From Nostocales cyanobacterium (GTDB taxonomy: Bacteria; Cyanobacteriota; Cyanobacteriia; Cyanobacteriales; Nostocaceae), in NCBI GenBank assembly GCA_004292695.1, contig RDXV01000016.1, forward strand, positions 1 to 64,000: a stretch of 64,000 nt of DNA. The letters are read 5' to 3'. Below, piece after piece: positions 1 to 64,000 of this stretch; the stretch's first letter is position 1; the number at the start of each line of letters is the position of its first letter. The notes below the pieces were generated by a model. It was given only the letters and a program-made list of their open reading frames with translations, searched no databases and was not told where the DNA came from. Made by a program: the position numbers and the translations under genes.

Positions 1-303
1 TGTTGCTTGCTTACCTTCAGTTGGGTCTTGAATCCTAGTAGCATAATTGTATTTTACAGCCAAAGAAGCACACATAACAAGAGCCGATGACTTTAACTGA
101 CAGCATAAGTAGGCAATTGTTAGTAATTGTTAGCTTTTGGCTTACTGTTAATTAACCCCATCACCCTATCTTTTCCTGACTCCTGTTTAAAAAAACTTAG
201 AGAATTGTTTTGGCGATCGCATTTTTGGTGCGAAGTGATATATATAGGGACAATCATAAAATTCCCTTACTGCAAATCACATTATAAGGATTAATTTTTT
301 ACC
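1..303. other. intergenic region upstream of moeA
   Basis: No convincing reading frame or RNA gene is visible. There is one HIP1 octamer (GCGATCGC) at 213-220, the over-represented cyanobacterial motif. The AT-rich stretch just before 304 presumably holds the moeA promoter, but no clear -35/-10 pair can be assigned. Confidence 0.5.
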
Positions 304-1527
304 ATGCTGTCAGTCAGAGATGCAGAAGCCACTATTTTAAATGCTGTGAAACCCCTGGATAACCAACTAGATGTGGAATTCGTAGATTTGCTGATGGCGA
401 ATAACCGCATTTTAGCAACTCCTGTGATCAGTTCCTTGAATTTTCCCCATTGGGATAATTCGGCGATGGATGGTTACGCTGTGCGTTATGCAGATTTACA
501 GTATGCTAGGTCTGATCAACCAGTGGTTTTGGAAGTTGTGGAAGAAATTCCCGCAGGTTATCAACCCCTGGTGACTATTCAACCAGGTCAAGCAGCACGT
601 ATTTTTACGGGTGGTGTGATGCCTAATGGTGCTGATACTGTGGTGATGCAGGAGAAAACCCACCGCCAAGATCACCGGGTGTTAATTTTTATTCCTCCTC
701 AACCCCAAGAGTTTGTGAGACATAAGGGGGACTTTTATCAAGCTGGTACGGAATTATTACCTGGTGGTATTACTTTGAATGCTACAGAAATTGCCATTTT
801 AGCGGCTGCTGGCAGGGAGCAGGTAGGGGTTTTCCGTCGTCCAAAGGTAGCAATTTTTTCTTGTGGTAATGAATTGGTGATGCCGGAACAGCTACTGCAA
901 CCAGGACAAATTGTAGACTCTAATCAGTTTGCTTTGGCTACTTTGATGCGAGAATGGGGAGCGGAAGTAATATTACTGGGCATTGTTCAGGATGATCCGG
1001 CAACTTTAAAAGAAATTATAGATTATGCGATCGCCAATGCTGATATTGTGATTTCTACAGGTGGTGTATCCGTTGGTGATTATGACTACATTGGTAGAAG
1101 TTTAAAGTCTCTGGGCGGTAAGGTACATTTTCAATCTGTCCAAATGCGTCCGGGAAAACCCTTAACTTTTGCTACTTTCCCAAATTGTTTATACTTTGGT
1201 TTACCAGGAAATCCTGTATCTGCGCTGGTAACTTGTTGGCGGTTTATCAAACCTGCAATTAAAAGAATGGCGGGACTTTCCCAAGGTTGGGGAGGAAATT
1301 ATTTCAGGGTGCGATCGCAATCTCAATTACAATCTAATGGGAAAATGGAAACTTATATATGTGGTAAGTTATACTTAGCAAATGGTAGTTATCATTTCCA
1401 AGCATCCCCAGGTAGCGACAATTCGGGTAATTTAGTCAGTTTGGCACAAACTAACGCCTTAGCAGTTATTCCAGTTGGACAAACCTTGGTTTCTCCCGGT
1501 GAGGAAGTGGTGGTGTTGCAACCATAG
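304..1527 (+). CDS. moeA: molybdopterin molybdenumtransferase MoeA
   Basis: MoeA inserts molybdate into adenylylated molybdopterin, the last step of cytosolic molybdenum cofactor synthesis, needed for example by nitrate reductase. The 407-residue length is normal for the family. The N-terminal half has the MoeA signature HWDNSAMDGYAV and the GGVMPNGADTVVMQE block. The central MoCF-binding domain shows STGGVSVGDYDY and PGKPLTFA, followed by GLPGNPVSA. The C-terminal beta-barrel domain is complete. The ATG follows an AT-rich leader with no strong Shine-Dalgarno sequence. No other cofactor genes adjoin it here, so it appears to be transcribed alone. Confidence 0.95.
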   Translation: MLSVRDAEATILNAVKPLDNQLDVEFVDLLMANNRILATPVISSLNFPHWDNSAMDGYAVRYADLQYARSDQPVVLEVVEEIPAGYQPLVTIQPGQAARIFTGGVMPNGADTVVMQEKTHRQDHRVLIFIPPQPQEFVRHKGDFYQAGTELLPGGITLNATEIAILAAAGREQVGVFRRPKVAIFSCGNELVMPEQLLQPGQIVDSNQFALATLMREWGAEVILLGIVQDDPATLKEIIDYAIANADIVISTGGVSVGDYDYIGRSLKSLGGKVHFQSVQMRPGKPLTFATFPNCLYFGLPGNPVSALVTCWRFIKPAIKRMAGLSQGWGGNYFRVRSQSQLQSNGKMETYICGKLYLANGSYHFQASPGSDNSGNLVSLAQTNALAVIPVGQTLVSPGEEVVVLQP

Positions 1528-1610
1528 GAGATCAAGGAGTCAGGAGATAGAGGAGATCGAGGAGTTAAAGAGAATAAAGAACTAATTTTTCACCCCATCA
1601 CCCCATCACC
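1528..1610. repeat. degenerate GGAG-containing tandem repeat and CCCCATCA repeat
   Basis: Directly after moeA there are imperfect copies of an (A)GGAGATCA / GGAGTCA unit and then two CCCCATCA units. The layout fits the short tandem repeats typical of intergenic DNA in filamentous cyanobacteria. A related block (CAAGGAGTT, TAGGAGTT) follows the next gene. Confidence 0.6.
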
Positions 1611-1616
1611 CGCTCC

Positions 1617-1645
1617 TTGACAAAATAGTATATTTGTACTACTAT
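1617..1645 (+). promoter_or_regulatory. sigma-70-type promoter with embedded dyad for the 92-residue gene
   Basis: TTGACA at 1617-1622 and TACTAT at 1640-1645 are separated by exactly 17 bp, a near-consensus vegetative promoter. A dyad, TAGTA-N6-TACTA, fills the spacer and reaches the -10 hexamer. A repressor bound there would block polymerase, so an autoregulatory or local operator is plausible but inferred. Confidence 0.6.
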
Positions 1646-1683
1646 AAATTCATCGCCTCCAAGCTGTAAACGACATTTGGAAG

Positions 1684-1962
1684 ATGGACGCAAATTCTAT
1701 GATGAAACACTATATTCTCAATCTTAATCCCACCGCCAAACATGAATGGGATCGTTGTATTGTAAGAGATCCGCTGACTGCAAAACGTCCAGATATAGCA
1801 AAACTCATTGCTGAAGCAGTAGGAGAGACTACCGGAAGTTATTTAGTCAGTGTAAATATTGAAGTCAAGGTATTAGAAGAAGCAGCTACACAACAAACAG
1901 AACAACTATCACTACCGATATCTGAAGTAAATATACCTTCACAGATACGGGAAGCAGCTTAA
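1684..1962 (+). CDS. small hypothetical protein (92 aa)
   Basis: I do not recognise the family. The protein is soluble with no signal or membrane segment, a basic N-terminal half (KHYILNLNPTAKHEWDR) and an acidic, Gln-rich tail. The start at 1684 has GGAAG only a few bases upstream; ATG codons at 1699 and 1702 are alternatives. The strong promoter with a dyad upstream suggests a real, possibly regulated gene. It sits between moeA and the accessory island whose first gene (parA) runs towards it. Confidence 0.55.
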   Translation: MDANSMMKHYILNLNPTAKHEWDRCIVRDPLTAKRPDIAKLIAEAVGETTGSYLVSVNIEVKVLEEAATQQTEQLSLPISEVNIPSQIREAA

Positions 1963-2058
1963 TATCAAGGAGTTCAAGGAGTTCTAGGAGTTCTAGGAGT
2001 CAGGAGAATAAAGAACTAATTTTTCTCCCTCTCCCCCCTATTCCCTATTCCCTATTCC
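1963..2058. repeat. tandem heptamer/nonamer repeat (AGGAGTT and TTCCCTA types)
   Basis: Copies of (C/T)AAGGAGTT / CTAGGAGTT are followed by four or more TTCCCTA heptamers reaching the stop of parA. Such short tandemly repeated sequences mark intergenic spacers of heterocystous cyanobacteria. The block lies between two converging genes. No hairpin terminator was identified. Confidence 0.75.
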
Positions 2059-2958
2059 CTATTCCCTATTACTTAGTAATTTCTGTAGTAATTCCTGTGT
2101 TAATTGTATGAATGCTTTAGCACCTGCGGAAGTTGGACTCATTAAAGAAACAGGCATAAAACTATCAACAGCTTTGGCTACATTGACATCTACAGGTATT
2201 TGAGCTTGACAGATAGTTTCTACACCAAAATCTTCGACTACACGGTGCATTACTTGTTTATAATATCTGCCAGTTAATAAATTATTGTTGCACATACTAA
2301 AAACAATTCCCAACATTTTAGTGTTTATTTTTGCTTCATGTTCGTGGCTATCTTTTAACTTGGCGATGCGTCTTTCTAATAATTGAATTCCCACCACAGA
2401 TAAAGGTTCTGGTTTAGCGGGAAGTACATAAAAATCGCTAGTTGCTAAAGCGCTCCGAGTCATGAGATTATAACCAGGGGCGCAGTCTAGGAGAATAAAA
2501 TCATATTGATCACGGACTGGTTTTAAAATATCTCTAATTAACACTCTTTCAAAACGATTCCAGATTGTTTCAAAATCACTTTCTCCCAAGGCTACAGCTT
2601 GGTTATGTAGCATTTCCGAGACGACAAATTCATCATATAAATCTATATCTCCTGGTAATAAATCTAGTCCTGGAAGTTTACATAACTGTGGTTCAATGAT
2701 GTCATTAATGTTTAATTTTGATTCTGGTTCTGGGTTAATTACTTCATCTATTAAATATCTAAAGGTTTTTCTTTGTTTGCGACGTTTGGCAAATTCTAGG
2801 GGTGACATTAAGCTGAGGGTAGCACTAATTTGACTATCTAAATCGAGAACAAGTACCTTTTTTCCGTGATTTTGTGCTAAACAGGTGGCTAAGTTAACGG
2901 TGAGTGTGGTTTTACCGACTCCACCTTTCATGTTTGCGGTTGCAATTACATATCCCAT
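2059..2958 (-). CDS. ParA/MinD-type partitioning ATPase
   Basis: This is a deviant-Walker P-loop ATPase of the ParA/Soj class, which forms nucleotide-dependent dimers on DNA and positions cargo such as plasmids, chromosomes or protein complexes. The deviant Walker A KGGVGKTT is at residues 11-18. LVLDLDSQ follows as the switch I/A' region, and FILLDCAPG is the Walker B region. Length (299 aa) fits the family. No parB or parS-like repeat is visible beside it. It is the last of several minus-strand genes beginning near 12.4 kb, about 170 bp after the nuclease-FtsK gene, so it may act with that system or be a relic of a plasmid-derived island. Its cargo cannot be told from sequence. Confidence 0.85.
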   Translation of the reverse strand: MGYVIATANMKGGVGKTTLTVNLATCLAQNHGKKVLVLDLDSQISATLSLMSPLEFAKRRKQRKTFRYLIDEVINPEPESKLNINDIIEPQLCKLPGLDLLPGDIDLYDEFVVSEMLHNQAVALGESDFETIWNRFERVLIRDILKPVRDQYDFILLDCAPGYNLMTRSALATSDFYVLPAKPEPLSVVGIQLLERRIAKLKDSHEHEAKINTKMLGIVFSMCNNNLLTGRYYKQVMHRVVEDFGVETICQAQIPVDVNVAKAVDSFMPVSLMSPTSAGAKAFIQLTQELLQKLLSNRE

Positions 2959-3128
2959 TTTTATTTCCTCTGCTGACGCATTCCCATTAATGTAGCGTAA
3001 ATATTATCTAATAAATTTTCACTTTGGCTAATTTATTCTTTTGGTAGATGCGAGAATGTGCTTTAAGATATTATTTCCCATTTAGACAGCTAATGTATAC
3101 AGATTTTCCGAGAAGTAGGGGTTGTTTG

Positions 3129-5756
3129 TTAAGGTAGTCGAATCGTTTTCACGAATAAACTTTGTAAGCGATGTAACTGAAAACCGACTTTATAAAGTAA
3201 ATCACCTTTACCTAATAGATATGCTGCGTCTATTTCTGTTCCACCTAAAACAATTTTAGAATCTGCTTCGCTGGAGGTACGTAAAGCAATTCTTCCGGGT
3301 AAATTTGAGCGAATAATAGGGGTAACAATACCCGCTTCTGGACGTTGGGTAGCAATAATTAAATGTATTCCTGCTGCTCTTGCCATTGCACCTAAACGTT
3401 TGATACTTTGTTCTAATACGGTGCGAATTTCTTTTTCTGCCATAAAATCACCATATTCATCAAAAATACAGACTATTCGGGGTAAAGGTTGGGAAGATTT
3501 TTGATTATAAACTTTTAAATCTGTACATTTATTTTTTTCAAATTTTTGATAGCGAGATTCCATTTCTATCACTAATTCTTCCATTAATTCGATTGCGCTT
3601 TCACTATCTTTAACTACTGGTGAATATAACCAGGGATTTTGTTCAAAATCTGGAAATGTTACTCTTTTCGGATCAACTAGGGCAATTTTTAGATGTTGGG
3701 GAGAATGACGGTATAGTAAACTGAGAAGTAAGGATCTCAAAAATTCACTTTTACCGCTGCCGGTTGTTCCTCCTACTAAAAAATGACAAGTATTCGGATC
3801 AGATAAATCAGCTTCTAATAAATTACCATCAATACCTATTCCTACAGCAATTTTAACAGGTGTATTTGCTGGTAAAAACTGCTTTTGAATATAATCTTCA
3901 AATTTAGCAATTTGTCTATCTTTGCGTGGTAAATCAACACTCACATAACCAGCTTGGGGAGCAATTAAAGGGGGATTTTCTAAACCTAATTGTACTTGTA
4001 AATCAGCAGATAATTTTAAAATTGCCGGAACTTTTACCCCTAAATGGGGTTTAATTTTCACCCGAATAAATGCTGGACTGATATCAGCCCCATGATAATC
4101 CACATTAACTTTAAAAGATGCTAGAGTCGTAACTAAAGATTCCCCAATTTCATCAGCATTAATAGTTGGTAAATTCTCCACCTTTTCTAAGGGGGGTTGG
4201 GGGGGATCAGATTCCCCAATTTCATCAGTATTAATAGTTGGCTTAGTTATCAACAGATCACATATATCTATCATTTTATCTATACATTGACTCAAAGAAA
4301 CTTTAGTATCAAAAAAAGTCTGACACTTTTGTTGTTGAGGACAAATTTCACATAAATGGGGTTGAGTTGTTGCAGGTGGTGGGTTAGGGTTGGGAGATTC
4401 CCATTTTAACCATTCCTGCATTTGTAATAGTTTGTAGGGAATTAATTGATGAACAGTATTTTCTAATTGTTCCCAGGAATATTGATAATCTTTAAACTCA
4501 GGTAACACACAATAAACCGCAGAATCTACCGCAGATTTTTTCTTTTGAGATAACATATAACTATATAAAGAAACCTGTGCTAACTGTGCTGCGGGATCTA
4601 CAGGTTGATAGGTTTTAAACTCTATCATACACAGGCGTTTAACTTCAAAATTAAAGACTAAACAATCAAATTCACCTCTAACTAATTGCTTGGTATGATC
4701 AGGTAAGTTAAAATAATATTCTAAAGTTCTTTCTTCTTGAATAAAAGTATTTTTAATTACTGTATCAGCACTACAATAACGCCGATTAATAATTAATAAT
4801 TCAGTGAGTTTTTTAATTAATCCTTGTATTCCTTGCCAAATTTGTAATAATGCAGGTGCTTTACTGTCATCTTGACTGATAATATTTTGTAAATAAGGGA
4901 AGAATTTAATAGTATAAAATAGTTGTTGAATATTTGATGATATTTGATCTAAATTTAGGCGATTTGCATCAGCAGTAAATAAAGATTTAATTTTGGGGTT
5001 AATCAATAGTAATTGTATCAAATCATCGGCTAATTTATGAAAAACATTACCAATACCGGAAATAGAATTTTTAGGAAAAAATATAGCTTTATCATCAAAA
5101 TGATGGTTGAGATAAAATAAACGCGGACATTCAAACGCTACTCTAACTTTAGTTGGTGTTAAAGATGAATTTTCAGATTTATTATTTACCATATTAAAAA
5201 TCTCATTAATAGCTTGAGGGTGAGATATTTGTAGTAAGCGACGATGGACAGCAGCTAAATAAACTGTATCCATTGCTGCGTATTTTAACTGTTTTTGAGT
5301 GAGAGGGCGTTTTCCCCAGTCACTTGTTCCTTCTTCTGCATCTACATCAGAAAATTGACAAAGTTCTACAGCTAAGGTTTTCAGTTTTAAATTACTAACT
5401 AGCAGTTTTTCACGGGTAATTTTTCTCGATAATTGGTATGTACAAATAATATTTTCTGCTAAGTTTTTACCTAAGTATTTTAAATCAAATCCAGAGTTAT
5501 GAAAAACCTTAGCAATTTCTGATTTTGCCATGATTTGATTGATAAAATAATCTATCAAATCTGGTTTATCTAAAACATCTAAAATGATAGCATCTTTACC
5601 AGTTAAGTCTTGAGAATTAGCCAATACTTGAATTAATGATAATCTGGGGTAGGGAGTATTCCAATCAGCAATTTCTGTATCTATCCATAGGGTTTTGTAT
5701 TGGGATAGTTGGGAAATTTGCTGATATATTTCCGCATCTTTTGTAAGGTAGTGCAT
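3129..5756 (-). CDS. RNase D-like exonuclease / Cas4-AddB-like nuclease / FtsK motor fusion
   Basis: Three modules are visible in one 875-residue chain. Residues 1-175 are a DEDDy 3'-5' exonuclease: D26 and E28 (WIDTE), D91 (HNSGFDL), and Y159-x3-D163 (YAAMD). Residues about 200-480 look like a Cas4/AddB-type PD-(D/E)XK nuclease: LTPTKVRVAFECPRLFYL at the start, an IEFK catalytic motif near 377, and three closing cysteines (CEICPQQQKC, near 470) that with the first Cys could bind a 4Fe-4S cluster. Residues about 600-875 are an FtsK/SpoIIIE ATPase with Walker A GTTGSGKS near 662 and Walker B VCIFDEYGD near 763. Known family chemistry suggests end processing coupled to DNA translocation. The combination is unfamiliar to me. 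The gene lies downstream of the ATPase at 5883-7925, with a hairpin in the 126-bp gap. Confidence 0.8.
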   Translation of the reverse strand: MHYLTKDAEIYQQISQLSQYKTLWIDTEIADWNTPYPRLSLIQVLANSQDLTGKDAIILDVLDKPDLIDYFINQIMAKSEIAKVFHNSGFDLKYLGKNLAENIICTYQLSRKITREKLLVSNLKLKTLAVELCQFSDVDAEEGTSDWGKRPLTQKQLKYAAMDTVYLAAVHRRLLQISHPQAINEIFNMVNNKSENSSLTPTKVRVAFECPRLFYLNHHFDDKAIFFPKNSISGIGNVFHKLADDLIQLLLINPKIKSLFTADANRLNLDQISSNIQQLFYTIKFFPYLQNIISQDDSKAPALLQIWQGIQGLIKKLTELLIINRRYCSADTVIKNTFIQEERTLEYYFNLPDHTKQLVRGEFDCLVFNFEVKRLCMIEFKTYQPVDPAAQLAQVSLYSYMLSQKKKSAVDSAVYCVLPEFKDYQYSWEQLENTVHQLIPYKLLQMQEWLKWESPNPNPPPATTQPHLCEICPQQQKCQTFFDTKVSLSQCIDKMIDICDLLITKPTINTDEIGESDPPQPPLEKVENLPTINADEIGESLVTTLASFKVNVDYHGADISPAFIRVKIKPHLGVKVPAILKLSADLQVQLGLENPPLIAPQAGYVSVDLPRKDRQIAKFEDYIQKQFLPANTPVKIAVGIGIDGNLLEADLSDPNTCHFLVGGTTGSGKSEFLRSLLLSLLYRHSPQHLKIALVDPKRVTFPDFEQNPWLYSPVVKDSESAIELMEELVIEMESRYQKFEKNKCTDLKVYNQKSSQPLPRIVCIFDEYGDFMAEKEIRTVLEQSIKRLGAMARAAGIHLIIATQRPEAGIVTPIIRSNLPGRIALRTSSEADSKIVLGGTEIDAAYLLGKGDLLYKVGFQLHRLQSLFVKTIRLP

Positions 5757-5783
5757 TGACTGAAATATAGATTATGGGTGATA

Positions 5784-5848
5784 AGATCCCCGACTTCTTT
5801 TACAATCATTTTAATAAATTAAAAATTAAGTGCAGAAGTCGGGGATCT
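5784..5848. repeat. dispersed hairpin repeat, 15-bp perfect arms
   Basis: AGATCCCCGACTTCT at 5784-5798 is answered by its exact reverse complement at 5834-5848, around a 35-bp AT-rich loop. The same arm core recurs at 38897-38929 after an unrelated gene. It is therefore a dispersed palindromic repeat, not a gene-specific terminator, although it could attenuate transcription between the ATPase and nuclease-FtsK genes. Confidence 0.75.
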
Positions 5849-5882
5849 GAGTATTAAAAATTGCTATAAATGAATGCTTACA

Positions 5883-7925
5883 TTATATTTGAGGATTCCA
5901 AGAAATTAACTGATCTTGTAATTTTGCTTTTGGGTTCATAATCTTAGCTTTCCTTTCCTGACATAATAGGTCAATTAACATTTTAATGTCAGTTTCTTGA
6001 ACATCAGAAAATTGATTAGATGCTTGAGAAATTAATGTAGGTACTCCCATAAATCCTTGAGTTTTGATGAGATTTAAGATAAAATCTTTTACAGGTCTGT
6101 AATCTTTTCTCTCTTTGATGATTGGATCTGGTTCTGGTTGAGAAACGAGACCTAAATCATGTAATAAAGTACATTGTTTATGCAAGATTTGAGATTGACG
6201 TATTAAAGATTCTAGTCCTTGTACATTAATCGTTTTCCCACCAATTACTAATTCTTGAGATTTGGCAGAATTGACGAAACTTTGGTATGTTGCCAAATAA
6301 TGAACTGCTGTTAGACTTGGTTTGATGTGTTGGTGATGAGTGTTTGTAAAAATCTGCCTATAAAGTTGATTTCCTGCAAGATTTGGTTTTCCTACATTTC
6401 CAGCGCGAATTAAATAAAGAGTTTTACAGCTATTGTTCTGAATTACATTTTTACAAGCATTCATAACATGAAAAAAAGTATTCATGCTAGAATCTTCTGT
6501 CCAGACTATTCCTACTCTTTCTTGTTTGTGAGACTGCTGATAACTCAAGGAATAAGTAGCATATCTTCCAGTTAAAAGTTTAGGTTTAATTCCCTGGATT
6601 TGTAAAGCTGATAGAGATTGTTGTAACATCTGCATTAAGTCAGATGAGGATAACAGAGATAATTTTGTAATTTTACTTTGAATTTTGCTATATTCTTTCT
6701 GCCATAGTAATTCAAATTCTGCTTGAATTGTATCTGTATTATTAGTATGTTCTGACTTTCCGTCATTGGTAGTTCTAGTTCGTAAACCTTCTTTATATTT
6801 TTGATATTCGTCCCGACCTAAAACTAATACATTTCTAGGTTTAGTTTTACCACCAGGATAATTTTTTTCTAGAATTTGCCTACTCAGCGGAAAAATAGAA
6901 GATTCAGGTTTGGAATTTGCTAATTGATGTAATGGTTTGAGGTGATAGTTCCAAAGTGATTCTGCTTGTTCTATAGTAATATCTTTTAACTTAATCTCTC
7001 TTTCTATTCGAGCTTTATCCGCTCTGAAAATCCGATCAAAATTGCGATTCCACGTTTGTGTGATTACACTTATAATAATTAAAAAATTTTTTAGATTATC
7101 TGCATGAAAACTTGTATTAACATTAAAAAAAGGTTGTACATCTAAAAAACCTTCAGGTGAATGGGGCATACTGTCAAAGTTATCAAAACATAAAACAATT
7201 GGTTGGGTCTGTGTGGAAATTCTGCCAAAATTTGTTAAAATGTTTTTTGCTGCATCTTCCGTATCAATGCAGTTTTTAACTTTTATTGCTTTCATTGATT
7301 CTTCACTTAAATCATCTCCTCGCAACCATTCGCAAGCTGTATCATATAATTCGGGATTTGCTAAATCATGCAGCACGCCAAAAAAGATATCAGGGTTATA
7401 GATACCTGCTTTTTGATAGGTATATTTGAGATGTTTAATAAATCTTTGGCGATTACTTTGTAATGCTTCCCAAAAATTATCATTAAATATTATTTTTGTG
7501 ATATCACTTCTGGTAAAAGCTGATAAACTTTTTAGCCACAACATCAATTGTGATTCTTTTTCACCTTCAGGAATTTGAATTAAACTATCAACTGTATGGC
7601 GTAAAATATGCCGCCAAATATAGTTACTATCAGGCCAATTACATAATATATATACGAAGAATGCTTTGCTATTTAAGGTACGTTTAAGCCGACCTAATAA
7701 ATAGCTTTTCCCAGACCCAGGTTCACCTTCTAGCGAAATTGTACGACTACGATGATCCATACTTAATAACTTGAGTAAATCTTCAATCTGAATTATTACA
7801 TCTTGATGAATTGACTCAACTATTAGGGATGAATCTTGCTTATCAGCCCAGAAATTAGTAGCTGCCAAATTTATCAAGTCAAAAGGATTGACTTCGCGTT
7901 TAATGATATTGTTTATGTCTGTCAT
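5883..7925 (-). CDS. P-loop ATPase of the accessory island (copy 1, intact Walker B)
   Basis: This 680-residue ATPase of an unrecognised family has Walker A GEPGSGKS at 67-74 and a Walker B-like IVLCFDNFD ending in D248. A conserved middle (WLRGDDL near 200) and a C-terminal half (YATYSLSYQ, GIVWTED, VHYLATYQS) match a second copy at 10397-12445. The last 60 residues resemble a winged helix. The reading frame is open back to 7955, but I start at 7925 (MTDINNIIKREVNPFD) because the paralogue begins MQSIDDIILRNINPFD. The arrangement recalls loader-type ATPases feeding an FtsK/HerA-like motor; that role is inferred. Its neighbours on the same strand are the winged-helix-like gene upstream and the nuclease-FtsK gene downstream. 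Confidence 0.7.
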   Translation of the reverse strand: MTDINNIIKREVNPFDLINLAATNFWADKQDSSLIVESIHQDVIIQIEDLLKLLSMDHRSRTISLEGEPGSGKSYLLGRLKRTLNSKAFFVYILCNWPDSNYIWRHILRHTVDSLIQIPEGEKESQLMLWLKSLSAFTRSDITKIIFNDNFWEALQSNRQRFIKHLKYTYQKAGIYNPDIFFGVLHDLANPELYDTACEWLRGDDLSEESMKAIKVKNCIDTEDAAKNILTNFGRISTQTQPIVLCFDNFDSMPHSPEGFLDVQPFFNVNTSFHADNLKNFLIIISVITQTWNRNFDRIFRADKARIEREIKLKDITIEQAESLWNYHLKPLHQLANSKPESSIFPLSRQILEKNYPGGKTKPRNVLVLGRDEYQKYKEGLRTRTTNDGKSEHTNNTDTIQAEFELLWQKEYSKIQSKITKLSLLSSSDLMQMLQQSLSALQIQGIKPKLLTGRYATYSLSYQQSHKQERVGIVWTEDSSMNTFFHVMNACKNVIQNNSCKTLYLIRAGNVGKPNLAGNQLYRQIFTNTHHQHIKPSLTAVHYLATYQSFVNSAKSQELVIGGKTINVQGLESLIRQSQILHKQCTLLHDLGLVSQPEPDPIIKERKDYRPVKDFILNLIKTQGFMGVPTLISQASNQFSDVQETDIKMLIDLLCQERKAKIMNPKAKLQDQLISWNPQI

Positions 7926-7982
7926 AAATAAAATTTGGTGAGAGGATGAACTCATGAAAAAATGAAATACTCTGAAAAATTG

Positions 7983-8840
7983 TTAATTCACTATTATGAA
8001 AAATAGTGAACCACCAATATTTTGAGGAATACCAGCATCAATTTGTTCTGGGGTGTAAGCAATAGGTTCTTGTAAAGAACTTAAATCTATTTTGTCATTT
8101 CTTTGCAACCTATACAAAGCCTGATCTAATTCATCTCTTGATAAAGGTGGTTGTAACTTTTCTCGCAGATGAAAAATAGGCAAATAATTCTCTGTACCCA
8201 GTTCCCGATCTAATTTTTTAATAGTCTCTAAAATCTGTTCATCACTGGGTTTGCTGATGGTTTCTATTTCTGATTTTTCAATGGTAGATAATACAGAAGT
8301 AACTGTTTCTGAATGACGTAAATTTTTGCGTAAAAATCGGAGATAATTACCCAATAAATCTAAACTAATAACAGGATTGTTACTTTGATTGGGAATAAAT
8401 TCATCACGCAAAAATTCAATTCCCCTTGCAGTTAACCACACTTCAGCTTTGACTCTTTTCATTTTGATTTCTACATCAATCAAACCCCTTCCACTCAATA
8501 CTGTTAATATCGCTTCTCGTTCATCTGATTTCAAACCAGAAACTTTAATTTCACTGGGGGCAATTTTTTTAGAACTTTTACCGATTTTTTCTAATACTTT
8601 GAGTTCTTTATCACTAATGGGTAACTGACTGGAATCTAATTTTAATAACGCCTGGCCAGCATCTAAAATCTTGACTGTGGCAATTTCACGGGAATATTCT
8701 ACCAGTTGGCGATCGCCCAAATCTCGGCAAATTTTGTTTTTCTCTTTTTTAAAGGAATCAAAAATACTGGAACTTAACCCAGCCCGGTAGTTAGGACATC
8801 CCAATAGTTTTAATACAAATTTAAGCTCTTTAGTATCCAT
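7983..8840 (-). CDS. winged-helix-like protein of the ATPase/FtsK island
   Basis: This is a 285-residue soluble, charged protein. The central part (AILTVLSGRGLIDVEIKMK then VWLTARGIEFL) looks like a winged helix with a two-strand wing. Near the C terminus, LSRDELDQALYRLQRNDKI looks like a second one, and the protein ends with a hydrophobic IGGSLFFIIVN. I start at the ATG at 8838-8840 (MDTKELKFV) because the in-frame extension to 8942 is hydrophobic and unlike the rest. It would be the first gene of a three-gene set followed by the ATPase (start 7925) and the nuclease-FtsK gene. It could be an adaptor, a DNA-binding subunit or a regulator. I know no family name for it. Confidence 0.6.
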   Translation of the reverse strand: MDTKELKFVLKLLGCPNYRAGLSSSIFDSFKKEKNKICRDLGDRQLVEYSREIATVKILDAGQALLKLDSSQLPISDKELKVLEKIGKSSKKIAPSEIKVSGLKSDEREAILTVLSGRGLIDVEIKMKRVKAEVWLTARGIEFLRDEFIPNQSNNPVISLDLLGNYLRFLRKNLRHSETVTSVLSTIEKSEIETISKPSDEQILETIKKLDRELGTENYLPIFHLREKLQPPLSRDELDQALYRLQRNDKIDLSSLQEPIAYTPEQIDAGIPQNIGGSLFFIIVN

Positions 8841-9058
8841 GAATTTGATATTTATGAATGTTAACCAAGAATAATCCCAGGTTAAACAAAGAAAAATTGA
8901 CACTCGTTTATTATAGTAACTCCAACGAGTGCCACTTTTCACTAAATATCATGCAAATTTTTAATTACTGCATTCTGACGTACCTATGTAATGATCTTGA
9001 CGAAGCTAATTAATTGTTAACTCCCATAGTATGGGAATTAATCTTAAAAGAAACTGTT

Positions 9059-10168
9059 TTAATTATCTGAGAAAACTTCAGATTTGACGACTTCCAGATA
9101 AGATTTACCAAACTCTCGATCTGGTTCAAGATAGTTACCTTCAGCCCATTCATTCCATGACTTAACAAATATCAATTTTTCTTGATCAGGTTTGGTAGCA
9201 ACTAAATTCAAAGCATCTCTTAAATGATTTCTAAACAATTCAGGAGTAGAATCTTTGTAGACTACCCCATTAGCTTGACTACGTGGTGTATTATCCCAAT
9301 TGGGAAGTACACTGGGCAGAAAATTACTTTGAGGAGGTACTTTGGGAAATGCGTATTTAATGACTTCGCTGTATTCATAAATTCTAGGAATAGAAAAATT
9401 CTCTCTCAAAATTTCCTGTAAATCTTTCCCTACCATTTTATATAAAATCTTACTAATTAATGGCTTGGGAATACGTCTTAAATTTTCTGATGGAGCTTGG
9501 CTTGTGAAACCATCAAAACCATCACTTTTATGATCCCAATTTTCATTCATAACAATGCCTACAAAATAAATTCCTGGCAGTCCAGCTTTGTCGGCAAGTT
9601 CACGCCAATAGTCTGTAAATTCTCTTTTGTTTGGTAATTGATCTGGCTTAAAGACTACAAACAGCGGTTTACCATCTACTTTAATATAACGGTCATCTGT
9701 AAATGCTGGTAACACACTATTAAAATGAGCTTCATAATCTTCTTTACCTGGGTATAGTTGCTGAATCAAAGTTGTATTAGGAGAACCATACCAAATTCCC
9801 GTCCAACTATCATTTGCCCAAGCAAGACAGAAGGGAAAATTTGGCTCACCTGATTTCAAAACCTCGTTAAAAGGTCTTTCTAATATTCGTTTACCATTAC
9901 CAAACCAGTAGTGCCAGTAACAAAATCCTTCAATCCCATACTCACGCGCTATTTCTGCCTGTGCTATACGAGTTTCTGGGACTCGCAGATCATAAAATCC
10001 TAAATCAGCAGGTAAACGTGGTTGATAGTGACCTGGGAATAAGGGTTTAGCTTTTGTGACATTTGTCCACTCAGTAAATCCCTTACCCCACCATGTATCA
10101 TTTTCAGGAATAGGATGATATTGAGGAAGATAAAAGGTCAGTAATCTTGCTTTCTTTTTTATATCCAT
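9059..10168 (-). CDS. WbsX-like glycoside hydrolase/glycosyltransferase-type protein
   Basis: The protein opens with LLTFYLPQYHPIPENDTWWG and continues with GFTEWTNV, IEGFCYWHYWF and CLAWANDSW. These are typical of the WbsX family, related to glycoside hydrolase family 99 and usually found in O-antigen or exopolysaccharide loci. The C-terminal FVKSWNEWAEGNYLEPD motif is also characteristic. From the ATG at 10166-10168 it is 369 residues. In-frame ATGs at 10213 and 10291 would add residues unlike the family, so the shorter start is preferred. It sits between the two ATPase paralogues and fits better with the glycosyltransferases at 12.6-14.9 kb than with the nuclease genes. Confidence 0.8.
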   Translation of the reverse strand: MDIKKKARLLTFYLPQYHPIPENDTWWGKGFTEWTNVTKAKPLFPGHYQPRLPADLGFYDLRVPETRIAQAEIAREYGIEGFCYWHYWFGNGKRILERPFNEVLKSGEPNFPFCLAWANDSWTGIWYGSPNTTLIQQLYPGKEDYEAHFNSVLPAFTDDRYIKVDGKPLFVVFKPDQLPNKREFTDYWRELADKAGLPGIYFVGIVMNENWDHKSDGFDGFTSQAPSENLRRIPKPLISKILYKMVGKDLQEILRENFSIPRIYEYSEVIKYAFPKVPPQSNFLPSVLPNWDNTPRSQANGVVYKDSTPELFRNHLRDALNLVATKPDQEKLIFVKSWNEWAEGNYLEPDREFGKSYLEVVKSEVFSDN

Positions 10169-10396
10169 GATCTTAAACACAGGTTTGTCGTAATTGTTGA
10201 GCAGTATATTCATTTTGGTAACATTTAACAAGTGGTTACGACAATAAACCGGATAAATAACAATGGCTGTCAACAATTGCTCTAAATCCAATTAATCTGA
10301 AAATAAAAAAATTCTACTTTGCAAATTAAATTTAGGTAAAAGTTGCATAAATTATCATATTATTAAGTTCATCTGAATATTTTAAATGCCACTCAA

Positions 10397-12445
10397 TTAC
10401 TTCCCCGGAAACAAAACAACTAACTGTACAGAAGGATGCGCTTTCGGATCAATAATTTTAATCTTATTTTCCCAACATAATTGTTGAATTAAATTATCAA
10501 GCTGCAATTCACTCAAATGAGAAAATACACTAACTGCTTTCTGTAACAAAACCTGTCTACTTAAACAAGACTGAGTAATAACTAAATTAAATATATAATC
10601 CTTAGCATTTTTTACATCTATATGTTTTTTGATGGGTTTGAATACATTCATCTCACCACGAGAATCATAATTTTTATCATCAATATTAACTGGGTTTTTA
10701 ACTATTCCTAAATCCTGCAACAAATCACAATCATCTAAAATTCTAGTTGCAGCAATCAAAGATTGTAAATTCCTTAAACTAATCACTTTACTACCAACCA
10801 CTAAATCACCTTCTCGCGCAGTTTTTACCAAACTGTGATAAGTAGCTAAATAGTGTACAGAATCTAAACTAGGAATAATATAACGATGTTGTGGTTTCAG
10901 AAAAATATCTTGATAAACTTGATAACCGCGACTTTGAGAACTACTTAAATCTTGAGAACGAATGAGAATTAACTTTAAAGAAGGATTTTTTTCTAAGGTT
11001 TTTCTACAAGCTTCCATAGCATAGAAAAAACTTTCTGAATTTTCATCTTCTGTCCACACGATACCAATATTTTGTTCCGTATTTGGAAGTTGATAACTTA
11101 ATGAATAACTCGCATATTTACTTCTGATAAATAATGATGTTGCCACTTCTTTGATACCAAATAATAATAAAACATCTTGCAATATTTGAATTAATTCTGT
11201 AGATGATAATTTATGTATTTTTGAAATTTGTTGTTGAATTTGTGAAAATTCTTCATACCATCTCACCTTAAAGTAATAAGTGATATCTAATTTATCTTGA
11301 ATATTTTTATGTAAATTAAAATCTGTTTTTTGTTCATCTCTTAATAACCATTTTTTATAAGCATTAAATACACTTTTTCCATATATACTTACATCCCTAA
11401 AATTCATTCTCCCTATAGGAAAGGATCTCTCTAAAAATTGACGATTTAATGGATATAAAGGAGAACTTGGTAAAGATTTTGCTTGTTTATGTAAAGATTC
11501 TAACCTAGATCCTAACATTAACTCTGCTTGGGCTAAACTTACATCTTTTAATTCTATTTCTTGATCAATACTCTCTGGATATAATTTTTGAATATCCTCT
11601 TGATATTCTTGCCAACGATGACTATTAATACTGAAAATAATGACTATATTTTGATTATCTTCTCTGATTTTAGCATTTATTTGAAATAAAGCATCTAAAT
11701 CTAATCTACCGTTGGGTAATTTAGGCAAACTTTCTAAATGATAAAAACAAATAATTATAGGTTGAATTTCACAAGTAATGATACTTAAATTAGTTAATGT
11801 TTCTCTAGCTGTTGTTTCTGTATTTATAGACTTTTCTACTCCTAAACTTTTTAAAGATTCTGCTGCTAAGTCATCACCACGTAAATACCTAATAGCTAAC
11901 TCATATAATTCTGGGGTAGTTAATTCATATAAAATACTAAAAAAATCATCAGCATTGTGAATTTTGACTTTTTTATATTTTTCCTTCATTTTGCTGATAA
12001 AGTTTTGTTTATCACTTTTAAAAAAATTCAACAATTTATCTTTCTCTTCTTTAATTTTTGATAAATATAATAATAACGGTGAAGTTATTTTCTCATTTTT
12101 TGGTTTTACTAAACTGTCAACTGTATAGCGTAAAATTCGCCTCCAAATACTATCTCTTTTCGCAAATGGAGGAATTTTTACAAAAAAACTTTTATAGTTT
12201 AATTTAATTTTTAAACTGTTTAATAAGTAAGTTTTACCACAACTACTATCCCCAGTGATTAATGCTGTTCTTGTGATATGATCCTGTAAATTTTGACTTA
12301 ATAATGTTTCAATTTTGATAAATGTTTCTTGGTGAAGATAACTAATTGTTGATTGTTCTTCAAGATTGTGATTAATAAATTCAGGACAATAAAAATTGTC
12401 AAAGGGGTTAATATTCCGCAAAATAATATCATCAATGGACTGCAT
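10397..12445 (-). CDS. P-loop ATPase paralogue (copy 2, degenerate Walker B)
   Basis: This 682-residue protein is collinear with the ATPase at 5883-7925: the same NPFD start, IWRRILRYTVDSLV, YLRGDDL, YASYSLSYQ, GIVWTEDE and VHYLATYHS blocks. Walker A is kept as GDSSCGKT (65-72). The Walker B strand, however, reads IIICFYHLE, with Tyr235 where copy 1 has the acidic D248. It may therefore bind but hydrolyse ATP poorly, perhaps as a regulatory partner in a hetero-oligomer; this is inference. The sequence is more AT-rich and Lys/Asn-rich than copy 1, suggesting faster divergence. It is separated from copy 1 by the winged-helix-like and WbsX genes. The start is supported by alignment with the paralogue. 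Confidence 0.7.
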   Translation of the reverse strand: MQSIDDIILRNINPFDNFYCPEFINHNLEEQSTISYLHQETFIKIETLLSQNLQDHITRTALITGDSSCGKTYLLNSLKIKLNYKSFFVKIPPFAKRDSIWRRILRYTVDSLVKPKNEKITSPLLLYLSKIKEEKDKLLNFFKSDKQNFISKMKEKYKKVKIHNADDFFSILYELTTPELYELAIRYLRGDDLAAESLKSLGVEKSINTETTARETLTNLSIITCEIQPIIICFYHLESLPKLPNGRLDLDALFQINAKIREDNQNIVIIFSINSHRWQEYQEDIQKLYPESIDQEIELKDVSLAQAELMLGSRLESLHKQAKSLPSSPLYPLNRQFLERSFPIGRMNFRDVSIYGKSVFNAYKKWLLRDEQKTDFNLHKNIQDKLDITYYFKVRWYEEFSQIQQQISKIHKLSSTELIQILQDVLLLFGIKEVATSLFIRSKYASYSLSYQLPNTEQNIGIVWTEDENSESFFYAMEACRKTLEKNPSLKLILIRSQDLSSSQSRGYQVYQDIFLKPQHRYIIPSLDSVHYLATYHSLVKTAREGDLVVGSKVISLRNLQSLIAATRILDDCDLLQDLGIVKNPVNIDDKNYDSRGEMNVFKPIKKHIDVKNAKDYIFNLVITQSCLSRQVLLQKAVSVFSHLSELQLDNLIQQLCWENKIKIIDPKAHPSVQLVVLFPGK

Positions 12446-12584
12446 GATAATTTTCTCCTAACTTACTTTGTTTTACTAACAAAAGTAGATACTATGAATA
12501 TTAGCCCTGAATCACTTTTTTAGTTTATGATCTAATTAAGATGAGATTATATTTTAATTTAACTGTCATTGTAGAATTTTTCAG

Positions 12585-13571
12585 CTAAACTCCAGATTTT
12601 CTCACCTGTTCTGTATAATCTTGGGGACGAAGTTGACGAAAAGTTTGTAAAGCTAAGTTTCTTAAACTCTGGGGTAAATAAGATAAAGTCAACCCCATTA
12701 ATGTTTTATTGTTGTTACCTAAAACCTGACTTGATGCTTGTAAAACTTTCCTTCCTTCTGCTGTATCTCCATTTTCAATTAACCTTAAACCTAAAATTTG
12801 TTGAGTACCTGCTAATTTTTGCAATCGCAATTTTTCTAACTCTAGATCATCAAATCTATAACTATCAATACAAAACACCTTAGCTTTCAAAAAATGCAAA
12901 TTTTGTTTTAAACTTGTCTGTCCACCATGAAACCGATATTCCATCAAATACTCAGGTAAAAAATACCCTTGTTTACCAGCAATAGCTAACCTCACCAACA
13001 AATCAAAATCCTCACATCCATCAGCTTGAGGACGCATAAAATCAACTTCTACTAAACAATTTCTTCTAAATAAAGTTGAACCTACCTGTAAACTTTGATT
13101 GATGAAAGTTTCCTTCACCAAATCATCAATTACACCATTCAACTTATCCTTTCCCCACTTCCGTGAATTCTCCAAAGTTGCAGATTCAATTCTTTCATTA
13201 TTTTGATTAATGATCCAATGATTTGTACACACAAAATCTATGTTTGCATTTACATCTAAAACCTTTACAGTTTTCTCTAAAAACTCCGGTGTAATAGCAT
13301 CATCATCATCAAATTTAATAAAATAATCCCCTGTTGCAGCTTCAAAACCAGAACGCATATTGCGACTACGGCCACCATTTACAGGTTGTCTAATATAACG
13401 AATTCTCGGATCATTCCATTTACTTACCACTTCCGTAGTGTTATCTGTAGAACCATCATCACAGATAATTAATTCAAAATCTGTGTATGTCTGATTTAAG
13501 ACACTATTAACAGCATAGGGAAGTAAACCTGCTCGGTTATAAGTGGGGATGCAAACACTAACTTTAACCAT
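12585..13571 (-). CDS. family 2 glycosyltransferase
   Basis: This GT-A fold glycosyltransferase transfers a sugar from a nucleotide-sugar, probably for extracellular polysaccharide or lipopolysaccharide. The N terminus is classic: VSVCIPTYNRAGLLPYAVNSVL, then IICDDGSTDNT, and the metal-binding FDDDD near residue 90. ADGCEDFDLLVRLA corresponds to the catalytic-base region. It has 328 residues and no membrane anchor. The start overlaps no neighbour, and the divergent glycosyltransferase at 13741 shares the 169-bp intergenic region. The acceptor cannot be predicted. Confidence 0.9.
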   Translation of the reverse strand: MVKVSVCIPTYNRAGLLPYAVNSVLNQTYTDFELIICDDGSTDNTTEVVSKWNDPRIRYIRQPVNGGRSRNMRSGFEAATGDYFIKFDDDDAITPEFLEKTVKVLDVNANIDFVCTNHWIINQNNERIESATLENSRKWGKDKLNGVIDDLVKETFINQSLQVGSTLFRRNCLVEVDFMRPQADGCEDFDLLVRLAIAGKQGYFLPEYLMEYRFHGGQTSLKQNLHFLKAKVFCIDSYRFDDLELEKLRLQKLAGTQQILGLRLIENGDTAEGRKVLQASSQVLGNNNKTLMGLTLSYLPQSLRNLALQTFRQLRPQDYTEQVRKSGV

Positions 13572-13740
13572 AGGAATTAAAACTTGTAGAAATACGCTAA
13601 TTCAAATAAATTTCCAACCCTGAGAGATTTGATGTCATTAAATCATTAAATCTTTACCCAGAATCTTAACTTATTTTAGTATATTATGTTATTGTTTACT
13701 CAATAAACTCCCAGATTTTACTGATAAATTTATTACATTT

Positions 13741-14949
13741 ATGAATATTCTCATGCTATCCTCCACCTTTCCCTACCCACCAACTAGGGGAGGTACTCAA
13801 GTGAGAACTTTTAATTTACTCAAATACCTAAGTCAAAATCATCATATCACCCTTCTTACTCAACGGGAGTCTGATGTTACAGATGCAGAAATATCAAGTT
13901 TACAAGAATGTGTTAATCAGTTAGTGGTTTTTGAACCTCCCGTAGCAGTATCAGGAGGAATACTGAAAAAAATCCAGCGTTTAAGTAACTTTTTGCTAAC
14001 TGGTACTCCCCCCAGTGTACTGAGTCGCTATTCTATAGAAATGCAAACATGGATTGACAATTTTCTGAAATCGGGTCAATGTGATCTAGTTACCTGTGAA
14101 CATAGTGTTAATGAAATTTACATTCGTCCTGAATTTAAAACTCATGTTAAAACTATGGTAAATATTCATAGTTCTGTATATGGAACTTGTCTCAATCAAT
14201 TAACAACCGGAACATCAGAAAATAAATTACGAGACAAAATTAACTTACCTTTATTGCGTCGTTATGAGCAAAATTATTGTGCTAAATTCAGCAAAATTGT
14301 AGTTACAACTTTAGAGGATAAACAACAAATCCAACAATTCCAACCAAATTCAGAAATAGCTGTAATTCCTAACGGTGTGGACTTGTTTACCTTTTCTAAA
14401 CGTTCTCAAGATCCAGGAGGACATCGGATAATTTTTATCGGTGCAATGGATAACTTAGCTAATATTGATTCTGTCTGTTTTTTCAGTAATCAAGTATTAC
14501 CAGAAATCCAAAAAATCTATCCTGATGCAACTTTCGATATTGTTGGTTCTCGTCCAGATCCAGCAGTTTTAGAACTGGGTAAAAAACCGGGAATTAATGT
14601 AGTTGGATCTGTTCCTTCTATGGCTGAATATTTACATAAATCTACGGTTTGTGTAGTACCTATGCGGACAGGTTTCGGAATTAAAAACAAAACCTTAGAA
14701 GCAATGGCCGCAGGTATACCAGTTGTGGGAAGTGATCGTGGGTTAGAAGGTTTGGATGCAGATGGCATTAACACACCACTACGAGCCTTGAGAGCAAATA
14801 AACCCGCAGAATATGTAGAAGCTATTTCTCGCATATTTGCACAACCACAATTGAGACATCAACTGTCTGTAAACGCTCGACAAATGATCGAAACCCAGTT
14901 TACCTGGGAAATTGCAGGTCAGCTTTATGAGCAAATTTGCTTAAAATAA
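13741..14949 (+). CDS. family 4-type glycosyltransferase
   Basis: This is a GT-B fold retaining glycosyltransferase of 402 residues. The N-terminal domain begins MNILMLSSTFPYPPTRGGTQVR, the usual acceptor-side GG loop. The C-terminal nucleotide-sugar domain has AVIPNGVDL, FIGAMDNLANIDS and the closing EAMAAGIPVVGSDRGLEG block with the conserved Glu. It is divergent from the GT2 gene at 12585-13571. Together with the WbsX gene they suggest a small surface-glycan cluster. Confidence 0.9.
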   Translation: MNILMLSSTFPYPPTRGGTQVRTFNLLKYLSQNHHITLLTQRESDVTDAEISSLQECVNQLVVFEPPVAVSGGILKKIQRLSNFLLTGTPPSVLSRYSIEMQTWIDNFLKSGQCDLVTCEHSVNEIYIRPEFKTHVKTMVNIHSSVYGTCLNQLTTGTSENKLRDKINLPLLRRYEQNYCAKFSKIVVTTLEDKQQIQQFQPNSEIAVIPNGVDLFTFSKRSQDPGGHRIIFIGAMDNLANIDSVCFFSNQVLPEIQKIYPDATFDIVGSRPDPAVLELGKKPGINVVGSVPSMAEYLHKSTVCVVPMRTGFGIKNKTLEAMAAGIPVVGSDRGLEGLDADGINTPLRALRANKPAEYVEAISRIFAQPQLRHQLSVNARQMIETQFTWEIAGQLYEQICLK

Positions 14950-15006
14950 ATGTAATTTTGATAACAATAAATAAATCCAAAATGATCTTAAAAGGAGTAT
15001 CTAGTC

Positions 15007-15219
15007 ATGAGTAATTATGTTCATTGTCCCCGCAACCAAGTTACTCCCCATCTATATCCTGAACGCATTCAAGAAAAAAACCTCTGTGATTTTTGCTGGA
15101 ATGAATATTGCTTTTGCTGGTCAGAATACTTTATGAGTGAGTGGTATAAAATGCAGACAAACCATGATCAACAAAACAATCCTAAACTATCTGGCGATCG
15201 CTCATCTGAATCCAACTAA
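15007..15219 (+). CDS. small cysteine-rich hypothetical protein (70 aa)
   Basis: I do not recognise this protein. It contains CDFCWNEYCFCW (residues 27-38), with further C7 and H6, a spacing that could form a small metal site, and a hydrophilic Asn/Ser-rich tail. AAAGGAG at about 14990-14996 lies roughly 10 bp before the ATG, a good ribosome binding site, which argues that it is translated. It follows the glycosyltransferase by 57 bp on the same strand and may be co-transcribed. The long non-coding stretch after it ends at the PAS-CRP gene. Confidence 0.55.
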   Translation: MSNYVHCPRNQVTPHLYPERIQEKNLCDFCWNEYCFCWSEYFMSEWYKMQTNHDQQNNPKLSGDRSSESN

Positions 15220-15565
15220 AAACAAACTACAGTAATAGAGAACACATCTCTTATGGGGTTGTGACATTTTTGAATGTGGAATATCTGTGTCCATTAAAGC
15301 AAACTGAACACTGTATGATTTCCCGTAAAGGCATTTAGCCATTAATCATCATCAGGATTTCATCAACATTGGATTTTGAATTACATCAAAATTCTTTTAG
15401 CTAGGCACATAAACGACTGTTGAAACTACTAATTTATGTTCATCAGTCTAATTTTGAATAGCTAATTTATAGTGTTTTTTCAGCTTTAAATAAATTGAAT
15501 TACCAAACTCGCATTTTTGCATTCAAAAATGTCAATTTCTGATATCAACAGCCATACATAAGAGC
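15220..15565. promoter_or_regulatory. 346-bp upstream region of the PAS-CRP gene with a long-range inverted repeat
   Basis: A perfect 15-bp sequence, TGACATTTTTGAATG (15262-15276), recurs in inverted orientation at 15520-15534, only 31 bp before the start codon at 15566. The arms are 243 bp apart. No protein-coding frame is visible between them. The pair could be two binding sites for a looping regulator or the ends of a small non-autonomous element. Confidence 0.55.
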
Positions 15566-16738
15566 ATGAAAGTGAGTAAAATTAACCTAGAGATATTAAC
15601 TCAAAAATCTGAATTAATACATCAACACCTATTAGAATTAAATCAAGCTGTTAATATATTACCTTGGATTCCTACTGATTTAGTTTTAAAGGCATTACAG
15701 GAACTATATACAGCATCAAAAATATTTCAAACAGCAGCGGCAGAAATCTATCAAAATGAACAAAAGATATTGGAAAGTTATAATTTACTAGAAATACAGT
15801 TTCAACAATATCAAGAAATATTTGAATATGCACCCATAGCCTATCTAATAACAAGTGAACAGGGAATCATCACAGAGGCGAATCAAACAGCATCAACTTT
15901 ACTAAATATCCCTCAACAATCTTTAATCGGCAAACAGATTATTAATTTCGTTCCCTATGAAGAACAACAAAATTTTTATCACCAAATTCTAAAAATATCT
16001 ACAGATGAAGTTAAAGAAATAATATTACCTATTCAACCACTTAATGATGATCACTTTGATGCCTTATTAACAGTAAAAAGTAAAATTAATAAACAAGATC
16101 AATCCACAACTTTACAATGGTCAATACAAAGAATTTATCCTCATCAATCATTAGAAATAACACCGATAAAAAATATCAACGAATTAGAAAATAACTTACA
16201 AATACATAGATATGCTAAAGGAGAAAATATTCCTCTTTATCCTAACTTAATTTGGTATGTAAATCAGGGTTTAGTAAAACTGAGTACATTTTCCGAAACA
16301 GGGGAGGAAATTATTACTGGGTTAGTAGCACCAAAAATGGTATTTGGATCAACAATGACATCTTTACAAATTTATGAGGCTACAGCCTTAGTTAATGTAG
16401 ATTTATTGTCTATTTCAGAAACACAGTTGAATTATTCTCCCGCTTTAAAAAATATCATCTTACCCAAAATTCAACAGCATTTAAAACAAGCAGAATATTT
16501 TTTATTTATTGCAGGTCAGCGTAAATTAGAAACTAGATTACTCTATTTATTAGAAGTTTTAAAACAAAGAATTGGTGAACCTGTGGCTGAGGGAACACGT
16601 TTACGTTTTCACCTCACCCATCAAGATATGGCTAATATCTGTGGTACAACCAGGGTAACAATTACAAGGTTATTAGGACAGTTTCAGGAACAAGGTTTGA
16701 TTATTATTGATAATAAAAGACATATTATTTGTAAGTAG
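15566..16738 (+). CDS. PAS-domain CRP/FNR-family transcriptional regulator
   Basis: The order of domains is a helical N terminus (1-80), a PAS domain (about 85-185, with IFEYAPIAYLITSEQGIITEAN), a cyclic-nucleotide-binding-like beta roll (about 212-300, RYAKGENIPLYPNLIWYVNQG), and a C-terminal CRP winged helix (about 335-390, HQDMANICGTTRVTITRLLG). It is likely a sensor-regulator of the CRP/FNR/NtcA superfamily with a PAS input. The beta roll lacks an obvious cAMP-binding RxS phosphate cassette, so its ligand is uncertain. It has 390 residues. A 15-bp inverted repeat flanks its upstream region and could be its own operator. Confidence 0.85.
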   Translation: MKVSKINLEILTQKSELIHQHLLELNQAVNILPWIPTDLVLKALQELYTASKIFQTAAAEIYQNEQKILESYNLLEIQFQQYQEIFEYAPIAYLITSEQGIITEANQTASTLLNIPQQSLIGKQIINFVPYEEQQNFYHQILKISTDEVKEIILPIQPLNDDHFDALLTVKSKINKQDQSTTLQWSIQRIYPHQSLEITPIKNINELENNLQIHRYAKGENIPLYPNLIWYVNQGLVKLSTFSETGEEIITGLVAPKMVFGSTMTSLQIYEATALVNVDLLSISETQLNYSPALKNIILPKIQQHLKQAEYFLFIAGQRKLETRLLYLLEVLKQRIGEPVAEGTRLRFHLTHQDMANICGTTRVTITRLLGQFQEQGLIIIDNKRHIICK

Positions 16739-17228
16739 GATTATCAGTTGAAGAAGGGAACAGGGAATAGGGAATGGTAAGAAGGCAAAAGGCAAGAGTT
16801 TATTCTTCTTCATTACCAATTCCCATTACCAATAAAAAGGAATAGGGGCGCTCCTCAACGCCCCATCTATGCAATCAAAATCTACTGCCGAATTATCCTA
16901 GCTTTTGGCAATTTGGCAGACGAAATTTTTTAATTTCCTTTTTAATGGAGATATCAGCAAAAACAACGGGATGTTAACGATGTTCCCAGGAAAGGATGGC
17001 AGCCCACCTTGAGAACTCAATTAAATCCCTCTTGCCAGTTGTTGATGAAGTACCGCACAACACCCCTATTTGTTGTTGCATTCCTCTAATCTTGGTAATG
17101 CTTCATTACAACTGGTCAGATATCTCATAGTATATATATAAATCTTTTAAAGGTTCATCCATGATATGGTTGAGCATTTTTTGATTTGTCCTTAGCAGTG
17201 TAAAAGAACATTTAGTTTTCATGATCCA
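16739..17228. other. 490-bp gap between convergent genes; short repeats and possible minus-strand small RNA
   Basis: Positions 16750-16835 hold degenerate GGGAATA / GGCAAAA / CCATTAC repeats. Reading the minus strand from 17228 downward there is no gene of normal size, only two short frames divided by adjacent TAA-TGA stops; the second would encode about 36 residues from an ATG near 17076. This strand ends in a GC-rich hairpin at 16847-16864 followed by a pyrimidine-rich run. The region could be a 3' UTR, a small RNA or decayed coding sequence. Confidence 0.35.
16847..16864 (-). terminator. GC-rich hairpin, possible minus-strand terminator
   Basis: GGGGCG and CGCCCC arms enclose an 8-base loop. 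On the minus strand the hairpin is followed by CTATTCCTTTTTATT, a moderately T-rich tract. It could end transcripts from the gene at 17229-17609 or a small RNA. The T-run is weak, so termination strength is doubtful. Confidence 0.4.
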
Positions 17229-17609
17229 TTAATCACGTAACATCTGAGAAATGATTTTATCTGCTTGTAATCTTTGATAAGTTAAGCGGATCAGACTGGC
17301 AGTATCAAATAACCCAAGAATATAACAAGCAAATCCTAACGCATCTAATAACATTAAAGGTGTGACACCTTCTTTACTGAGAGACAGAACAAACTCTGTT
17401 AGTCCAGGCGCACTGGTATCAACTGGCATTGTTGATAACAAGAAACGAATACAGTCAGCAGATACAATAGTACCTTCTAGTTCTTTGGTGTCAGTTGCTA
17501 AACGAACTATACCAGTTAAGATTTGATTAGGTGTGATTCCCTCTTCCATGAGGAGGACAAATAAAGAAGCCAGACTATCGGGAGTATGTTTATCGAGCTT
17601 GATATTCAT
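17229..17609 (-). CDS. hypothetical protein (126 aa)
   Basis: I do not recognise this protein. It is all-alpha in appearance and soluble, with two similar halves: LASLFVLLMEEGITPNQILTG and LTEFVLSLSKEGVTPLMLLD share an LxxFVLxLxxEGVTPxxLL pattern, suggesting an internal duplication of about 70 residues. The gene is isolated, with 463 bp to the divergent GH10-like gene. The ATG at 17607-17609 is the only sensible start. Confidence 0.55.
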   Translation of the reverse strand: MNIKLDKHTPDSLASLFVLLMEEGITPNQILTGIVRLATDTKELEGTIVSADCIRFLLSTMPVDTSAPGLTEFVLSLSKEGVTPLMLLDALGFACYILGLFDTASLIRLTYQRLQADKIISQMLRD

Positions 17610-18084
17610 TGTGCTTACATATTTACGTGTAACAATAAACTCAAAATTTTTTGCAAATCCGGAAAATTAATTTAACTTTTTTTTCCACTCAGATATGAAA
17701 CAATAGATACACCTGCTTCCGTAATTATTAACTTACGGATATCTAACCGTATATTCAAAATAGGTTAATAGTTATCTGTGACTGTTGTTAATTTGTGATT
17801 CTCTGTGACATTGGTAACTAATAGAATTCACGTAATTAGTCTTCCTAATTCTATTTAGATACGTAAGAATACAAATCTGTAAATTATACAGAAACATCTG
17901 GTTGGAGATAACTTTTTGCACCCTTAACTTTATCTTCAGTAAAACTTTTCTGATTTACGGAAATTCTCTTTATAGTAAATCACATAGCAACATCTTGACT
18001 GTGATCTGAGTCTCTATAGAGAAAATTATTAAGACAAAAGAAAAGAGTTGTTTTCCCCAGGTTAAAAAATTATTGAGGTGTAAT
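17610..18084. other. intergenic region between divergent genes
   Basis: This AT-rich stretch has no credible reading frame. A small dyad, CCGTAA-N8-TTACGG, lies at 17719-17738. The promoters of the 126-aa gene and the secreted GH10-like gene must lie here, but no clear hexamer pair was assigned. Confidence 0.4.
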
Positions 18085-19284
18085 GTGCGTAAAAGAATTA
18101 AATCAAGTTTGTTTGCAACTATATTTATATTTAGCTTGCTAAGTTTTGTTATTTTTGCTATACCTTTAAAAGCAATCCAAGCACAAATAATGATTACCCC
18201 AAAGCAGACAACAGAACTAAGGGGAGTGTGGTTAACAAATATTGATAGTGATGTCTTATTTAACAGTGATGGTTTGCAAAAATCTCTAAAACAACTAAAA
18301 GATTTAAACTTTAATACGGTTTATCCGACTGTTTGGAATTGGGGTTATACACTTTATCCGAGTCAAGTTGCAGATAAAAGCATTGGTAAATCCTTAGATC
18401 CTACTCCAGGGTTACAAGGAAGAGATATGCTCAAAGAAGTTGTTACCCAAGGACATAAACTGGGTTTAAAGGTGATTCCTTGGTTTGAATTTGGATTTAT
18501 GGCACCTGCTGATTCACTGTTAGCGAAAAATCATCCCCAATGGCTAACTAATCGCAGGGATGGAAGTAAAATTGTTAAAGAAGGGACACATGATCGAGTT
18601 TGGTTAAGTCCTTTTCGTCCCGATGTGCAGAAATTTATTCAAGATTTAATTGTAGAAATTGTGAGTAATTATGATATTGATGGTATTCAATTTGATGATC
18701 ATTTTGGTTTACCATCAGAATTAGGTTATGATCCTTATACAGTAACTCTTTATCAACAAGAACATCAAGGTAAAAAACCGCCTGAAAATTTCAAAGATCC
18801 GGAATGGGTAAAATGGCGTGCTGATAAAATTACCAAATTTATGAGACAGGTATTTTTTGCCATTAAAGCTAGTAGAAAAGATTGTTTAGTTTCCGTTGCA
18901 CCTAACCCCCAAAGATTTTCATATCAATACTATTTAGCAGACTGGCAGAAATGGGAAAGGATGGGATTAGTAGAAGACCTAGTTTTACAAATATATCGAA
19001 ATGATTTAACTGTATTCATCCAGGAATTAGAATACCCGGAAGTAATCGCAGCAAAAAAACATATTCCTGTGAGCATTGGTATTTTAAGCGGTTTAAAAAA
19101 TCGCTCAGTACCAATGCAGCAGATAAACACCCAAGTTCAAAAAGTACGCGATCGCCAATTTGCGGGTGTTTCCTTCTTCTTTTATGAAACCCTATGGAAC
19201 ATGAGCCAAGAAAAAGCCGCAGATCGCAAAAACGGCTTTCAAAAAATGTTTCCCAAACCAAGCAAAGGAGAATTTAGAATTTAG
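18085..19284 (+). CDS. secreted family 10-like glycosyl hydrolase (GHL10/DUF187 type)
   Basis: This 399-residue protein has a signal peptide (KRIKSSLFATIFIFSLLSFVIFAI, cleavage near IQAQ) and a TIM-barrel domain that opens ELRGVWLTNIDSDVLF. It also has LKDLNFNTVYPTVWNWG, GLKVIPWFEFG and YDIDGIQFDDHFG, all typical of the GHL10 family of bacterial cell-surface glycosidase-like proteins. The substrate is unknown; a polysaccharide or peptidoglycan is likely. A TTG at 18073 is in frame, but GAGG at 18075-18078 lies 6 bp before the GTG at 18085, so GTG 18085 is the better start and gives a normal basic signal-peptide n-region. Confidence 0.85.
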   Translation: MRKRIKSSLFATIFIFSLLSFVIFAIPLKAIQAQIMITPKQTTELRGVWLTNIDSDVLFNSDGLQKSLKQLKDLNFNTVYPTVWNWGYTLYPSQVADKSIGKSLDPTPGLQGRDMLKEVVTQGHKLGLKVIPWFEFGFMAPADSLLAKNHPQWLTNRRDGSKIVKEGTHDRVWLSPFRPDVQKFIQDLIVEIVSNYDIDGIQFDDHFGLPSELGYDPYTVTLYQQEHQGKKPPENFKDPEWVKWRADKITKFMRQVFFAIKASRKDCLVSVAPNPQRFSYQYYLADWQKWERMGLVEDLVLQIYRNDLTVFIQELEYPEVIAAKKHIPVSIGILSGLKNRSVPMQQINTQVQKVRDRQFAGVSFFFYETLWNMSQEKAADRKNGFQKMFPKPSKGEFRI

Positions 19285-19428
19285 AATTTAGAATGAAGAA
19301 TGGGTAATTGGTAATGGGTAATGGGTAATGGGTAATGGGTAATGAAGAAGAATCAACTCTTGCCTTTTGCCTTTTGCCTTCTTACTATTCCCTATTCCCT
19401 ATTCCCTATTCCCTATTCCCTTCTTCAA
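19270..19428. repeat. tandem repeats TTTAGAA, GGGTAAT and TTCCCTA
   Basis: Between the ends of two convergent genes there are three TTTAGAA units, about five GGGTAAT units, then four or more TTCCCTA units. The heptamer period is obvious by eye. Related arrays occur near 2.0, 21.1, 25.9 and 50.4 kb. Confidence 0.85.
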
Positions 19429-19440
19429 TTGATAACTGAA

Positions 19441-20937
19441 TTACCCTATTCCCAACTTCCCAGCTAAAGAGGGAGTTAAAGGTAAAAGGGTACTAATCAT
19501 TAAAAACAGAGCCAAAAGACCTAAAGCGGCTCTAGCATCATCAGGTTCGGTAATTTCATTTAAACTGGGGCGTTCACCTTCTCTTTGTAAAAAGAAAATC
19601 ACAATTGCCCAATAAAAAGCCAAAGTATTACCTAAAGAAACCAAAGCCAAAACCACTAAAGTGGCAATTGTCGCTCTTCTTGCAGTTTTGCGGCCATAAA
19701 TTGCTTGCACAATGCGTCCACCGTCTAACTGTCCTGCGGGCATTAAATTTAAAGCTGTAATCACCAACCCTAACCAACCAATAATTACCAAAGGATGGAG
19801 ACTAACTAAAGGTTGTTGGAGTGCTGAACCTAGAACTACTCGCGCTAAACTACCGACTAAAATTGAACCTTGGAAAAAAGAATTAGGTAGTTGAAATAAA
19901 CTTCCAGGGTGAGAAAGTAGTAGACCTATTACCAGCATGATTAAAGAAATAATACCACCAAAAGCAGGACCAGCTAAGGCAATATCAAATAATGCTTTAC
20001 GGTTAGGTAATAAAGACTGAAAACGAGTAATTGCCCCAAACGAACCAATTTGAACAGCGGGGAGGAAAAAAGGCCAAGTTAAACTGACTTGATGTTTTTT
20101 AGCTAACACCCAATGACCAATTTCATGGGTAATTAAAATTGTAAAGATACCTAAACCAATGGGTAAAGCTTCAGAAATTCTCGATGGGTTAGCGAAAAGA
20201 TCAAAATTCAGTAATAAACCAGCCGCTTCTAAGTTGGTAGCGATGGTTGCTATCAACAGAATTACAGCAAATACTTTCTGTGGTAACTGCATGGGTCGCG
20301 GATCATTGCGACTTGGTAGTACAATCATCACTGGTTTTTCGTCTGTATTTTCCACTAAAAACAGACGATATTGTTCACCTAAACGCTCTTGTAAACTTTT
20401 GGTGAGGCGGTTATGAACTTCTTCTGCGTCTCCGCGTAGGTTGCCTTTAAAAATTACCCCTTGTTGATAGGGGATAGTTTCTGTGGCGAAAAATGTATCA
20501 ATCCCAAAAATACCTTTGATTTTGTTGAGGTCTTCTTCTGGGATGGTGATAGTTTCTAGTTTTACTTCTGCTACCACTACGGGTGTTTCATTTTCTGGAG
20601 TTTTGGCATTTGTTAAGGCTTCTTCGGCCAATCTTTGGTTTGCCCGTTGTTGCAGGATAGCATCTTGTCCAGCTTGGCGTAGTTGTCTACCTAAGAATAT
20701 GTATATCCCTGTTGATAGCACTAGCAATAACAATACACCTGCTATATTGATATAAATTCCAGCGGCGAACAAGCCAAAAAATACTAACCAAGGTGCCATC
20801 AGCACCACAGACTGTAACCAAGCTAGGATACCCAGCTTACCAAAAGGTCTGGCGCGATAAAAGCCCCAACCCAAAATGGCGAAAGCGACTAGGAGAACAG
20901 CCGCAATTATCGGAGTTTCTGACGAAATTAACATCAC
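19441..20937 (-). CDS. site-2 protease family membrane metalloprotease (M50)
   Basis: This intramembrane zinc protease has the HEIGH motif (near residue 270, in ILITHEIGHWVLAKKH) and a second metal ligand in the LDGGRIVQ motif near 400. Several hydrophobic segments flank them: two at the N terminus (1-80) and at least five in the C-terminal half. Residues about 85-220 form a soluble cytosolic or lumenal region with a KVFAVILL junction. The length of 498 residues and the insertion between the membrane parts resemble the cyanobacterial/plastid EGY-type S2P homologues. The substrate is unknown. It is convergent with the GH10-like gene. Confidence 0.88.
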   Translation of the reverse strand: MMLISSETPIIAAVLLVAFAILGWGFYRARPFGKLGILAWLQSVVLMAPWLVFFGLFAAGIYINIAGVLLLLVLSTGIYIFLGRQLRQAGQDAILQQRANQRLAEEALTNAKTPENETPVVVAEVKLETITIPEEDLNKIKGIFGIDTFFATETIPYQQGVIFKGNLRGDAEEVHNRLTKSLQERLGEQYRLFLVENTDEKPVMIVLPSRNDPRPMQLPQKVFAVILLIATIATNLEAAGLLLNFDLFANPSRISEALPIGLGIFTILITHEIGHWVLAKKHQVSLTWPFFLPAVQIGSFGAITRFQSLLPNRKALFDIALAGPAFGGIISLIMLVIGLLLSHPGSLFQLPNSFFQGSILVGSLARVVLGSALQQPLVSLHPLVIIGWLGLVITALNLMPAGQLDGGRIVQAIYGRKTARRATIATLVVLALVSLGNTLAFYWAIVIFFLQREGERPSLNEITEPDDARAALGLLALFLMISTLLPLTPSLAGKLGIG

Positions 20938-21044
20938 TCAACCTTTGCTATTAACACAAAACCAGAACCGGTCCAGTTTTGTAGTCATGTTTCATAACTA
21001 ATCTATAACGCAAATAGCAGTCTACTCAAATTGGGCATGGGGCA

Positions 21045-21232
21045 TGGGGAATTTAGAATTTAGAATTTAGAATTTAGAATGAAGAATGGGGAATTAGTGG
21101 GTAAAAACTCTTTTCTTCCCCTGCTTCCCCAGCTTCCCCTGCCTCCCCTGCTTCCCCTGCTTCCCCTGCTTCCCCAGCTTCCCCAGCTTCCCCTGCCTCC
21201 CCATCTCCCCATCTCCCCATCTCCCCATCTTC
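21045..21232. repeat. TTTAGAA array followed by CTTCCCCTG nonamer array
   Basis: Four TTTAGAA units are followed by a G+C-rich run of about twelve units of CTTCCCC(T/A)G and CCTCCCCTG, then CATCTCCC and CACCTGT repeats. The array ends at the stop of the histidine kinase. It creates spurious Pro/Leu-rich and Gly/Arg/Ser-rich frames on the two strands, which are not genes. Confidence 0.85.
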
Positions 21233-21237
21233 TACTG

Positions 21238-24231
21238 TCACCTGTCACCTGTCACCTGTCTGATAGGAATTTCAATGATAAATTCTGTTCCTTTACCCAA
21301 GGTAGAGTTGCAGAATAAATTACCTTGGTGCTTTTCTACAATAATTTGGTAACTAATAGATAACCCTAAACCTGTACCTTTGCCTACATCTTTGGTGGTA
21401 AAAAATGGATCAAATAATTTTGGGACAATTTCTGGAGGTATTCCCGGTCCGTTATCAGCTATTTTGATTAATAGGCGGGAATTTTTAGTTATTTTTGTAG
21501 TGATGATTATTTCTCTGGGTTTGGTAATTGGTTTTACTTCTTCTAAAGCATCAATGGCATTACTTAAAATGTTCATAAATACTTGGTTAAGCTGCCCTGG
21601 GTAACACTGAATTAATGGCAGTGTACTGTAATTTTTAGTTATTGATATTGCTGGATGATTTTGTTTGGCTTTGAGGCGATTTTGCAAAATCATGATTGTG
21701 CTGTCTATACCTTCATGAATGTTAACTTCTTTAACTTCTGCTTCATCTATGCGGGAAAAATTACGCAGTGATAAGACAATTTCTCTAATTCTGTCTGTAC
21801 CTACTCGCATGGAGTTAAGAAGTTTAATTAAGTCTTCTTTTAAAAAGTCTAATTCTACATCTAAGATTTTTTCTTGTATTTCTTCTGGGGGTTCTGGAAA
21901 ATATTGTTGATATAAATTTAAAATGCTTAATAAGTCTTGAACATATTCTTCTGCTGGAAATAAATTACCATGAATGAAGTTTACAGGATTATTAATTTCA
22001 TGGGCAATACCAGCTACCATATTTCCTAAAGATGACATTTTTTCACTATGAATTAGGTGAATTTGTGTTCTCTTGAGTTCTTTGAGTGTGTTTTTCAGGT
22101 TTTCAGCTTGTTGTTGTAATTTGATTTCTGCGTTTTTTCTATCTGTTATGTCTGTTGCTACTCCTAACATTTGTTTAGCTGTTCCATCTTCATGGCGATT
22201 AAATACTGTATCTCGACTGTATAACCACACCCATTCTCCATTGGATTTTTTCATGCGATATTCAAGTTGCAAAATTTCTCCATCCCTGGAGTTTATAAAA
22301 TTTTGAAAATGTGCTTTAATTTTTTCTGCATCTTCTGGATGGGTAATTTTAAACATAATTTCTTCTCCCATTTTGTTAATTTCTTCTAGGGAGTAACCTA
22401 ATAGGTTAGTAATTTCTCTATTTGCGTAAATATTCCGGTTTTGTTCTAAGTCAAAAATATAAATGATGTTGGGTGAAAAGTTGGCAATTCTTTCAATAAA
22501 ATCCTGGCTTTCTTGTAGTGCATATTCGGCTTTTTTGCGTTCAGTAATATCTATTGTTGTGGAGATGACTCTATAAATTTCGTCTTCGCTGTCTTGGAGT
22601 GGGTGCAATGTAGTTAACCACCAGGTGGACTGATTGTTAATATAGTGATGTTCTTCATAATTAATAGGCTTTTTCAATTTTACACAATTTTTATAGTGTT
22701 TAATAACTTGTTTTCCTTCTTTTTCTCCATATAAATATTCTGGTGATTTACCTATGATGTCTAATTCGTTGACATTGATGATTTTTTGACCAGATGGATT
22801 TAAGCCTACATAGGAAAAATCGCCGTTATCTAAAACATCAATGACGAAAATAATTTGACTAATGCCTTCATATATACTACGTAAAAATTCTTCTTTTTCT
22901 TGTACTTTTACTTCTGCTCGCTTGATTTCACTAATATCAAATAAACAGCCATACCAAAGGGTATCACCGTTGTTTTGAATCTCAGGTTTAGCTATGGCTT
23001 TAACCCATTTTTTAATCTGAGATTGAGTTTTAATTCTCCATTCTGCTTCATAATTTTCTTGGGTTTGGGCAGATTGAAAGATTCTACTTTTTATTTCTGG
23101 GATGTCTTGAGGATGTATATAATCAAATATTAGTTGTACGTTTTCTTGGATGGCTTCTGGTTCTAGTTCTAATAGTTCTCTGCAACCTGAAGATACATAA
23201 GGAAATGACATTTCTGCATTGTTTGATAAACAGAATTCATACATCATGCCAGGGACGTTATCTGCTAATCTTTGTAGTCTGGCTTCACTTTGTCTCAAGG
23301 CTGCTGTTCTTTCTTCTACTTTATTTTCTAATTCTTCGTTGAGTTTTTTGAGTGCTGCTTCGGCTTCTTTTCTGGCTGTAATATCTAATAAAACTCCACA
23401 GAAAATTATTTCTCCTTGGTCATTTTTTGTGGGTGTTGATTCTCCTTGCCACCAAGTAATTTCTCCATTGGGTTTGATGAGTCTTCCTTCATAATGCCAG
23501 GGAATAGAATTTTCAACGGATAAAATTACTGATTCTATATAACTGTTAAAATCTTCTGGATGTACGAGGGCGATAAATTTATTAAAATCTGCTGTCAGTT
23601 CATCGGCGGCAATTCCAGTTAGTTGCCAGATGAAATCACTAACGTAGTCTACTTTCCAAACATTGTCACGGTTGGTAAATTGAAAAATTGCTCCTGGCAT
23701 ATTTTCGGCAATATCTCTTAACCGTTTTTCACTGGCTAATAATGCTAATTCGGCTTGTTTGCGTTTGGTAATTACTTCGGTGAACATGATAATTCCACCG
23801 ATTTCTTCGTTATCTGTATACCAAGGGTGTATTTGCCATTTCAGCCATTCCACTGTGCCATCTGTACGATGAAATGTGTCTTCTTCACATTCTGCAACTT
23901 CACCTTTTAAACAACGTTGGTGAATTTCTCGCCAACGCGGGGGAATATCTGGGAAAATTTCATAGTGACTGCGGCCAATTATTTCTTGATCTTTTAATCC
24001 ATAATCTTCATGCCAGCGACTGTTTGCTTGCAAGTAACACATTTGCTGATCAAATATGGCGATCGCTGCTGGTGTATATTCTAAAAATAAGCTCATCTGT
24101 TTGTGGTCATATCCCATTGCAGCAGGTAGTTGATTTTTACTCAAGCTGTTTACTGCTTGACGTAGTTGAATAAGTTCCTGTTGCTGAGATTCGTAGGTTT
24201 TTCTATCTACAGTGATCAAATCACCTTTCAT
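21238..24231 (-). CDS. multi-PAS sensor histidine kinase
   Basis: This is a cytoplasmic hybrid-less sensor kinase of 997 residues. It has at least five PAS/PAC repeats, recognisable by repeated TERKKAE / TARKEAE / TDRKNAE-type PAC ends (near 160, 290, 560 and 690), with a coiled segment after the second. The kinase core has the H-box [19 protein letters not shown] (phosphoacceptor His near 747), N-box [13 protein letters not shown]1 IADNGPGIP and G2 GTGLGLSI. No transmembrane segment or receiver domain is seen. The cognate regulator is not adjacent. The ATG at 24229-24231 is taken as the start. The 330-bp region upstream is shared with the divergent efflux operon. Confidence 0.92.
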
Positions 24232-24564
24232 AATTATTTGAGAAAATAGATGAGTAAGATTGTGAGCGATCGCACTATTTTAAAACTTTTAACGTGATTA
24301 ATCCGATTTTACCGTTTTTCAAGAGCTTTAGATATTAATTTTCCCTTGCTTTTCCCCACAGAATATAAGTCTACATAATTAACTTCACCAAAAACTAGCT
24401 ACTCAACTTTTGGTAGATTGTAAAAAATTATAAATATTGTATAGTTATACGAAGTAGTACATAATGTGTTTTCTGACTTCATGCTAAATAAATAATTTCT
24501 CCAATGACTTAATACCATTCTGGATAGAGTTTTAGTTATTCGTTCTGACTAATTTATATTGATT
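24232..24564. other. divergent promoter region of the kinase and efflux genes
   Basis: AT-rich, with no reading frame of note. It contains one HIP1 octamer near 24268. TTGTATAGTTATACGAAG near 24437 includes a GTATA-GT-TATAC dyad that may be an operator or promoter element for the efflux genes. Confidence 0.4.
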
Positions 24565-25872
24565 ATGACTTTACCGAACCCAGAAACTGATTTAGAGAAA
24601 AATCCTCCGTCATCTTCAAAGCCACCCCAAAAACCAAAACGGTGGCTTCATTTATTATTAGCTGCTTTACTACTCGTTGGTGGTGGTACAGCTATTACAT
24701 GGCGGTTACTGACAGGTAACAAACCGGAAACCGTTGCTGCTCCACCAGTAGGGGTAAAGGTAAAACTATCATCAGTACAGAGAGGTACAATTGAGGATAG
24801 CGCAGAATATATTGCTACCTTAGAGTCTCGACGTTCTGTGAATCTTCAACCCAGGGTACAGGGGCAAGTTTCCCAGATATATGTTACATCAGGAGATTCT
24901 GTAGCTGTTGGTGCGGCAATCATGGAAATAGATTCCAGACAGCAACAAGCCACTGTTACAAGTTTAACAGCTGCTGCCCAAGTAGCAAAAGCCCAGTTAG
25001 ATAATGCCCGTGCCACATTGCAATCTTTAGAAGCGGAAAGAACAGGAAAGGTTGCTGATGTCAAGTTAAACCAGCAAGAGTATCAACGCTATTCTGAGTT
25101 AGCTACTCAAGGTGCTGTATCTCGGCAAACTAAAGATTTGTATGCTAACAGGTTAGCTACAGCTAAATCTGAACTCAATGCTATTGATTCCCGTATTCAA
25201 GCGCAAAGGGCGACAATTTCCCAGACTGAAAAATCTTTAGAACAGGCTGATGCTAACATTAGACAACAACAAGTTCAGCTTCAGTATTACAAAATTACCG
25301 CCCCCTTTAGTGGTACTGTGGGAAATATTCCAGTGAAAGTCGGAGATGTTGTGAATATTGCCACACCACTGGCAACAATTACACAAAATCGTCCTTTAGA
25401 AGTTAATATTCCCGTACCTTTAGAAAGAGGTTCTCAATTGCGTGAGGGATTACCCGTAGAATTAATTAATGCTCAAGGTAAAACTTTAACGACAAGCAGA
25501 TTATTTTTTATCTCTCCCAATATCAATAATAACTCTCAATCAATTTTAGTTAAAGCATTATATAACAATGCTAATGGTGAATTGAGAGCAAATCAACAAA
25601 TTAGAGCCAGGATTATTTGGAGTCAGGGAGAAGGGGTATTAGTTCCTACTACTGCGGTATCAAAAATTGCCGGAGAAAATTTTGTATTTTTAGCACAAAC
25701 AGAAACATCTCCAGAGGGTAAAACTCAATTGGTAGCTAAACAAAAAAGAGTACAATTAGGAGATATTAAAGACAATAACTATCAAGTTAAAGAAGGTTTA
25801 ACAGGAAATGAAAAAATAGTAATTTCCGGTATTCAAAACCTCAGAGATGGAGCGGTAATAAATGAAGAATGA
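24565..25872 (+). CDS. RND efflux periplasmic adaptor (membrane fusion protein)
   Basis: This AcrA/MexA/HlyD-type adaptor links an inner-membrane RND pump to an outer-membrane channel. It has a Pro-rich cytoplasmic start, one N-terminal membrane anchor (WLHLLLAALLLVGGGTAITW), and a biotinyl-lipoyl-like domain (LQPRVQGQVSQIYVTSGDSV). A long coiled-coil hairpin follows (about 125-235), then ITAPFSGTVGNIPVKVGDVV and beta-barrel domains. A TTG at 24559 is in frame, but ATG 24565 is more credible. The length is 435 residues. It lies 111 bp upstream of the pump gene, separated only by tandem repeats. Confidence 0.93.
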   Translation: MTLPNPETDLEKNPPSSSKPPQKPKRWLHLLLAALLLVGGGTAITWRLLTGNKPETVAAPPVGVKVKLSSVQRGTIEDSAEYIATLESRRSVNLQPRVQGQVSQIYVTSGDSVAVGAAIMEIDSRQQQATVTSLTAAAQVAKAQLDNARATLQSLEAERTGKVADVKLNQQEYQRYSELATQGAVSRQTKDLYANRLATAKSELNAIDSRIQAQRATISQTEKSLEQADANIRQQQVQLQYYKITAPFSGTVGNIPVKVGDVVNIATPLATITQNRPLEVNIPVPLERGSQLREGLPVELINAQGKTLTTSRLFFISPNINNNSQSILVKALYNNANGELRANQQIRARIIWSQGEGVLVPTTAVSKIAGENFVFLAQTETSPEGKTQLVAKQKRVQLGDIKDNNYQVKEGLTGNEKIVISGIQNLRDGAVINEE

Positions 25873-25978
25873 AGAATTTAGAATTTAGAATTTAGAATTT
25901 AGAATTTAGAATTTAGAATTTATAACTCTGAATTTAGAGTTAAGAATTACGAATTACGAATTACGAACTACGAATTAG
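25871..25978. repeat. TTTAGAA and GAATTAC tandem arrays between efflux genes
   Basis: About six TTTAGAA heptamers are followed by four (G/A)AATTACG units and CGAACTACGAATTAG. The array fills the spacer inside an apparent operon. It is intergenic and not translated. Confidence 0.85.
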
Positions 25979-25983
25979 AAATT

Positions 25984-28900
25984 ATGTTTGCTGATTTTTT
26001 TATTAAGCGACCTGTATTTACCAGTGTTTGCGCTATTATCATTTTCTTAGTGGGAGCAATTAGCATTCCTACCTTACCCACTGCACAATATCCAGAAATT
26101 AGCCCTACCCAAATTATCGTTACTTCTAACTATATTGGTGCTAGTGCAGAAGTTGTTGAAAGTACGGTTACTTCAATTTTAGAACGACAAATTAATGGTA
26201 TAGAAGGTGTCAAATATATCACTTCTAGTAGTAGTAATGACGGTACTAGCACCATTACAGTTACATTTGATGCCGATAAAGATAAAGATATTGCCGCTGT
26301 TGATGTTCTTAACCGAGTTTCCTTAGCTGAACCCCAATTACCAGAACCCGTAAAACAAACAGGGGTGACAGTAAGTAAACAGTCTAACAATATCTTGTTA
26401 GGCATGGGTTTATATAGTGAAAATCAAGAATTTGATAATGTTTTTCTCAGTAATTACGCTGATTTGTATATAGCCGAAGCCTTAAAACGTCTTACTGGTG
26501 TGAATGAAGCGCGAGTGTTTGGAGAAAGGCGTTATGCGATGCGGTTATGGTTAGATCCCAATAAACTAGCTACTCGGAAATTAACCACCAGTGATGTAGT
26601 GAATGCGTTAAACGAACAAAACCTACAGGTAGGGTTAGGGCAAATTGGACAAGAACCAGCCCCCAAAGGGCAAATGTATCAAATTGATTTAAGGGCAATT
26701 AGTCGGTTAACAAAACCGGAGGAATTTGAGGATTTAGTCATTAAAACCGCTGATGATGGTAGTTTGATTAAATTAAGAGATATTGGGAGAGCAGAATTAG
26801 GCGCTCAAAACTATAGTTCTTTTTTGAGATTTAAAGCTCAAGATGGTGTGGGTATAGGTATATTTCCCACTCCAGGAAGTAATGTTTTAACTGTTTCCAG
26901 GGCGGTTAAAAAAGAGATGGCCAGACTAGCTCAAAGTTTTCCCCCAGGGGTAAAATATGAAGTGGCTTTTGATACTACTGCTATTATCGAAGGTTCTTTA
27001 GAAGAAGTAGTAATAACTTTATTCTTATCCATTGTTTTAGTTATCTTAGTCATTTATATTTTCCTGCAAGATTGGCGGACTACATTAATTCCTGTAATTA
27101 CTATTCCTTTAGCATTAATTGGTACTTTTGCTTTTGTGAAAGTGTTCAATTTTTCCATTAATACATTAACTATGTTTGGGTTAACCCTAGCTACTGGAAT
27201 GGTAGTTGATGACGCAATTATTGTAGTAGAAAATATCTCCCGCTTAATTCAAGTAGAAAAACTTTCCCCTCGCAAAGCTGCATCTGTATCAATGCAGGAA
27301 TTAACAGGAGCAGTAATAGCAACTTCTTTAGTGTTAATGGCGGTATTTGTACCTGTGGCTTTTTTCCCCGGTTCAACAGGAAATATCTATAAACAATTTG
27401 CTTTAACTATTGCTTTTTCCATCACGATTTCTACCTTTTTAGCTTTAACTCTCACCCCTTCTTTATCGGCATTACTATTAAGAGAAAGTCAACCTAACAA
27501 GGGTATTTTAAACTCAATTTTTGGGTTAATCAATAATTTTTTAGAATTTATCCAGCGAGGATATCGGCAATTTTTACTGATATTAACTAGGATTAAAGCT
27601 ATTGTTTTAGCTGTATTTGTGGCTTTACTTGGGTTTACAGGTTGGTTATATTTAAACGTTCCCACATCATTTCTACCTGATGAAGATCAAGGTTATTTTA
27701 TCACAATTATTCAAGCTCCTGAAGGTTCTTCTTTGCAATATACAAGTAATGTGATGGGCAAGGTGGAGAAAGAAATTTTAGGTGTTCCAGAAGTAACAGG
27801 AACTTTCGCCATTGGTGGCTTTAGTTTTAGTGGGAATACTGCTAATAGTGGTATAATTTTCAGTACCTTAAAATCCTGGAGTGAAAGAAAACAACCTAAT
27901 CAATCTGTACAAGCTATTATTGGTCAATTAAGAGGCAAATTATCTAACATTACGGAAGCAAGTATATTTCCTGTTAACCCCCCAGCAATTCGCGGTTTAG
28001 GTAGTTTTAGTGGTTTCCAATTTCAGTTACAAGATATAACTGGAACTAACAGTTTAAATGATATGTTGGCTGTAGTTGGTCAGTTTATGATGAAGGGAAA
28101 CCAAACCCCTGGATTACAAGCTGTATTTAGCACTTTTAAAGCGAATACACCGCAAATTATTGTGGAAGTAGATAGAAATAAAGCTAAATCTTTACAAGTT
28201 TCTGTAGATGATATTTTTAGAACCATTCAAACTTATATTGGTTCAAGATACGTCAATGATTTTAATTTTCTCTCTCGTACTTATAGGGTATATGTACAAG
28301 CTGAACCTGAGTTTCGTTCTAATCCCAATGATATTAAATCTTTGTATGTGAGAGCAGCAAATGATCAGATGATTTCGTTAGGTAGTTTAGTGAAATTAAC
28401 CTCCACTACTGGACCCCAAACTATTAACCATTATAACCTTTTCCGTTCTATTGAAATTAATGGTTCTCCTGCACCTGGTTTTAGTTCTGGACAAGCTACC
28501 GCAGCAATGGAACAATTAGCAAAAGAGATTTTACCCACAGGGATGGGTTATGAATGGTCGGGTATTGTAGCGGAGGAAAAAGAATCTGGTGGACAAGCAC
28601 CGTTAATTTTTGGTTTGGGTTTGGTGTTTGTGTTTTTGGTATTAGCTGCCCAATATGAAAATTATGTTGACCCTTTCATTATTATGTTGTCCGTTCCTTT
28701 GGCTATTATGGGGGCGTTAGCATCTCAATCTTTACGGGGTTTAAATAATGATGTATTCTGTCAAGTTGGGTTAGTAATGTTGATTGGTTTGGCTAGTAAA
28801 AATGCGATTTTAATTGTGGAGTTTGCTAACCAATTAAGAGAACAAGGTTTACCAATTACTAAAGCAGCGGTAGAAGCAGCACAAGGTCGTTTACGTCCAA

Positions 28901-29106
28901 TTTTAATGACGGCAATTTCTACACTTTTGGGGATTTTTCCTTTAGCTATAGCTACTGGTGCAGGTGCTGGTAGTCGTCAATCTTTGGGTACTGCTGTATT
29001 TGGGGGAATGTTTGTAGCGACTTTTTTAAGTTTGTTTATTGTGCCAATTTTGTATATTGTTGTTAACAAGATTAGACAGGGTTTACAACCTGTGAATAAA
29101 TATTGA
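25984..29106 (+). CDS. RND multidrug/solute efflux pump (AcrB family)
   Basis: This inner-membrane proton-antiport pump of the HAE1 type has 1040 residues. It opens with MFADFFIKRPVFTSVCAIII, then PTAQYPEISPTQI. The membrane helices surrounding GMVVDDAIIVVENISR contain the paired aspartates of the proton relay, and LIGLASKNAILIVEFA is in the second half. Two large periplasmic loops and twelve membrane helices are present, so it is full length. It is transcribed with the adaptor gene; no outer-membrane TolC gene is adjacent. The substrate cannot be told from sequence. Confidence 0.95.
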   Translation: MFADFFIKRPVFTSVCAIIIFLVGAISIPTLPTAQYPEISPTQIIVTSNYIGASAEVVESTVTSILERQINGIEGVKYITSSSSNDGTSTITVTFDADKDKDIAAVDVLNRVSLAEPQLPEPVKQTGVTVSKQSNNILLGMGLYSENQEFDNVFLSNYADLYIAEALKRLTGVNEARVFGERRYAMRLWLDPNKLATRKLTTSDVVNALNEQNLQVGLGQIGQEPAPKGQMYQIDLRAISRLTKPEEFEDLVIKTADDGSLIKLRDIGRAELGAQNYSSFLRFKAQDGVGIGIFPTPGSNVLTVSRAVKKEMARLAQSFPPGVKYEVAFDTTAIIEGSLEEVVITLFLSIVLVILVIYIFLQDWRTTLIPVITIPLALIGTFAFVKVFNFSINTLTMFGLTLATGMVVDDAIIVVENISRLIQVEKLSPRKAASVSMQELTGAVIATSLVLMAVFVPVAFFPGSTGNIYKQFALTIAFSITISTFLALTLTPSLSALLLRESQPNKGILNSIFGLINNFLEFIQRGYRQFLLILTRIKAIVLAVFVALLGFTGWLYLNVPTSFLPDEDQGYFITIIQAPEGSSLQYTSNVMGKVEKEILGVPEVTGTFAIGGFSFSGNTANSGIIFSTLKSWSERKQPNQSVQAIIGQLRGKLSNITEASIFPVNPPAIRGLGSFSGFQFQLQDITGTNSLNDMLAVVGQFMMKGNQTPGLQAVFSTFKANTPQIIVEVDRNKAKSLQVSVDDIFRTIQTYIGSRYVNDFNFLSRTYRVYVQAEPEFRSNPNDIKSLYVRAANDQMISLGSLVKLTSTTGPQTINHYNLFRSIEINGSPAPGFSSGQATAAMEQLAKEILPTGMGYEWSGIVAEEKESGGQAPLIFGLGLVFVFLVLAAQYENYVDPFIIMLSVPLAIMGALASQSLRGLNNDVFCQVGLVMLIGLASKNAILIVEFANQLREQGLPITKAAVEAAQGRLRPILMTAISTLLGIFPLAIATGAGAGSRQSLGTAVFGGMFVATFLSLFIVPILYIVVNKIRQGLQPVNKY

Positions 29107-29128
29107 TTTATGATTGTGTAATACATTC

Positions 29129-30313
29129 TCAAAAAATAGCTAATTCAGAATTAGTATGTCTATCAATTACTGGTTTTCCTATGGGTTGATTTCCCTCCAT
29201 GACATTTAGCAAATATTCACCTAATTCTTGAGCGAGTAATACTGGTACTGCATTACCAATTTGTTTATATTTAGAACTAATAGAACCATGAAAAATCCAA
29301 TCATCAGGAAAAGTTTGAATTCTGGCAGACTCGCGGACAGTTAAAGGACGGAGTTCTACAGGATGACACATATCTGTAGCTTTTTGATGGGGACAAGTTG
29401 TAATAGTTGGTGAAGGTTTTTCCCAAGATAATCTTCTGTAAAATCCTACTTTCCCACCACCAGAATTAAAAGCACCACCCATTGCTTCTTGTTTTAATTC
29501 TTCTGGTAAATATCGCCAGTTTTGTCCTGCTTTTAATAGTTTTAAAAACTTTAACCGATTTTCAGAATAAGATATAAATTCTGGCCGATTATCAACCAAA
29601 TCTACTAATCCATCTTTTAAAGTTCTCCATTTTGGTAAAGTTTTACCATCTTTACTATATTTAGCTAAAGGAAAAGTTACATTTTCACCATCTCTAGAAC
29701 CAATGAAAACTACACGCAATCTATTTTGAGGAACTCCATAATCTGCTGCTTCTAATAGGTTGTAAACTACGTTATAACCTAATTCTTTCATTTCTGTTAA
29801 AACAACTTGTAAAGCTGCACCAGCTATTTCATCAGCTTCTAAAGGTGGGTAATTTTTACCACGTTGGTTGATTGGCCGATGACGTAGAGAAGCAGAAAGT
29901 AAACCTCTGACATTTTCCATTAAAAAAAATCGGGGTTGTGCTTCTTTAACAACTCGGATAAAGTCCATAAATAAACTACCGCGAGGGTCCATGACAGAAC
30001 CACGTTTTCCTGCTGTACTAAATGGTTGACAAGGGGGACCACCAGTTACTAAGTCTACTTCACCTGGAAGTAAAGCACGACCTAATTCTAAAACTCTTCC
30101 ACCTTCTTCTAATAATTGTTGAGAACTGACTTTTTCTATTTCTCTAGAAACAGCACTTTCTTGTAGATAGGGACGGTTTATAGCAATAGTTTTGACTGCA
30201 TCTCTATCTTTTTCGACAACGGAAACAGTTTTACATCCTGCTTTTTCTAGACCTAAATCTAAACCATACGCACCCGTAAATAGGGATATAGAAAGAGGTT
30301 GATTATTAATCAT
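29129..30313 (-). CDS. DNA (cytosine-5) methyltransferase
   Basis: The enzyme transfers a methyl group from SAM to C5 of cytosine in DNA. Motif I is SLFTGAYGLDLGLE, motif IV is TGGPPCQPFSTAGKRG with the catalytic Cys, motif VI is MENVRG and motif VIII is QNRLRVVFIGSR. Motifs IX-X (RESARIQTFPDDW, KQIGNAVP) close the chain. The length is 394 residues, with the target-recognition region between about 235 and 320. The recognition sequence cannot be read from the protein. A role in methylating a HIP1-related site, as some solitary cyanobacterial C5 enzymes do, is a possibility only. It is divergent from a 116-residue gene 7 bp away and convergent with the RND pump. Confidence 0.93.
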   Translation of the reverse strand: MINNQPLSISLFTGAYGLDLGLEKAGCKTVSVVEKDRDAVKTIAINRPYLQESAVSREIEKVSSQQLLEEGGRVLELGRALLPGEVDLVTGGPPCQPFSTAGKRGSVMDPRGSLFMDFIRVVKEAQPRFFLMENVRGLLSASLRHRPINQRGKNYPPLEADEIAGAALQVVLTEMKELGYNVVYNLLEAADYGVPQNRLRVVFIGSRDGENVTFPLAKYSKDGKTLPKWRTLKDGLVDLVDNRPEFISYSENRLKFLKLLKAGQNWRYLPEELKQEAMGGAFNSGGGKVGFYRRLSWEKPSPTITTCPHQKATDMCHPVELRPLTVRESARIQTFPDDWIFHGSISSKYKQIGNAVPVLLAQELGEYLLNVMEGNQPIGKPVIDRHTNSELAIF

Positions 30314-30320
30314 ATTATTT

Positions 30321-30671
30321 ATGATGATTGATATTTACCAATATGTTTTACAATTATATAATTTGGTTAATCAAATTATCAATAGCAAAATGGAAAAAGT
30401 TTTAAAAGTGATTAATGACGTAATTACTAACCCCCCTATTCCCCATGAACCCCATAAACAATCTTTGAAAAATTGGGCAATGTATTGTTTAAGAGATAGG
30501 GGTTTTATTGTAGTTTATGCCCAAAATTATGATTTTGCGGTGGAAGTTAAAGGAGGAGGAAAACTATATTTCAATGTCACTAATAATGCTGTGGATTTAG
30601 ATGATCGTGTTAATTGGATAGTTTGGAATAGTGCAGATAAAATAGTCAGTTTGATTCCGCAAATGCTTTAA
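30321..30671 (+). CDS. small hypothetical protein divergent from the C5 methyltransferase
   Basis: I do not recognise this 116-residue soluble protein. The core reads LRDRGFIVVYAQNYDFAVEVKGGGKLYFNVTNN, with an ExK element in a beta strand that superficially recalls PD-(D/E)XK nucleases. The acidic residue sits too close, and the protein is small. Its start codon (ATG at 30321 or 30324; a later ATG at 30390) is only 7 bp from the methyltransferase start, so the two promoters must overlap. It could be a cognate controller, a tiny nuclease or an unrelated gene. Confidence 0.5.
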   Translation: MMIDIYQYVLQLYNLVNQIINSKMEKVLKVINDVITNPPIPHEPHKQSLKNWAMYCLRDRGFIVVYAQNYDFAVEVKGGGKLYFNVTNNAVDLDDRVNWIVWNSADKIVSLIPQML

Positions 30672-30798
30672 CTAAACTTTAACTAAATAAGTTGGGTTGT
30701 GCTGTCAACTCAACCCAATAATTTATTTAATTCAAATTTAATTCAAATTTAATTCAAATTTATCTCTTTGATCTTTGTGTCTGTGGATTATGAGATAA

Positions 30799-31539
30799 TT
30801 AAACTTTAGTAAATACCATAAAGTGCTGTTGTGGTAATTTATTTTTCGTTTCTTGAAAAACCAAACCTACCGCTTGCATTTCTTTTTTCGCTTGTTTTTG
30901 TGTCATTTTATGCAAAGGTTTAATCATGATAAAGGGGTTTTCTCCTCGATATTCAATTAACACAACTTTTCCTCCAGGTTTTAAAGATTTAACAATTTCT
31001 GTCATTACTTCTTGGGGATATGCTAATTCATGGTAAGCATCTACAAATATTGCTAAATCTATACTGTTTGCTGGTAAGTTAGGGTTGGTTTCTGTGGCTA
31101 AAATTGGTTCAACATTATTGATTTTTTTCTCTTCTTTGAAATAATCAATTATTTCTAACATTTGCGGTTGAATATCAACTGCTAAAACTTTACCCTCTGT
31201 TAATAAGGGTGCAATTAAAAAACTTAAATAACCTGTACCCGCACCAATGTCTGCAACTACATCATCTGGTTTTAAATCTAACATTGCAACTATTTGGCTG
31301 GTTTTTTCTTCTGCTTCTCTGCTTGGCCTTTCTAACCAACCTGCACCAGTATAACCCATGACATGAGCTATTTCTCGACCCATGTAGAATTTACCGATAC
31401 CATCAGGACTGTGATTTTGTCGCTGTTCGTATATGGGTAATGCTACGGTGGGAAAGTTGGAGAAAGTAAGTAATATTCCCCAACTTAGCAATATGACGAG
31501 AATTAAATTATAAGTGGTTCTAAAACGCGATCGCACCAT
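30799..31539 (-). CDS. exported or membrane-anchored SAM-dependent methyltransferase
   Basis: This is a class I Rossmann methyltransferase with motif I VVADIGAGTGYLSFL, preceded by a hydrophobic segment (YNLILVILLSWGILLTF) that would act as a signal or anchor. The C-terminal strands include IDLAIFVDAYHELAYP and PGGKVVLIEYRGENP. It has 246 residues. Its first 37 bp overlap the 3' end of the metallophosphoesterase gene upstream, so the two are translationally close and probably one operon. The substrate is unknown. Confidence 0.8.
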   Translation of the reverse strand: MVRSRFRTTYNLILVILLSWGILLTFSNFPTVALPIYEQRQNHSPDGIGKFYMGREIAHVMGYTGAGWLERPSREAEEKTSQIVAMLDLKPDDVVADIGAGTGYLSFLIAPLLTEGKVLAVDIQPQMLEIIDYFKEEKKINNVEPILATETNPNLPANSIDLAIFVDAYHELAYPQEVMTEIVKSLKPGGKVVLIEYRGENPFIMIKPLHKMTQKQAKKEMQAVGLVFQETKNKLPQQHFMVFTKV

Positions 31540-33056
31540 TTTTCCTGTTGATATTCTGTGACTAGGGGTGTAATTACAAACTTAGCAGGATATCCCGCTT
31601 TTACATCCACTCGTACACAGGAATAGGGTTTGATTTTCTCAGCACCATAACCACTACGTCCTACATATAACAGTGAGTCAGCGACTTTACAAGTCTCACC
31701 ATTCAAGGTTTCCATTAATTCTGTTCCTTCTTTCCGTTGTCTGCGGGGACGGCGGCCACTACCACCACAAACTATATAATGAATATTACTGTCAGCATAT
31801 CCCGTATCTGCTGTCTGTAAATGTTCTAAGCAATGTGCATGACCACTAAAAACTACATCTACTAAGGGTCTACCTTCGGTAATATTACCAACTTCAGCGG
31901 CGACTTGTTCAAATACTGACCGTAAACGATGACGCACTGCTAGGGTTTGTCCTTGATTCCACTTTGTAGCTTCTGTAACATAGGGTGGATGATGGAAAAA
32001 TATTACCCTTCCTCGAACATCAGAATTTTGCCAAGATGCAATTAACCGACTTCGCAACCATTCCAGTTGTTCAAAATCTACATCTGCATTGGTGTGGGTT
32101 TCTAGTTGTTTTTGAATATCAATTTTAACTTCGTTAATTTGGTCTAATTTACCACCTAAATCTGCTAATTGTTCGGAATCTTCTGGATTTTCTGAGTTGA
32201 GTTTTTCGCATTCTGCTAATATTTTCAACTCCTCTTGTTCTAAGTTTTGATTTTGTTTTAATAACTCCCGACGTATATTTACAGCGTCTTTTTCTGGTAG
32301 GGGTTCTGGGTTATTAAAAGTGTTAGAATCTAAGGCAAAAAAGTCAATGCCTCCATAATTAAAGCTATAATAACGATTAGGTAAACGGGTAAATTGTCCC
32401 GGTTGGTAACGCAAACATAAACCTGTGTTACTTTTACCTGTGTAATATTTATCTAAATGTTCTCCTAAATTTTGGGGAGAAATTGCCGCTAAATAATCAA
32501 TAAATGCTTTTGTATAAGCGTCTCCTTGATTTGAACCATGCCAACCAATCTCTATATCTTTGTAACGTAACATTCGCCGTAAAGGTAAAGTTGAACCTGT
32601 AATTAAACGATACAACCAGGGAACATCATAATAATCATGATTACCTAAAACTGGCAGAATTGGTAACTTAAATACCATCTGATCATAAGGGATATTTTGC
32701 GGGTTTTCTCCACCTACTAAACATTCCCGATAAGGTTCAATAAAATTAGTCGGATAATATTCACGAGAACCAACTACATAAATTACGTCACCTGTATGTA
32801 AAATAAAACGACAATCTTCACTATGATTTAACATCATTTCTGCAACTTGGCGTTGAGGATGAGAACCATAATGAGATTTAGTTCCCGAATCACCAATTAC
32901 CATAAATGAAAATTGAGAATTTGCCTGTTGACCATCATCTAAAATTAGGGAAGTTTGGTCAATTCCTCGCTGTTGAATATGTGGATGCTGCCACCGCACC
33001 CGCTGTTTCATTTTTTGAATTTTAATCGGAACTGAGGGTTCAGAAATTAATCGCAT
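31503..33056 (-). CDS. metallophosphoesterase
   Basis: This calcineurin-like phosphoesterase has 517 residues. Metal-binding motifs run in order: FMVIGDSG, LHTGDVIY, VLGNHDYYD, IFFHHPPYV and VFSGHAH. An insertion of about 70 residues (about 245-320) is rich in Glu/Gln/Leu and probably forms a coiled coil. No signal peptide is present. Family members hydrolyse phosphomonoesters, diesters or nucleotides. It is the upstream partner in an overlapping pair with the SAM methyltransferase. Confidence 0.88.
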   Translation of the reverse strand: MRLISEPSVPIKIQKMKQRVRWQHPHIQQRGIDQTSLILDDGQQANSQFSFMVIGDSGTKSHYGSHPQRQVAEMMLNHSEDCRFILHTGDVIYVVGSREYYPTNFIEPYRECLVGGENPQNIPYDQMVFKLPILPVLGNHDYYDVPWLYRLITGSTLPLRRMLRYKDIEIGWHGSNQGDAYTKAFIDYLAAISPQNLGEHLDKYYTGKSNTGLCLRYQPGQFTRLPNRYYSFNYGGIDFFALDSNTFNNPEPLPEKDAVNIRRELLKQNQNLEQEELKILAECEKLNSENPEDSEQLADLGGKLDQINEVKIDIQKQLETHTNADVDFEQLEWLRSRLIASWQNSDVRGRVIFFHHPPYVTEATKWNQGQTLAVRHRLRSVFEQVAAEVGNITEGRPLVDVVFSGHAHCLEHLQTADTGYADSNIHYIVCGGSGRRPRRQRKEGTELMETLNGETCKVADSLLYVGRSGYGAEKIKPYSCVRVDVKAGYPAKFVITPLVTEYQQEKWCDRVLEPLII

Positions 33057-33452
33057 ATCTGAAATAAGTAAACAACTGATTTTATTTTAAACGAGTTTAG
33101 AAATAGACTATTATAAAAGATTATATTTAGGTTGATAAATTACAGATGTTTAAAATCATAATTTATCACTAATTCTACTATTATATACATTTTTAGAGGT
33201 ATTTTAGAGGTTTTTTTTAGATAAATATTTGGTATTAATTTTGATTATTTCATCAGTTTTTGTAAATTATCAAAGTAAGATTATTAGCAATTTGGTATAA
33301 TTTTTACTCAAACTAATGATTAAATAAGTTTTTTTGCTGGGTCTAATGTTATCACGTCATCTTCTTAATACTCAGTTAAGTGTTTTTTTTAGTTGGGTTT
33401 CGTTCCATGCTTCGCAACGCGAACAACCCAACCTACATGATTTAATTTTATT
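33057..33452. other. 396-bp AT-rich gap with dispersed hairpin repeat
   Basis: No gene is seen. At 33392-33432 an imperfect palindrome has GTTGGGTTTCGTT and GAACAACCCAAC arms around TGCTTCGCAACGC. A related palindrome in the opposite orientation lies at 42734-42780, so this is a dispersed repeat. The rest is very A+T-rich, probably upstream sequence of the metallophosphoesterase gene. Confidence 0.6.
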
Positions 33453-34688
33453 TTATTTATTGTTAACTAATTGAATTACTCCCCATTCTCCATTTGTTAA
33501 CCAGTTGGGATCTAATGTTGCTAATTCGGTTAAAGTTTCTGCTTTTAAACCTGCGGCAACTTCTGATTTTAAGGTACGTAAAGCTACCATTGGTGCTGGT
33601 AAATAAGTGACTATATCTGCTAATTTTGTAGTATAATCCCAGTGTAAATCACCTAATAAACGCCGATAATTAGCATCACCTTTAACAATAATTAAATTAG
33701 ATTTTGCTAATTCATCATGTAATGATGGGGGAAGTTGCCAAAATGGTAAGGGTGATGTCCAAAAATAATCTTCTTTTAACAGTAATTTACCAGTTTCTAA
33801 ATTTTCACTGAGTCTTTTACTAAATGATTTTACATCAGGATGGCTACCTGCTGCTAAAAATTCTTGGGTATATTGAACATCTTTAATCATTGCATCAGAT
33901 ACAAAGGTAGGATGGGGTTTCAGATGTAAAATAACTTGGTTAGCAAAACCACTATCTAGGAGAAAATTAACTAAACACAAATCACAAATTAACTCAAAAC
34001 CGGCATTATCAACAATGATATCAATGCGGTTATTGTCTGATTTAGTTAATAATTTAGTAACAGCGAAACTATCATCAACAAGAATATTACTCAGTCTTTT
34101 TTCAATATCAAAATTACTTCTGTTATCTGCAAATGCTGACCATAAACTTAAATCTACTCGATTTCCCCATAATGAAAAATACAACAATGCAATTAATGAA
34201 GATTTGTTAGGTTTACTTTGTTGTTGCGATTCTTTTAACCATTTTTCTACTTGGGTACAGAGATATATAATTGCATCTATGGCTATTTCTAAACCTTGCT
34301 CTTTTTGTGATATAAATGGGTCTAAATTTTGGTATTTTCCTGGGATAAAGTAATTGGTAATGTTGAGAATGAGACGATAAAAATAAGTTTCTGCTACAAA
34401 CCAAGGTATATCTATCCACCGTTGATTTAGATAAGGTTTTATATATTGATGCCAATTTTCAATGTCTATTCCATGATCCGGTTTTAAAGGTTGTAAATAT
34501 CCAGTTTTTAAGTCTGTTGCTAATTGCTCTAAACTTTGGTTAATTTCCTGATCAAAGTTATTTTCTTTGATGACACGACGAGCGATATCTGGCATTCTTG
34601 TAGTTACTGTATATTCAGTAAATGAGCCTATTTCAGAACCTAGCAATGGTGAGGGTAATGTAATTTTAGGAAGTTGATTTTTATGCAC
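33453..34688 (-). CDS. ARMT1/DUF89-family damage-control phosphatase
   Basis: DUF89 proteins are metal-dependent phosphatases acting on damaged or excess sugar phosphates and related metabolites. The signature VDNAGFELICDLCLVNFLLD (Asp and Asn metal ligands) and the later LIVKGDANYRRLLGDLHWD block are both present. The length of 411 residues is normal. FTEYTVTTRMPDIARRVI at the N terminus is also characteristic of the family. The physiological substrate is unknown. The gene is alone on this strand. Confidence 0.88.
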   Translation of the reverse strand: MHKNQLPKITLPSPLLGSEIGSFTEYTVTTRMPDIARRVIKENNFDQEINQSLEQLATDLKTGYLQPLKPDHGIDIENWHQYIKPYLNQRWIDIPWFVAETYFYRLILNITNYFIPGKYQNLDPFISQKEQGLEIAIDAIIYLCTQVEKWLKESQQQSKPNKSSLIALLYFSLWGNRVDLSLWSAFADNRSNFDIEKRLSNILVDDSFAVTKLLTKSDNNRIDIIVDNAGFELICDLCLVNFLLDSGFANQVILHLKPHPTFVSDAMIKDVQYTQEFLAAGSHPDVKSFSKRLSENLETGKLLLKEDYFWTSPLPFWQLPPSLHDELAKSNLIIVKGDANYRRLLGDLHWDYTTKLADIVTYLPAPMVALRTLKSEVAAGLKAETLTELATLDPNWLTNGEWGVIQLVNNK

Positions 34689-34893
34689 TGGAAATTTGTT
34701 ATGTATTTTATTTTTCTTGATTATTATATCTTTTTTTGGGTTATCTATTAATCAATTTGAAAATTGTAAATTCAAGTATTATCTGTTTACAAATTTTTAT
34801 AAAAAATAGTTAAATATTTCAGCTATAATTCTTAAATGATTGATATTAGCTGTAGGATAAACATATTTCCATTTTTAGTAAAAAAGAAAATAA

Positions 34894-36249
34894 ATGAAAA
34901 TGAATGAGAATAAATTATTTAAAAAACTCAACAAATCTCTTCAGCAACAAAGTATAAAATTTGTGAGGTTTATGTGGTGTGATAATGCTAACATTATCCG
35001 GGCAAAAGCTGTACACCATCAAATGCTTACCCATTATTGGCGTGACGGTGTTGGTATATCCCCAGGATTACAGGCACTCCCTGTAATGTATGATGCAGTG
35101 ATGGCTAATTCTGGACTGACTCCAGTGGGAGATGTCCGCTTAATTCCCGATTGGCAAACTTTAACTCCTTTGCCATACACACCTACTCATAGCCGTGTAT
35201 TTACAAATATGACTATGGGTGGTAAACCTTGGAATTTGTGTCCTCGCGGTTTTTTGTTGAGGATGATAGAGGAAGCGAAAAAGGAGGGTTTAGAAATTCG
35301 GGCAGCTTTTGAAAATGAGTTTTATTTATTACAAAAAGATGGTGAGTGTGTAGTAGGTGCGGATGCTACTAATTTCGCGGCAACTGCTTCTATGGATGAT
35401 CACGTAGAGGTAATTAATGATATTGTAGATGCCTTAATTAATCAGGAAATACCCGTAGAACAATATTATCCTGAATCGGGTCCAGGACAACAGGAAATTT
35501 CTATGCGGTATACCGGCGCTTTAAATGCTGCGGACTGGCAAATTATATTTAGGGAAACAGTACGGGCGATCGCCAATCGTCATTATTTAACAGCTTCTTT
35601 TTTACCTAAAATTTTTGCGGAAACTGCTGGTAATGGTTGTCACTTACATTTAAGTTTGTGGCGGTTTGGAAATAATGTAACTCCTGATTTTCAAGGTGTA
35701 TGCGGTGTCTCTACAGTTGCCAGATCATTTATTGCAGGTATTTTACATCACTTACCAGCATTAATGGCAATTACTACTCCTAGTCCTAATTCTTACCGTC
35801 GTATCCGTCCACATTTTTGGAGTGGTGCGTTTTCCTGTTGGGGTTTGGATAACAAAGAAGCACCAGTGAGGGTGATCAGTAGTTCTCATGGTGAGGGTTC
35901 TAGCAACTTTGAGTTAAAGACAGTTGATGCAAGTGCAAATCCTTATTTGGCTTTAGGTGCAGTCATAGCCGCAGGATTAGATGGTATCAGAAATAACTTA
36001 GAACCTACTGCCCCAATTGATCAAGATCCGGGACTTTTATCATTAGATGAAAGAGTGAGTAAAGGTATAATTCCTCTACCAGAAAATTTAGGTGAGGCGA
36101 TCGCACATTTGCAAAAAGACGATATTCTATTAACAGCATTAACACCAGAATTATCACAGGCATTTTTAGCAGTGCGTCAAGCAGAATGGGAAGCAATGAA
36201 AGATTGGGAATTAGAGGACGAAGTTAAATTATTATTAGAAAGATATTAA
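34894..36249 (+). CDS. glutamine synthetase-family ligase (FluG C-terminal type)
   Basis: This is a glutamine synthetase fold without proof that it makes glutamine. FVRFMWCDNANIIRAKAV at the N terminus is typical of the GlnT/FluG/gamma-glutamyl-polyamine branch. Catalytic blocks include AAFENEFYLL, YYPESGPGQQEIS, NGCHLHLSLW and RRIRPHFWSGAFSCWGLDNKEAPVR. It is 451 residues. The amidohydrolase gene follows after 12 bp, so the pair mirrors the two halves of fungal FluG. The likely role is ligation of glutamate to an amine, or its reversal; the substrate is unknown. Confidence 0.85.
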   Translation: MKMNENKLFKKLNKSLQQQSIKFVRFMWCDNANIIRAKAVHHQMLTHYWRDGVGISPGLQALPVMYDAVMANSGLTPVGDVRLIPDWQTLTPLPYTPTHSRVFTNMTMGGKPWNLCPRGFLLRMIEEAKKEGLEIRAAFENEFYLLQKDGECVVGADATNFAATASMDDHVEVINDIVDALINQEIPVEQYYPESGPGQQEISMRYTGALNAADWQIIFRETVRAIANRHYLTASFLPKIFAETAGNGCHLHLSLWRFGNNVTPDFQGVCGVSTVARSFIAGILHHLPALMAITTPSPNSYRRIRPHFWSGAFSCWGLDNKEAPVRVISSSHGEGSSNFELKTVDASANPYLALGAVIAAGLDGIRNNLEPTAPIDQDPGLLSLDERVSKGIIPLPENLGEAIAHLQKDDILLTALTPELSQAFLAVRQAEWEAMKDWELEDEVKLLLERY

Positions 36250-36261
36250 GAATCAAAAGCT

Positions 36262-37422
36262 ATGAACCTATCAGAAATTCCCCTCATTGAACAACACGCA
36301 CATAACATTTTAAAGGCAGAAGTAGCCGCAAATTATCCTTTTGCAGCCGCTTTTACAGAAGGTTATGATCCAGAAATAATTAATTATCATGCCAAACATA
36401 CATTATTTTACCGTCGCAGTATCCGCGAAATTGCCACATTATTAAACTGCGAACCGGAAGAAACAGCAATTCTAGAACAGCGGCAAAATTTAGGACTAGA
36501 AAAACTAACTAAACTTTATTTTGATGCTGCGAATTTGGAAGCCATTTATTTAGATGATGGACTCACACCAAATAATATTTTACCTATTTCCTGGCATCAA
36601 CAATTTACGACAGTAAAAAGAATTTTACGTTTAGAATTATTAGCGGAAAAACTCATTTCTGAAATTGATGATTTTCACACTTTTGTAAATGCTTTTATCC
36701 AAGAAATTGATCCACCATCTCCTGATATTGTCGCCTTCAAAAGCATAGCTTGTTATCGTACAGGTTTAAATATTAACCCTGTTGCTCCTGCGGTTGCTGC
36801 TGTACATTTTTATGATTTAAAACAACAACAGAAAAGACAAAAAATCAACCAACCTTTACGATTAACTGATAAACATATTATAGATTTTATCTTACAACAG
36901 GCTTTAATGATTGCTGCTAAATATCAAATTCCTGTACAATTACACACAGGTTTAGGTGATCCAGACTTAGATTTAAGATTAGCAAATCCTTTAAATCTCC
37001 GCTATCTTTTAGAATGTCCCCAATATAAAAATGCTCCTTTAGTTTTACTCCATGCTTCCTATCCTTATATGCGAGAAGCTGGTTATTTAGCTTCCATGTA
37101 TCCCCAAGTTTATCTAGATTTTGGTTTAGCAGTTCCTTTTTTAAGTGTGGCAGGAATGCGAAATACAATTACACAACTTTTAGAATTAATTCCTACTACT
37201 AAATTAATGTATTCTTCTGATGCTCATTCTATTCCTGAATTATATTATTTAGGCGCGAAATGGGGTCGTCAGTTGTTAGGTGAAGTTTTAGAAGCAGCAA
37301 TTAAAGATACGGATATTAATACAAAGGAAGCTGAAGAAATAGCAGTGGCAATTTTAAGAGGTAATGCTTTAAATTTATATGGAAAAAGGGTGAGCATATC
37401 ACCCCATACCCCCCTTAATTAA
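36262..37422 (+). CDS. amidohydrolase (FluG N-terminal type)
   Basis: This metal-dependent amidohydrolase is a TIM barrel of 386 residues. It has IPLIEQHAHNILKAE near the start (HxH ligands), QLHTGLGDPDLDL, a VLLHASYPY strand and LMYSSDAHSIPE with the conserved Asp. Members of this branch are fused to or paired with glutamine synthetase-like ligases and may hydrolyse gamma-glutamyl amides. The tight spacing after the ligase gene implies a two-gene operon. Confidence 0.85.
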   Translation: MNLSEIPLIEQHAHNILKAEVAANYPFAAAFTEGYDPEIINYHAKHTLFYRRSIREIATLLNCEPEETAILEQRQNLGLEKLTKLYFDAANLEAIYLDDGLTPNNILPISWHQQFTTVKRILRLELLAEKLISEIDDFHTFVNAFIQEIDPPSPDIVAFKSIACYRTGLNINPVAPAVAAVHFYDLKQQQKRQKINQPLRLTDKHIIDFILQQALMIAAKYQIPVQLHTGLGDPDLDLRLANPLNLRYLLECPQYKNAPLVLLHASYPYMREAGYLASMYPQVYLDFGLAVPFLSVAGMRNTITQLLELIPTTKLMYSSDAHSIPELYYLGAKWGRQLLGEVLEAAIKDTDINTKEAEEIAVAILRGNALNLYGKRVSISPHTPLN

Positions 37423-37445
37423 GGGTAATAAATTAATAAAAATCC

Positions 37446-38240
37446 TTAAATTCCTGCTCCGTCAAAAAATTCCTGTATTGCCTTATCTCTGATATTACAA
37501 GCAGGTGCGGGTTTGATAATTTTTTCTTCTTCTGTGAAGAAATTACCCACACTTACTAATACAGGAGTTTTGACATTTTCACGGGTTTCTTGAAGTTCCT
37601 GTAGTTGTTCTTCTAGTGCTTCAATTCTATTAACTAAACTACGAATTACTTGGGCTTCTGAGTCTGGTAAATTGTTGTGTTCCAAGGGTGAAACTTTGAC
37701 ACCTGAACGGTAAACAATACGTCCTGGTATCCCCACAACGGTACAGTCCGAGGGAACATCTCTCAAAACCACTGAACCAGCACCAATGCGGACGTTATTA
37801 CCAATTTGAATATTACCTAAAACTTTTGCACCCGCACCCACAACCACATTTTCACCGATGGTAGGGTGACGTTTGCCACTTTCTTTACCTGTACCACCCA
37901 GGGTAACACCTTGGTAAATTAAGGCATAGTCGCCAATAATGGCGGTTTCACCAATGACTACCCCCATACCATGATCAATAAATACTCCTTCACCGATGAC
38001 AGCGCCAGGGTGAATTTCTATACCAGTTAAAAATCTGGCAATGTGAGAAATAAATCGAGGTATAAAGGGAATGCCGATAGCACGCAGCCCATGTGCTACC
38101 CGGTGGAACATTAAAGCCTGTAAACCAGGATAGCAAAATAAGACTTCTAACCAATTTCGGGCTGCTGGGTCACGTTCAAAGATGATGCGAAAGTCGGCAC
38201 GCAATTTAAAGAACATGGATATAGTATCCTTGGACAGCAA
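37446..38240 (-). CDS. cysE: serine O-acetyltransferase CysE
   Basis: CysE makes O-acetylserine from serine and acetyl-CoA, the committed step of cysteine synthesis. The left-handed beta-helix is visible as hexapeptide repeats ([56 protein letters not shown]). The HP and DHG catalytic region is intact. At 264 residues it has a C-terminal extension of about 70 residues beyond the short bacterial form, including a coiled coil ([20 protein letters not shown]), as is common in cyanobacteria. Confidence 0.95.
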
Positions 38241-38280
38241 AGCAAGCTACTTTCATATTTTATCGTGATTTGGTCAATAG

Positions 38281-38784
38281 TTAATCTTCTGCAATTTTTA
38301 GGGTGTAGTTGAATTTGTCTCTAGGGTTAAATGTACCTATCCAAATTTTATATTTACCTTTTTTCCATTGGCGATCGCTAACGCTAGCATCTTTACTTCT
38401 ACCTGTGTCATCTCCACAGCGAATTATCTGATCATCTGGACCTTGTATAAATAAGGTTGTGTCTTTATTCCCGCTGTTAATTGCGACTGTTAATTTGTTA
38501 AAGTCTTGCTCTAATATCATGATGTGATCTGGGTTAGGATCACCAAAACCAATACAAACTTTTTTATTTTTGTCCCGGTTACTGATAGCTGATAAGGAGT
38601 AAGTACCTCCTGTGTAACCTGTTGCTGTTGCTGTTTCTGGTTTAAAACCAGGAGTTAATGTCAAAGTGCCAAAATTTGCTTTCTGTGCAGCAACCGGTGT
38701 AGTGATCATGGAGGCGATCGCCGCTAACAGTAAACCATACCGAATTTGAGGCCACAGAGGACGAGTTTTGCTTTTCATAGCCAT
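38281..38784 (-). CDS. secreted hypothetical protein (167 aa)
   Basis: A basic N terminus, a hydrophobic stretch (YGLLLAAIASMITTPVAAQ) and an AQ-type cleavage site indicate export to the periplasm or outside. The mature part is rich in beta strands (FGTLTLTPGF, TLFIQGPDDQIIRCGDD, KYKIWIGTFNPRDKFNYTLKI), resembling the small pre-peptidase C-terminal or carbohydrate-binding-like beta sandwiches common in cyanobacteria. No catalytic motif is seen. It lies 41 bp downstream of cysE's start on the same strand but is unlikely to be functionally linked. Confidence 0.65.
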   Translation of the reverse strand: MAMKSKTRPLWPQIRYGLLLAAIASMITTPVAAQKANFGTLTLTPGFKPETATATGYTGGTYSLSAISNRDKNKKVCIGFGDPNPDHIMILEQDFNKLTVAINSGNKDTTLFIQGPDDQIIRCGDDTGRSKDASVSDRQWKKGKYKIWIGTFNPRDKFNYTLKIAED

Positions 38785-38896
38785 AATCCGATTTTGTAAC
38801 TCTATATACTAATTTTAGGTAAAAAACATCTCATAGATAGTGTTGAGATCACCCTTCTCTTGATCACGGGATCACGGTTTTTTCTACCATTGATCC

Positions 38897-38929
38897 AGAT
38901 CCCCGACCTCTTCAAAAAGTCGGGGATCT
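38897..38929. repeat. hairpin repeat overlapping the stop codon of the DUF3352 gene
   Basis: AGATCCCCGAC (38897-38907) and GTCGGGGATCT (38919-38929) are exact inverted arms with an 11-base loop. The same core forms the hairpin at 5784-5848. The right arm overlaps the stop codon of the minus-strand gene at 38928, so it could also act as a 3' stabiliser. Confidence 0.75.
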
Positions 38930-40625
38930 ATTTACTCAAATGTAAAAACACACCACCTTTGAGTATTTCTGGCTCTTCTCCGTAACTACTCATTGTCAGC
39001 GATTGCAAATGATCAAAAAGTGGTTTTCCTAACAATTTAACAAACTTAACTAACGGTTGTTGACGTTCTAAAAAATCTTGGCTTTTTTCCCAGTCAACAT
39101 ATACATATCCTTGGTTGGGTTGGGGAATAGCTTTAATATCATTGGTAAATTCTTGATTTTCTATTAGTGATTTTTCCTGATGTGTAAGTATTTTTTCCAT
39201 TACTTTTAAATCAGAAGTAAATATTTCATAATTATCAATACTTCCATGCACTCCTTTGATCTTAGCTTCTATAACAGCAGTTTGATTTTCTGTAGCTGTT
39301 AATTCTGTCCAAGCTGTAATTTTTTGATTTCGCAAATTAACCACACTCGCATTTAAACCTTGCTCATTAGCAATGCGATCTAAATTATTTAAACCTGATA
39401 TTAATTCTGGTGATTTTTCTACTACAAACACCCAGCTAAAATCGGCATTTTCGGAATTAGGTAAAATAGCTAGAGCATATTCTCCCGTCACCCAAGAAAA
39501 AATATCACTGCCTAAGTTTAAACCCCATTGTTTTTGGAGAGAAACCACAGGTTTTAATAACCGCTCAACCGCTTTTTCCTCAGAACCATAAATAGCTATT
39601 GTTCCCTGTTGCCAAAGTTTACCCAAATTACTATTAGTTAAATTACTCAAATTTGTACCAGCTACCGCCATTCCTGCTGACTCTGGAATATAATGTAATG
39701 CTCCCACTGGTTTAGCTTGTAATTGAGATCCATTTGTCAATGGAGATGAAGATAAAAATGTACTTTCTGCTAATAAACCTTGAGGTTTTAAAACTAAAGA
39801 AATTATTTGACTATCATAAGTTGGATCGGTCAATTTTAAACCTTGCCATTGGGCAACTTCACTTAAATTTAAAAAAGCTAAAGCTAGAGCATTTTTCGGT
39901 AATTCTTGAATCACTTGTTGATAAATGGGATAACTTTTTAAATTTACATTTGGAGCTTGCACATTATTAATAGCTTCTCTAATAACCTTGGGATAATTGG
40001 CAAACAACACAAAATTATCAACCACCGCAGCAGCTAAATTATTTTCAGCTTTTCCAGACTTTTCTACTGTTTGTGTATCATAAATTAACTTCACTCCTTT
40101 GTATTTTTGCACTTCTAAATTTGCTCCACCTAAAGCACGTTGTGAAAATAAAACTTCCACAAACTCCTTACTTTTTGTTGGGTTATCTGTAGCTAACACC
40201 ATTAAATAACCCGGTTGTATTCCATTACTCGGATCATGATCAATATCATCACTGGTTACAGCTAAGGTAATTTCATCACCCAACCAAGGTTTAACATCTT
40301 TGGCAAAATTTACCTGAGTTTTAGCTAATAACCTGTTTTTAATTTGAGAAAATTCTCCTTTTTGATCCAAAGACTGCAAACCTTCGGGATTTACGAGTAA
40401 TGATACCATCACAGGAGCAGCTTTTGATACAAACATGGCAGAAGCAGGCTGATTGATGGGTGTGCCTAATTTAACTGGGACTTTCACAAACAACCAGTAA
40501 AAACCAGTAATTAAGAGCAGTAGCACAGCAATAACACCAGCTACAAGAAAACCAAAAAATGAGCGTTGACTGTTCACTTGAACTTTATTTCTCCAGCTTT
40601 TATGCCACTTTGAATAGTATGGCAA
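38928..40625 (-). CDS. DUF3352-family membrane-anchored protein
   Basis: This 565-residue protein has one N-terminal transmembrane anchor (FFGFLVAGVIAVLLLLITGFYWLF) and a large outside or lumenal domain. Repeated features such as VMVLATDNPTKSKEFVEVLF, FVLFANYPKVIREAINN and FVFVVEKSPE agree with the cyanobacterial DUF3352 family. Function is unknown. The gene is divergent from the rhodanese gene, with only 25 bp between the start codons. Confidence 0.75.
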   Translation of the reverse strand: MPYYSKWHKSWRNKVQVNSQRSFFGFLVAGVIAVLLLLITGFYWLFVKVPVKLGTPINQPASAMFVSKAAPVMVSLLVNPEGLQSLDQKGEFSQIKNRLLAKTQVNFAKDVKPWLGDEITLAVTSDDIDHDPSNGIQPGYLMVLATDNPTKSKEFVEVLFSQRALGGANLEVQKYKGVKLIYDTQTVEKSGKAENNLAAAVVDNFVLFANYPKVIREAINNVQAPNVNLKSYPIYQQVIQELPKNALALAFLNLSEVAQWQGLKLTDPTYDSQIISLVLKPQGLLAESTFLSSSPLTNGSQLQAKPVGALHYIPESAGMAVAGTNLSNLTNSNLGKLWQQGTIAIYGSEEKAVERLLKPVVSLQKQWGLNLGSDIFSWVTGEYALAILPNSENADFSWVFVVEKSPELISGLNNLDRIANEQGLNASVVNLRNQKITAWTELTATENQTAVIEAKIKGVHGSIDNYEIFTSDLKVMEKILTHQEKSLIENQEFTNDIKAIPQPNQGYVYVDWEKSQDFLERQQPLVKFVKLLGKPLFDHLQSLTMSSYGEEPEILKGGVFLHLSK

Positions 40626-40650
40626 ATGTAGTATTGTTTAAAAACACTCC

Positions 40651-41010
40651 ATGACAGGTAAATCTTTTGATCAACCCATGCTCCAAATTAGTGTACAAGA
40701 ATTAGCCCAGCGTTTAGCTGATGGTGATCCAACTTTGCAGTTAATAGATGTACGTGAACCCCAAGAAGTGGCGATCGCCAAAATAGAAGGTTTTGTAAAC
40801 CTACCTTTAAGCGAATATGAACAATGGAACGGGCAAATTACCAGTCGTTTTGACGCAGACGCAGAAACCTTAGTATTATGTCATCATGGTGTACGCTCTG
40901 CCCAAATGTGTCAATGGTTAACCACCCAAGGTTTCACCAATGTCAAAAACATCACAGGTGGCATTGCGGCCTACTCCACCCTAATTGATCCCTCAGTGCC
41001 TCAATATTAA
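40651..41010 (+). CDS. single-domain rhodanese-like sulfurtransferase
   Basis: This 119-residue rhodanese domain has LQLIDVREPQEVAIAKIEGF and the active-site loop LCHHGVRSAQM, whose Cys would carry the persulfide and whose CxxxxR shape is standard. ITGGIAAYS ends the domain. There is no signal peptide, so it is cytosolic. It may relay sulfur or act in detoxification. The ATG at 40651 is used; the ATG at 40678 also yields a complete domain. Confidence 0.9.
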   Translation: MTGKSFDQPMLQISVQELAQRLADGDPTLQLIDVREPQEVAIAKIEGFVNLPLSEYEQWNGQITSRFDADAETLVLCHHGVRSAQMCQWLTTQGFTNVKNITGGIAAYSTLIDPSVPQY

Positions 41011-41524
41011 GGCAGGGGGAGCAGGGGAGGCAGGGGAGGCAGGGGGAGCAGGGGAGGCAGGGGGAGCAGGGGAGGAAAAGAATTTTACTAATTCTCAATT
41101 CTCAATTCTCAATAACCGCCTGTCAGCAAAGTGACTGATCTGAAAATAAAATTTTGTAACTAAAAAGACAGCTAAAACTCTTAACAATATGAAATATTAT
41201 GGTAAATAGATAGCTTTATCTATATACAGCGTATTGCAGATCAATGAGGTACATAATCAAAATTGAAACTTGTACAGAAAGCCAGTTTTACTTCTGACTC
41301 CTGACTCCTGACTTCTGACTTCTGCTGTATTTTCGGTAATGAGTTATAATGTATTATTAAGTACACACAAAATCCAAGGTTAAGGGCAACTTTACACTCA
41401 AGAAATGTAGTATAAATAAATAATTTGCAATTTTGCACGAAATAATAAATAACTAATTTTTTTAGCCCATTTTTTAACCTGTTTCAACTTTTCCTTAAAA
41501 TTTGCCTTCAGTAAAACATCATCT
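41011..41524. other. 514-bp gap upstream of hrcA with two tandem-repeat blocks
   Basis: 41011-41075 is a G-rich array of GGCAGGGGGAGCAGGGGA-type units. 41288-41325 is a heptamer array (CTTCTGA / CTCCTGA). The remainder is AT-rich with no gene. I looked for a CIRCE operator (TTAGCACTC-N9-GAGTGCTAA) before hrcA and do not see one. Confidence 0.55.
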
Positions 41525-42610
41525 ATGCAAGTCCAGCTGACAAACCGACAACAGCACATACTTTGGGCAACTGTACGCCATTATATCGCTACAGCAGAGC
41601 CTGTTGGTTCTAAAACTCTAATCGAAGAATTTGACCTTGGTGTCAGTTCTGCTACCATCCGTAATGTTATGGTGGTTTTGGAAAAATCAGGGTTACTTTA
41701 CCAACCACATACTTCTGCGGGTAGAGTACCTTCTGATTGGGGTTATCGTATTTATGTTGATAAATTGATGAAACCTTCGGAAACCCTACTTAAAGAGGTA
41801 GAGTCAACTTTTCAACAACGCTTACATTGGGAAGATTGCAGTTTAGAAGCTCTCCTACAAGGAGCGGCTCAAATTCTAGCTACACTAAGCGGCTGCATTA
41901 CCTTAATTACCATGCCAAAATCCCAAACAGCACAAATCAGACATTTACAACTTTTACAAGTAGAACCTGGAAAGATTATGCTGATTGTGGTGACGGATGG
42001 TTATGAAACCCATTCCAAGTTAATGGACTTATTTAGGGAGTCTTCAGATACTCAGCTAGATTCTGAAGCAATTGATCGGGAATTACAAATTGTCTCTAAT
42101 TTTTTAAATACTCATCTGCGAGGTTCAACTATCTTAGATTTATCCCAGCTTGACTGGAGTAAACTAGATCAGGAATTTCAACGTTATGGGGAATTTTTGA
42201 AAAGTTCCTTGACAGAATTACTACATCGTGCTTCAACCCCTTCAACTACCCAAATTATGATCCGGGGAGTAGGTGAGGTACTGCGTCAACCTGAATTTTC
42301 CCAAGTGCAGCAAGTACAAACGATTATGCACTTATTAGAGGAAGAACAAGAGAAATTATGGCGGTTAATATGTGAAGAACCGGAAGTTGAGGACATAGGT
42401 AAACCCAAGGTGACAGTAAGGATAGGAGCAGAAAACCCCTTAGAACCCATTCAAACCTGTTCTTTAATTTCCTCTACCTATCGTCGCGGTTCTCAACCAG
42501 TGGGAAGTGTAGGTGTTTTAGGACCAACTCGGTTAGACTATGAAAATGCGATTGCTGTTGTTTCCGCAGCAGCAGAATATCTATCAGAAGCGTTTAGTCA
42601 TACTGCGTAA
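41525..42610 (+). CDS. hrcA: heat-inducible transcription repressor HrcA
   Basis: HrcA represses groESL/dnaK-type heat-shock genes by binding CIRCE operators. The N-terminal winged helix is clear: [28 protein letters not shown] and [37 protein letters not shown]. The GAF-like middle and the C-terminal [17 protein letters not shown] motif are complete. It is 361 residues. No CIRCE was seen upstream of it or of dnaK in this window. The element integrated at tRNA-Leu begins 210 bp downstream. Confidence 0.95.
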
Positions 42611-42733
42611 ATCATGGTCAGAAAAATATCATTTATTTTAATATGGCAAGTAGGATTTACTTCCTACGCCTTTTTCTTTGTAGCTGGGGACATGATACTT
42701 TTCGTTTAAGCTCAAAAAATTAAATCATGTAAA

Positions 42734-42780
42734 TTGGGTTGTTCATATCAGTGCTGCGAAGCAAGGTAACAAAACCCAAC
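42734..42780. repeat. dispersed palindrome (GGGTTGTT / AACAAAACCC type)
   Basis: TTGGGTTGTTC and AACAAAACCCAAC flank a GTGCTGCGAAGCA centre. It is an inverted-orientation relative of the repeat at 33392-33432. It sits just outside the left end of the tRNA-Leu element and is not part of it. Confidence 0.6.
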
Positions 42781-42820
42781 ATGATCAGTAAAAAACATAA
42801 TGTTAATGAAATATGGTGTC

Positions 42821-42846
42821 AATAATGGGCAAGAGGAGAATCGAAC
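42821..42846. repeat. attL: left copy of the 26-bp att core
   Basis: Begins AATAATGGGCAAGAGG and ends GAATCGAAC. All 26 bases match the right copy, and both sides diverge immediately (CTGT here, TCCT at the right). Twenty of the bases correspond to the 3' end of tRNA-Leu. Confidence 0.9.
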
Positions 42847-42888
42847 CTGTTCTATAACCTCAAACCCTTATTATTACGTTACTTGGAA

Positions 42889-42935
42889 TTTACTCATAAC
42901 TAACCTAAAAAAAAAGTGAGTAAAAAGTGAGTAAA
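42889..42935. promoter_or_regulatory. left-end cluster of GTGAGTAAA 9-mers (possible recombinase arm sites)
   Basis: TTTACTCAT at 42889-42897 (inverted, one mismatch), GTGAGTAAA at 42916-42924 and GTGAGTAAA at 42927-42935 lie 40-90 bp inside attL. A matching group lies inside attR. Tyrosine recombinases commonly bind short arm sites near att cores. The assignment is inferred from position and repetition. Confidence 0.45.
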
Positions 42936-44318
42936 AAAATAGAAGTCGGTGGTGATGGTAATTTTGACGGTTTTCAAGATTTACTAAAGTTCTACCAAAA
43001 TACATCTAAGCAATTATCAAAGGGTATTAGTTTTAAAAGGCAAGGCAAGTATCTGTATCTACAGTTCATTTATCCCGGTGAAACAAAACGATTACCTCAT
43101 AAACCAGATTATGGTTTTAGTTATGAAAGTATCATTAAAGCAAAGGAAAATGCACATAGAATTGCTTATGCACTTGACACTATAACCAGTGTTACTGAAT
43201 TTACAGATTGGTATAACAAAGAAATACTCGGTAAAAATGAAGTAACCGATGATAGGATTACCTACCGCGAGATATTTGGAAAAATAGAACAGAAATACTT
43301 CTCTGGTAAACATAAGAATGTTAAGTCACAGAAACGAGATAAAGACGCTATAAGCTATCAAGCGAACTTTGACTCATATTATGGGTGTGTTTTTAAACGG
43401 TTTACCGATTGGGATAAACAACCAACTTGGGAAGATATCAAAACCGTCTTATTTACTTGGAAACAAGGCACTAAAACTTTTAAGGATAGCTACACGGTAA
43501 TTAAAAAAATAGTTAGCTATTGTCCTAACAGAGATAAGTTACTAGCATTACTATCTGAGATTGACTGCCAACAAACTGAGTATAAGGAACGTCAATCAAT
43601 TAGTTTAGAACAGTTCCTAGAATGGCATAATAAAACATTAGAAGATGCACCAGATAGATACAGAGAATGTACAACATCTTGGTTATGGGTAGCGTCAATG
43701 TGTGTGGTTTATGGTTTACGTCCATCTGAGATTGCAGCCGCTTTAAACCTGACTCAACCTTACACAAAAGACGGTATAACTATACCTGCAATCAATAATC
43801 CAAATAACACAGAATTATTACTTGTGTTAGGTAAAGAAACTTACTTTGGTACAACAATTAAAACAGGCAGTAGGATATGTAAGCCATTGTGTGTAACAAA
43901 ACAAATAATAGATGGGTTAAATCTAAGAACACCAAAATTACCAAAGTACAAACCAAGAATAGGTAGTAAACCTCAAACTATTGTTAATGGGTTTTCTAAT
44001 AGTTACAGACGGAATATGGTCGCTTGGAAATGTCCTGTTTCACAAGCCTACGCCTTTAGACATTTAGGTAATCAGCAGGGTGAAAAATACGGTATTCCAC
44101 AAGAAATCAGAGCTAGGTCAATGGGACATTCAGTAGCGGTGAATGAGAGTACCTACAAAAAACGTTCTAACTTCCAAACTTCTGTTGATCTATTAACTAA
44201 CCATAGTAAGCAACCATTAAGCCTAGATATGGCTATACAGCAATTAGAAACAACTGGTTTTGATTTAGATGACCCAAGTGTTAAGGCGGTTCTCAAGGTA
44301 ATCTATCAACTACCATAA
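42927..44318 (+). CDS. tyrosine recombinase (integrase) of the tRNA-Leu element
   Basis: The 463-residue protein has the phage-integrase catalytic fold in its C-terminal third. The first Arg is in VYGLRPSEIAAAL. The second box reads YAFRHLGNQQG, and IRARSMGHSVAVNESTYKK carries the last His and the nucleophilic Tyr. The long N-terminal part would hold arm- and core-binding domains. The GTG start at 42927 lies inside one of the 9-mer repeats, so integrase binding there could also repress its own expression. It is the only recombination gene in the element and adjoins attL. A terminator follows it at 44349-44375. Confidence 0.85.
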   Translation: MSKKIEVGGDGNFDGFQDLLKFYQNTSKQLSKGISFKRQGKYLYLQFIYPGETKRLPHKPDYGFSYESIIKAKENAHRIAYALDTITSVTEFTDWYNKEILGKNEVTDDRITYREIFGKIEQKYFSGKHKNVKSQKRDKDAISYQANFDSYYGCVFKRFTDWDKQPTWEDIKTVLFTWKQGTKTFKDSYTVIKKIVSYCPNRDKLLALLSEIDCQQTEYKERQSISLEQFLEWHNKTLEDAPDRYRECTTSWLWVASMCVVYGLRPSEIAAALNLTQPYTKDGITIPAINNPNNTELLLVLGKETYFGTTIKTGSRICKPLCVTKQIIDGLNLRTPKLPKYKPRIGSKPQTIVNGFSNSYRRNMVAWKCPVSQAYAFRHLGNQQGEKYGIPQEIRARSMGHSVAVNESTYKKRSNFQTSVDLLTNHSKQPLSLDMAIQQLETTGFDLDDPSVKAVLKVIYQLP

Positions 44319-44348
44319 ATCACGAATAAGCAACTAAATAATTACCTC

Positions 44349-44375
44349 ACCTACTCAACAATGGGTAGGTTTTTT
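44349..44375 (+). terminator. rho-independent terminator after the integrase gene
   Basis: CCTACTC (44350-44356) pairs with GGGTAGG (44363-44369) over a 6-base loop, followed by six T residues. The position, 30 bp after the integrase stop, is right for its terminator. Confidence 0.75.
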
Positions 44376-44384
44376 ACTGTTTAA

Positions 44385-44514
44385 AATATCTCTCAGATGC
44401 AATGAGATTATATACCACACACTCACTAAGTCAAGGGTAAAATGAATTCGTACCTCACCCTTGACTAAGTTCGTTAGTGTGGAATAAATCTATTTTTTGT
44501 TCCTGAGAGATATT
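44385..44514. repeat. nested inverted repeat 1 of the element
   Basis: Three stems nest in order. Outer: AATATCTCTCAG (44385-44396) with CTGAGAGATATT (44503-44514). Middle: CCACAC (44415-44420) with GTGTGG (44477-44482). Inner: AGTCAAGGGT (44429-44438) with ACCCTTGACT (44457-44466). The whole could fold as one long cruciform or RNA. The inner stem core AGTCAAGG recurs in the second nested repeat. Confidence 0.8.
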
Positions 44515-44552
44515 GGTAAATGTAGTTTATAGGTTGTACCTTACAAATAATT

Positions 44553-44577
44553 TTATTAAATAACTTTATTAAATAAA
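44553..44577. promoter_or_regulatory. operator-like AT repeat, copy 1 (downstream of the 86-aa gene)
   Basis: TTATTAAATAACTTTATTAA is shared in large part with copies at 44930-44959 and 46063-46090. Here it precedes an ATG with a very short frame (MTTRKP) and lies beyond the 3' end of the minus-strand 86-aa gene. It is the most degenerate copy. Confidence 0.5.
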
Positions 44578-44641
44578 AAAATCATGACTACTCGCAAGCC
44601 ATGATTAATAGGACATAAAAATGAAACACAAAATTATCATA

Positions 44642-44902
44642 TCATTGATGTTTCCTAACTGTCAAATCTGAGTTATTCATCATATATCGTGACAAGTCAT
44701 CCATAGTAGATTCTACTTGATTTACACTACGTTCTATGCTACTCAATCTATGGTTAACCATCTCTAATTTACCTTTAGTTTCAACATTGAAAGTAGTTGT
44801 AATTTTAATGTCTTGTTTCATGTCAGACACAATTTTACCTGCGTAACTCATAACCGCTAACCCCGTACCAATAATCGTTAATGTCTCTACACTTAAAGGC
44901 AT
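44642..44902 (-). CDS. small membrane/coiled-coil protein of the element (86 aa)
   Basis: I do not recognise this protein. It has one hydrophobic helix near the N terminus (LTIIGTGLAVMSYAGKIV) followed by a hydrophilic helix with heptad spacing (LEMVNHRLSSIERSVNQVESTMDDLSRYM) that looks like a coiled coil. The layout recalls small phage or element membrane proteins. A GGAGAT lies just before the ATG. It is divergent from the gene at 44991, with operator-like repeat copy 2 between them. Confidence 0.55.
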   Translation of the reverse strand: MPLSVETLTIIGTGLAVMSYAGKIVSDMKQDIKITTTFNVETKGKLEMVNHRLSSIERSVNQVESTMDDLSRYMMNNSDLTVRKHQ

Positions 44903-44929
44903 ATTTATCTCCCTACTTTGTTTGTGATT

Positions 44930-44959
44930 AAAGTTATTAAATAACTTTATTTAATAACT
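44930..44959. promoter_or_regulatory. operator-like AT repeat, copy 2 (divergent promoter region)
   Basis: The 17-bp near-palindrome AAGTTATTAAATAACTT overlaps a direct repeat of AATAACTT/A spaced 13 bp. It lies between the divergent 86-aa and 67-aa genes. The arrangement suits a repressor or activator encoded by the element. Confidence 0.55.
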
Positions 44960-44990
44960 ATTTTCATGACAAACAAGTGAGGAATAAATT

Positions 44991-45194
44991 ATGAATTTTG
45001 TAAGGATAACGACGGGTACAATTACCTATGCAATTAATCTAGATTATGTTACGTGCTGGTATTTAAATCAACACGAAGATAAGTTAGTTATTTACTATGC
45101 AGATAAAAGTAATGATACTTTTGTGGCAAGTAATAATCGAAATTTTATTGAGTGTTTAAAACATCAATCTAGACAAGTTAATGAGTTCAGATAG
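44991..45194 (+). CDS. small hypothetical protein of the element (67 aa)
   Basis: This appears to be a small beta-rich protein (FVRITTGTITYAINLDYVTCWYL, KLVIYYADKSNDTFVAS) with a positively charged tail. GTGAGGA lies about 8 bp before the ATG, a good ribosome binding site. The next gene starts 11 bp after the stop, so the two form an operon driven from the copy-2 repeat region. The family is not recognised. Confidence 0.55.
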   Translation: MNFVRITTGTITYAINLDYVTCWYLNQHEDKLVIYYADKSNDTFVASNNRNFIECLKHQSRQVNEFR

Positions 45195-45205
45195 GAGTCA
45201 AAACA

Positions 45206-46012
45206 ATGAATAAAGCTATTAGAGGGTCAATAATGTTGGCGGGAATTAAGTTAGAAGTGTTCCATATCCCACAAACACAATCTAACTTTTATGTATTCAG
45301 TCAAACTCAGGTGGCGACCGCTGTTAATGTCCCAAAAATGTATGTTACAAGGTGGTTAAAAAATAAAGAGTCAACGGTAGAATCAGGGTTTTACGAGTCA
45401 CAATATTTAGACTCAAAACGGGTAGAAGCCTTACCAGGTAATAATTTTACGGGTCACAAAATTGAATCTAATAAACAAGGTAAACGAGGTGAGTCTAGAA
45501 TTAAAATAGTACCAATTGAATTAGCGGTAGAATTTTGGCTAGACCAGGCACTTACTCGGAATAATGAACAAGCTATAGCGTTAACCTATGCTTGTTTGAA
45601 TGAGGCACTAAAACGACGGTGTGATGAAATATTTTTAGGTAAATTAACCACTGACTTAATTGACTATGAAAGTGATACCGAAGATGACAAAAATAATTTT
45701 TTAACATATTTACAATCACGATCTATCTTGCGAGATTCACATATCAGCTTTACTAATTGCTGTTTATACAATGGGTTTAATGCTGCAATTGCCCACAATG
45801 AGATTACAAAACAGTTGTTAGGCAAAACAGCTAAGGAACTAAGGGAAGATGAGTTAATCAATGGTAACTATCGAGTCGGGTTAAATCACATACCAAATAG
45901 TGATGAATTAATTTTAATAGCCAAAGTAAAGTTAGAATTTAGTCGGTATAGACACGGTAACGTATACGAGAGGGTTAAGCGCGCTGTCAATGAGATTATG
46001 AAATTAAAGTAA
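45206..46012 (+). CDS. phage-antirepressor-like protein of the element (268 aa)
   Basis: No family is assigned with certainty. Residues about 30-60 (YVFSQTQVATAVNVPKMYVTRWLKNKES) look like a helix-turn-helix with a recognition helix and basic end. The middle (IVPIELAVEFWLDQALTRNNEQAIALTYACLNEALKRRCDEIF) resembles the helical region that follows DNA-binding domains in phage antirepressors. AGGAGTC precedes the ATG. It is the largest cargo gene and a fair candidate for the element's regulator or replication initiator. It is co-transcribed with the 67-aa gene. Confidence 0.5.
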   Translation: MNKAIRGSIMLAGIKLEVFHIPQTQSNFYVFSQTQVATAVNVPKMYVTRWLKNKESTVESGFYESQYLDSKRVEALPGNNFTGHKIESNKQGKRGESRIKIVPIELAVEFWLDQALTRNNEQAIALTYACLNEALKRRCDEIFLGKLTTDLIDYESDTEDDKNNFLTYLQSRSILRDSHISFTNCCLYNGFNAAIAHNEITKQLLGKTAKELREDELINGNYRVGLNHIPNSDELILIAKVKLEFSRYRHGNVYERVKRAVNEIMKLK

Positions 46013-46062
46013 AAAAATCAAATCATAAGTAGATGGGTATGTTCGTTGAGTTCATACCTTTT

Positions 46063-46090
46063 TTATTCAATAACTTTATTTAATAACTTT
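46063..46090. promoter_or_regulatory. operator-like AT repeat, copy 3 (upstream of the 116-aa gene)
   Basis: CAATAACTTTATTTAATAAC carries the AATAACTT direct repeat with the same 13-bp period as copy 2. It ends 4 bp before the start codon at 46095, an unusual position that would let a bound protein block translation initiation or promoter clearance. Confidence 0.5.
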
Positions 46091-46094
46091 GAAC

Positions 46095-46445
46095 ATGACA
46101 ATACAACATATCCCAACTGACTACGGCATATTATCGGTAGTTAAACGTCGTGGCTACTATTACGCGGTAAGAACACACTTTAACCGCAAGAGACAGATAT
46201 ATCTAGGTAAGATAGTTCCTGATACGGATACGCTTAATGAAGTTGCCAAAGATATTTATTCAAGTGACAGAGAATGGTACACAAATCATCCCCCAAAGCC
46301 TGAGAAGTTACGAGCCAGGGTTAAGGATACAAATAATCTATCCTTACGAGACGATTTACTCAGAGTATGTGAACTGTGCAAGGTATTTGGTGAGGAAAGA
46401 ATAGAACAGCAGATAAGGACCATAATTAAAGTTCACTTGCCATAA
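46095..46445 (+). CDS. small hypothetical protein of the element (116 aa)
   Basis: The basic N-terminal part (SVVKRRGYYYAVRTHFNRKRQIYLGKIVPDTDTL) looks like a three-stranded, DNA- or RNA-binding sheet similar to AP2-like or integrase arm-binding domains. A helical C-terminal part follows. The frame extends to a TTG at 46089, but the ATG at 46095 is preferred. It could be an accessory recombination factor (excisionase-like); this is speculation based on charge and location. Confidence 0.5.
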   Translation: MTIQHIPTDYGILSVVKRRGYYYAVRTHFNRKRQIYLGKIVPDTDTLNEVAKDIYSSDREWYTNHPPKPEKLRARVKDTNNLSLRDDLLRVCELCKVFGEERIEQQIRTIIKVHLP

Positions 46446-46531
46446 GTTAGCTTTGGTCACGAACTAAGGATAGAAGTTTTGTACCCTTGAGTGTGGCTAC
46501 TCACCAATAATCACTATTCCCCAACAAACCT

Positions 46532-46656
46532 CACCCTGTAACCTACAAAAAATCTGGGTATGGTTCTAATGAAGTTAGTCAAGGTTACGGAGTACGATAG
46601 CTTGACCTTGACTTACTGAATGAACCATGTACCCTATCAAGTCAGGTTACAGGGTG
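46532..46656. repeat. nested inverted repeat 2 of the element
   Basis: Outer stem: CACCCTGTAACCT (46532-46544) with AGGTTACAGGGTG (46644-46656), 13 bp perfect. Middle: GGGTATGGTTC (46556-46566) with GAACCATGTACCC (46622-46634), with a 2-base bulge. Inner: AGTCAAGGT (46577-46585) with ACCTTGACT (46605-46613). The three-stem plan and the inner AGTCAAGG core match the first nested repeat. Confidence 0.85.
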
Positions 46657-46730
46657 CTTTGTATGCTTGGTAGGTAAATTACCCTTCATTTATCAAATTA
46701 CAGTGTGTCCTTACCCCAAAATCACTATGA

Positions 46731-46815
46731 ATAGTACCTATGTACACTTGTTGCTGGTTTAATGACTTGTTACTGTTAATCATCTACTCAGTGACTAGGA
46801 ATACATAGGTACTAT
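46731..46815. repeat. nested inverted repeat 3 of the element
   Basis: Outer stem: ATAGTACCTATGTA (46731-46744) with TACATAGGTACTAT (46802-46815), 14 bp perfect. Inner: GTTACTG (46769-46775) with CAGTGAC (46789-46795), one wobble pair. It lies 74 bp after the second nested repeat. Confidence 0.8.
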
Positions 46816-46834
46816 GGTATGTATGTATTGGTTG

Positions 46835-46886
46835 TTTACTCACTTTACCTGTTGTATAGTTAGCTTGTGAGTAAATTTTGAGTAAA
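46835..46886. promoter_or_regulatory. right-end cluster of GTGAGTAAA 9-mers (possible recombinase arm sites)
   Basis: TTTACTCAC at 46835-46843, GTGAGTAAA at 46867-46875 and TTGAGTAAA at 46878-46886 mirror the group near attL. The first two form a 9-bp inverted repeat. Three such sites at each end are consistent with recombinase arm binding. Confidence 0.45.
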
Positions 46887-46942
46887 ATAAATTATTTCTC
46901 ATTAACTCAAAATGCTGTGATGTTGTGAGCATAGGAGTGAGA

Positions 46943-46968
46943 AATAATGGGCAAGAGGAGAATCGAAC
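46943..46968. repeat. attR: right copy of the 26-bp att core within tRNA-Leu
   Basis: Identical to 42821-42846. The last 20 bp coincide with the 3' acceptor and T-arm sequence of the tRNA gene (minus strand), so integration left the tRNA intact. Confidence 0.9.
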
Positions 46969-47031
46969 TCCTATGATCGCAAGATCGCCGCATTTTGAGT
47001 GCGGTGCGTCTACCAGTTTCGCCACTCGCCC
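46949..47031 (-). tRNA. tRNA-Leu, anticodon CAA
   Basis: On the minus strand the sequence starts GGGCGAGTGGCGAAAC and ends TTCTCCTCTTGCCC, 83 nt without CCA. The acceptor stem GGGCGAG pairs with CTTGCCC, with one G-T. The anticodon arm CCGCA-CTCAAAA-TGCGG gives CAA. A long variable arm (GATC-TTGC-GATC) marks a class II tRNA, and the T loop is TTCGATT. It is the attachment site of the integrated element. Confidence 0.95.
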
Positions 47032-47124
47032 TTGGTAGCAACTTTTCTATTATAACCTATTTTTCTATTTTGGCAACAGGTAGAGGAAAAATTTTTTCTG
47101 CACCTTCAAAAAAGCAGACTTTGA

Positions 47125-47994
47125 TTAAGACAAACATCTAATACCAGTTTCTAAACCCTCACAAACCCCTGTTAAAAAATCTAGATCAAGACTAGAAATA
47201 GTATCACTCGGCTTATGATAATTAGGATTTCGCAGAAAAGCCGTATCAGTCACCATCATAGCCGGATAACCTTGATCCCAAAAAGGAGCATGATCACTAA
47301 GCCTAGTTTGTGGAACAAACAAACCCCGGTTAGGAGTAGTCAACCATTGACTAGCAACCCCAACCTTACTCATATTGCGGCTAAGACTGATTAAATCACC
47401 CAAAGTTCGTAAATTGCCAATTAAACCAATAAAATCACCACGATTAGGGTAAATTTTATCTAAAAAAGCGGGATAATGTTGTGAACCAGGAGTAGAGTCT
47501 TTATAACCCAACATTTCTAAAGACATCATCAAGCGTAAACGTTGCCCTTGTTTGTGCAACAAAGCAGCATAATCAGCACTACCCAACAAACCATACTCCT
47601 CCATATCAAAAGCCACAAGCCTCACTGGGTATTTAGCTGGGTTTTCGGCGAAACTTTTAGCAAATTCTAATAATACAGCCACACCAGTAGCATTATCATC
47701 AGCGGCTACAGTTCCAGGAACACCATCATAATGAGCGCCAATTAAGATTATTGGTAAATTTGGTAAATTTGGTAAATTACTCTTTTGTTGTCTGGGCTGG
47801 GCGGGTAAATTTAAAATCAAGTTATTAAATTTTTGGCTACCCACATTAAAGGTGTGGATTTCCACACTTCCCCATTGTGCGAACTGTTGGCGGATGTACT
47901 CTTGTACAAAGAAATGTCCAGCACTGGCTATATAAGGATCTCGTTCCCGTGCTATTTCTTGAAGATGATTTAGCAATCGTTGTTTTAAAGTCAA
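47125..47994 (-). CDS. M28-family zinc aminopeptidase
   Basis: This is a di-zinc exopeptidase of the M28 family. The metal and catalytic motifs are ILIGAHYDGVPGTVAADDNATGVAVLLEFA (His and the two Asp residues), DMEEYGLLGSADYA (Glu base and ligand) and TRLSDHAPFWDQGYPAMMVTDTA (Asp/His). It has 289 residues and no obvious signal peptide, so it is probably cytosolic. The ATG at 47992-47994 is followed by a short helical start. It lies beside tRNA-Leu on the same strand but is not functionally linked. Confidence 0.9.
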   Translation of the reverse strand: MTLKQRLLNHLQEIARERDPYIASAGHFFVQEYIRQQFAQWGSVEIHTFNVGSQKFNNLILNLPAQPRQQKSNLPNLPNLPIILIGAHYDGVPGTVAADDNATGVAVLLEFAKSFAENPAKYPVRLVAFDMEEYGLLGSADYAALLHKQGQRLRLMMSLEMLGYKDSTPGSQHYPAFLDKIYPNRGDFIGLIGNLRTLGDLISLSRNMSKVGVASQWLTTPNRGLFVPQTRLSDHAPFWDQGYPAMMVTDTAFLRNPNYHKPSDTISSLDLDFLTGVCEGLETGIRCLS

Positions 47995-48254
47995 AATTGT
48001 AATTAGTAATTGGTAGTTAGGAAAGTAGACAGCAAAAACTTAAATTTTTCCTGATGATTAATGAATAATAACTACTGACTAGCCGCCGCAAATGCTATCC
48101 TAGTTTGGCAAGTGGCAGCTAAAGTTAAAATTTCTCTCGATGATGATAATTATACCATTGGGCGGTTTTCATCATTCGGTGGTTACTTATCAGCAATGCT
48201 GACCAATCGTAATATATATATGTAGTAACATAAGCAACAGGAGAAAAAAAACGC

Positions 48255-50326
48255 ATGGGCAAAGTAGTCGGCATAGACTTGGGTACAACCAACTCAGTAG
48301 TCGCCGTGATGGAGGGTGGCAAGCCGGTGGTAATTGCCAATGCTGAAGGTATGCGAACTACCCCCTCTGTCGTTGGCTTTAGCAAGGAAGGCGAACGGGT
48401 AGTTGGGCAAATGGCCAGAAGGCAAACGGTTCTGAATCCCCAAAATACCTTTTTTGGTGTTAAACGCTTTATTGGCCGTCGGTATGCCGAACTGAACCCC
48501 GACTCAAAACGTGTACCCTACACCATCCGTAAGGATGACATGGGCAATATTAAAACTGTTTGTCCCCGCTTAAATAAAGAATTTGCCCCAGAAGAAATTT
48601 CCGCAATGGTGCTGAAGAAATTAGCCGATGACGCTAGTCGTTATTTGGGTGAACCTGTCACCGGTGCGGTAATTACTGTTCCTGCTTATTTTAATGATTC
48701 TCAACGCCAAGCTACCCGTGATGCTGGGAGAATAGCCGGGTTAGATGTACTGAGAATTTTAAATGAACCTACAGCCGCATCCCTCGCCTACGGATTAGAA
48801 CGCGGTGATGTAGCTACTATTTTAGTATTTGACTTAGGTGGTGGGACCTTTTAGAAGTCGGTGATGGCATTTTTGAAGTAAAATCCACCAGTGGAGATAC
48901 TCAGTTAGGTGGTAATGATTTTGATCAAAAAATAGTAGATTGGTTAGCGGCACAGTTTTTAGAAGCTGAAGGTGTAGATTTAAGACGCGATCGCCAGGCA
49001 TTACAACGGTTAATGGAAGCCGCAGAAAAAGCTAAAATCGAACTTTCCGCCGTTAGCGTTACAGATATTAACCTCCCCTTCATCACCGCTACTGAGGATG
49101 GACCCAAACACCTGGAAACTCGCCTCACCCGTTCCCAGTTTGAAGGTTTATGTACAGATTTAATCAGCCGTATTCGCATACCCGTAAAAAGAGCCTTAAA
49201 AGATGCCGGACTATCCCCTGTAGACATTGAAGAAGTTGTATTAGTGGGCGGTTCTACGAGAATGCCAATGGTTAAACAACTTGTAGAAGATTTAATCGGT
49301 ATTGAACCCAGCGAAAATGTTAACCCTGACGAAGTAGTAGCGGTAGGTGCAGCCATTCAAGCCGGTATTCTCGCCAGAGAAATGAAAGATGTACTCTTGT
49401 TAGATGTGACACCCCTATCATTGGGTTTAGAAACCATTGGTGGTGTGATGAAAAAATTGATTCCTCGCAATACAACCATCCCCGTTAGACGTTCTGATAT
49501 TTTTTCCACCTCTGAAAATAACCAAAATAGCGTAGAAATTCACGTTGTCCAAGGGGAAAGGGAAATGGCCGCCGATAACAAATCCTTGGGGCGGTTTAAA
49601 TTATATGGTATTCCCCCAGCCCCTAGAGGCATTCCCCAAATTCAAGTAGCTTTTGATATAGATGCTAATGGGATTTTACAGGTAACAGCTTTAGATCGGA
49701 CAACAGGCCGAGAACAGAGTATTACTATTCAAGGTGCATCTACTTTAAGTGAATCAGAAATTAATAGAATGATTCAAGATGCCCAAAAATTTGCAGATGT
49801 TGACAGACAAAGGAAAGAAAGGGTAGAAAAACGCACCCGTTCCGAAGCGTTAATTTTACAAGCAGAAAGACAACTGAGGGAAGTAGCCTTAGAAATGGGA
49901 ATGCAGTTTGCCCGCAACCGTCGTCAACGCATTGATAATATCTGTCGGGAACTCAGAGAAAGTTTAAAAGCAGATGATGATCGGGGTATAGATCAGGCTT
50001 ACTCTGATTTACAAGACGCTTTATATGAACTAAACCGGGAAGTGCGGGAATATTACGCTGAAGATGAGGATGAGGACTTATTTGGTGCGATCCGTGACAT
50101 CTTTACAGGGGATAAAGAAAAAGATTATTACAGAGAAGGTTATCGAGAAAGAGATAACTATAACCGAGACTACAGCAGAGACAACAGTCGAGATTATGAT
50201 CGTAGTTATGATCGTGATCGTGATCGTGGTTATGGTCGTGATCGTTCAACCTATGATAGTCCACCACCACGCCGTAGTCGCCCCAGTTATCAGGATAATT
50301 GGGATGATGATGATGATTGGTTGTAA
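48255..50326 (+). pseudogene. dnaK: dnaK, frameshifted by an apparent 13-bp deletion
   Basis: The first frame (48255-48854) encodes the Hsp70 N terminus, from [19 protein letters not shown] to VFDLGGGTF, then meets TAG. The reading continues in another frame from 48851 ([13 protein letters not shown]) to 50326, through [13 protein letters not shown], the substrate-binding domain and an Arg/Asp/Tyr-rich tail (residues after about 600). Compared with Hsp70s, the residues between GGGTF and LEV (DVSI) are gone: about 13 bp are missing, with TTT at both edges. Restored, the protein would be about 690 residues, a DnaK1-like length. AGGAG lies 12 bp before the ATG. The break may be real decay or a sequence error. 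dnaJ follows. Confidence 0.85.
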
Positions 50327-50373
50327 AAGGGGAGAACAAGGAGATCAAGGAGTCAGGATGAAAATATTTATCT

Positions 50374-50430
50374 TATTCCCTATTCCCTATTCCCTATTCC
50401 CTATTCCCTATTCCCTATTCCCTATTCCCT
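50374..50430. repeat. TTCCCTA tandem array between dnaK and dnaJ
   Basis: About eight perfect TTCCCTA heptamers lie in the 124-bp spacer between the two chaperone genes. The same heptamer occurs at about 2.04, 19.4 and (inverted) 53.2 kb. Confidence 0.9.
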
Positions 50431-50450
50431 TCTTTAACTGATAACTGACT

Positions 50451-51446
50451 ATGCAAAACTTGCAGAATTTCCGCGATTATTATGAGATTTTGGGAGTTAA
50501 CAAGGATGCTTCCAGCGAAGAAATTAAAAAGGTTTATCGTCGTTTAGCTAGACAATATCATCCTGATCTCAATCCTGGTAATAAAGAGGCTGAGGAAAAA
50601 TTTAAAGTTGTTGGTGAAGCTTACGAGATTCTTTCTGATCCTAGTCGGCGATCGCACTATGACCAGTTTAGCCGTTATTGGAAACAAAAAGGTTTTACTG
50701 GTGGTAAACAAACCCCAAAACCCAAAGGTTGGGGAGAACCAAGGACAAATGGTCGCTCTAACCAAAATGTAGATCCCGGCGAATTTCCTGATTTTGAAAG
50801 TTTTATTAATCAAGTTATTGGTGTTAGTAGTCGTAAAGAAACCAAAAAACCACCCACTACAACAACTAACAGCGATCCATTTAGCACTCCTAGAAGTAAA
50901 GTTGCTTATACAGTTAATACTCCACCCCGTACACCTCGCAGGGATATAGAGGCGAGATTAACTTTACCTTTGGAAAAAGCCTATCAAGGTGGTAATGAAA
51001 GAATACGTTTAGAGGATGGGCGATCGCTCGAAGTCACTATGCCTCCTGCTATGGTGACAGGTCAAACTATACGCTTGCGAAATCAAGGTATAGGTGGGGG
51101 TGATTTATACTTAAAAATTACCGTTGAACCCCATCCGTTATTTAAACTAGAAGGTGCTAACATTTTCTGTCAAATTCCTGTAACTCCCAGTGAAGCGGTT
51201 TTAGGTGGACAAGTGGAAGCACCTACTTTAGATGGGCCTGTGAAAATGACTATTCCTCCCGCAGTTAGGTCAGGTCAAAGATTTAGATTAGCTAATAAAG
51301 GTTATCCCATTGAAGATGGTAAACGGGGTGATCAATTGGTGGAAGTTCAAATTGTGACACCGAAAAATATTACAGATGAAGAAAGAGAACTTTATGAAAA
51401 ATTGCGGGAAGTTGAAAGTTTTAAACCAAGGGCGGATTTGATTTAA
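50451..51446 (+). CDS. dnaJ: DnaJ-type co-chaperone without zinc finger
   Basis: The J domain (about 8-73) has [32 protein letters not shown] with the HPD motif that stimulates DnaK. A linker rich in Gly, Pro and Thr (80-160) is followed by two beta-sandwich substrate-binding domains ([39 protein letters not shown]). No CxxCxGxG zinc-finger repeats are present, so this is a type II (CbpA-like) protein of 331 residues. It is downstream of the broken dnaK and was presumably its partner. Confidence 0.92.
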
Positions 51447-51450
51447 TTAA

Positions 51451-51508
51451 TAGTCAGAATCATGATTTTTAGGACATCATTCGTAAAGTCAAAAATCAAA
51501 TCTGACTA
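51451..51508. repeat. nested hairpin between dnaJ and the DUF29 gene
   Basis: TAGTCAGA (51451-51458) pairs with TCTGACTA (51501-51508), and inside it TGATTTTT (51463-51470) pairs with AAAAATCA (51491-51498). It resembles the dispersed GTCAGAATCA palindromes of cyanobacteria and may terminate dnaJ transcription. Confidence 0.65.
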
Positions 51509-51559
51509 TGAAATTAATTAGCAATTAATTAGAAATTAACTAATTAGTGAGGGCATATT

Positions 51560-52048
51560 ATGAGTGTATCTCTCTATGAAAAAGACTTTAATTTATGGCT
51601 AGAATTAACAATTAAACAATTAGAAAGCCATGATTTTACAGTCTTAGATACAGTAAATTTGATTGAGGAGTTAAAAGATTTGGGTAAAGCAGAAAAAAAT
51701 GCTTTAGAGAGTAATTTAATGATTTTATTAGCCCATTTATTAAAGCTAAAAATTCAAGCTAATGCCCCAGAAACAATGAAAAATAGTTGGTATAATTCGG
51801 TGATTGAACATCGTAAACGGATCAAAAAACAATTATTAAAAATGCCTTCTCTGAAATCCTATTTACCAGAAATTTTAGCAGATTCCTATGTAGATGGTAA
51901 AGATATTGCTATCAAAGAAGGAAAACTAGCATCTTTTGGAGTTCGTATTCCTGATGAATTTGAATATCCTGATCTATGTCCTTTTACCATTGAGGAAATT
52001 TTAGATGACGAATTTTATGGATCATCTTCATTTAATTTTAGTTCATAA
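51560..52048 (+). CDS. DUF29 family protein
   Basis: The 162-residue protein fits DUF29, a very common family of unknown function in cyanobacteria. Its features are SLYEKDFNLWLELTIKQL at the start, VNLIEELKDLGKAEKNALESNLMILLAHLLKLK, then SWYNSVIEHRKRIKKQLLKMPSL. It is all-helical and soluble. GTGAGGGC precedes the ATG at a proper distance. A remnant of a Uma2 gene follows. DUF29 and Uma2 genes are both multicopy, mobile-looking families in these genomes. Confidence 0.85.
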   Translation: MSVSLYEKDFNLWLELTIKQLESHDFTVLDTVNLIEELKDLGKAEKNALESNLMILLAHLLKLKIQANAPETMKNSWYNSVIEHRKRIKKQLLKMPSLKSYLPEILADSYVDGKDIAIKEGKLASFGVRIPDEFEYPDLCPFTIEEILDDEFYGSSSFNFSS

Positions 52049-52062
52049 TTACAGGGAATTAA

Positions 52063-52248
52063 TATCCAAGGTTTATCTTGGGAGTGCATAATGGTAAATT
52101 ACGTTACTTTACCGCCGAATGTCAGTTAATACTAACACCTGAAGAATATGGTATTCAAGCTCAAGCAGACGCTGAACAGGAACAACAACGTGCTGAACGT
52201 TTAGCAGCTAAATTAGGAGAATTGAATATTGATCTTGATAATTTGTAA
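52063..52248 (+). pseudogene. C-terminal remnant of a Uma2/DUF820 nuclease-like gene
   Basis: An open frame after TAA 52060-52062 encodes LGVHNGKLRYFTAECQ, then LILTPEEYGIQAQADAEQEQQRAERLAAKLGELNIDLD and a stop. That is the typical tail of cyanobacterial Uma2 (PD-(D/E)XK-like) proteins, including the Glu/Gln/Arg coiled repeat. The catalytic N-terminal part is absent. It begins 14 bp after the DUF29 stop. Confidence 0.7.
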
Positions 52249-52325
52249 AATCTCTAATATCTAGCTTCACTACTCAAAGGATTTAAAATATAAAAAACAG
52301 AGTTGAGTAAAAGTGAATCAAAACC

Positions 52326-52871
52326 GTGAGTCAAACTGGGACACAGCCACAAAGCAGTAACACTAAAACATATTACACCCTCTTAGGACTGCATCCCTCA
52401 GCGTCGGTGATTGATATTCGTCGTGCATATCGGGAACTGAGTAAACAGTATCACCCAGACACCACAGAATTACCTGATCATGTTGCTACGGCAAAATTTC
52501 AGCAAATTAACGAGGCCTACGCCACTTTAAGTCATCCAGAGCGCCGTTTAAGTTATGATTTAAAGATTGGTTATTCTCGATTTGGGGTAATTCAAGCACC
52601 AACAGATTTAAACCATTCAGTACATAAACCCTATGATTACTCAAGATCCATGTACCTGGATGCAAGTGATCGCCCTTTATCATCGGGAGAAATATTTGTA
52701 TTATTTGTCTTGGGTTTAACCTTTGTTGGTTGTTTAGTATTGGCGATCGCCATCGCTGCTTTACGTGGTGAACCCTTACAAACCCAAACACCCCAAATAC
52801 CAGCAACTACTCAACATCCAGTTAGCATTTCCCAAAATCACAACCCCCCAACAAACCGCAATTTTTTTTAA
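52326..52871 (+). CDS. J-domain protein with C-terminal membrane helix
   Basis: An N-terminal J domain (about 15-80: YYTLLGLHPSASVIDIRRAYRELSKQYHPDTTEL, HPD motif present) is joined to a Tyr/Ser-rich linker and one transmembrane helix (SSGEIFVLFVLGLTFVGCLVLAIAIAAL, about 117-145), ending in a Pro/Gln/Asn-rich tail. This is a membrane-tethered J protein that would recruit DnaK to a membrane. It is 181 residues with a GTG start. The DUF3143 gene follows after 27 bp. Confidence 0.85.
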   Translation: MSQTGTQPQSSNTKTYYTLLGLHPSASVIDIRRAYRELSKQYHPDTTELPDHVATAKFQQINEAYATLSHPERRLSYDLKIGYSRFGVIQAPTDLNHSVHKPYDYSRSMYLDASDRPLSSGEIFVLFVLGLTFVGCLVLAIAIAALRGEPLQTQTPQIPATTQHPVSISQNHNPPTNRNFF

Positions 52872-52898
52872 TTCTTAATTTTTAATTTTTAATTGCTT

Positions 52899-53165
52899 AT
52901 GCTTCCCTCCCACAAACCCCTATATAGTCACCCTTTGCCACAAATTGAACAATGGTTAAAAGAACAAGGTTGTCAACAAGATGAAAATGAATTACATTGT
53001 TGGCGATTACAAAAAGCCAGTTGGCAAGCAGAAATTTGGCTAGATATTGAACAAATTACCGTTAGATATATCAAAGCAGGTGAAAATGGCCAAGATATTC
53101 AACGTTCCTTTAAATATTCTCTGAGTAGAGAAGATATTCAAGCAGCAATCTTTGCTGGTCCCTAG
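52899..53165 (+). CDS. DUF3143 family protein
   Basis: This is an 88-residue soluble protein: SHPLPQIEQWLKEQGCQQDENELHCWRL then WLDIEQITVRYIKAGENGQDIQRSFKYSLSREDIQAAIF, matching the cyanobacterial/plastid DUF3143 family of unknown function. A TTG at 52893 is in frame, but the ATG at 52899 is preferred. Close linkage after a J-domain gene suggests co-expression; the link is inferred from position. Confidence 0.85.
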   Translation: MLPSHKPLYSHPLPQIEQWLKEQGCQQDENELHCWRLQKASWQAEIWLDIEQITVRYIKAGENGQDIQRSFKYSLSREDIQAAIFAGP

Positions 53166-53187
53166 CTATCATTTATCAGTTGAAGAA

Positions 53188-53361
53188 GGGAATAGGGAAT
53201 AGGGAATAGGGAATAGGGAATAGGGAATAGATGAACTCTTTACTGTCACCTGTCAACTGTCAACTGTCAACTATCAACTATCAACTATCAACTGTCAACT
53301 ATCAACTGTCAACTATCAACTATCAACTATCAACTATCAACTATCAACTGTCACCTGTCAC
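53188..53361. repeat. TAGGGAA array followed by long TCAACTA/TCAACTG array
   Basis: Six TAGGGAA heptamers (the complement of TTCCCTA) at 53188-53230 are followed by about sixteen heptamers of TCAACTA, TCAACTG and TCACCTG type at 53243-53361. The array reaches the stop codon of uppS. It is the longest heptamer array in the window. Confidence 0.92.
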
Positions 53362-54111
53362 CTAAATCTTACCAAACCGCCTTTCTCGTTGTTGATAAGC
53401 ACATAAAGCGCGGTGAAATTCCTTTCTATCAAAATCAGGCCAGAGAGTATCAGTAATATAAATTTCACCATAGGCCATTTGCCAGAGTAAGAAATTAGAT
53501 AAACGCATTTCTCCACTGGTGCGGATTAATAAATCTGGATCTGCTATACCTGCTGTATATAAATGACTCTCAAATAACTCTTCAGAAATTTCCTCTGGTT
53601 TCAAAACACCGGCTTGTACCTTTTGGGCGATCGCCCGACAAGCCTGTAAAATTTCCTGTCTACCACCATAATTAGTAGCAACTGTAAACTTAATACTTTG
53701 ATTATTTTTAGTTGTTTCCATAGAACGGGAAATTTCCGCCTGTAACGCAGTTGGTAAAGCTTTTAAATTACCCACAAATTGAATTTGTACATTTTCCTCC
53801 ACCATTTCCCGCAATTCCTGACGGAGAACCCGCTGAAACAAACCCATCAAAAACTCCACTTCCTCCTGTGGTCTTTTCCAATTCTCCGTAGAAAAAGCAT
53901 AAGCAGTTAAAGCCTTAATTCCCCAATCCTTACAACAGCGAAGTAAATCTTTAAGAGTATCAACACCCCGCTTATGACCCATAATTCTGGGAAGACCTTG
54001 ACGTTTAGCCCATCTACCATTGCCATCCATAATCACCGCAACGTGTTGGGGAAGTAATTCTTGTTGTAAATCAGCAGGTAAATATTGCAGTTCAGAATGT
54101 TGTGTAGTCAT
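53362..54111 (-). CDS. uppS: undecaprenyl diphosphate synthase / isoprenyl transferase
   Basis: This cis-prenyltransferase makes undecaprenyl diphosphate, the lipid carrier for peptidoglycan and glycans. [24 protein letters not shown] (catalytic Asp and the diphosphate-binding region), [13 protein letters not shown] and [24 protein letters not shown] are all present. It is 249 residues. Its ATG overlaps the stop region of cdaA by 4 bp (54108-54111), so the two are translationally coupled, an arrangement common in cyanobacteria. Confidence 0.96.
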
Positions 54112-55046
54112 TTTTCGGTCTTATTTTTTTGGCGAGAAACAGACAATGGTAATCTGAGTAAACGTGAAATAAACGTAAGTATGCGACGATTAATTTGAGT
54201 AATCAAACTAAAAATACCAGGTGCGACAGCTTCCCGATCAACAGTGGGGGAAAATCGAGCTTCTAAAGACTCTTTCAGCTTTCTAATGGTCAATGGACGA
54301 TATAAAGTTCCTCGTTCCGCTAGAGAAATAGAACCCGTTTCTTCTGATACAACGACACAGATACAATTTTCGACACGCTCGGTAATTCCCATTGCTGCCC
54401 GATGGCGTGTACCCAGTTGACGAGAAGCGGTACGTCCTGAAAGTGGTAAAATTATACCCGATGAAACAATCCGCGAACCACGAATTAAAGTTGCTCCATC
54501 ATGCAATAAAGTTTTTGGCTGAAAAATTGTCTGTATCAACTCCTTAGAAACTTCTGCATTTAACTTCACTCCAGGTACAGAAAAATCACGCTCATCAATA
54601 GGACCTGAAGTTTCTAGAATTAATAAAGCACCAATCCGATTTTTTGATAGTTCTTTAACCGCATCAACGATTTCATCAATAACACTATCAGATTTAGGAA
54701 CAGCCAAGTGGTTAGGTTGAAATAACTGCCTAAATTCGCCCCTTCCCAGTTGTTCCAAGAAACGGCGAAACTCAGAATGAAGTGCCACAGCCATAGCCAC
54801 AGCACAACCAATTACTAGCTTTTCTAAAACAAAATTGAGTAGAGGTAGTCCTAAAGTACCGCTGAATGCTGAAGCCAGCATTAAAATAATAAATCCCCGT
54901 ACCATCCATAATGTCCGGCGTTCACTAATAATCAGTAAGATCATGTAAGTTAACGCCAGCACTAACAGAATATCCAGAGTCCCAAGCAGCAAGGACTGTG
55001 ACCATCCCAAGTTTGTCGTCAGCCATTGCTTCCACCAATCTCTCAT
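54108..55046 (-). CDS. cdaA: diadenylate cyclase CdaA (c-di-AMP synthase)
   Basis: CdaA makes the second messenger c-di-AMP from two ATP. Three N-terminal transmembrane helices (about 18-95) precede the DAC domain with [20 protein letters not shown] (DGA motif) and [13 protein letters not shown] (RHR motif). It is 312 residues. The C-terminal part (about 240-312) carries a basic tail. It is upstream of uppS with a 4-bp overlap. Regulation is not visible; a TAGTCAT array lies directly upstream. Confidence 0.95.
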
Positions 55047-55061
55047 GACATCTGGATTCTA

Positions 55062-55118
55062 ATAGTCATTAGTCATTAGTCATTAGTCATTAGTCATTAG
55101 TCGTTAGTCATTAGTCAC
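55062..55118. repeat. TAGTCAT tandem array upstream of cdaA
   Basis: About eight TAGTCAT heptamers, one with C-to-G change, fill the spacer between lysA and cdaA. A TAGTGACCAATGACC stretch that follows is related. It lies just before the cdaA start codon on its strand, so it may sit in the leader. Confidence 0.88.
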
Positions 55119-55155
55119 TATTATTAGCTAGTGACCAATGACCAAGAACAAGTAA

Positions 55156-56547
55156 CTACTTTAGTCTTTCCGGTAGGCAATCTTGTCGAATTATGTCTTC
55201 ATAAGTTTCCCGTTGCAAAATTAAATTTGCTTCTCCGTTAGCAACTAAAACGGCTGCTGGTCGGGGTAAACGGTTATAGTTAGATGCCATACTGTAATTG
55301 TATGCACCAGTTGCCATAACTACGAGAACATCGCCTGGTTCAGTTTTGGGAAGTTGAGCGTTTTTAATCAGAATATCTCCTGATTCACAATGTTTACCCG
55401 CCACTGTCACTGTTTCTGTCAAAGGAGCGGACATTTTATTAGCCACAACAGTTCGATAAACTGACTGATAAGTAATGGGGCGGGGATTATCGGACATTCC
55501 CCCATCAATGGTTACATAAGTACGAATATCAGGAATGGTTTTAGATGAACCAATAGTGTAAGCTGTAACGCAAGCTGTGGCAATTAGCGATCGCCCTGGT
55601 TCACAAAGAAGTTTAGGTAAAGGTAAGTTTTCCGCTGCACAGGCTGCTTGTACAACTTCACAAATTGCCTTTGACCATTCCTCAATGCTTGGGGGATCAT
55701 CTGATTCTGTATACTTAATCCCTAGTCCACCACCAACATTTAATTCTGTCAGTTCTAAGTTATATTTTTTCGCATCGCGCAACCACTGTACCATCACAGC
55801 CCCCAAATCTCTATGGGGTTGGCGTTCAAAGATTTGTGAGCCAATATGAGCGTGTACACCTAAACATTTTAAACTAGGCTGTTCACTTACATAAGCAAAC
55901 ACTTGATCTAAATCATTAGGATCAAAACCAAATTTACTATCTAAGTGTCCAGTGCGGATATATTCATGGGTATGACATTCAATTCCTGGAGTTAACCGCA
56001 ACATGATTCTAGTTGGTGAATCTGTGGTTGTCAGTTCTACTAAGGTTTTTAACTCATACCAGTTATCAACAACAATAGTACATCCTGATTCGATGGCAAA
56101 AACTAGCTCTTGACGAGATTTATTATTCCCATGTAGATAGATTTTGTTGGCATCTACACCCGCTTGTAGGGCTGTATAAAGCTCACCACCAGATACTACA
56201 TCTATTCCTAGACCTTCTGAGGCAACAATGGCACAAACTGCTAAACAGTTCCAGGCTTTGGAAGCGTATAATACCTGAGATTCACCTTTATAGTATTGTT
56301 TAAAGGTATCTCGATATTGTTGGCAAGCTGTCCGTAAGGTTGCTTCATCCAATATATACAAAGGTGAGCCAAACTGCTGAACTAGGGTTGTGACATCACA
56401 CCCACCTATTTCCAAACAATCTTGATGATTAACTCTGGCAGTTAAGGGTAATAATTCTTGATTAGGAGAAATAGTTAAATCACCATTTCTTGTAGATAAA
56501 TATTGATTGCCAGAAAGTTGAACCTCAACTGGGTGAGTCGCTACCAT
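55156..56547 (-). CDS. lysA: diaminopimelate decarboxylase LysA
   Basis: This PLP enzyme makes lysine from meso-diaminopimelate. VLYASKAWNCLAVCAIV carries the PLP lysine. GVHAHIGSQIFE, NVGGGLGIKY, LLCEPGRSLIATA and the C-terminal CESGDILI and ATGAYNYSMASNYN (substrate Cys/Glu and Tyr) are all there. It is 463 residues, with an N-terminal extension of about 40 residues before the barrel, normal for cyanobacteria. It is co-oriented with cdaA-uppS. Confidence 0.95.
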   Translation of the reverse strand: MVATHPVEVQLSGNQYLSTRNGDLTISPNQELLPLTARVNHQDCLEIGGCDVTTLVQQFGSPLYILDEATLRTACQQYRDTFKQYYKGESQVLYASKAWNCLAVCAIVASEGLGIDVVSGGELYTALQAGVDANKIYLHGNNKSRQELVFAIESGCTIVVDNWYELKTLVELTTTDSPTRIMLRLTPGIECHTHEYIRTGHLDSKFGFDPNDLDQVFAYVSEQPSLKCLGVHAHIGSQIFERQPHRDLGAVMVQWLRDAKKYNLELTELNVGGGLGIKYTESDDPPSIEEWSKAICEVVQAACAAENLPLPKLLCEPGRSLIATACVTAYTIGSSKTIPDIRTYVTIDGGMSDNPRPITYQSVYRTVVANKMSAPLTETVTVAGKHCESGDILIKNAQLPKTEPGDVLVVMATGAYNYSMASNYNRLPRPAAVLVANGEANLILQRETYEDIIRQDCLPERLK

Positions 56548-56628
56548 ATCTAATAAAATTTGTCCTTGTTAAGTTTCTAAAATTTCTCAGCGTGATTTAC
56601 GCTTCCGATTTTCAGTTTACTGCTTTAT

Positions 56629-56771
56629 TGGTCATTGGGCATGGGGCATTGGGCATGGGGCATTGGGCATTGGGCATTGGTAAAAACTCTTTTCCTCCCC
56701 TGCTCCCCCTGCTCCCCCTGCTCCCCCTGCTCCCCCTGCTCCCCCTGCTCCCCCTGCTCCCCCTGCTCCCT
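56629..56771. repeat. GGGCATT and CTCCCCCTG tandem arrays
   Basis: About seven GGGCATT/GGGCATG heptamers (56629-56680) are followed by about eight CTCCCCCTG nonamers (56695-56771), ending just before the rimI ATG. The array makes Pro/Leu-rich spurious frames. Confidence 0.9.
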
Positions 56772-56773
56772 CA

Positions 56774-57319
56774 ATGTTGAAATTAACCGCTTTAAAAATT
56801 CAATCCCTGAGTTTAGAACATCTAAGTAGTCTGACAGAACTTGATAAAGCTTGTTTTGACGGTTTATGGACTATGGAAGGCTACAAACGAGAGTTAGAAA
56901 GCCCAAATAGCCATTTTTTAGGTATATTTTCCCCTTTTGCTGATGAATTGCTGGGAATGGCTTGTTTTTGGTCAATTTTAGAGGAAGCCCATATTACCAT
57001 TTTGGCGGTTCATCCTCAATATCAAAATCAAGGTCTGGGTCAGGCTTTGTTGTATTCTCTGTTAAAAACCGCTAGTGAGGTTGGTTTGGAAAGGGCTACT
57101 TTAGAAGTGCGAGTTTCTAACAAAGGTGCAATTTCTTTATATCAGAAGTTTGGTTTTAAAACCGCTGGTAAACGTCCTCGTTATTACAAGGATAATGATG
57201 AAGATGCTTTGATTTTATGGTTATCTGATTTACAGTATCCCAAATTTGAGCAAACTTTAGATAATTGGTATAAGATGGTTGGCGATCGCTTGGCCAGGTC
57301 TGCTTGGACTTTATCATGA
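56774..57319 (+). CDS. rimI: ribosomal protein S18-alanine N-acetyltransferase-type GNAT enzyme
   Basis: This is a GNAT acetyltransferase of the RimI type. It has [30 protein letters not shown], the acetyl-CoA loop [18 protein letters not shown] (QxxGxG), and [29 protein letters not shown] with DALIL following. It is 181 residues with a C-terminal extension of about 30 beyond RimI, as in other cyanobacterial forms. Known RimI acetylates the N terminus of ribosomal protein S18; the true substrate is inferred. The ATG at 56774 directly follows the nonamer array, so no ribosome binding site is apparent. Confidence 0.85.
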
Positions 57320-57631
57320 TTTGGGACATACAGCGATTAACAACCAAACTACCGACCATCAAAAACTCTATCTTGATAAATTTTTCTATTATCAATATTT
57401 TCGATTATTTATTTTTTATAAATTAGAATTGCATATATTAAGAAATATAAATTGACATTGCATACCTTTTTATGATATTTAAGACTGTTTGGGAGTAGGT
57501 AAATAAAACATTAAGAAAACTGGTCTGTAATTTATCAATACTCCCAGAAAAGCTGGTAAATTCGCTCTCCTCACCATTCCAGCTACACAAAAAATAATAA
57601 AAACTCAGTAATTAACCCATCAAGGAGTCTG
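57320..57631. other. AT-rich intergenic region upstream of clpC
   Basis: No gene is visible. It presumably contains the clpC promoter, but no confident hexamer pair was assigned. GGAG at 57624-57627 is positioned for a GTG at 57632. Confidence 0.4.
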
Positions 57632-57730
57632 GTGGCAAAAGGGTATCTATTTTCTAAATCCAGATATCCAAAATTTTTGCCTGTGCTAAAATCAGCGTAC
57701 CGGCAAGACGCAGGTGATGGGAAAAATGCC

Positions 57731-60202
57731 ATGTTTGAACGCTTCACAGAAAAAGCCATTAAGGTAATCATGCTGGCCCAAGAAGAGGCCCGCCGTTTAG
57801 GTCACAACTTTGTGGGAACTGAGCAGATCCTCCTGGGTCTGATTGGGGAAGGCACGGGAGTGGCAGCCAAGGTGTTAAAGTCAATGGGTGTCAATTTAAA
57901 AGACGCTCGCATTGAAGTTGAAAAAATTATAGGTCGAGGTTCGGGTTTTGTGGCTGTGGAAATTCCGTTCACGCCACGAGCAAAACGAGTTTTAGAACTA
58001 TCCTTGGAAGAAGCACGCCAACTAGGGCATAACTACATTGGCACAGAGCATCTCCTGTTGGGTCTCATCCGTGAAGGGGAAGGCGTAGCAGCCAGGGTGC
58101 TAGAGAACCTGGGTGTAGATTTGTCTAAGGTTAGAACTCAAGTGATTCGGATGTTGGGAGAAACGGCAGAAGTAACGCCGGGTGGTCCCTCTGGCCGTAC
58201 AAAAACCCCAACTTTGGATGAATTTGGCTCTAATTTGACTCAAATGGCTGTGGATAACAAACTCGATCCTGTGGTGGGACGCGCCAAGGAAATCGAGCGT
58301 GTGATTCAGATTTTGGGTCGCCGGACAAAAAACAATCCAGTGCTAATTGGTGAACCTGGGGTTGGTAAAACAGCCATTGCGGAAGGTTTAGCCAGCCGTA
58401 TAGCTAATAAAGATGTTCCTGACATCTTAGAAGATAAGCGTGTTGTCACTTTGGATATTGGGTTACTGGTTGCAGGAACTAAATACCGAGGTGAATTTGA
58501 AGAGCGCCTAAAGAAAATCATGGATGAAATCCGCTCTGCGGGTAATGTCATCCTGGTAATTGACGAGGTTCATACTCTCATCGGTGCTGGTGCAGCTGAA
58601 GGGGCGATTGATGCGGCAAATATCCTCAAGCCGGCTTTGGCCAGGGGTGAGTTGCAATGTATTGGTGCGACTACTTTGGATGAGTACCGTAAGCACATTG
58701 AACGGGATGCGGCGTTGGAAAGACGCTTCCAGCCTGTGATGGTGGGTGAGCCTTCCGTTGATGAAACAATTGAAATTTTATATGGTTTGCGCGAACGCTA
58801 CGAGCAGCATCATAAGTTAAAAATTTCTGATGAGGCTTTGGTGGCGGCGGCGAAGTTGTCAGATCGATATATTAGCGATCGCTACCTCCCAGATAAAGCC
58901 ATTGACTTAATTGACGAAGCTGGTTCACGGGTTCGTTTGATTAATTCTCAGCTACCTCCAGCGGCGAAGGAGTTGGATAAGGAACTACGGCAAATCTTAA
59001 AAGAAAAAGATGATGCTGTCCGTTCTCAAGACTTTGATCGGGCTGGTGAACTGCGTGATCGGGAAATGGAAATTAAAGCGGAAATTCGCTCCATTGCCCA
59101 AAGTAAGACCAATGCAGCAGGTGGTGATGGTTTAGAGCCTGTAGTTACAGAGGAAGATATCGCTCATATTGTGGCTTCTTGGACTGGTGTCCCAGTGAAT
59201 AAACTCACTGAGTCTGAATCTGAGAAGTTGCTGCACATGGAAGATACCTTACATCAGCGCTTGATCGGTCAAGATGACGCTGTTAAGGCTGTTTCTCGTG
59301 CAATTCGTCGCGCTCGTGTGGGCTTAAAGAATCCTAACCGACCTATAGCAAGTTTTGTCTTCTCTGGACCTACCGGGGTGGGTAAAACTGAGTTGGCTAA
59401 GTCCTTGGCTTCTTACTTCTTCGGTTCTGAAGAAGCGATGATTCGCTTGGATATGTCCGAGTACATGGAGCGTCATACGGTCAGTAAGTTGATCGGTTCT
59501 CCTCCAGGTTATGTTGGTTACAACGAAGGTGGTCAGTTAACGGAAGCTGTACGCCGTCGTCCTTACACTGTGGTGCTGTTTGATGAAATCGAAAAAGCGC
59601 ACCCTGATGTTTTCAATATGCTGTTGCAGATTTTAGAAGATGGTCGTTTGACTGATGCTAAAGGACGGACAGTAGACTTTAAGAACACTTTGTTAATTTT
59701 GACTTCTAACATTGGTTCTAAGGTAATTGAGAAGGGCGGTAGCGGTATTGGTTTCGAGTTTGCTGAGGATCAAACTGAGTCTCAATACAACCGAATTCGT
59801 TCTTTGGTGAATGAGGAGTTGAAGCAATACTTCCGTCCTGAGTTCTTGAACCGGTTAGATGAGATTATCGTCTTCCGTCAGTTGAATAAGGCTGAAGTGA
59901 CCGAAATTGCTGAGATTATGCTCAAGGAAGTGTTTGGCCGCTTGACTGAGAAGGGTATTTCTTTAGAAGTGAGCGATCGCTTCAAAGACCGCTTGATTCA
60001 GGAAGGTTACAGTCCTAGCTACGGTGCAAGGCCATTACGTCGGGCAATTATGCGCTTGTTGGAAGATAGTTTGGCGGAAGAGATTCTGTCTGGACGCATC
60101 AAAGACGGTGATATTGCTTACGTTGATGTGGATGAAAATGGTGTTGTCCAAGTTACAGCTAAGGAAAGTCGGGAGTTGTTGACTCCTGGTGTTGAGTTGT
60201 AG
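57731..60202 (+). CDS. clpC: Clp protease ATPase subunit ClpC
   Basis: ClpC is the Hsp100 AAA+ unfoldase that delivers substrates to ClpP/ClpR in cyanobacteria and plastids. It has two Clp-N repeats (about 5-145, [23 protein letters not shown]), AAA-1 with [10 protein letters not shown] and VILVIDEVH, and a UVR/M coiled domain ([32 protein letters not shown]). AAA-2 has [10 protein letters not shown] and [11 protein letters not shown], and a VGF-like hydrophobic loop with the C-terminal domain completes it. The usual start MFERFTEK at 57731 gives 823 residues. A GTG at 57632 with an AAGGAG site 4 bp ahead would add 33 residues ([18 protein letters not shown]) and could be the real start. Confidence 0.95.
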
Positions 60203-60227
60203 TTGGAATTTTTTCAATAATAAAAAA

Positions 60228-60263
60228 ACGGTGGAGGATGTAGGTTCTCTGCCGTTTTTTTTT
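60228..60263 (+). terminator. rho-independent terminator of clpC
   Basis: ACGGTGGAG (60228-60236) pairs with CTCTGCCGT (60247-60255), including two G-T pairs, across a 10-base loop, followed by nine or more T residues. It begins 26 bp after the clpC stop. Confidence 0.9.
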
Positions 60264-60378
60264 GCGTTTATTAATAAATATTAAGAATATCGTCTCTGAT
60301 ATAAAAGATACATTAACAATTTTTACTTCTCACAATTTACGTAAAACAATATGATAAATTTTACATTAAAATCTATAT

Positions 60379-61563
60379 ATGTTAGTGAGGTTGTTTATGA
60401 CTTTTTTTATTACTTCGTGTATCAAGTGTAGTCTGGTAAATCACGAGATATTTATGCAGCTTGTGGGCATATATATTTTTATGAATAATGAGCCGATAAC
60501 TCCAGTGTGGAAAACAACATTAATTTTAATTTGGCGCATTATTTCTATTACTTTATGGGCAATGCTTATTCTAATAGTTATATCATCTTTCGGTAGATAC
60601 TTTGCTTTTGGTGAAGTTCTTACTCCAGAGTCTACAAAGACTACTTTAGAAACTCCCATTAGTACATCTAGTAATACTTTACTGGATGATAAATTTAAGA
60701 GAGATATTAATATTGCTCTTACAGCAGCTTATGAATCTGCTATAAAAACTGCAAAAAATAACTTAGATTTATGGAATGCTGATTTAATGAGTAGAGTAGA
60801 CAATCCAGGAAATAATAATGATTTTCTAGACTGGTATTTTGGATATTGGACTCAGCAGAAATTAGGTTTGGAAGGTTCTTTACAAGCAGCAACTCATTTT
60901 TTTAATCAAAATGCTCTAACAGCTAAGGAGAAAATACAAGAGGAAGTTCTTACAGAATTTACTAATCAAGTTTTAAGACCAGAGATTGCTAAACTTGAGT
61001 TCAAGAATATATGCAGAAATATTGCAGAAATATACACCAGTGAATTACAGAAAAATTTAGAAAATATTCGTGTTAAATATAGTATTCCAGAATCAAATTG
61101 GAATGAATATTTAAATAGTATTACTGTAGTAGTAACAAACACAAACGGCAGACAATTTCCACTCAAGCTTAAAGCTTTTACAATAGGAGGTCTGGGAGCA
61201 ACTACATTGCTAACTAAAGTAGCTGTTGTAGCAATTGAAAAGGTAACAGCACAGGTAGGAACTAAAGTAATTTTAAAAGCTGGTGCAAGTTTTTTAAGCA
61301 AAGCAAGTGCTATAGCTGGAGGTGAGTTACTAGGACCAGCAGTAACCGTAGTTATTATAGTATGGGATGCAATAGATATCCATAACACTGAAGCAGTATA
61401 TCGTCCCATATTAAAGGAAAGTATTGAAAAATATTTTACAGAAATGACAAAAGATATTCTCAGTGATGAAGAAAATGGAATACAAAAGGTAATTTACGAT
61501 ATAGAGGCTAGTATTAGAAGAAGCTTTACTAATTCTCGTGTTCCAATACTTAATTATCACTAA
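60379..61563 (+). CDS. hypothetical membrane protein of the 60-64 kb accessory tail
   Basis: I do not recognise this 394-residue protein. One N-terminal membrane helix (TLILIWRIISITLWAMLILIVISSF, about 47-73) is followed by a long helical region with a coiled-coil look. A hydrophobic Ala/Gly/Val-rich stretch (about 270-335, GGLGATTLLTKVAVVAIEKV then ILKAGASFLSKASAIAGGELLGPAVTVVIIV) could be a second membrane domain or a hydrophobic hairpin, then a soluble tail. The hydrophobic stretch resembles those in large membrane-perturbing proteins, but no family is claimed. The start is unclear: ATG 60379 or, better fitting the helix, ATG 60481. Confidence 0.55.
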   Translation: MLVRLFMTFFITSCIKCSLVNHEIFMQLVGIYIFMNNEPITPVWKTTLILIWRIISITLWAMLILIVISSFGRYFAFGEVLTPESTKTTLETPISTSSNTLLDDKFKRDINIALTAAYESAIKTAKNNLDLWNADLMSRVDNPGNNNDFLDWYFGYWTQQKLGLEGSLQAATHFFNQNALTAKEKIQEEVLTEFTNQVLRPEIAKLEFKNICRNIAEIYTSELQKNLENIRVKYSIPESNWNEYLNSITVVVTNTNGRQFPLKLKAFTIGGLGATTLLTKVAVVAIEKVTAQVGTKVILKAGASFLSKASAIAGGELLGPAVTVVIIVWDAIDIHNTEAVYRPILKESIEKYFTEMTKDILSDEENGIQKVIYDIEASIRRSFTNSRVPILNYH

Positions 61564-61903
61564 AATTTTGATGTTCAAACAACAGCTTATCAATAGTCGT
61601 CAATTGATGAAGTTAGCAATCGAGAAATGAAAAGGTTGTTAGCTGCACAATTTGACTTAACGTTACAGTATTACCAGCAAAATCAAGAATTGTGAATAGC
61701 AACTTCAAACCTCAGTCCCGCAAGGAAATGAATTTCCTTGCTAATAGCTAAAGTCATCTAAATATGACTAAATAACCGGAAAATTTTTTAGTAAACTTTA
61801 GTTTACTTTGGTTATTAGCCCTGAAATTCATTTCTGGGCGGGTGTAGAAGCAAACAGATAGCTTTGGGATGAACAATGACATTAGTTAATCATCAAGTAA
61901 TGA
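61564..61903. other. 340-bp palindrome-rich gap with a short coding remnant
   Basis: An orphan frame at about 61601-61696 encodes IDEVSNREMKRLLAAQFDLT and ends QYYQQNQEL before a stop, without a start, so probably the tail of a lost gene. After it come several consecutive hairpins: GCAAGGAAAT-GA-ATTTCCTTGC (61720-61741), AGTCAT-N6-ATGACT (61752-61769), AATAACC...GGTTATT (61771-61777 / 61810-61816) enclosing AGTAAAC...GTTTACT (61790-61796 / 61801-61807), and CCTGAAAT...ATTTCTGGG (about 61820-61837). Confidence 0.5.
61720..61840. mobile_element. possible IS200/IS605-family end or derived palindromic element
   Basis: A run of four hairpins with short loops and the repeated AAATGAATTTC / GAAATTCATTTC motif resembles the subterminal hairpins of IS200/IS605-type transposons or the palindromic elements derived from them. 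No tnpA or tnpB frame is present. The nature remains uncertain because the ends cannot be defined by eye. Confidence 0.3.
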
Positions 61904-62695
61904 TTATAATGGTCTAATAAATACTTTCACTGCTAAACCATCTGTAGTCTTGCTTAAATCGTTTTCAATTCCACGAGGATTTTTAATTCTTCTTTCTGGA
62001 TCATAAACAAAACAAATGAGAGTTTTACAATCAGGATGTGATTTATAACGAGTAATGTCTACAATTAATTGCTCTCCAATTTCTTTATCAGTAAGCTTTT
62101 CACTTGTCTTTTTAATCTCAATAACAGTTTGTTCAGTCTTTAACAGAAAGTCAACTCTTGAAGCACAACCAGCACAACTTGGAGTACATTCTTCATCTCT
62201 GATATCATCAAAATATAAAGTTAGTAAAGCATGGAACAAATCCTGAACATCATACTCATCATTAATTTTTATTGTTTGCCTTTTACTGTGTCTGATTTGC
62301 AGTTGTCTAGCAACAGAATCAAATCTATTACAAATAATTTCAATATTGTTGAAATGAGAAATAACAAGTTGATTCATGTCAGGTTCTTCCCAATACTCTT
62401 CTATTTCCCGTATCATTGATTCTAAAATTGCATGAGCTTTATCTAAGGCTTGCAGAAAGAATTTATCTTTAAGAGATTTGTCATAACTATTTCCAAAGGC
62501 AATTTTTGGACTGTAGAAAAAAATATCCTTAAAATCGTTAACATATTGAGTATTATATCCAAATATCTTGGTTATACAAATTTGTGTATCTCGCTTCCAC
62601 TTCTCAAACTCTTTGCCCCATAAACATTGTATTTTTAGATTATCAATTAATTGAATTTGATGTTGAATTTTTGCAATTGCCTCTTCTTTTTTCAT
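61904..62695 (-). CDS. orphan DpnII/MboI-type restriction-endonuclease-fold protein
   Basis: The C-terminal domain (about 150-263) reads DVQDLFHALLTLYFDDIRDEECTPSCAGCASRVDFLLKTEQTVIEIKKT and LTDKEIGEQLIVDITRYKSHPDCKTLICFVYDPE. These are the signatures of the REase_DpnII-MboI-like PD-(D/E)XK family: the catalytic Asp in RVDFLL and the ExK in IEIKK. The helical N-terminal half (1-140, KKEEAIAKIQHQIQLIDNLK) is of the kind found in orphan members of this family, which often act as effectors in conflict systems. No methyltransferase adjoins it here. It is 263 residues and minus strand, in the accessory tail. Its role as a defence effector is inferred. Confidence 0.75.
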   Translation of the reverse strand: MKKEEAIAKIQHQIQLIDNLKIQCLWGKEFEKWKRDTQICITKIFGYNTQYVNDFKDIFFYSPKIAFGNSYDKSLKDKFFLQALDKAHAILESMIREIEEYWEEPDMNQLVISHFNNIEIICNRFDSVARQLQIRHSKRQTIKINDEYDVQDLFHALLTLYFDDIRDEECTPSCAGCASRVDFLLKTEQTVIEIKKTSEKLTDKEIGEQLIVDITRYKSHPDCKTLICFVYDPERRIKNPRGIENDLSKTTDGLAVKVFIRPL

Positions 62696-62779
62696 TTTTT
62701 AAACTTAATTTACAACATAGCTGTATTGTAACATTTGTTGTTGCTTTTATTAGAGGTTGTGATATAACTCCTAGTTAAC

Positions 62780-63005
62780 AGTGAAGATAATGCGATCGCT
62801 TCTTGTTAACAGTGGAATGAGTGCGATCGCTCTTATTTAACAGTGCAAGATATAAGTTAGCATAGTTTACCGAAGGTATCGCGTGATTAACTCAAATACT
62901 TGATATCATAAATAGTAAAAAGCCATTCAAATTCTTCAACCATGACAGAATTACTACAGCGTGCGATCGCTCTTTGTTGATTAATAGTGGAAGCAGTGCG
63001 TTAGC
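62780..63005. repeat. HIP1-bearing repeated unit
   Basis: The unit GCGATCGCTYTT-TTAACAGTGGAA-GTGCG is seen twice in tandem (from 62792 and 62822) and a third time, diverged, from 62962. The copies carry HIP1 octamers. The last copy runs into a truncated antitoxin-like frame. Confidence 0.6.
62942..62980 (+). pseudogene. truncated antitoxin-like reading frame (13 codons)
   Basis: ATG at 62942 encodes MTELLQRAIALC and then TGA. MTELLQxAIA is the usual start of small cyanobacterial antitoxins found upstream of PIN or RelE toxins. After AIA the sequence turns into the HIP1-bearing repeat. The antitoxin has therefore lost its body, or the repeat has replaced it. Confidence 0.5.
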
Positions 63006-63033
63006 GTAACTGAATTTAGGGAAAAACTTAAAA

Positions 63034-63063
63034 AATGGTAAAGTATATAACCTATTTACCATT
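63034..63063. promoter_or_regulatory. operator-like palindrome upstream of the PIN gene
   Basis: AATGGTAAA (63034-63042) and TTTACCATT (63055-63063) are perfect 9-bp inverted arms with a 12-bp centre containing GTATATAA, a possible -10. It lies 21 bp before the PIN gene start, the usual place for toxin-antitoxin autoregulation. Confidence 0.6.
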
Positions 63064-63083
63064 GTTATTACAAAAATCTTTAA

Positions 63084-63488
63084 ATGATTAATTTAGATAC
63101 TGGCACTGCTATAGCTTTTATAGCGGAAAATTCTACTACCCGTTATGTGTTGCGACAATATGTAAATGAACAAGAAATGGTAATGACTCAAACCGCATTT
63201 TCTGAGTTTACCACTATAGTTAAAACAATTGGCGGACTATCAGAACAAAGTAGAGCTAATCGCTTTTTGCAAAGAGTAACTATCATCCCTGATAACCCAT
63301 CACTTAGAGCTTTAAATCTGCAACCAACACGAAAAATAGGAATAAACGATATTATTATTTTAGGTACAGGTGATCAACTAGGTATTGTCACCACCACAGC
63401 AGATGCAAAAGCAGTGAGAGCCGCTTCTGCTCAAGGTGTGGATTTTCATGTATATATTCATCCACCTTTTCCTTTAACTGGTAATTAA
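63084..63488 (+). CDS. PIN-domain ribonuclease-like protein (DUF1308-like)
   Basis: This 134-residue PIN-fold protein has NLDTGTAIAFIAENS at the start (first catalytic Asp), TAFSEFTTIVKTIG (conserved Glu), INDIIILGTGDQLG (acidic centre) and VTTTADAKAVRAA (last Asp). PIN proteins are Mg-dependent RNases, often toxins. No intact antitoxin precedes it; a 13-codon remnant does. The next gene starts 2 bp after its stop and is thus coupled, which makes that gene a candidate partner or antitoxin replacement. Confidence 0.75.
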   Translation: MINLDTGTAIAFIAENSTTRYVLRQYVNEQEMVMTQTAFSEFTTIVKTIGGLSEQSRANRFLQRVTIIPDNPSLRALNLQPTRKIGINDIIILGTGDQLGIVTTTADAKAVRAASAQGVDFHVYIHPPFPLTGN

Positions 63489-63490
63489 TC

Positions 63491-63784
63491 ATGCAAATCA
63501 CTATTTCACCACATCTACAAAGTACATATAAATTAATTCAAAATGCTTTCCCCAATGGGATAGAACCACAAAATTATTTACCGCTTTTAGCATTACTTAG
63601 TGAAGAAATGTCAGATAGAAATTTAGCTGAAGTTGTAGCTTACTATAGTGGTAAAGATTATAGTGTTGTACTCAATGACATCTATCGAGTGCAATCAATT
63701 GATATACCTATACCTGAAGCAATTGATAATTTAAAAGAAAAATTGATTATTTGTGGTTATGAACAGTGGCTTGAGGAAGGATAA
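63491..63784 (+). CDS. DUF3349-like small protein
   Basis: This 97-residue helical protein contains FPNGIEPQNYLPLLALLSEEMSDRNLAEVVAYYSG and IPEAIDNLKEKLIICGYEQWL. This agrees with the DUF3349 pattern known mainly from actinobacteria, a small fold of unknown function. It begins 2 bp after the PIN gene stop and may be its cognate partner. A stop-to-ATG gap of 11 bp leads to the next frame, so all three are probably one operon. Confidence 0.65.
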   Translation: MQITISPHLQSTYKLIQNAFPNGIEPQNYLPLLALLSEEMSDRNLAEVVAYYSGKDYSVVLNDIYRVQSIDIPIPEAIDNLKEKLIICGYEQWLEEG

Positions 63785-63795
63785 AAGCAGGTGGT

Positions 63796-64000
63796 ATGAA
63801 TCAGCCTAATTTTCAATGTATGAATCTGAAAGAATTACGTCGTTATGTTCTCACTCACAGAGAAGATATTGCAGCTTTTCACGCTTATATAGATCGTTCC
63901 AAGTCTGAAGGAAGGATGATTACTATTAACCCGAATGATGACAATTGGGAAGAGAAGGTAAAACACATTATAATTAAAAATGAAATCTTGAAAAATCAAG
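63796..64000 (+). CDS. DUF6887-like small protein (partial, runs off the window)
   Basis: The frame from ATG 63796 reads MNQPNFQCMNLKELRRYVLTHREDIAAFHAYIDRSKSEGRMITINP and continues to the end of the window without a stop. NLKELRRYVLTHRED-AFHAYIDR is typical of the small cyanobacterial DUF6887 family, often in toxin-antitoxin-like pairs. It follows the PIN and DUF3349-like genes closely. The 3' end and any partner gene are outside the window. Confidence 0.7.
   Translation, partial: MNQPNFQCMNLKELRRYVLTHREDIAAFHAYIDRSKSEGRMITINPNDDNWEEKVKHIIIKNEILKNQ

What the first reader, a model, noticed from the sequence alone, without database searches (positions are those of the whole stretch)
2059..8840. 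Candidate four-gene system: winged-helix-like protein, loader-type ATPase, nuclease-FtsK fusion and ParA ATPase
All four are on the minus strand in the order winged-helix-like, ATPase, nuclease-FtsK, ParA, with gaps of about 57, 126 and 170 bp. Three different P-loop ATPases with nucleases recall Dnd/Dpt restriction (DptF-DptG-DptH), but no dndBCDE modification genes and no BREX or DISARM markers are present. The composition suggests either modification-independent DNA sensing or a plasmid-partition-plus-immunity module.
Basis: inference. Interest (0 to 1): 0.75.

Follow-up and report, generated by a model that had tools for sequence, protein, structure and literature searches.

The report
Cyanobacterial nuclease-translocase cassette beside ParA
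Three neighbouring genes in a cyanobacterium look like a machine that grips and shreds foreign DNA, and the fourth gene reported with them is an ordinary neighbour that nearly all relatives keep whether or not they own the machine.

Summary
The four genes are real, co-directional and at the stated place. The system, however, is three genes: a multi-winged-helix protein, an Orc/Cdc6-type AAA+ ATPase, and an exonuclease/Fe-S nuclease/FtsK fusion. They stand together in 66 of 79 loci from named genomes. ParA is present in 116 of 118 genomes of the host family, while the ATPase is in 67. The module also occurs without this ParA, including on a conjugative plasmid. In a strain of the same genus the module plus one glycosyltransferase gene is replaced by another cassette, and the breakpoint falls between the FtsK gene and ParA. 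All catalytic residues checked are kept. The host has a full dndBCDE set elsewhere, but outside the host order carriers have DndC no more often than other genomes (3 of 31 against 19 of 225). The layout matches the Orc/CDC6-coupled 'HerA/FtsK capture' systems predicted in 2024, so this is a member of a predicted, untested kind. New here: within the family the module almost excludes a second cassette (restriction-nuclease/ParA fusion plus ParB-like protein) beside the same ParA, and its ATPase gene alone has been swapped between loci. The function, destruction of invading DNA, is inferred.

The parts
7983..8840 (-). Multi-winged-helix protein (285 aa): two MarR-like wHTH units (about residues 1-67 and 77-147) and a C-terminal wHTH (about 196-285); likely DNA-recognition subunit
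   Evidence: AF2 model from 46 sequences, mean pLDDT 86.5, pTM 0.53; VIA-align Z about 10 to MarR family over residues 1-154, Z 8.4 (68 residues, rmsd 3.0) to the ScpA winged helix over 196-285; no Foldseek match at E<=0.001
5883..7925 (-). Orc/Cdc6-type AAA+ ATPase (680 aa from ATG 7925; 690 aa from ATG 7955, residue numbers here from 7955): AAA+ about residues 16-392, alpha/beta domain about 406-600 (candidate inactive REase insert), C-terminal wHTH about 620-690
   Evidence: AF2 model from 48 sequences, pLDDT 87.8, pTM 0.89; Foldseek top hits Cdc6/Orc1 (1fnn 7.2e-5, 2qby 8.7e-5); VIA Z 13.8 to Drosophila ORC-Cdc6 chain 7jgr_G, 13.6 TnsC, 13.0 RdrA; Walker A Lys in 48 of 48, Walker B Asp in 46 of 48
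5232..5756 (-). DEDDy 3'-5' exonuclease domain of the fusion (about residues 1-175)
   Evidence: PF01612 1.2e-23; nearest solved relatives diDNase ancestor 5.3e-11 and nanoRNase C 1.8e-8; D26, E28, D91, Y159, D163 in 23 of 23 sequences that have the domain, domain absent in 11 of 34
4317..5162 (-). PD-(D/E)XK nuclease domain (about residues 199-480) with four Cys placed as in Cas4/AddB-type Fe-S nucleases
   Evidence: PF12705 4e-8; D364, K381, Q394 in 34 of 34, E379 in 33 of 34 (one Asp), C210, C469, C472, C478 in 34 of 34; weak Cas4 model hits; the Fe-S reading of the Cys pattern is from memory of the Cas4/AddB literature
3129..4160 (-). FtsK alpha and motor domains (about residues 533-870), ends without a gamma domain
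   Evidence: PF17854 9.3e-8 and PF01580 2.5e-39, no FtsK gamma hit; PDB FtsK 2iuu 3e-45; PADLOC SspH C-terminus 7.5e-65; Walker A K669, Walker B D766 E767, Q804, R816, R822 in 34 of 34
2059..2958 (-). ParA ATPase, conserved chromosomal neighbour, judged NOT a component
   Evidence: One match at E<=1e-60 in each of 116 of 118 family genomes; the ATPase in 67 of 118
3064..10393 (.). Exchangeable cassette: module plus a WbsX-type glycosyltransferase gene (9059-10291); in same-genus locus L132 this place holds REase-ParA plus ParB-like genes instead
   Evidence: blastn of window 1-18000 against L132: collinear 304-3063 (84%), 10394-12554 (78%), 12586-15202 (81%), 15580-17995 (77%); the only match in between is a 231-base piece at 66%, which is the ATPase against its paralogue
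10397..12445 (-). Paralogue of the ATPase (682 aa, 39% identical), Walker B Asp replaced by Tyr; flanks the cassette; nearest relatives stand beside REase-ParA/ParB

Best explanation
A three-gene, modification-independent DNA-destroying module of the Orc/CDC6-coupled 'HerA/FtsK capture' type. Proposed working: the multi-winged-helix protein and the Orc/Cdc6-like ATPase, with its own C-terminal winged helix, assemble on a feature of invading DNA (replication, segregation or transfer intermediate). They then recruit the FtsK ring, which pumps DNA and feeds it to the two nucleases on the same chain, an Fe-S-type PD-(D/E)XK nuclease and, in most members, a DEDDy 3'-5' exonuclease. Shown here: gene order and conservation, domain identities, intact active sites, patchy presence with decay, cassette exchange, ATPase swapping, independence from ParA and from DndC. 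Inferred: complex formation, the trigger, the order of steps, and that the target is invading DNA.
For: Trio together in 66 of 79 loci, gaps median 55 and 24.5 bp. Orc/Cdc6 fold. All catalytic residues tested are kept. The FtsK part resembles that of SspH, 7.5e-65, and mad8, 6.1e-28, both from models of anti-phage systems. Layout matches the published description, including FtsK-alpha, fused 3'-5' exonuclease and multi-wHTH partner. Accessory behaviour: 67 of 118 family genomes and 45 of 291 class genomes; decayed remnants beside ParA in L139, L282 and L271, and a partial second FtsK-fusion copy in L279; clean exchange within a genus; on conjugative plasmid pPSE7367.01. The ATPase is the fastest-changing part (mean pairwise identity 0.60, against 0.80 for FtsK and 0.79 for ParA) and has been swapped alone: L218's ATPase rejects grouping with L040 (p-AU 1.05e-5), though FtsK groups them (support 95) and FastTree WH and ParA trees agree (0.89, 0.96).
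Against: No functional assay exists here. Defence-island context was inconclusive: of 90 neighbour proteins the commonest PADLOC family matched 3, of 90 control proteins 2. No relative in 50,697 phage records, none confirmed among viral contigs, and a single plasmid record, so mobility is modest. Pairwise identities of module parts and ParA correlate (r 0.45 to 0.78), which points to much vertical inheritance. Presence at one fixed chromosomal place in a family where 108 of 118 genomes hold this or the rival cassette could also mean a housekeeping role. The inactive-REase identity of the insert could not be confirmed.
Confidence: 0.65

Rival explanations
1. Host DNA-maintenance module: an alternative end-processing or chromosome-dimer/segregation machine (FtsK motor plus two nucleases) used with the neighbouring ParA in polyploid cyanobacteria, not a defence.
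For: Fixed place beside ParA in 47 of 65 family genomes that have both; co-oriented with ParA in 54 of 54; 108 of 118 family genomes hold this or the REase-ParA cassette; nucleases of Cas4/AddB type and DEDDy type are also repair enzymes (recalled).
Against: Absent from 51 of 118 family genomes and 246 of 291 class genomes; decayed remnants; plasmid copy; ATPase swapping.
Confidence: 0.2
2. Four-gene partition-plus-immunity system in which ParA is a working part.
For: ParA downstream and co-oriented in 54 of 54 loci with both, under 250 bp in 29; seen beyond the family too (G037, G054).
Against: ParA in 116 of 118 family genomes regardless of the module; 26 of 36 carriers outside the family lack it at E<=1e-60 and of the other 10 only 2 have it nearby; intervening ORFs in 16 of 54; exchange breakpoint excludes ParA; plasmid copy lacks it.
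Confidence: 0.08
3. Restriction arm of the host's phosphorothioate (Dnd) system, standing in for DndFGH.
For: Host has dndBCDE-type genes on C59; FtsK part resembles SspH; DndC in 115 of 118 family genomes.
Against: Outside the order 3 of 31 carriers have DndC against 19 of 225 non-carriers, Fisher p 0.74; the C59 locus has its own PT-DNA-type restriction protein, below that model's cut-off; G143 carries the ATPase with no DndC match.
Confidence: 0.05

Closest known systems
Orc/CDC6-coupled 'HerA/FtsK capture' systems (Rakesh, Aravind, Krishnan 2024, PMC10853773; sections 22 and 26 read)
   Same: Orc/CDC6 ATPase, extra domain before a C-terminal wHTH, nuclease, FtsK with FtsK-alpha, 3'-5' exonuclease fused to FtsK in some, multi-wHTH partner
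   Different: Their main text has no whole-word ParA and no 'cyanobacteri'; the four-Cys nuclease, the ParA-side site and the exchange with REase-ParA/ParB are not described in the parts I read; their supplementary data were not readable here
SspFGH (PMC8092258, passages read)
   Same: Three genes, an ATPase with Walker A and an FtsK-like protein; PADLOC SspH C-terminus matches the FtsK part at 7.5e-65
   Different: Only the last about 320 of 1766 SspH positions match; SspFGH works with sspBCD modification; no association with DndC here outside the host order (sspBCD not tested)
DndFGH / DptFGH
   Same: wHTH protein, ATPase and HerA/FtsK-type nuclease protein
   Different: No match to the dnd_assoc_2 model in the host genome, but that search rang in no control either; the domain make-up of DndH described in the paper is different
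Cas4/AddB-type Fe-S nucleases and nanoRNase C/diDNase exonucleases
   Same: Active-site and Cys pattern (pattern recalled); exonuclease domain nearest to diDNase ancestor and NrnC in the PDB
   Different: Here both are fused to an FtsK motor

Membership tests
Orc/CDC6-coupled HerA/FtsK capture system | AAA+ ATPase of the Orc/CDC6 clade | tested here: met
   Foldseek top hits Cdc6/Orc1, VIA Z 13.8 to ORC-Cdc6
Orc/CDC6-coupled HerA/FtsK capture system | Inactive REase inserted between AAA+ core and C-terminal wHTH | tested here: inconclusive
   An alpha/beta domain lies there and has no conserved (D/E)xK motif, but profile and Pfam searches of it found no meaningful match and it could not be folded alone
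Orc/CDC6-coupled HerA/FtsK capture system | Active nuclease domain of the REase superfamily | tested here: met
   PDDEXK_1 4e-8; D364, K381, Q394 in 34 of 34 and E379 in 33 of 34. Which of the paper's two REase families it belongs to was not tested
Orc/CDC6-coupled HerA/FtsK capture system | HerA/FtsK ATPase in the same operon | tested here: met
   PF01580 2.5e-39; 66 of 79 loci hold WH, AAA and nuclease/FtsK in order
Orc/CDC6-coupled HerA/FtsK capture system | Multi-wHTH partner related to DndG/SspB/FokI | tested here: inconclusive
   Several wHTH units seen; specific kinship to DndG/SspB not shown
Orc/CDC6-coupled HerA/FtsK capture system | FtsK domain falls in the published DndH-anchored clades | not tested
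   The published alignment was not available
SspFGH | Full-length SspH-like protein | tested here: not met
   Match limited to profile positions 1417-1739 of 1766
Dnd restriction arm | Co-occurrence with phosphorothioate modification genes | tested here: not met
   Outside the host order 3 of 31 carriers have DndC, odds ratio 1.16, p 0.74
Plasmid-partition-plus-immunity module with ParA | ParA restricted to carriers of the module | tested here: not met
   116 of 118 against 67 of 118 family genomes
Anti-phage defence system | Protection in a phage or plasmid assay | not testable with these tools
   needs bench work

The most novel reading that the evidence does not exclude
The ParA-side locus of this cyanobacterial family is a dedicated slot for one of two interchangeable nuclease-on-a-segregation-motor cassettes: wHTH plus Orc/Cdc6 plus nuclease-FtsK, or a restriction-type nuclease fused to ParA plus a ParB-like protein. 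Both would police DNA by the way it is segregated, with the resident chromosomal ParA as reference for self, which would extend 'FtsK capture' to a 'ParA capture'. Support: 108 of 118 family genomes hold at least one, 98 exactly one (Fisher p 4.6e-13), 12 genera hold both types in different species (genus tally read from its listing), and a clean swap is seen within one genus. The pattern could also be mere cassette exchange at a hotspot.
Probability: 0.22. Interest if true: 0.75.

Novelty: new member of a known kind. Interest (0 to 1): 0.5.

Why it matters
It gives a predicted but untested class of translocating restriction machines a concrete, naturally swapped locus in filamentous cyanobacteria, with near relatives that differ in the cassette ready for comparison. 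If the exclusion with the REase-ParA/ParB cassette is functional, it would link immunity to the recognition of how DNA is segregated.

Tried and rejected
ParA as a component: rejected on distribution and on the exchange breakpoint. Coupling to Dnd modification: over all 291 genomes there is an association (16 of 45 carriers, p 0.0012), but it comes from the host order and vanishes outside it (3 of 31, p 0.74). DndH in the host: no match to TIGR03237, but no control rang, so absence is not shown; SspBCD was not searched.

Phage origin: no match in phage records; 20 stretches in viral contigs matched patterns and none was confirmed. Defence-island test: PADLOC scan of 90 neighbours in 30 loci, most of them away from ParA (107 families matched), against 90 proteins from 18 of 20 arbitrarily placed stretches of carrier genomes (43 families); the output does not count proteins with any hit and the commonest families match 3 and 2 members, so I draw nothing from it. 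Insert domain as REase: no profile or Pfam support. DndG, SspB and FokI do not appear among the listed fold matches of the winged-helix model, which does not exclude them. A common replacement partner in the loci that lack FtsK: the downstream genes there look unrelated to one another.

The ATPase search at E<=1e-10 gave 56 of 291; 11 genomes with about 25% identity (a different family, beside a DUF1802 gene in the one locus scanned) were dropped to reach 45. The clades in the AU tests were chosen after seeing the trees. The exclusion test is not corrected for phylogeny beyond the within-genus tally; three paralogue-only genomes and three with fragments are in the 67, and without them the table is 7/54/44/13, p 1.7e-13. 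Four of the ten 'neither' genomes (G212, G315, G371, G386) still hold a distant REase-ParA (about 27-30% identity in tblastn) beside ParA. The scan of named genomes kept the best 80 of 243 relatives, all cyanobacterial, so spread beyond cyanobacteria is untested.

Papers: PMC10853773 outline, sections 22 and 26, and passages; PMC12839542 passages; PMC8092258 outline and passages; all others only as search listings. Searches that could have shown a REase-ParA/ParB cassette or an experimental test of this system listed none that I recognised as such.

Full report
What is there. The window is a contig of a cyanobacterial genome (G000:C69). The 126-bp gap between ATPase and FtsK holds an inverted repeat of a family seen at dozens of other places in the genome; in relatives this gap is usually short (median 24.5 bp).

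How conserved. The ATPase occurs in 45 of 291 genomes of the class at high similarity (after dropping 11 with about 25% identity) and in 67 of 118 genomes of the family (three of these are paralogue-only and three are fragments). A scan of named genomes found 243 relatives; the best 80 gave 79 loci, all cyanobacterial. Of these, 72 of 79 have the winged-helix gene within 400 bp upstream, 68 of 79 a nuclease/FtsK part within 600 bp downstream and 66 of 79 both. In the class sample of 46 loci (L039-L084), 29 have the nuclease/FtsK gene and 17 do not, some because of contig ends. Tandem ATPase pairs occur in L061, L062, L203-L207 and L219.

What the parts are. The ATPase model (48 sequences, pLDDT 87.8) is Orc/Cdc6-like: Foldseek puts Cdc6 and Orc1 first and VIA-align gives Z 13.8 to a chain of the ORC-Cdc6 complex, with the DNA-bound transposition ATPase TnsC at 13.6 and the defence ATPase RdrA at 13.0. 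Some alignments to Orc proteins span both the AAA+ part and the C-terminus (for example 2v1u_A, model 24-690, rmsd 14), with an extra alpha/beta domain in between that lacks a conserved (D/E)xK motif. The winged-helix protein has two MarR-like units and a third, C-terminal one. The fusion has a DEDDy exonuclease domain in 23 of 34 members, with all five active-site residues in 23 of 23; a PD-(D/E)XK domain with its active site and four Cys in a Cas4/AddB-like pattern (that pattern is recalled) in 34 of 34, save one Glu-to-Asp; and an FtsK motor with intact Walker motifs in 34 of 34. It has FtsK-alpha but no gamma domain hit.

ParA is a neighbour. It is found in 116 of 118 family genomes and 87 of 291 class genomes. 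In the family the ATPase lies within 12 kb of it in 47 of 65 genomes that have both, and in all 54 loci in hand with FtsK fusion and ParA, ParA is downstream on the same strand, though with ORFs in between in 16. But 36 of the 45 class carriers lie outside the family; 26 of these show no such ParA and of the other 10 only G037 and G054 have it nearby. The conjugative plasmid pPSE7367.01 carries the trio without ParA.

The exchange. Against L132, a stretch from the same genus, the window is collinear at 304-3063 and again from 10394 on, while 3064-10393 (module plus glycosyltransferase) corresponds to a 2.5-kb block with a restriction-nuclease/ParA fusion (HSDR_N_2 1.2e-5 and AAA_31 3.8e-54) and a ParB_N protein (3.2e-6). 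Across 118 family genomes this REase-ParA is in 51 and the ATPase in 67; both in 10, only the ATPase in 57, only REase-ParA in 41, neither in 10 (p 4.6e-13). REase-ParA lies within 12.5 kb of the same ParA in 40 of 51. In 12 genera different species hold one or the other (tally read from the listing). Both cassettes can coexist at the site (L129, L131), so exclusion is not simply physical. Remnants of the module beside ParA in L139, L282 and L271, and a partial second FtsK-fusion copy in L279, show decay. In the class sample the two overlap in G003, G008 and G205 only, of 45 and 68 carriers.

The ATPase moves alone. L218 is sister to L040 for FtsK, winged-helix and ParA proteins, but its ATPase groups with L211 (support 100); the ATPase data reject L218 with L040 (p-AU 1.05e-5) and the FtsK data reject L218 with L211 (p-AU 2.67e-6). 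The ATPase is also the most divergent component. This fits a recognition or sensor part under changing pressure, though it does not prove it.

The paralogue in the window. The ATPase at 10397-12445 has Walker B Asp replaced by Tyr. Its nearest relatives, L132, L133 and L075, stand beside REase-ParA and ParB, and two of the three have their own lesion (Asp to Asn in L132; Gly to Asn in Walker A of L075). In the window it looks like what is left of the former partner.

Modification. DndC is nearly universal in the family (115 of 118), and outside the order it is no commoner in carriers (3 of 31 against 19 of 225).

Known or new. Section 22 of PMC10853773 describes just this kind: Orc/CDC6 ATPase, inactive REase before a C-terminal wHTH, an active REase, HerA/FtsK sometimes with FtsK-alpha and sometimes with a fused 3'-5' exonuclease, and a multi-wHTH partner, proposed as anti-invader from comparative genomics. 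I file the locus as a member of that predicted kind, with the REase-insert and wHTH-kinship features unresolved. The ParA-side site, the exclusion with REase-ParA/ParB and the ATPase swapping are not in the parts of that paper I read; its supplement was not readable.

Noticed in passing
L132:6288-8398 (and L133, L136, L139, L140; absent from the host genome): A cassette of an HSDR_N-type nuclease fused to ParA (about 458 aa) plus a ParB_N protein (about 245 aa): 68 of 291 class and 51 of 118 family genomes, near the chromosomal ParA in 40 of 51, nearly exclusive with the module.
   Followed up: partly
window 10397-12445: Paralogous Orc/Cdc6-type ATPase with Walker B Asp to Tyr, related to ATPases that stand beside REase-ParA/ParB; probably a leftover partner.
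   Followed up: partly
window about 5775-5858: Inverted-repeat element (ends GATCCCCGACTTCT / AGAAGTCGGGGATC) between ATPase and FtsK genes, about 80% like dozens of other places in the genome.
   Followed up: no
window about 2020-2080: Short AATAGGG-type repeats at the 3' end of ParA, also present at many places in the genome.
   Followed up: no
window about 4140-4240: In-frame duplication of an INxDEIGES stretch in the linker between nuclease and FtsK parts.
   Followed up: no
G000:C59 (L121): dndBCDE-type genes with dnd_assoc_4 and a PT-DNA restriction protein; DndC is in 115 of 118 family genomes.
   Followed up: partly
L085-L093: A second, distant ATPase family (about 25% identity) in cyanobacteria; in L085 it lies between an unknown 222-aa ORF and a DUF1802 gene.
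   Followed up: no
L203, L204, L207: Winged-helix gene with two tandem ATPases facing ParB-like and REase-ParA genes, without FtsK.
   Followed up: no
window 48255-50326: A DnaK-like reading frame appears split into two ORFs (48255-48854 and 49013-50326): frameshift or assembly error.
   Followed up: no

Follow-up and report, generated by a model that had tools for sequence, protein, structure and literature searches.

A nuclease–FtsK operon of Nostocaceae that fits the predicted Orc/Cdc6–HerA/FtsK DNA-capture class

Three co-directional genes in the DNA analysed here (the window, a stretch of 64,000 nucleotides from a Nostocales cyanobacterium of the family Nostocaceae) encode a winged-helix (wHTH) protein, an Orc/Cdc6-like AAA+ ATPase and a single protein in which a DEDDy 3′–5′ exonuclease, a PD-(D/E)XK nuclease and an FtsK motor are joined (Table 1). 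On balance, we favour the reading that these genes would form a restriction-like DNA-capture machine directed against invaders, of the kind predicted as the "HerA/FtsK capture" anti-invader class by Rakesh, Aravind and Krishnan (2024; PMC10853773, main text).

Table 1. Operon genes, their domains and two neighbouring features, in window coordinates
Feature	Position	Strand	Basis
Gene 1, winged-helix protein, 285 aa from M35 of the listed ORF (7983-8942)	7983..8840	-	homologue starts
Gene 2, Orc/Cdc6-like AAA+ ATPase, 690 aa	5883..7955	-	AlphaFold2, Foldseek, VIA, Pfam
Gene 2, AAA+ core and lid, residues 48-393; Walker A GEPGSGKS, Walker B LCFDN	6777..7814	-	AlphaFold2, alignment
Gene 2, alpha/beta domain, residues 437-600, inactive-PD-(D/E)XK-like strand/helix order	6156..6647	-	AlphaFold2 secondary structure
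Gene 2, C-terminal winged helix, residues 618-690	5886..6104	-	AlphaFold2
Gene 3, exonuclease/PD-(D/E)XK/FtsK protein, 875 aa	3129..5756	-	ORF, Pfam, homologue alignment
Gene 3, DEDDy 3′–5′ exonuclease domain, residues 1-184	5205..5756	-	Pfam PF01612, Z 19.2 to RNase D 1yt3
Gene 3, PD-(D/E)XK nuclease, CxxCx5C plus C210, residues 196-483	4308..5171	-	PF12705, conserved motifs
Gene 3, FtsK alpha domain, residues 533-610	3927..4160	-	PF17854
Gene 3, FtsK RecA-type motor, residues 624-875	3132..3887	-	PF01580, Z 41.8 to FtsK motor
Second, diverged Orc/Cdc6-like ATPase, outside the operon, 38% identical to gene 2	10397..12445	-	sequence, trees
ParA-like gene, conserved syntenic neighbour downstream	2059..2958	-	judged outside the system

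The third gene of the operon is an ATG-initiated, frameshift-free open reading frame with exact boundaries. Pfam profiles detect DNA_pol_A_exo1 at residues 2–175 (E 1.2e-23), PDDEXK_1 at 199–479 (E 4e-8, above the gathering score), FtsK_alpha at 533–610 (E 9e-8) and FtsK_SpoIIIE at 624–806 (E 2.5e-39), a domain make-up far beyond chance. In the AlphaFold2 model of the protein (mean pLDDT 81; pTM 0.44, with unreliable mutual placement of the domains), the N-terminal domain is a DEDD exonuclease that superposes on RNase D, Pol I and NrnC with Z about 19, and the motor superposes on the FtsK motor 2iut. The active sites were followed through an alignment of 25 full-length homologues from nine cyanobacterial families, which are 53–88% identical to the window's protein. 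The DEDDy residues D26, E28, D91, Y159 and D163 are unchanged in all 25, as are H240, D364, K381, Q394 and Y398 of the PD-(D/E)XK domain; E379 is replaced by D in one homologue only. The Walker A motif of the motor, GGTTGSGKS (662–670), is likewise kept, with T664 as its sole variable position, and so is its Walker B motif (D766 E767). A preliminary description made from the letters alone had read the protein as an RNase D-like exonuclease, a PD-(D/E)XK nuclease and an FtsK motor in one chain, with every DEDDy, ExK and Walker motif intact; Pfam, AlphaFold2 and motif conservation agree with it.

For the middle domain, the AlphaFold2 model places strands at 344–381, the last of which bears the ExK motif, followed by a helix and another strand. 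Among the matches listed for the full model in a VIA fold search, which are taken up by FtsK and exonuclease entries, there is no PD-(D/E)XK nuclease, and a profile of the middle domain, run against PDB sequences, gave chance-level matches only. The assignment is settled by the Pfam profiles: PDDEXK_1 is matched by this domain in all eight members tested (best E 2.4e-17), and some members additionally match Dna2 or Cas4, weakly. The possible four-cysteine cluster pointed out earlier also holds up, as C210, C469, C472 and C478 are unchanged in 25 of 25 homologues; the invariant cysteines are retained even where the catalytic residues of the nuclease are lost. Their C...CxxCx5C spacing, with one cysteine far upstream, is what we take to be the AddB pattern. 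Judging from these motifs and the four cysteines, the middle nuclease is predicted to be an Fe–S enzyme of the Cas4/Dna2/AddB type. It has the H, D, ExK, QxxxY and C...CxxCx5C motifs in common with the nucleases of AddAB/RecBCD, Cas4 and Dna2, whereas the partner is an FtsK pump fused to it here and an SF1 helicase there. A complete exonuclease domain is missing in 4 of the 38 carriers, the plasmid copy and two others, suggesting that the exonuclease is optional and that the PD-(D/E)XK–FtsK part is the core of the protein.

The motor itself differs from chromosomal FtsK/SpoIIIE in its surroundings: the N-terminus consists of nuclease domains and the chain stops at the motor, with no gamma domain after it and no membrane part by Pfam and sequence. 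In an FtsK tree, whose long branches make it a guide only, the motor stands apart from the sampled housekeeping FtsK proteins. Separately, chromosomal-type FtsK gave few matches at E 1e-20 across the 386 cyanobacterial genomes (few candidates scored per genome), a weak hint that canonical FtsK may be absent from most oxygenic cyanobacteria. The motor is homologous to SspH (PADLOC SspH 7.5e-65; hhalign 2e-42), and SspFGH, like the present operon, has three genes, one with a Walker A motif and one whose large product ends in an FtsK motor. However, the match of the ATPase to SspF is limited to Walker A, the wHTH protein has no SspG match, the N-terminal domains of the large protein are without a match, and no SspBCD/ssp modification genes lie in the operon or among its conserved neighbours. 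Membership in SspFGH was thus rejected, the motor being the only common part. With HerA–NurA and the HerA–nuclease defence complexes the operon shares the coupling of a DNA pump, here a predicted ring, to a nuclease, but it differs from both in its FtsK-clade motor with FtsK-alpha, in having its nucleases in cis and in the Orc/Cdc6-like ATPase of the operon. The RNase D-like domain matches the C-terminal part of BREX BrxHI (4e-10), which is a helicase where the present protein has FtsK; the operon genes are not in common.

The order wHTH–ATPase–nuclease/FtsK, with the three genes reading the same way, is kept in nearly all 20-kb neighbourhoods inspected. The start of gene 1 was corrected by homology, and the chain shows weak matches to separate winged helices (Z-alpha, eS10, HTH_45 and MksE), so that the protein probably carries several wHTH repeats. 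The AlphaFold2 model of gene 2 (pLDDT 82, pTM 0.68) comprises an AAA+ core, a lid, an alpha/beta domain and a C-terminal winged helix. ORC and Cdc6 proteins rank first in a Foldseek search with this model, VIA gives Z 13–15, and AAA_16/AAA_22 is matched in 23 of 23 gene 2 members. In most ATPase members the residue after the Walker B aspartate is N or Q, not E, which makes ATP hydrolysis by this ATPase uncertain. The strand of the alpha/beta domain that should carry (D/E)xK lacks it, and we regard the domain as a putative inactive nuclease by analogy with the class described in the main text of PMC10853773.

Outside the operon, the second, diverged Orc/Cdc6-like ATPase has lost its Walker B aspartate (CFYHLES), and orphan ATPases of this type survive at the same syntenic place in three further genomes (G231, G072 and G306). 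In other loci (L064, L072, L222, L218 and L228) two Orc/Cdc6-like ATPase genes lie in tandem after a wHTH gene; a nuclease–FtsK gene is close by in some of these loci and not in others, and the two ATPase copies fall in separate clades. The ParA-like neighbour was considered as a part of the system and rejected, since it occupies the same site, at 88–94% identity, in the operon-less genomes G231, G072 and G306. Elsewhere in the window, an integrase-like ORF (42927-44318), small phage-like ORFs and a tRNA (46948-47031) may mark an integrated element at 42927-47031, an ORF at 29129-30313 resembles a DNA cytosine methyltransferase, and an ORF at 61904-62695 has an IEIKK motif and possibly a restriction-endonuclease-like fold.

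As its main text describes it, the class of PMC10853773 comprises an Orc/CDC6 AAA+ protein with an inactive REase and then a C-terminal wHTH, an active REase, a HerA/FtsK motor and wHTH proteins, which in a subset have 2–4 wHTH domains; one set carries FtsK-alpha, and some members fuse a 3′–5′ exonuclease to the FtsK component. The operon shares with this description the Orc/Cdc6 AAA+ fold, FtsK-alpha together with the FtsK motor, and the exonuclease–FtsK fusion; its conserved winged-helix gene and active-type PD-(D/E)XK nuclease would answer to the wHTH protein and the active REase, and in the model of gene 2 an alpha/beta domain with a fitting strand order sits between the AAA+ part and the winged helix. 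On these likenesses, the operon reasonably fits the class, which is itself not new. The PD-(D/E)XK nuclease is of the Dna2/Cas4/AddB kind and may or may not belong to one of the two REase families named for the class. One difference from the class as given there is that one chain here has the predicted Fe–S-type PD-(D/E)XK nuclease plus the exonuclease. The main text of PMC10853773 mentions neither cyanobacteria nor RNase D, Cas4 or AddB. As far as that main text shows, the new elements are the pairing of the Fe–S-type nuclease with an RNase D domain that closely resembles the RNase D of the host, the exchange of the ATPase, and the finding that the operon, at one fixed place in the chromosome, can be decayed or missing. 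The preliminary description had called the system plausibly undescribed, which does not stand for the class and may stand, against the same main text, for this combination of nucleases.

The nuclease–FtsK protein was found in at least 38 of 386 cyanobacterial genomes (about 10%), all in the window's order, and so is not the universal housekeeping gene that it might have been. The count was taken from a match table with 2–3 candidates scored per genome, so genome counts are lower bounds; in a scan of the genome contigs, cyanobacterial members are at least as many as those among the matches listed. The ATPase is present in at least 46 of the 386 genomes (E < 1e-90) and in all 38 carriers of the nuclease–FtsK protein (Fisher p 5e-21 within the order), which agrees with the coupling to the adjacent ATPase and winged-helix genes proposed at the outset. 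In G051, G233 and G101 the wHTH–ATPase pair lies elsewhere in the genome from the nuclease–FtsK gene; the ATPase co-occurs even when unlinked, showing that the association goes beyond gene order. The ATPase and the wHTH protein are also found without the nuclease/FtsK gene, and both may have another role. Fragments or pseudogenes of the nuclease–FtsK gene occur in G042, G024, G251, G199 and G385, a split copy occurs in G305, and in G231, of the same genus, the operon is absent at the same chromosomal site. Together with a copy on a conjugative Pseudanabaena plasmid, the decayed copies and the operon-less G231 are in keeping with a system that is costly and can be dispensed with. Other Nostocaceae (L215 of G231, 5788-7898, also L216, L217 and L227) have a two-gene cassette at this site; by sequence reading, one gene encodes a ParA-like ATPase with a fused HsdR-N-like nuclease and the other a ParB-like protein.

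Within Nostocaceae the operon seems to have been passed on mostly by vertical descent at a single site. Its flanking genes are mostly housekeeping, and no obvious defence island surrounds the loci. Both facts weaken the defence reading, and this chromosomal, largely syntenic inheritance suits the idea of a host DNA end-processing or repair machine like AddAB or RecBCD, or of a partial stand-in for chromosomal FtsK. A nuclease of the Dna2/Cas4/AddB type would suit such a machine as well, and the exonuclease domain shares about 53% identity with the RNase D that the same genome encodes as a separate protein (G000:C114). We nevertheless consider a repair role unlikely, given the presence in about one genome in ten with fragments, pseudogenes and a split copy, the missing membrane part and gamma domain, and swaps of the ATPase, which are unusual for a repair enzyme. 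Of defence and end processing, both of which the preliminary description had offered, defence is drawn from membership of the predicted class, and end processing remains a rival.

The Pseudanabaena plasmid copy and the related FtsK proteins on large cyanobacterial plasmids raise another alternative, namely that the operon is a domesticated maintenance or transfer module of a mobile element, for plasmid segregation or conjugation coupling. However, the ATPase is on only one plasmid among 72,556 records, viral contigs matched the FtsK part alone with no relative of the ATPase found, and two conserved nuclease active sites suit destruction better than transfer, all of which make such a module highly unlikely. 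Patchy presence, decay, the plasmid copy, module exchange and class membership all favour the anti-invader reading.

One point against a capture machine is that the operon itself encodes no mark of self and non-self. In a further alternative, the operon would be the unlinked, structurally different restriction partner of the cyanobacterial Dnd phosphorothioate (PT) modification: host DNA would be shielded by its PT marks, and the machine would destroy PT-free DNA as DndFGH or SspFGH do in other organisms. The operon shares with DndFGH/DptFGH the logic of an ATPase, a DNA-binding protein and a nuclease–FtsK effector, the motor model superposes on the DndH C-domain with Z 20.6, and the motor falls, on long branches, in the SspH-holding half of the FtsK tree. 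The cyanobacterial dnd clusters were reported to be confined to Cyanobacteriales, and DndFGH to be missing from them (PMC8569181), and the operon is likewise confined to the window's order: 93 of 94 strong DndC matches and 38 of 38 operons in the sampled cyanobacteria lie there. DndC is present in 36 of the 38 operon carriers. However, within the order this compares with 57 of 67 other genomes (p 0.20, not significant), and the phylum-wide association (p 9e-23) was discarded as evidence, being explained by the confinement of both to one order. DndC went undetected in two carriers of the system, G051 and G159, the operon and the dnd genes are unlinked, and the dnd cluster of the host has its own adjacent HNH gene. 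That cluster, on another contig (L229, G000:C59), consists of an ABC ATPase, DndB-, DndC-, DndD- and DndE-like genes and the HNH gene. The three proteins match none of the DndF, DndG and DndH families in NCBIfam and PADLOC, and DndH has about 1,700 aa with domains other than those found here; a search for TIGR03238 in 130 genomes gave zero matches anywhere and, lacking a positive control, is uninformative. A PT link is possible, but a restriction partner of Dnd is quite an unlikely identity for the operon; if true, it would explain the apparent lack of a restriction partner for cyanobacterial Dnd.

Returning to the capture machine, the comparison of two loci shows which subunit varies. Between L034 and L035 the nuclease/FtsK protein is 90% and the wHTH protein 79% identical, whereas the ATPase is only 49% identical, and the trees agree in that the L034 ATPase groups with another clade. 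Sequence comparison shows an exchange of the ATPase gene while the rest of the operon is conserved, and the exchangeable ATPase is likely the specificity or targeting subunit.

Relatives outside cyanobacteria show the same partners in other arrangements. In Thalassoglobus (Planctomycetota), a wHTH gene is followed by a nuclease-free, 1,023-aa fusion of the ATPase to FtsK, and a second genome has a copy that is 88% identical. In another planctomycete (G581), an Orc/Cdc6-type ATPase is followed by a PD-(D/E)XK–FtsK gene with no exonuclease, with hhalign probabilities of 99–100% for the ATPase over 474 columns and for the nuclease–FtsK protein over 585 columns; its upstream 256-aa winged-helix-like gene does not match the wHTH profile and was identified solely by its position. 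Set against these planctomycete arrangements, both the RNase D domain and the four-cysteine cluster look like acquisitions of the cyanobacterial line. An hhalign match of one ATPase-side profile (A2) to an FtsK protein was set aside as due to a fused planctomycete sequence in that profile. Further variation was seen in G131 (L063, 3925-11873), where a kinase domain is inserted between the exonuclease and a degenerate PD-(D/E)XK domain and an intact stand-alone PD-(D/E)XK copy lies before the operon; the Thalassoglobus operon (L078), too, has a kinase-like gene after it.

In the mechanism that we propose, the winged-helix protein and the Orc/Cdc6-like ATPase would attach to DNA, recognise or tag the target and place the pump on it. 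The FtsK motor, to judge from its fold and intact motifs, would assemble as a ring and pull double-stranded DNA; during pumping, the predicted Fe–S PD-(D/E)XK nuclease would cut and the DEDDy exonuclease would trim 3′ ends, so that the invader DNA would be destroyed. The operon offers a compact and intact Nostocaceae example of a DNA-capture defence class that was predicted from sequence alone. With the pump, the cutter and the trimmer in one chain, it is suited to structural and single-molecule work, and the exchange of the ATPase suggests which subunit sets the target.
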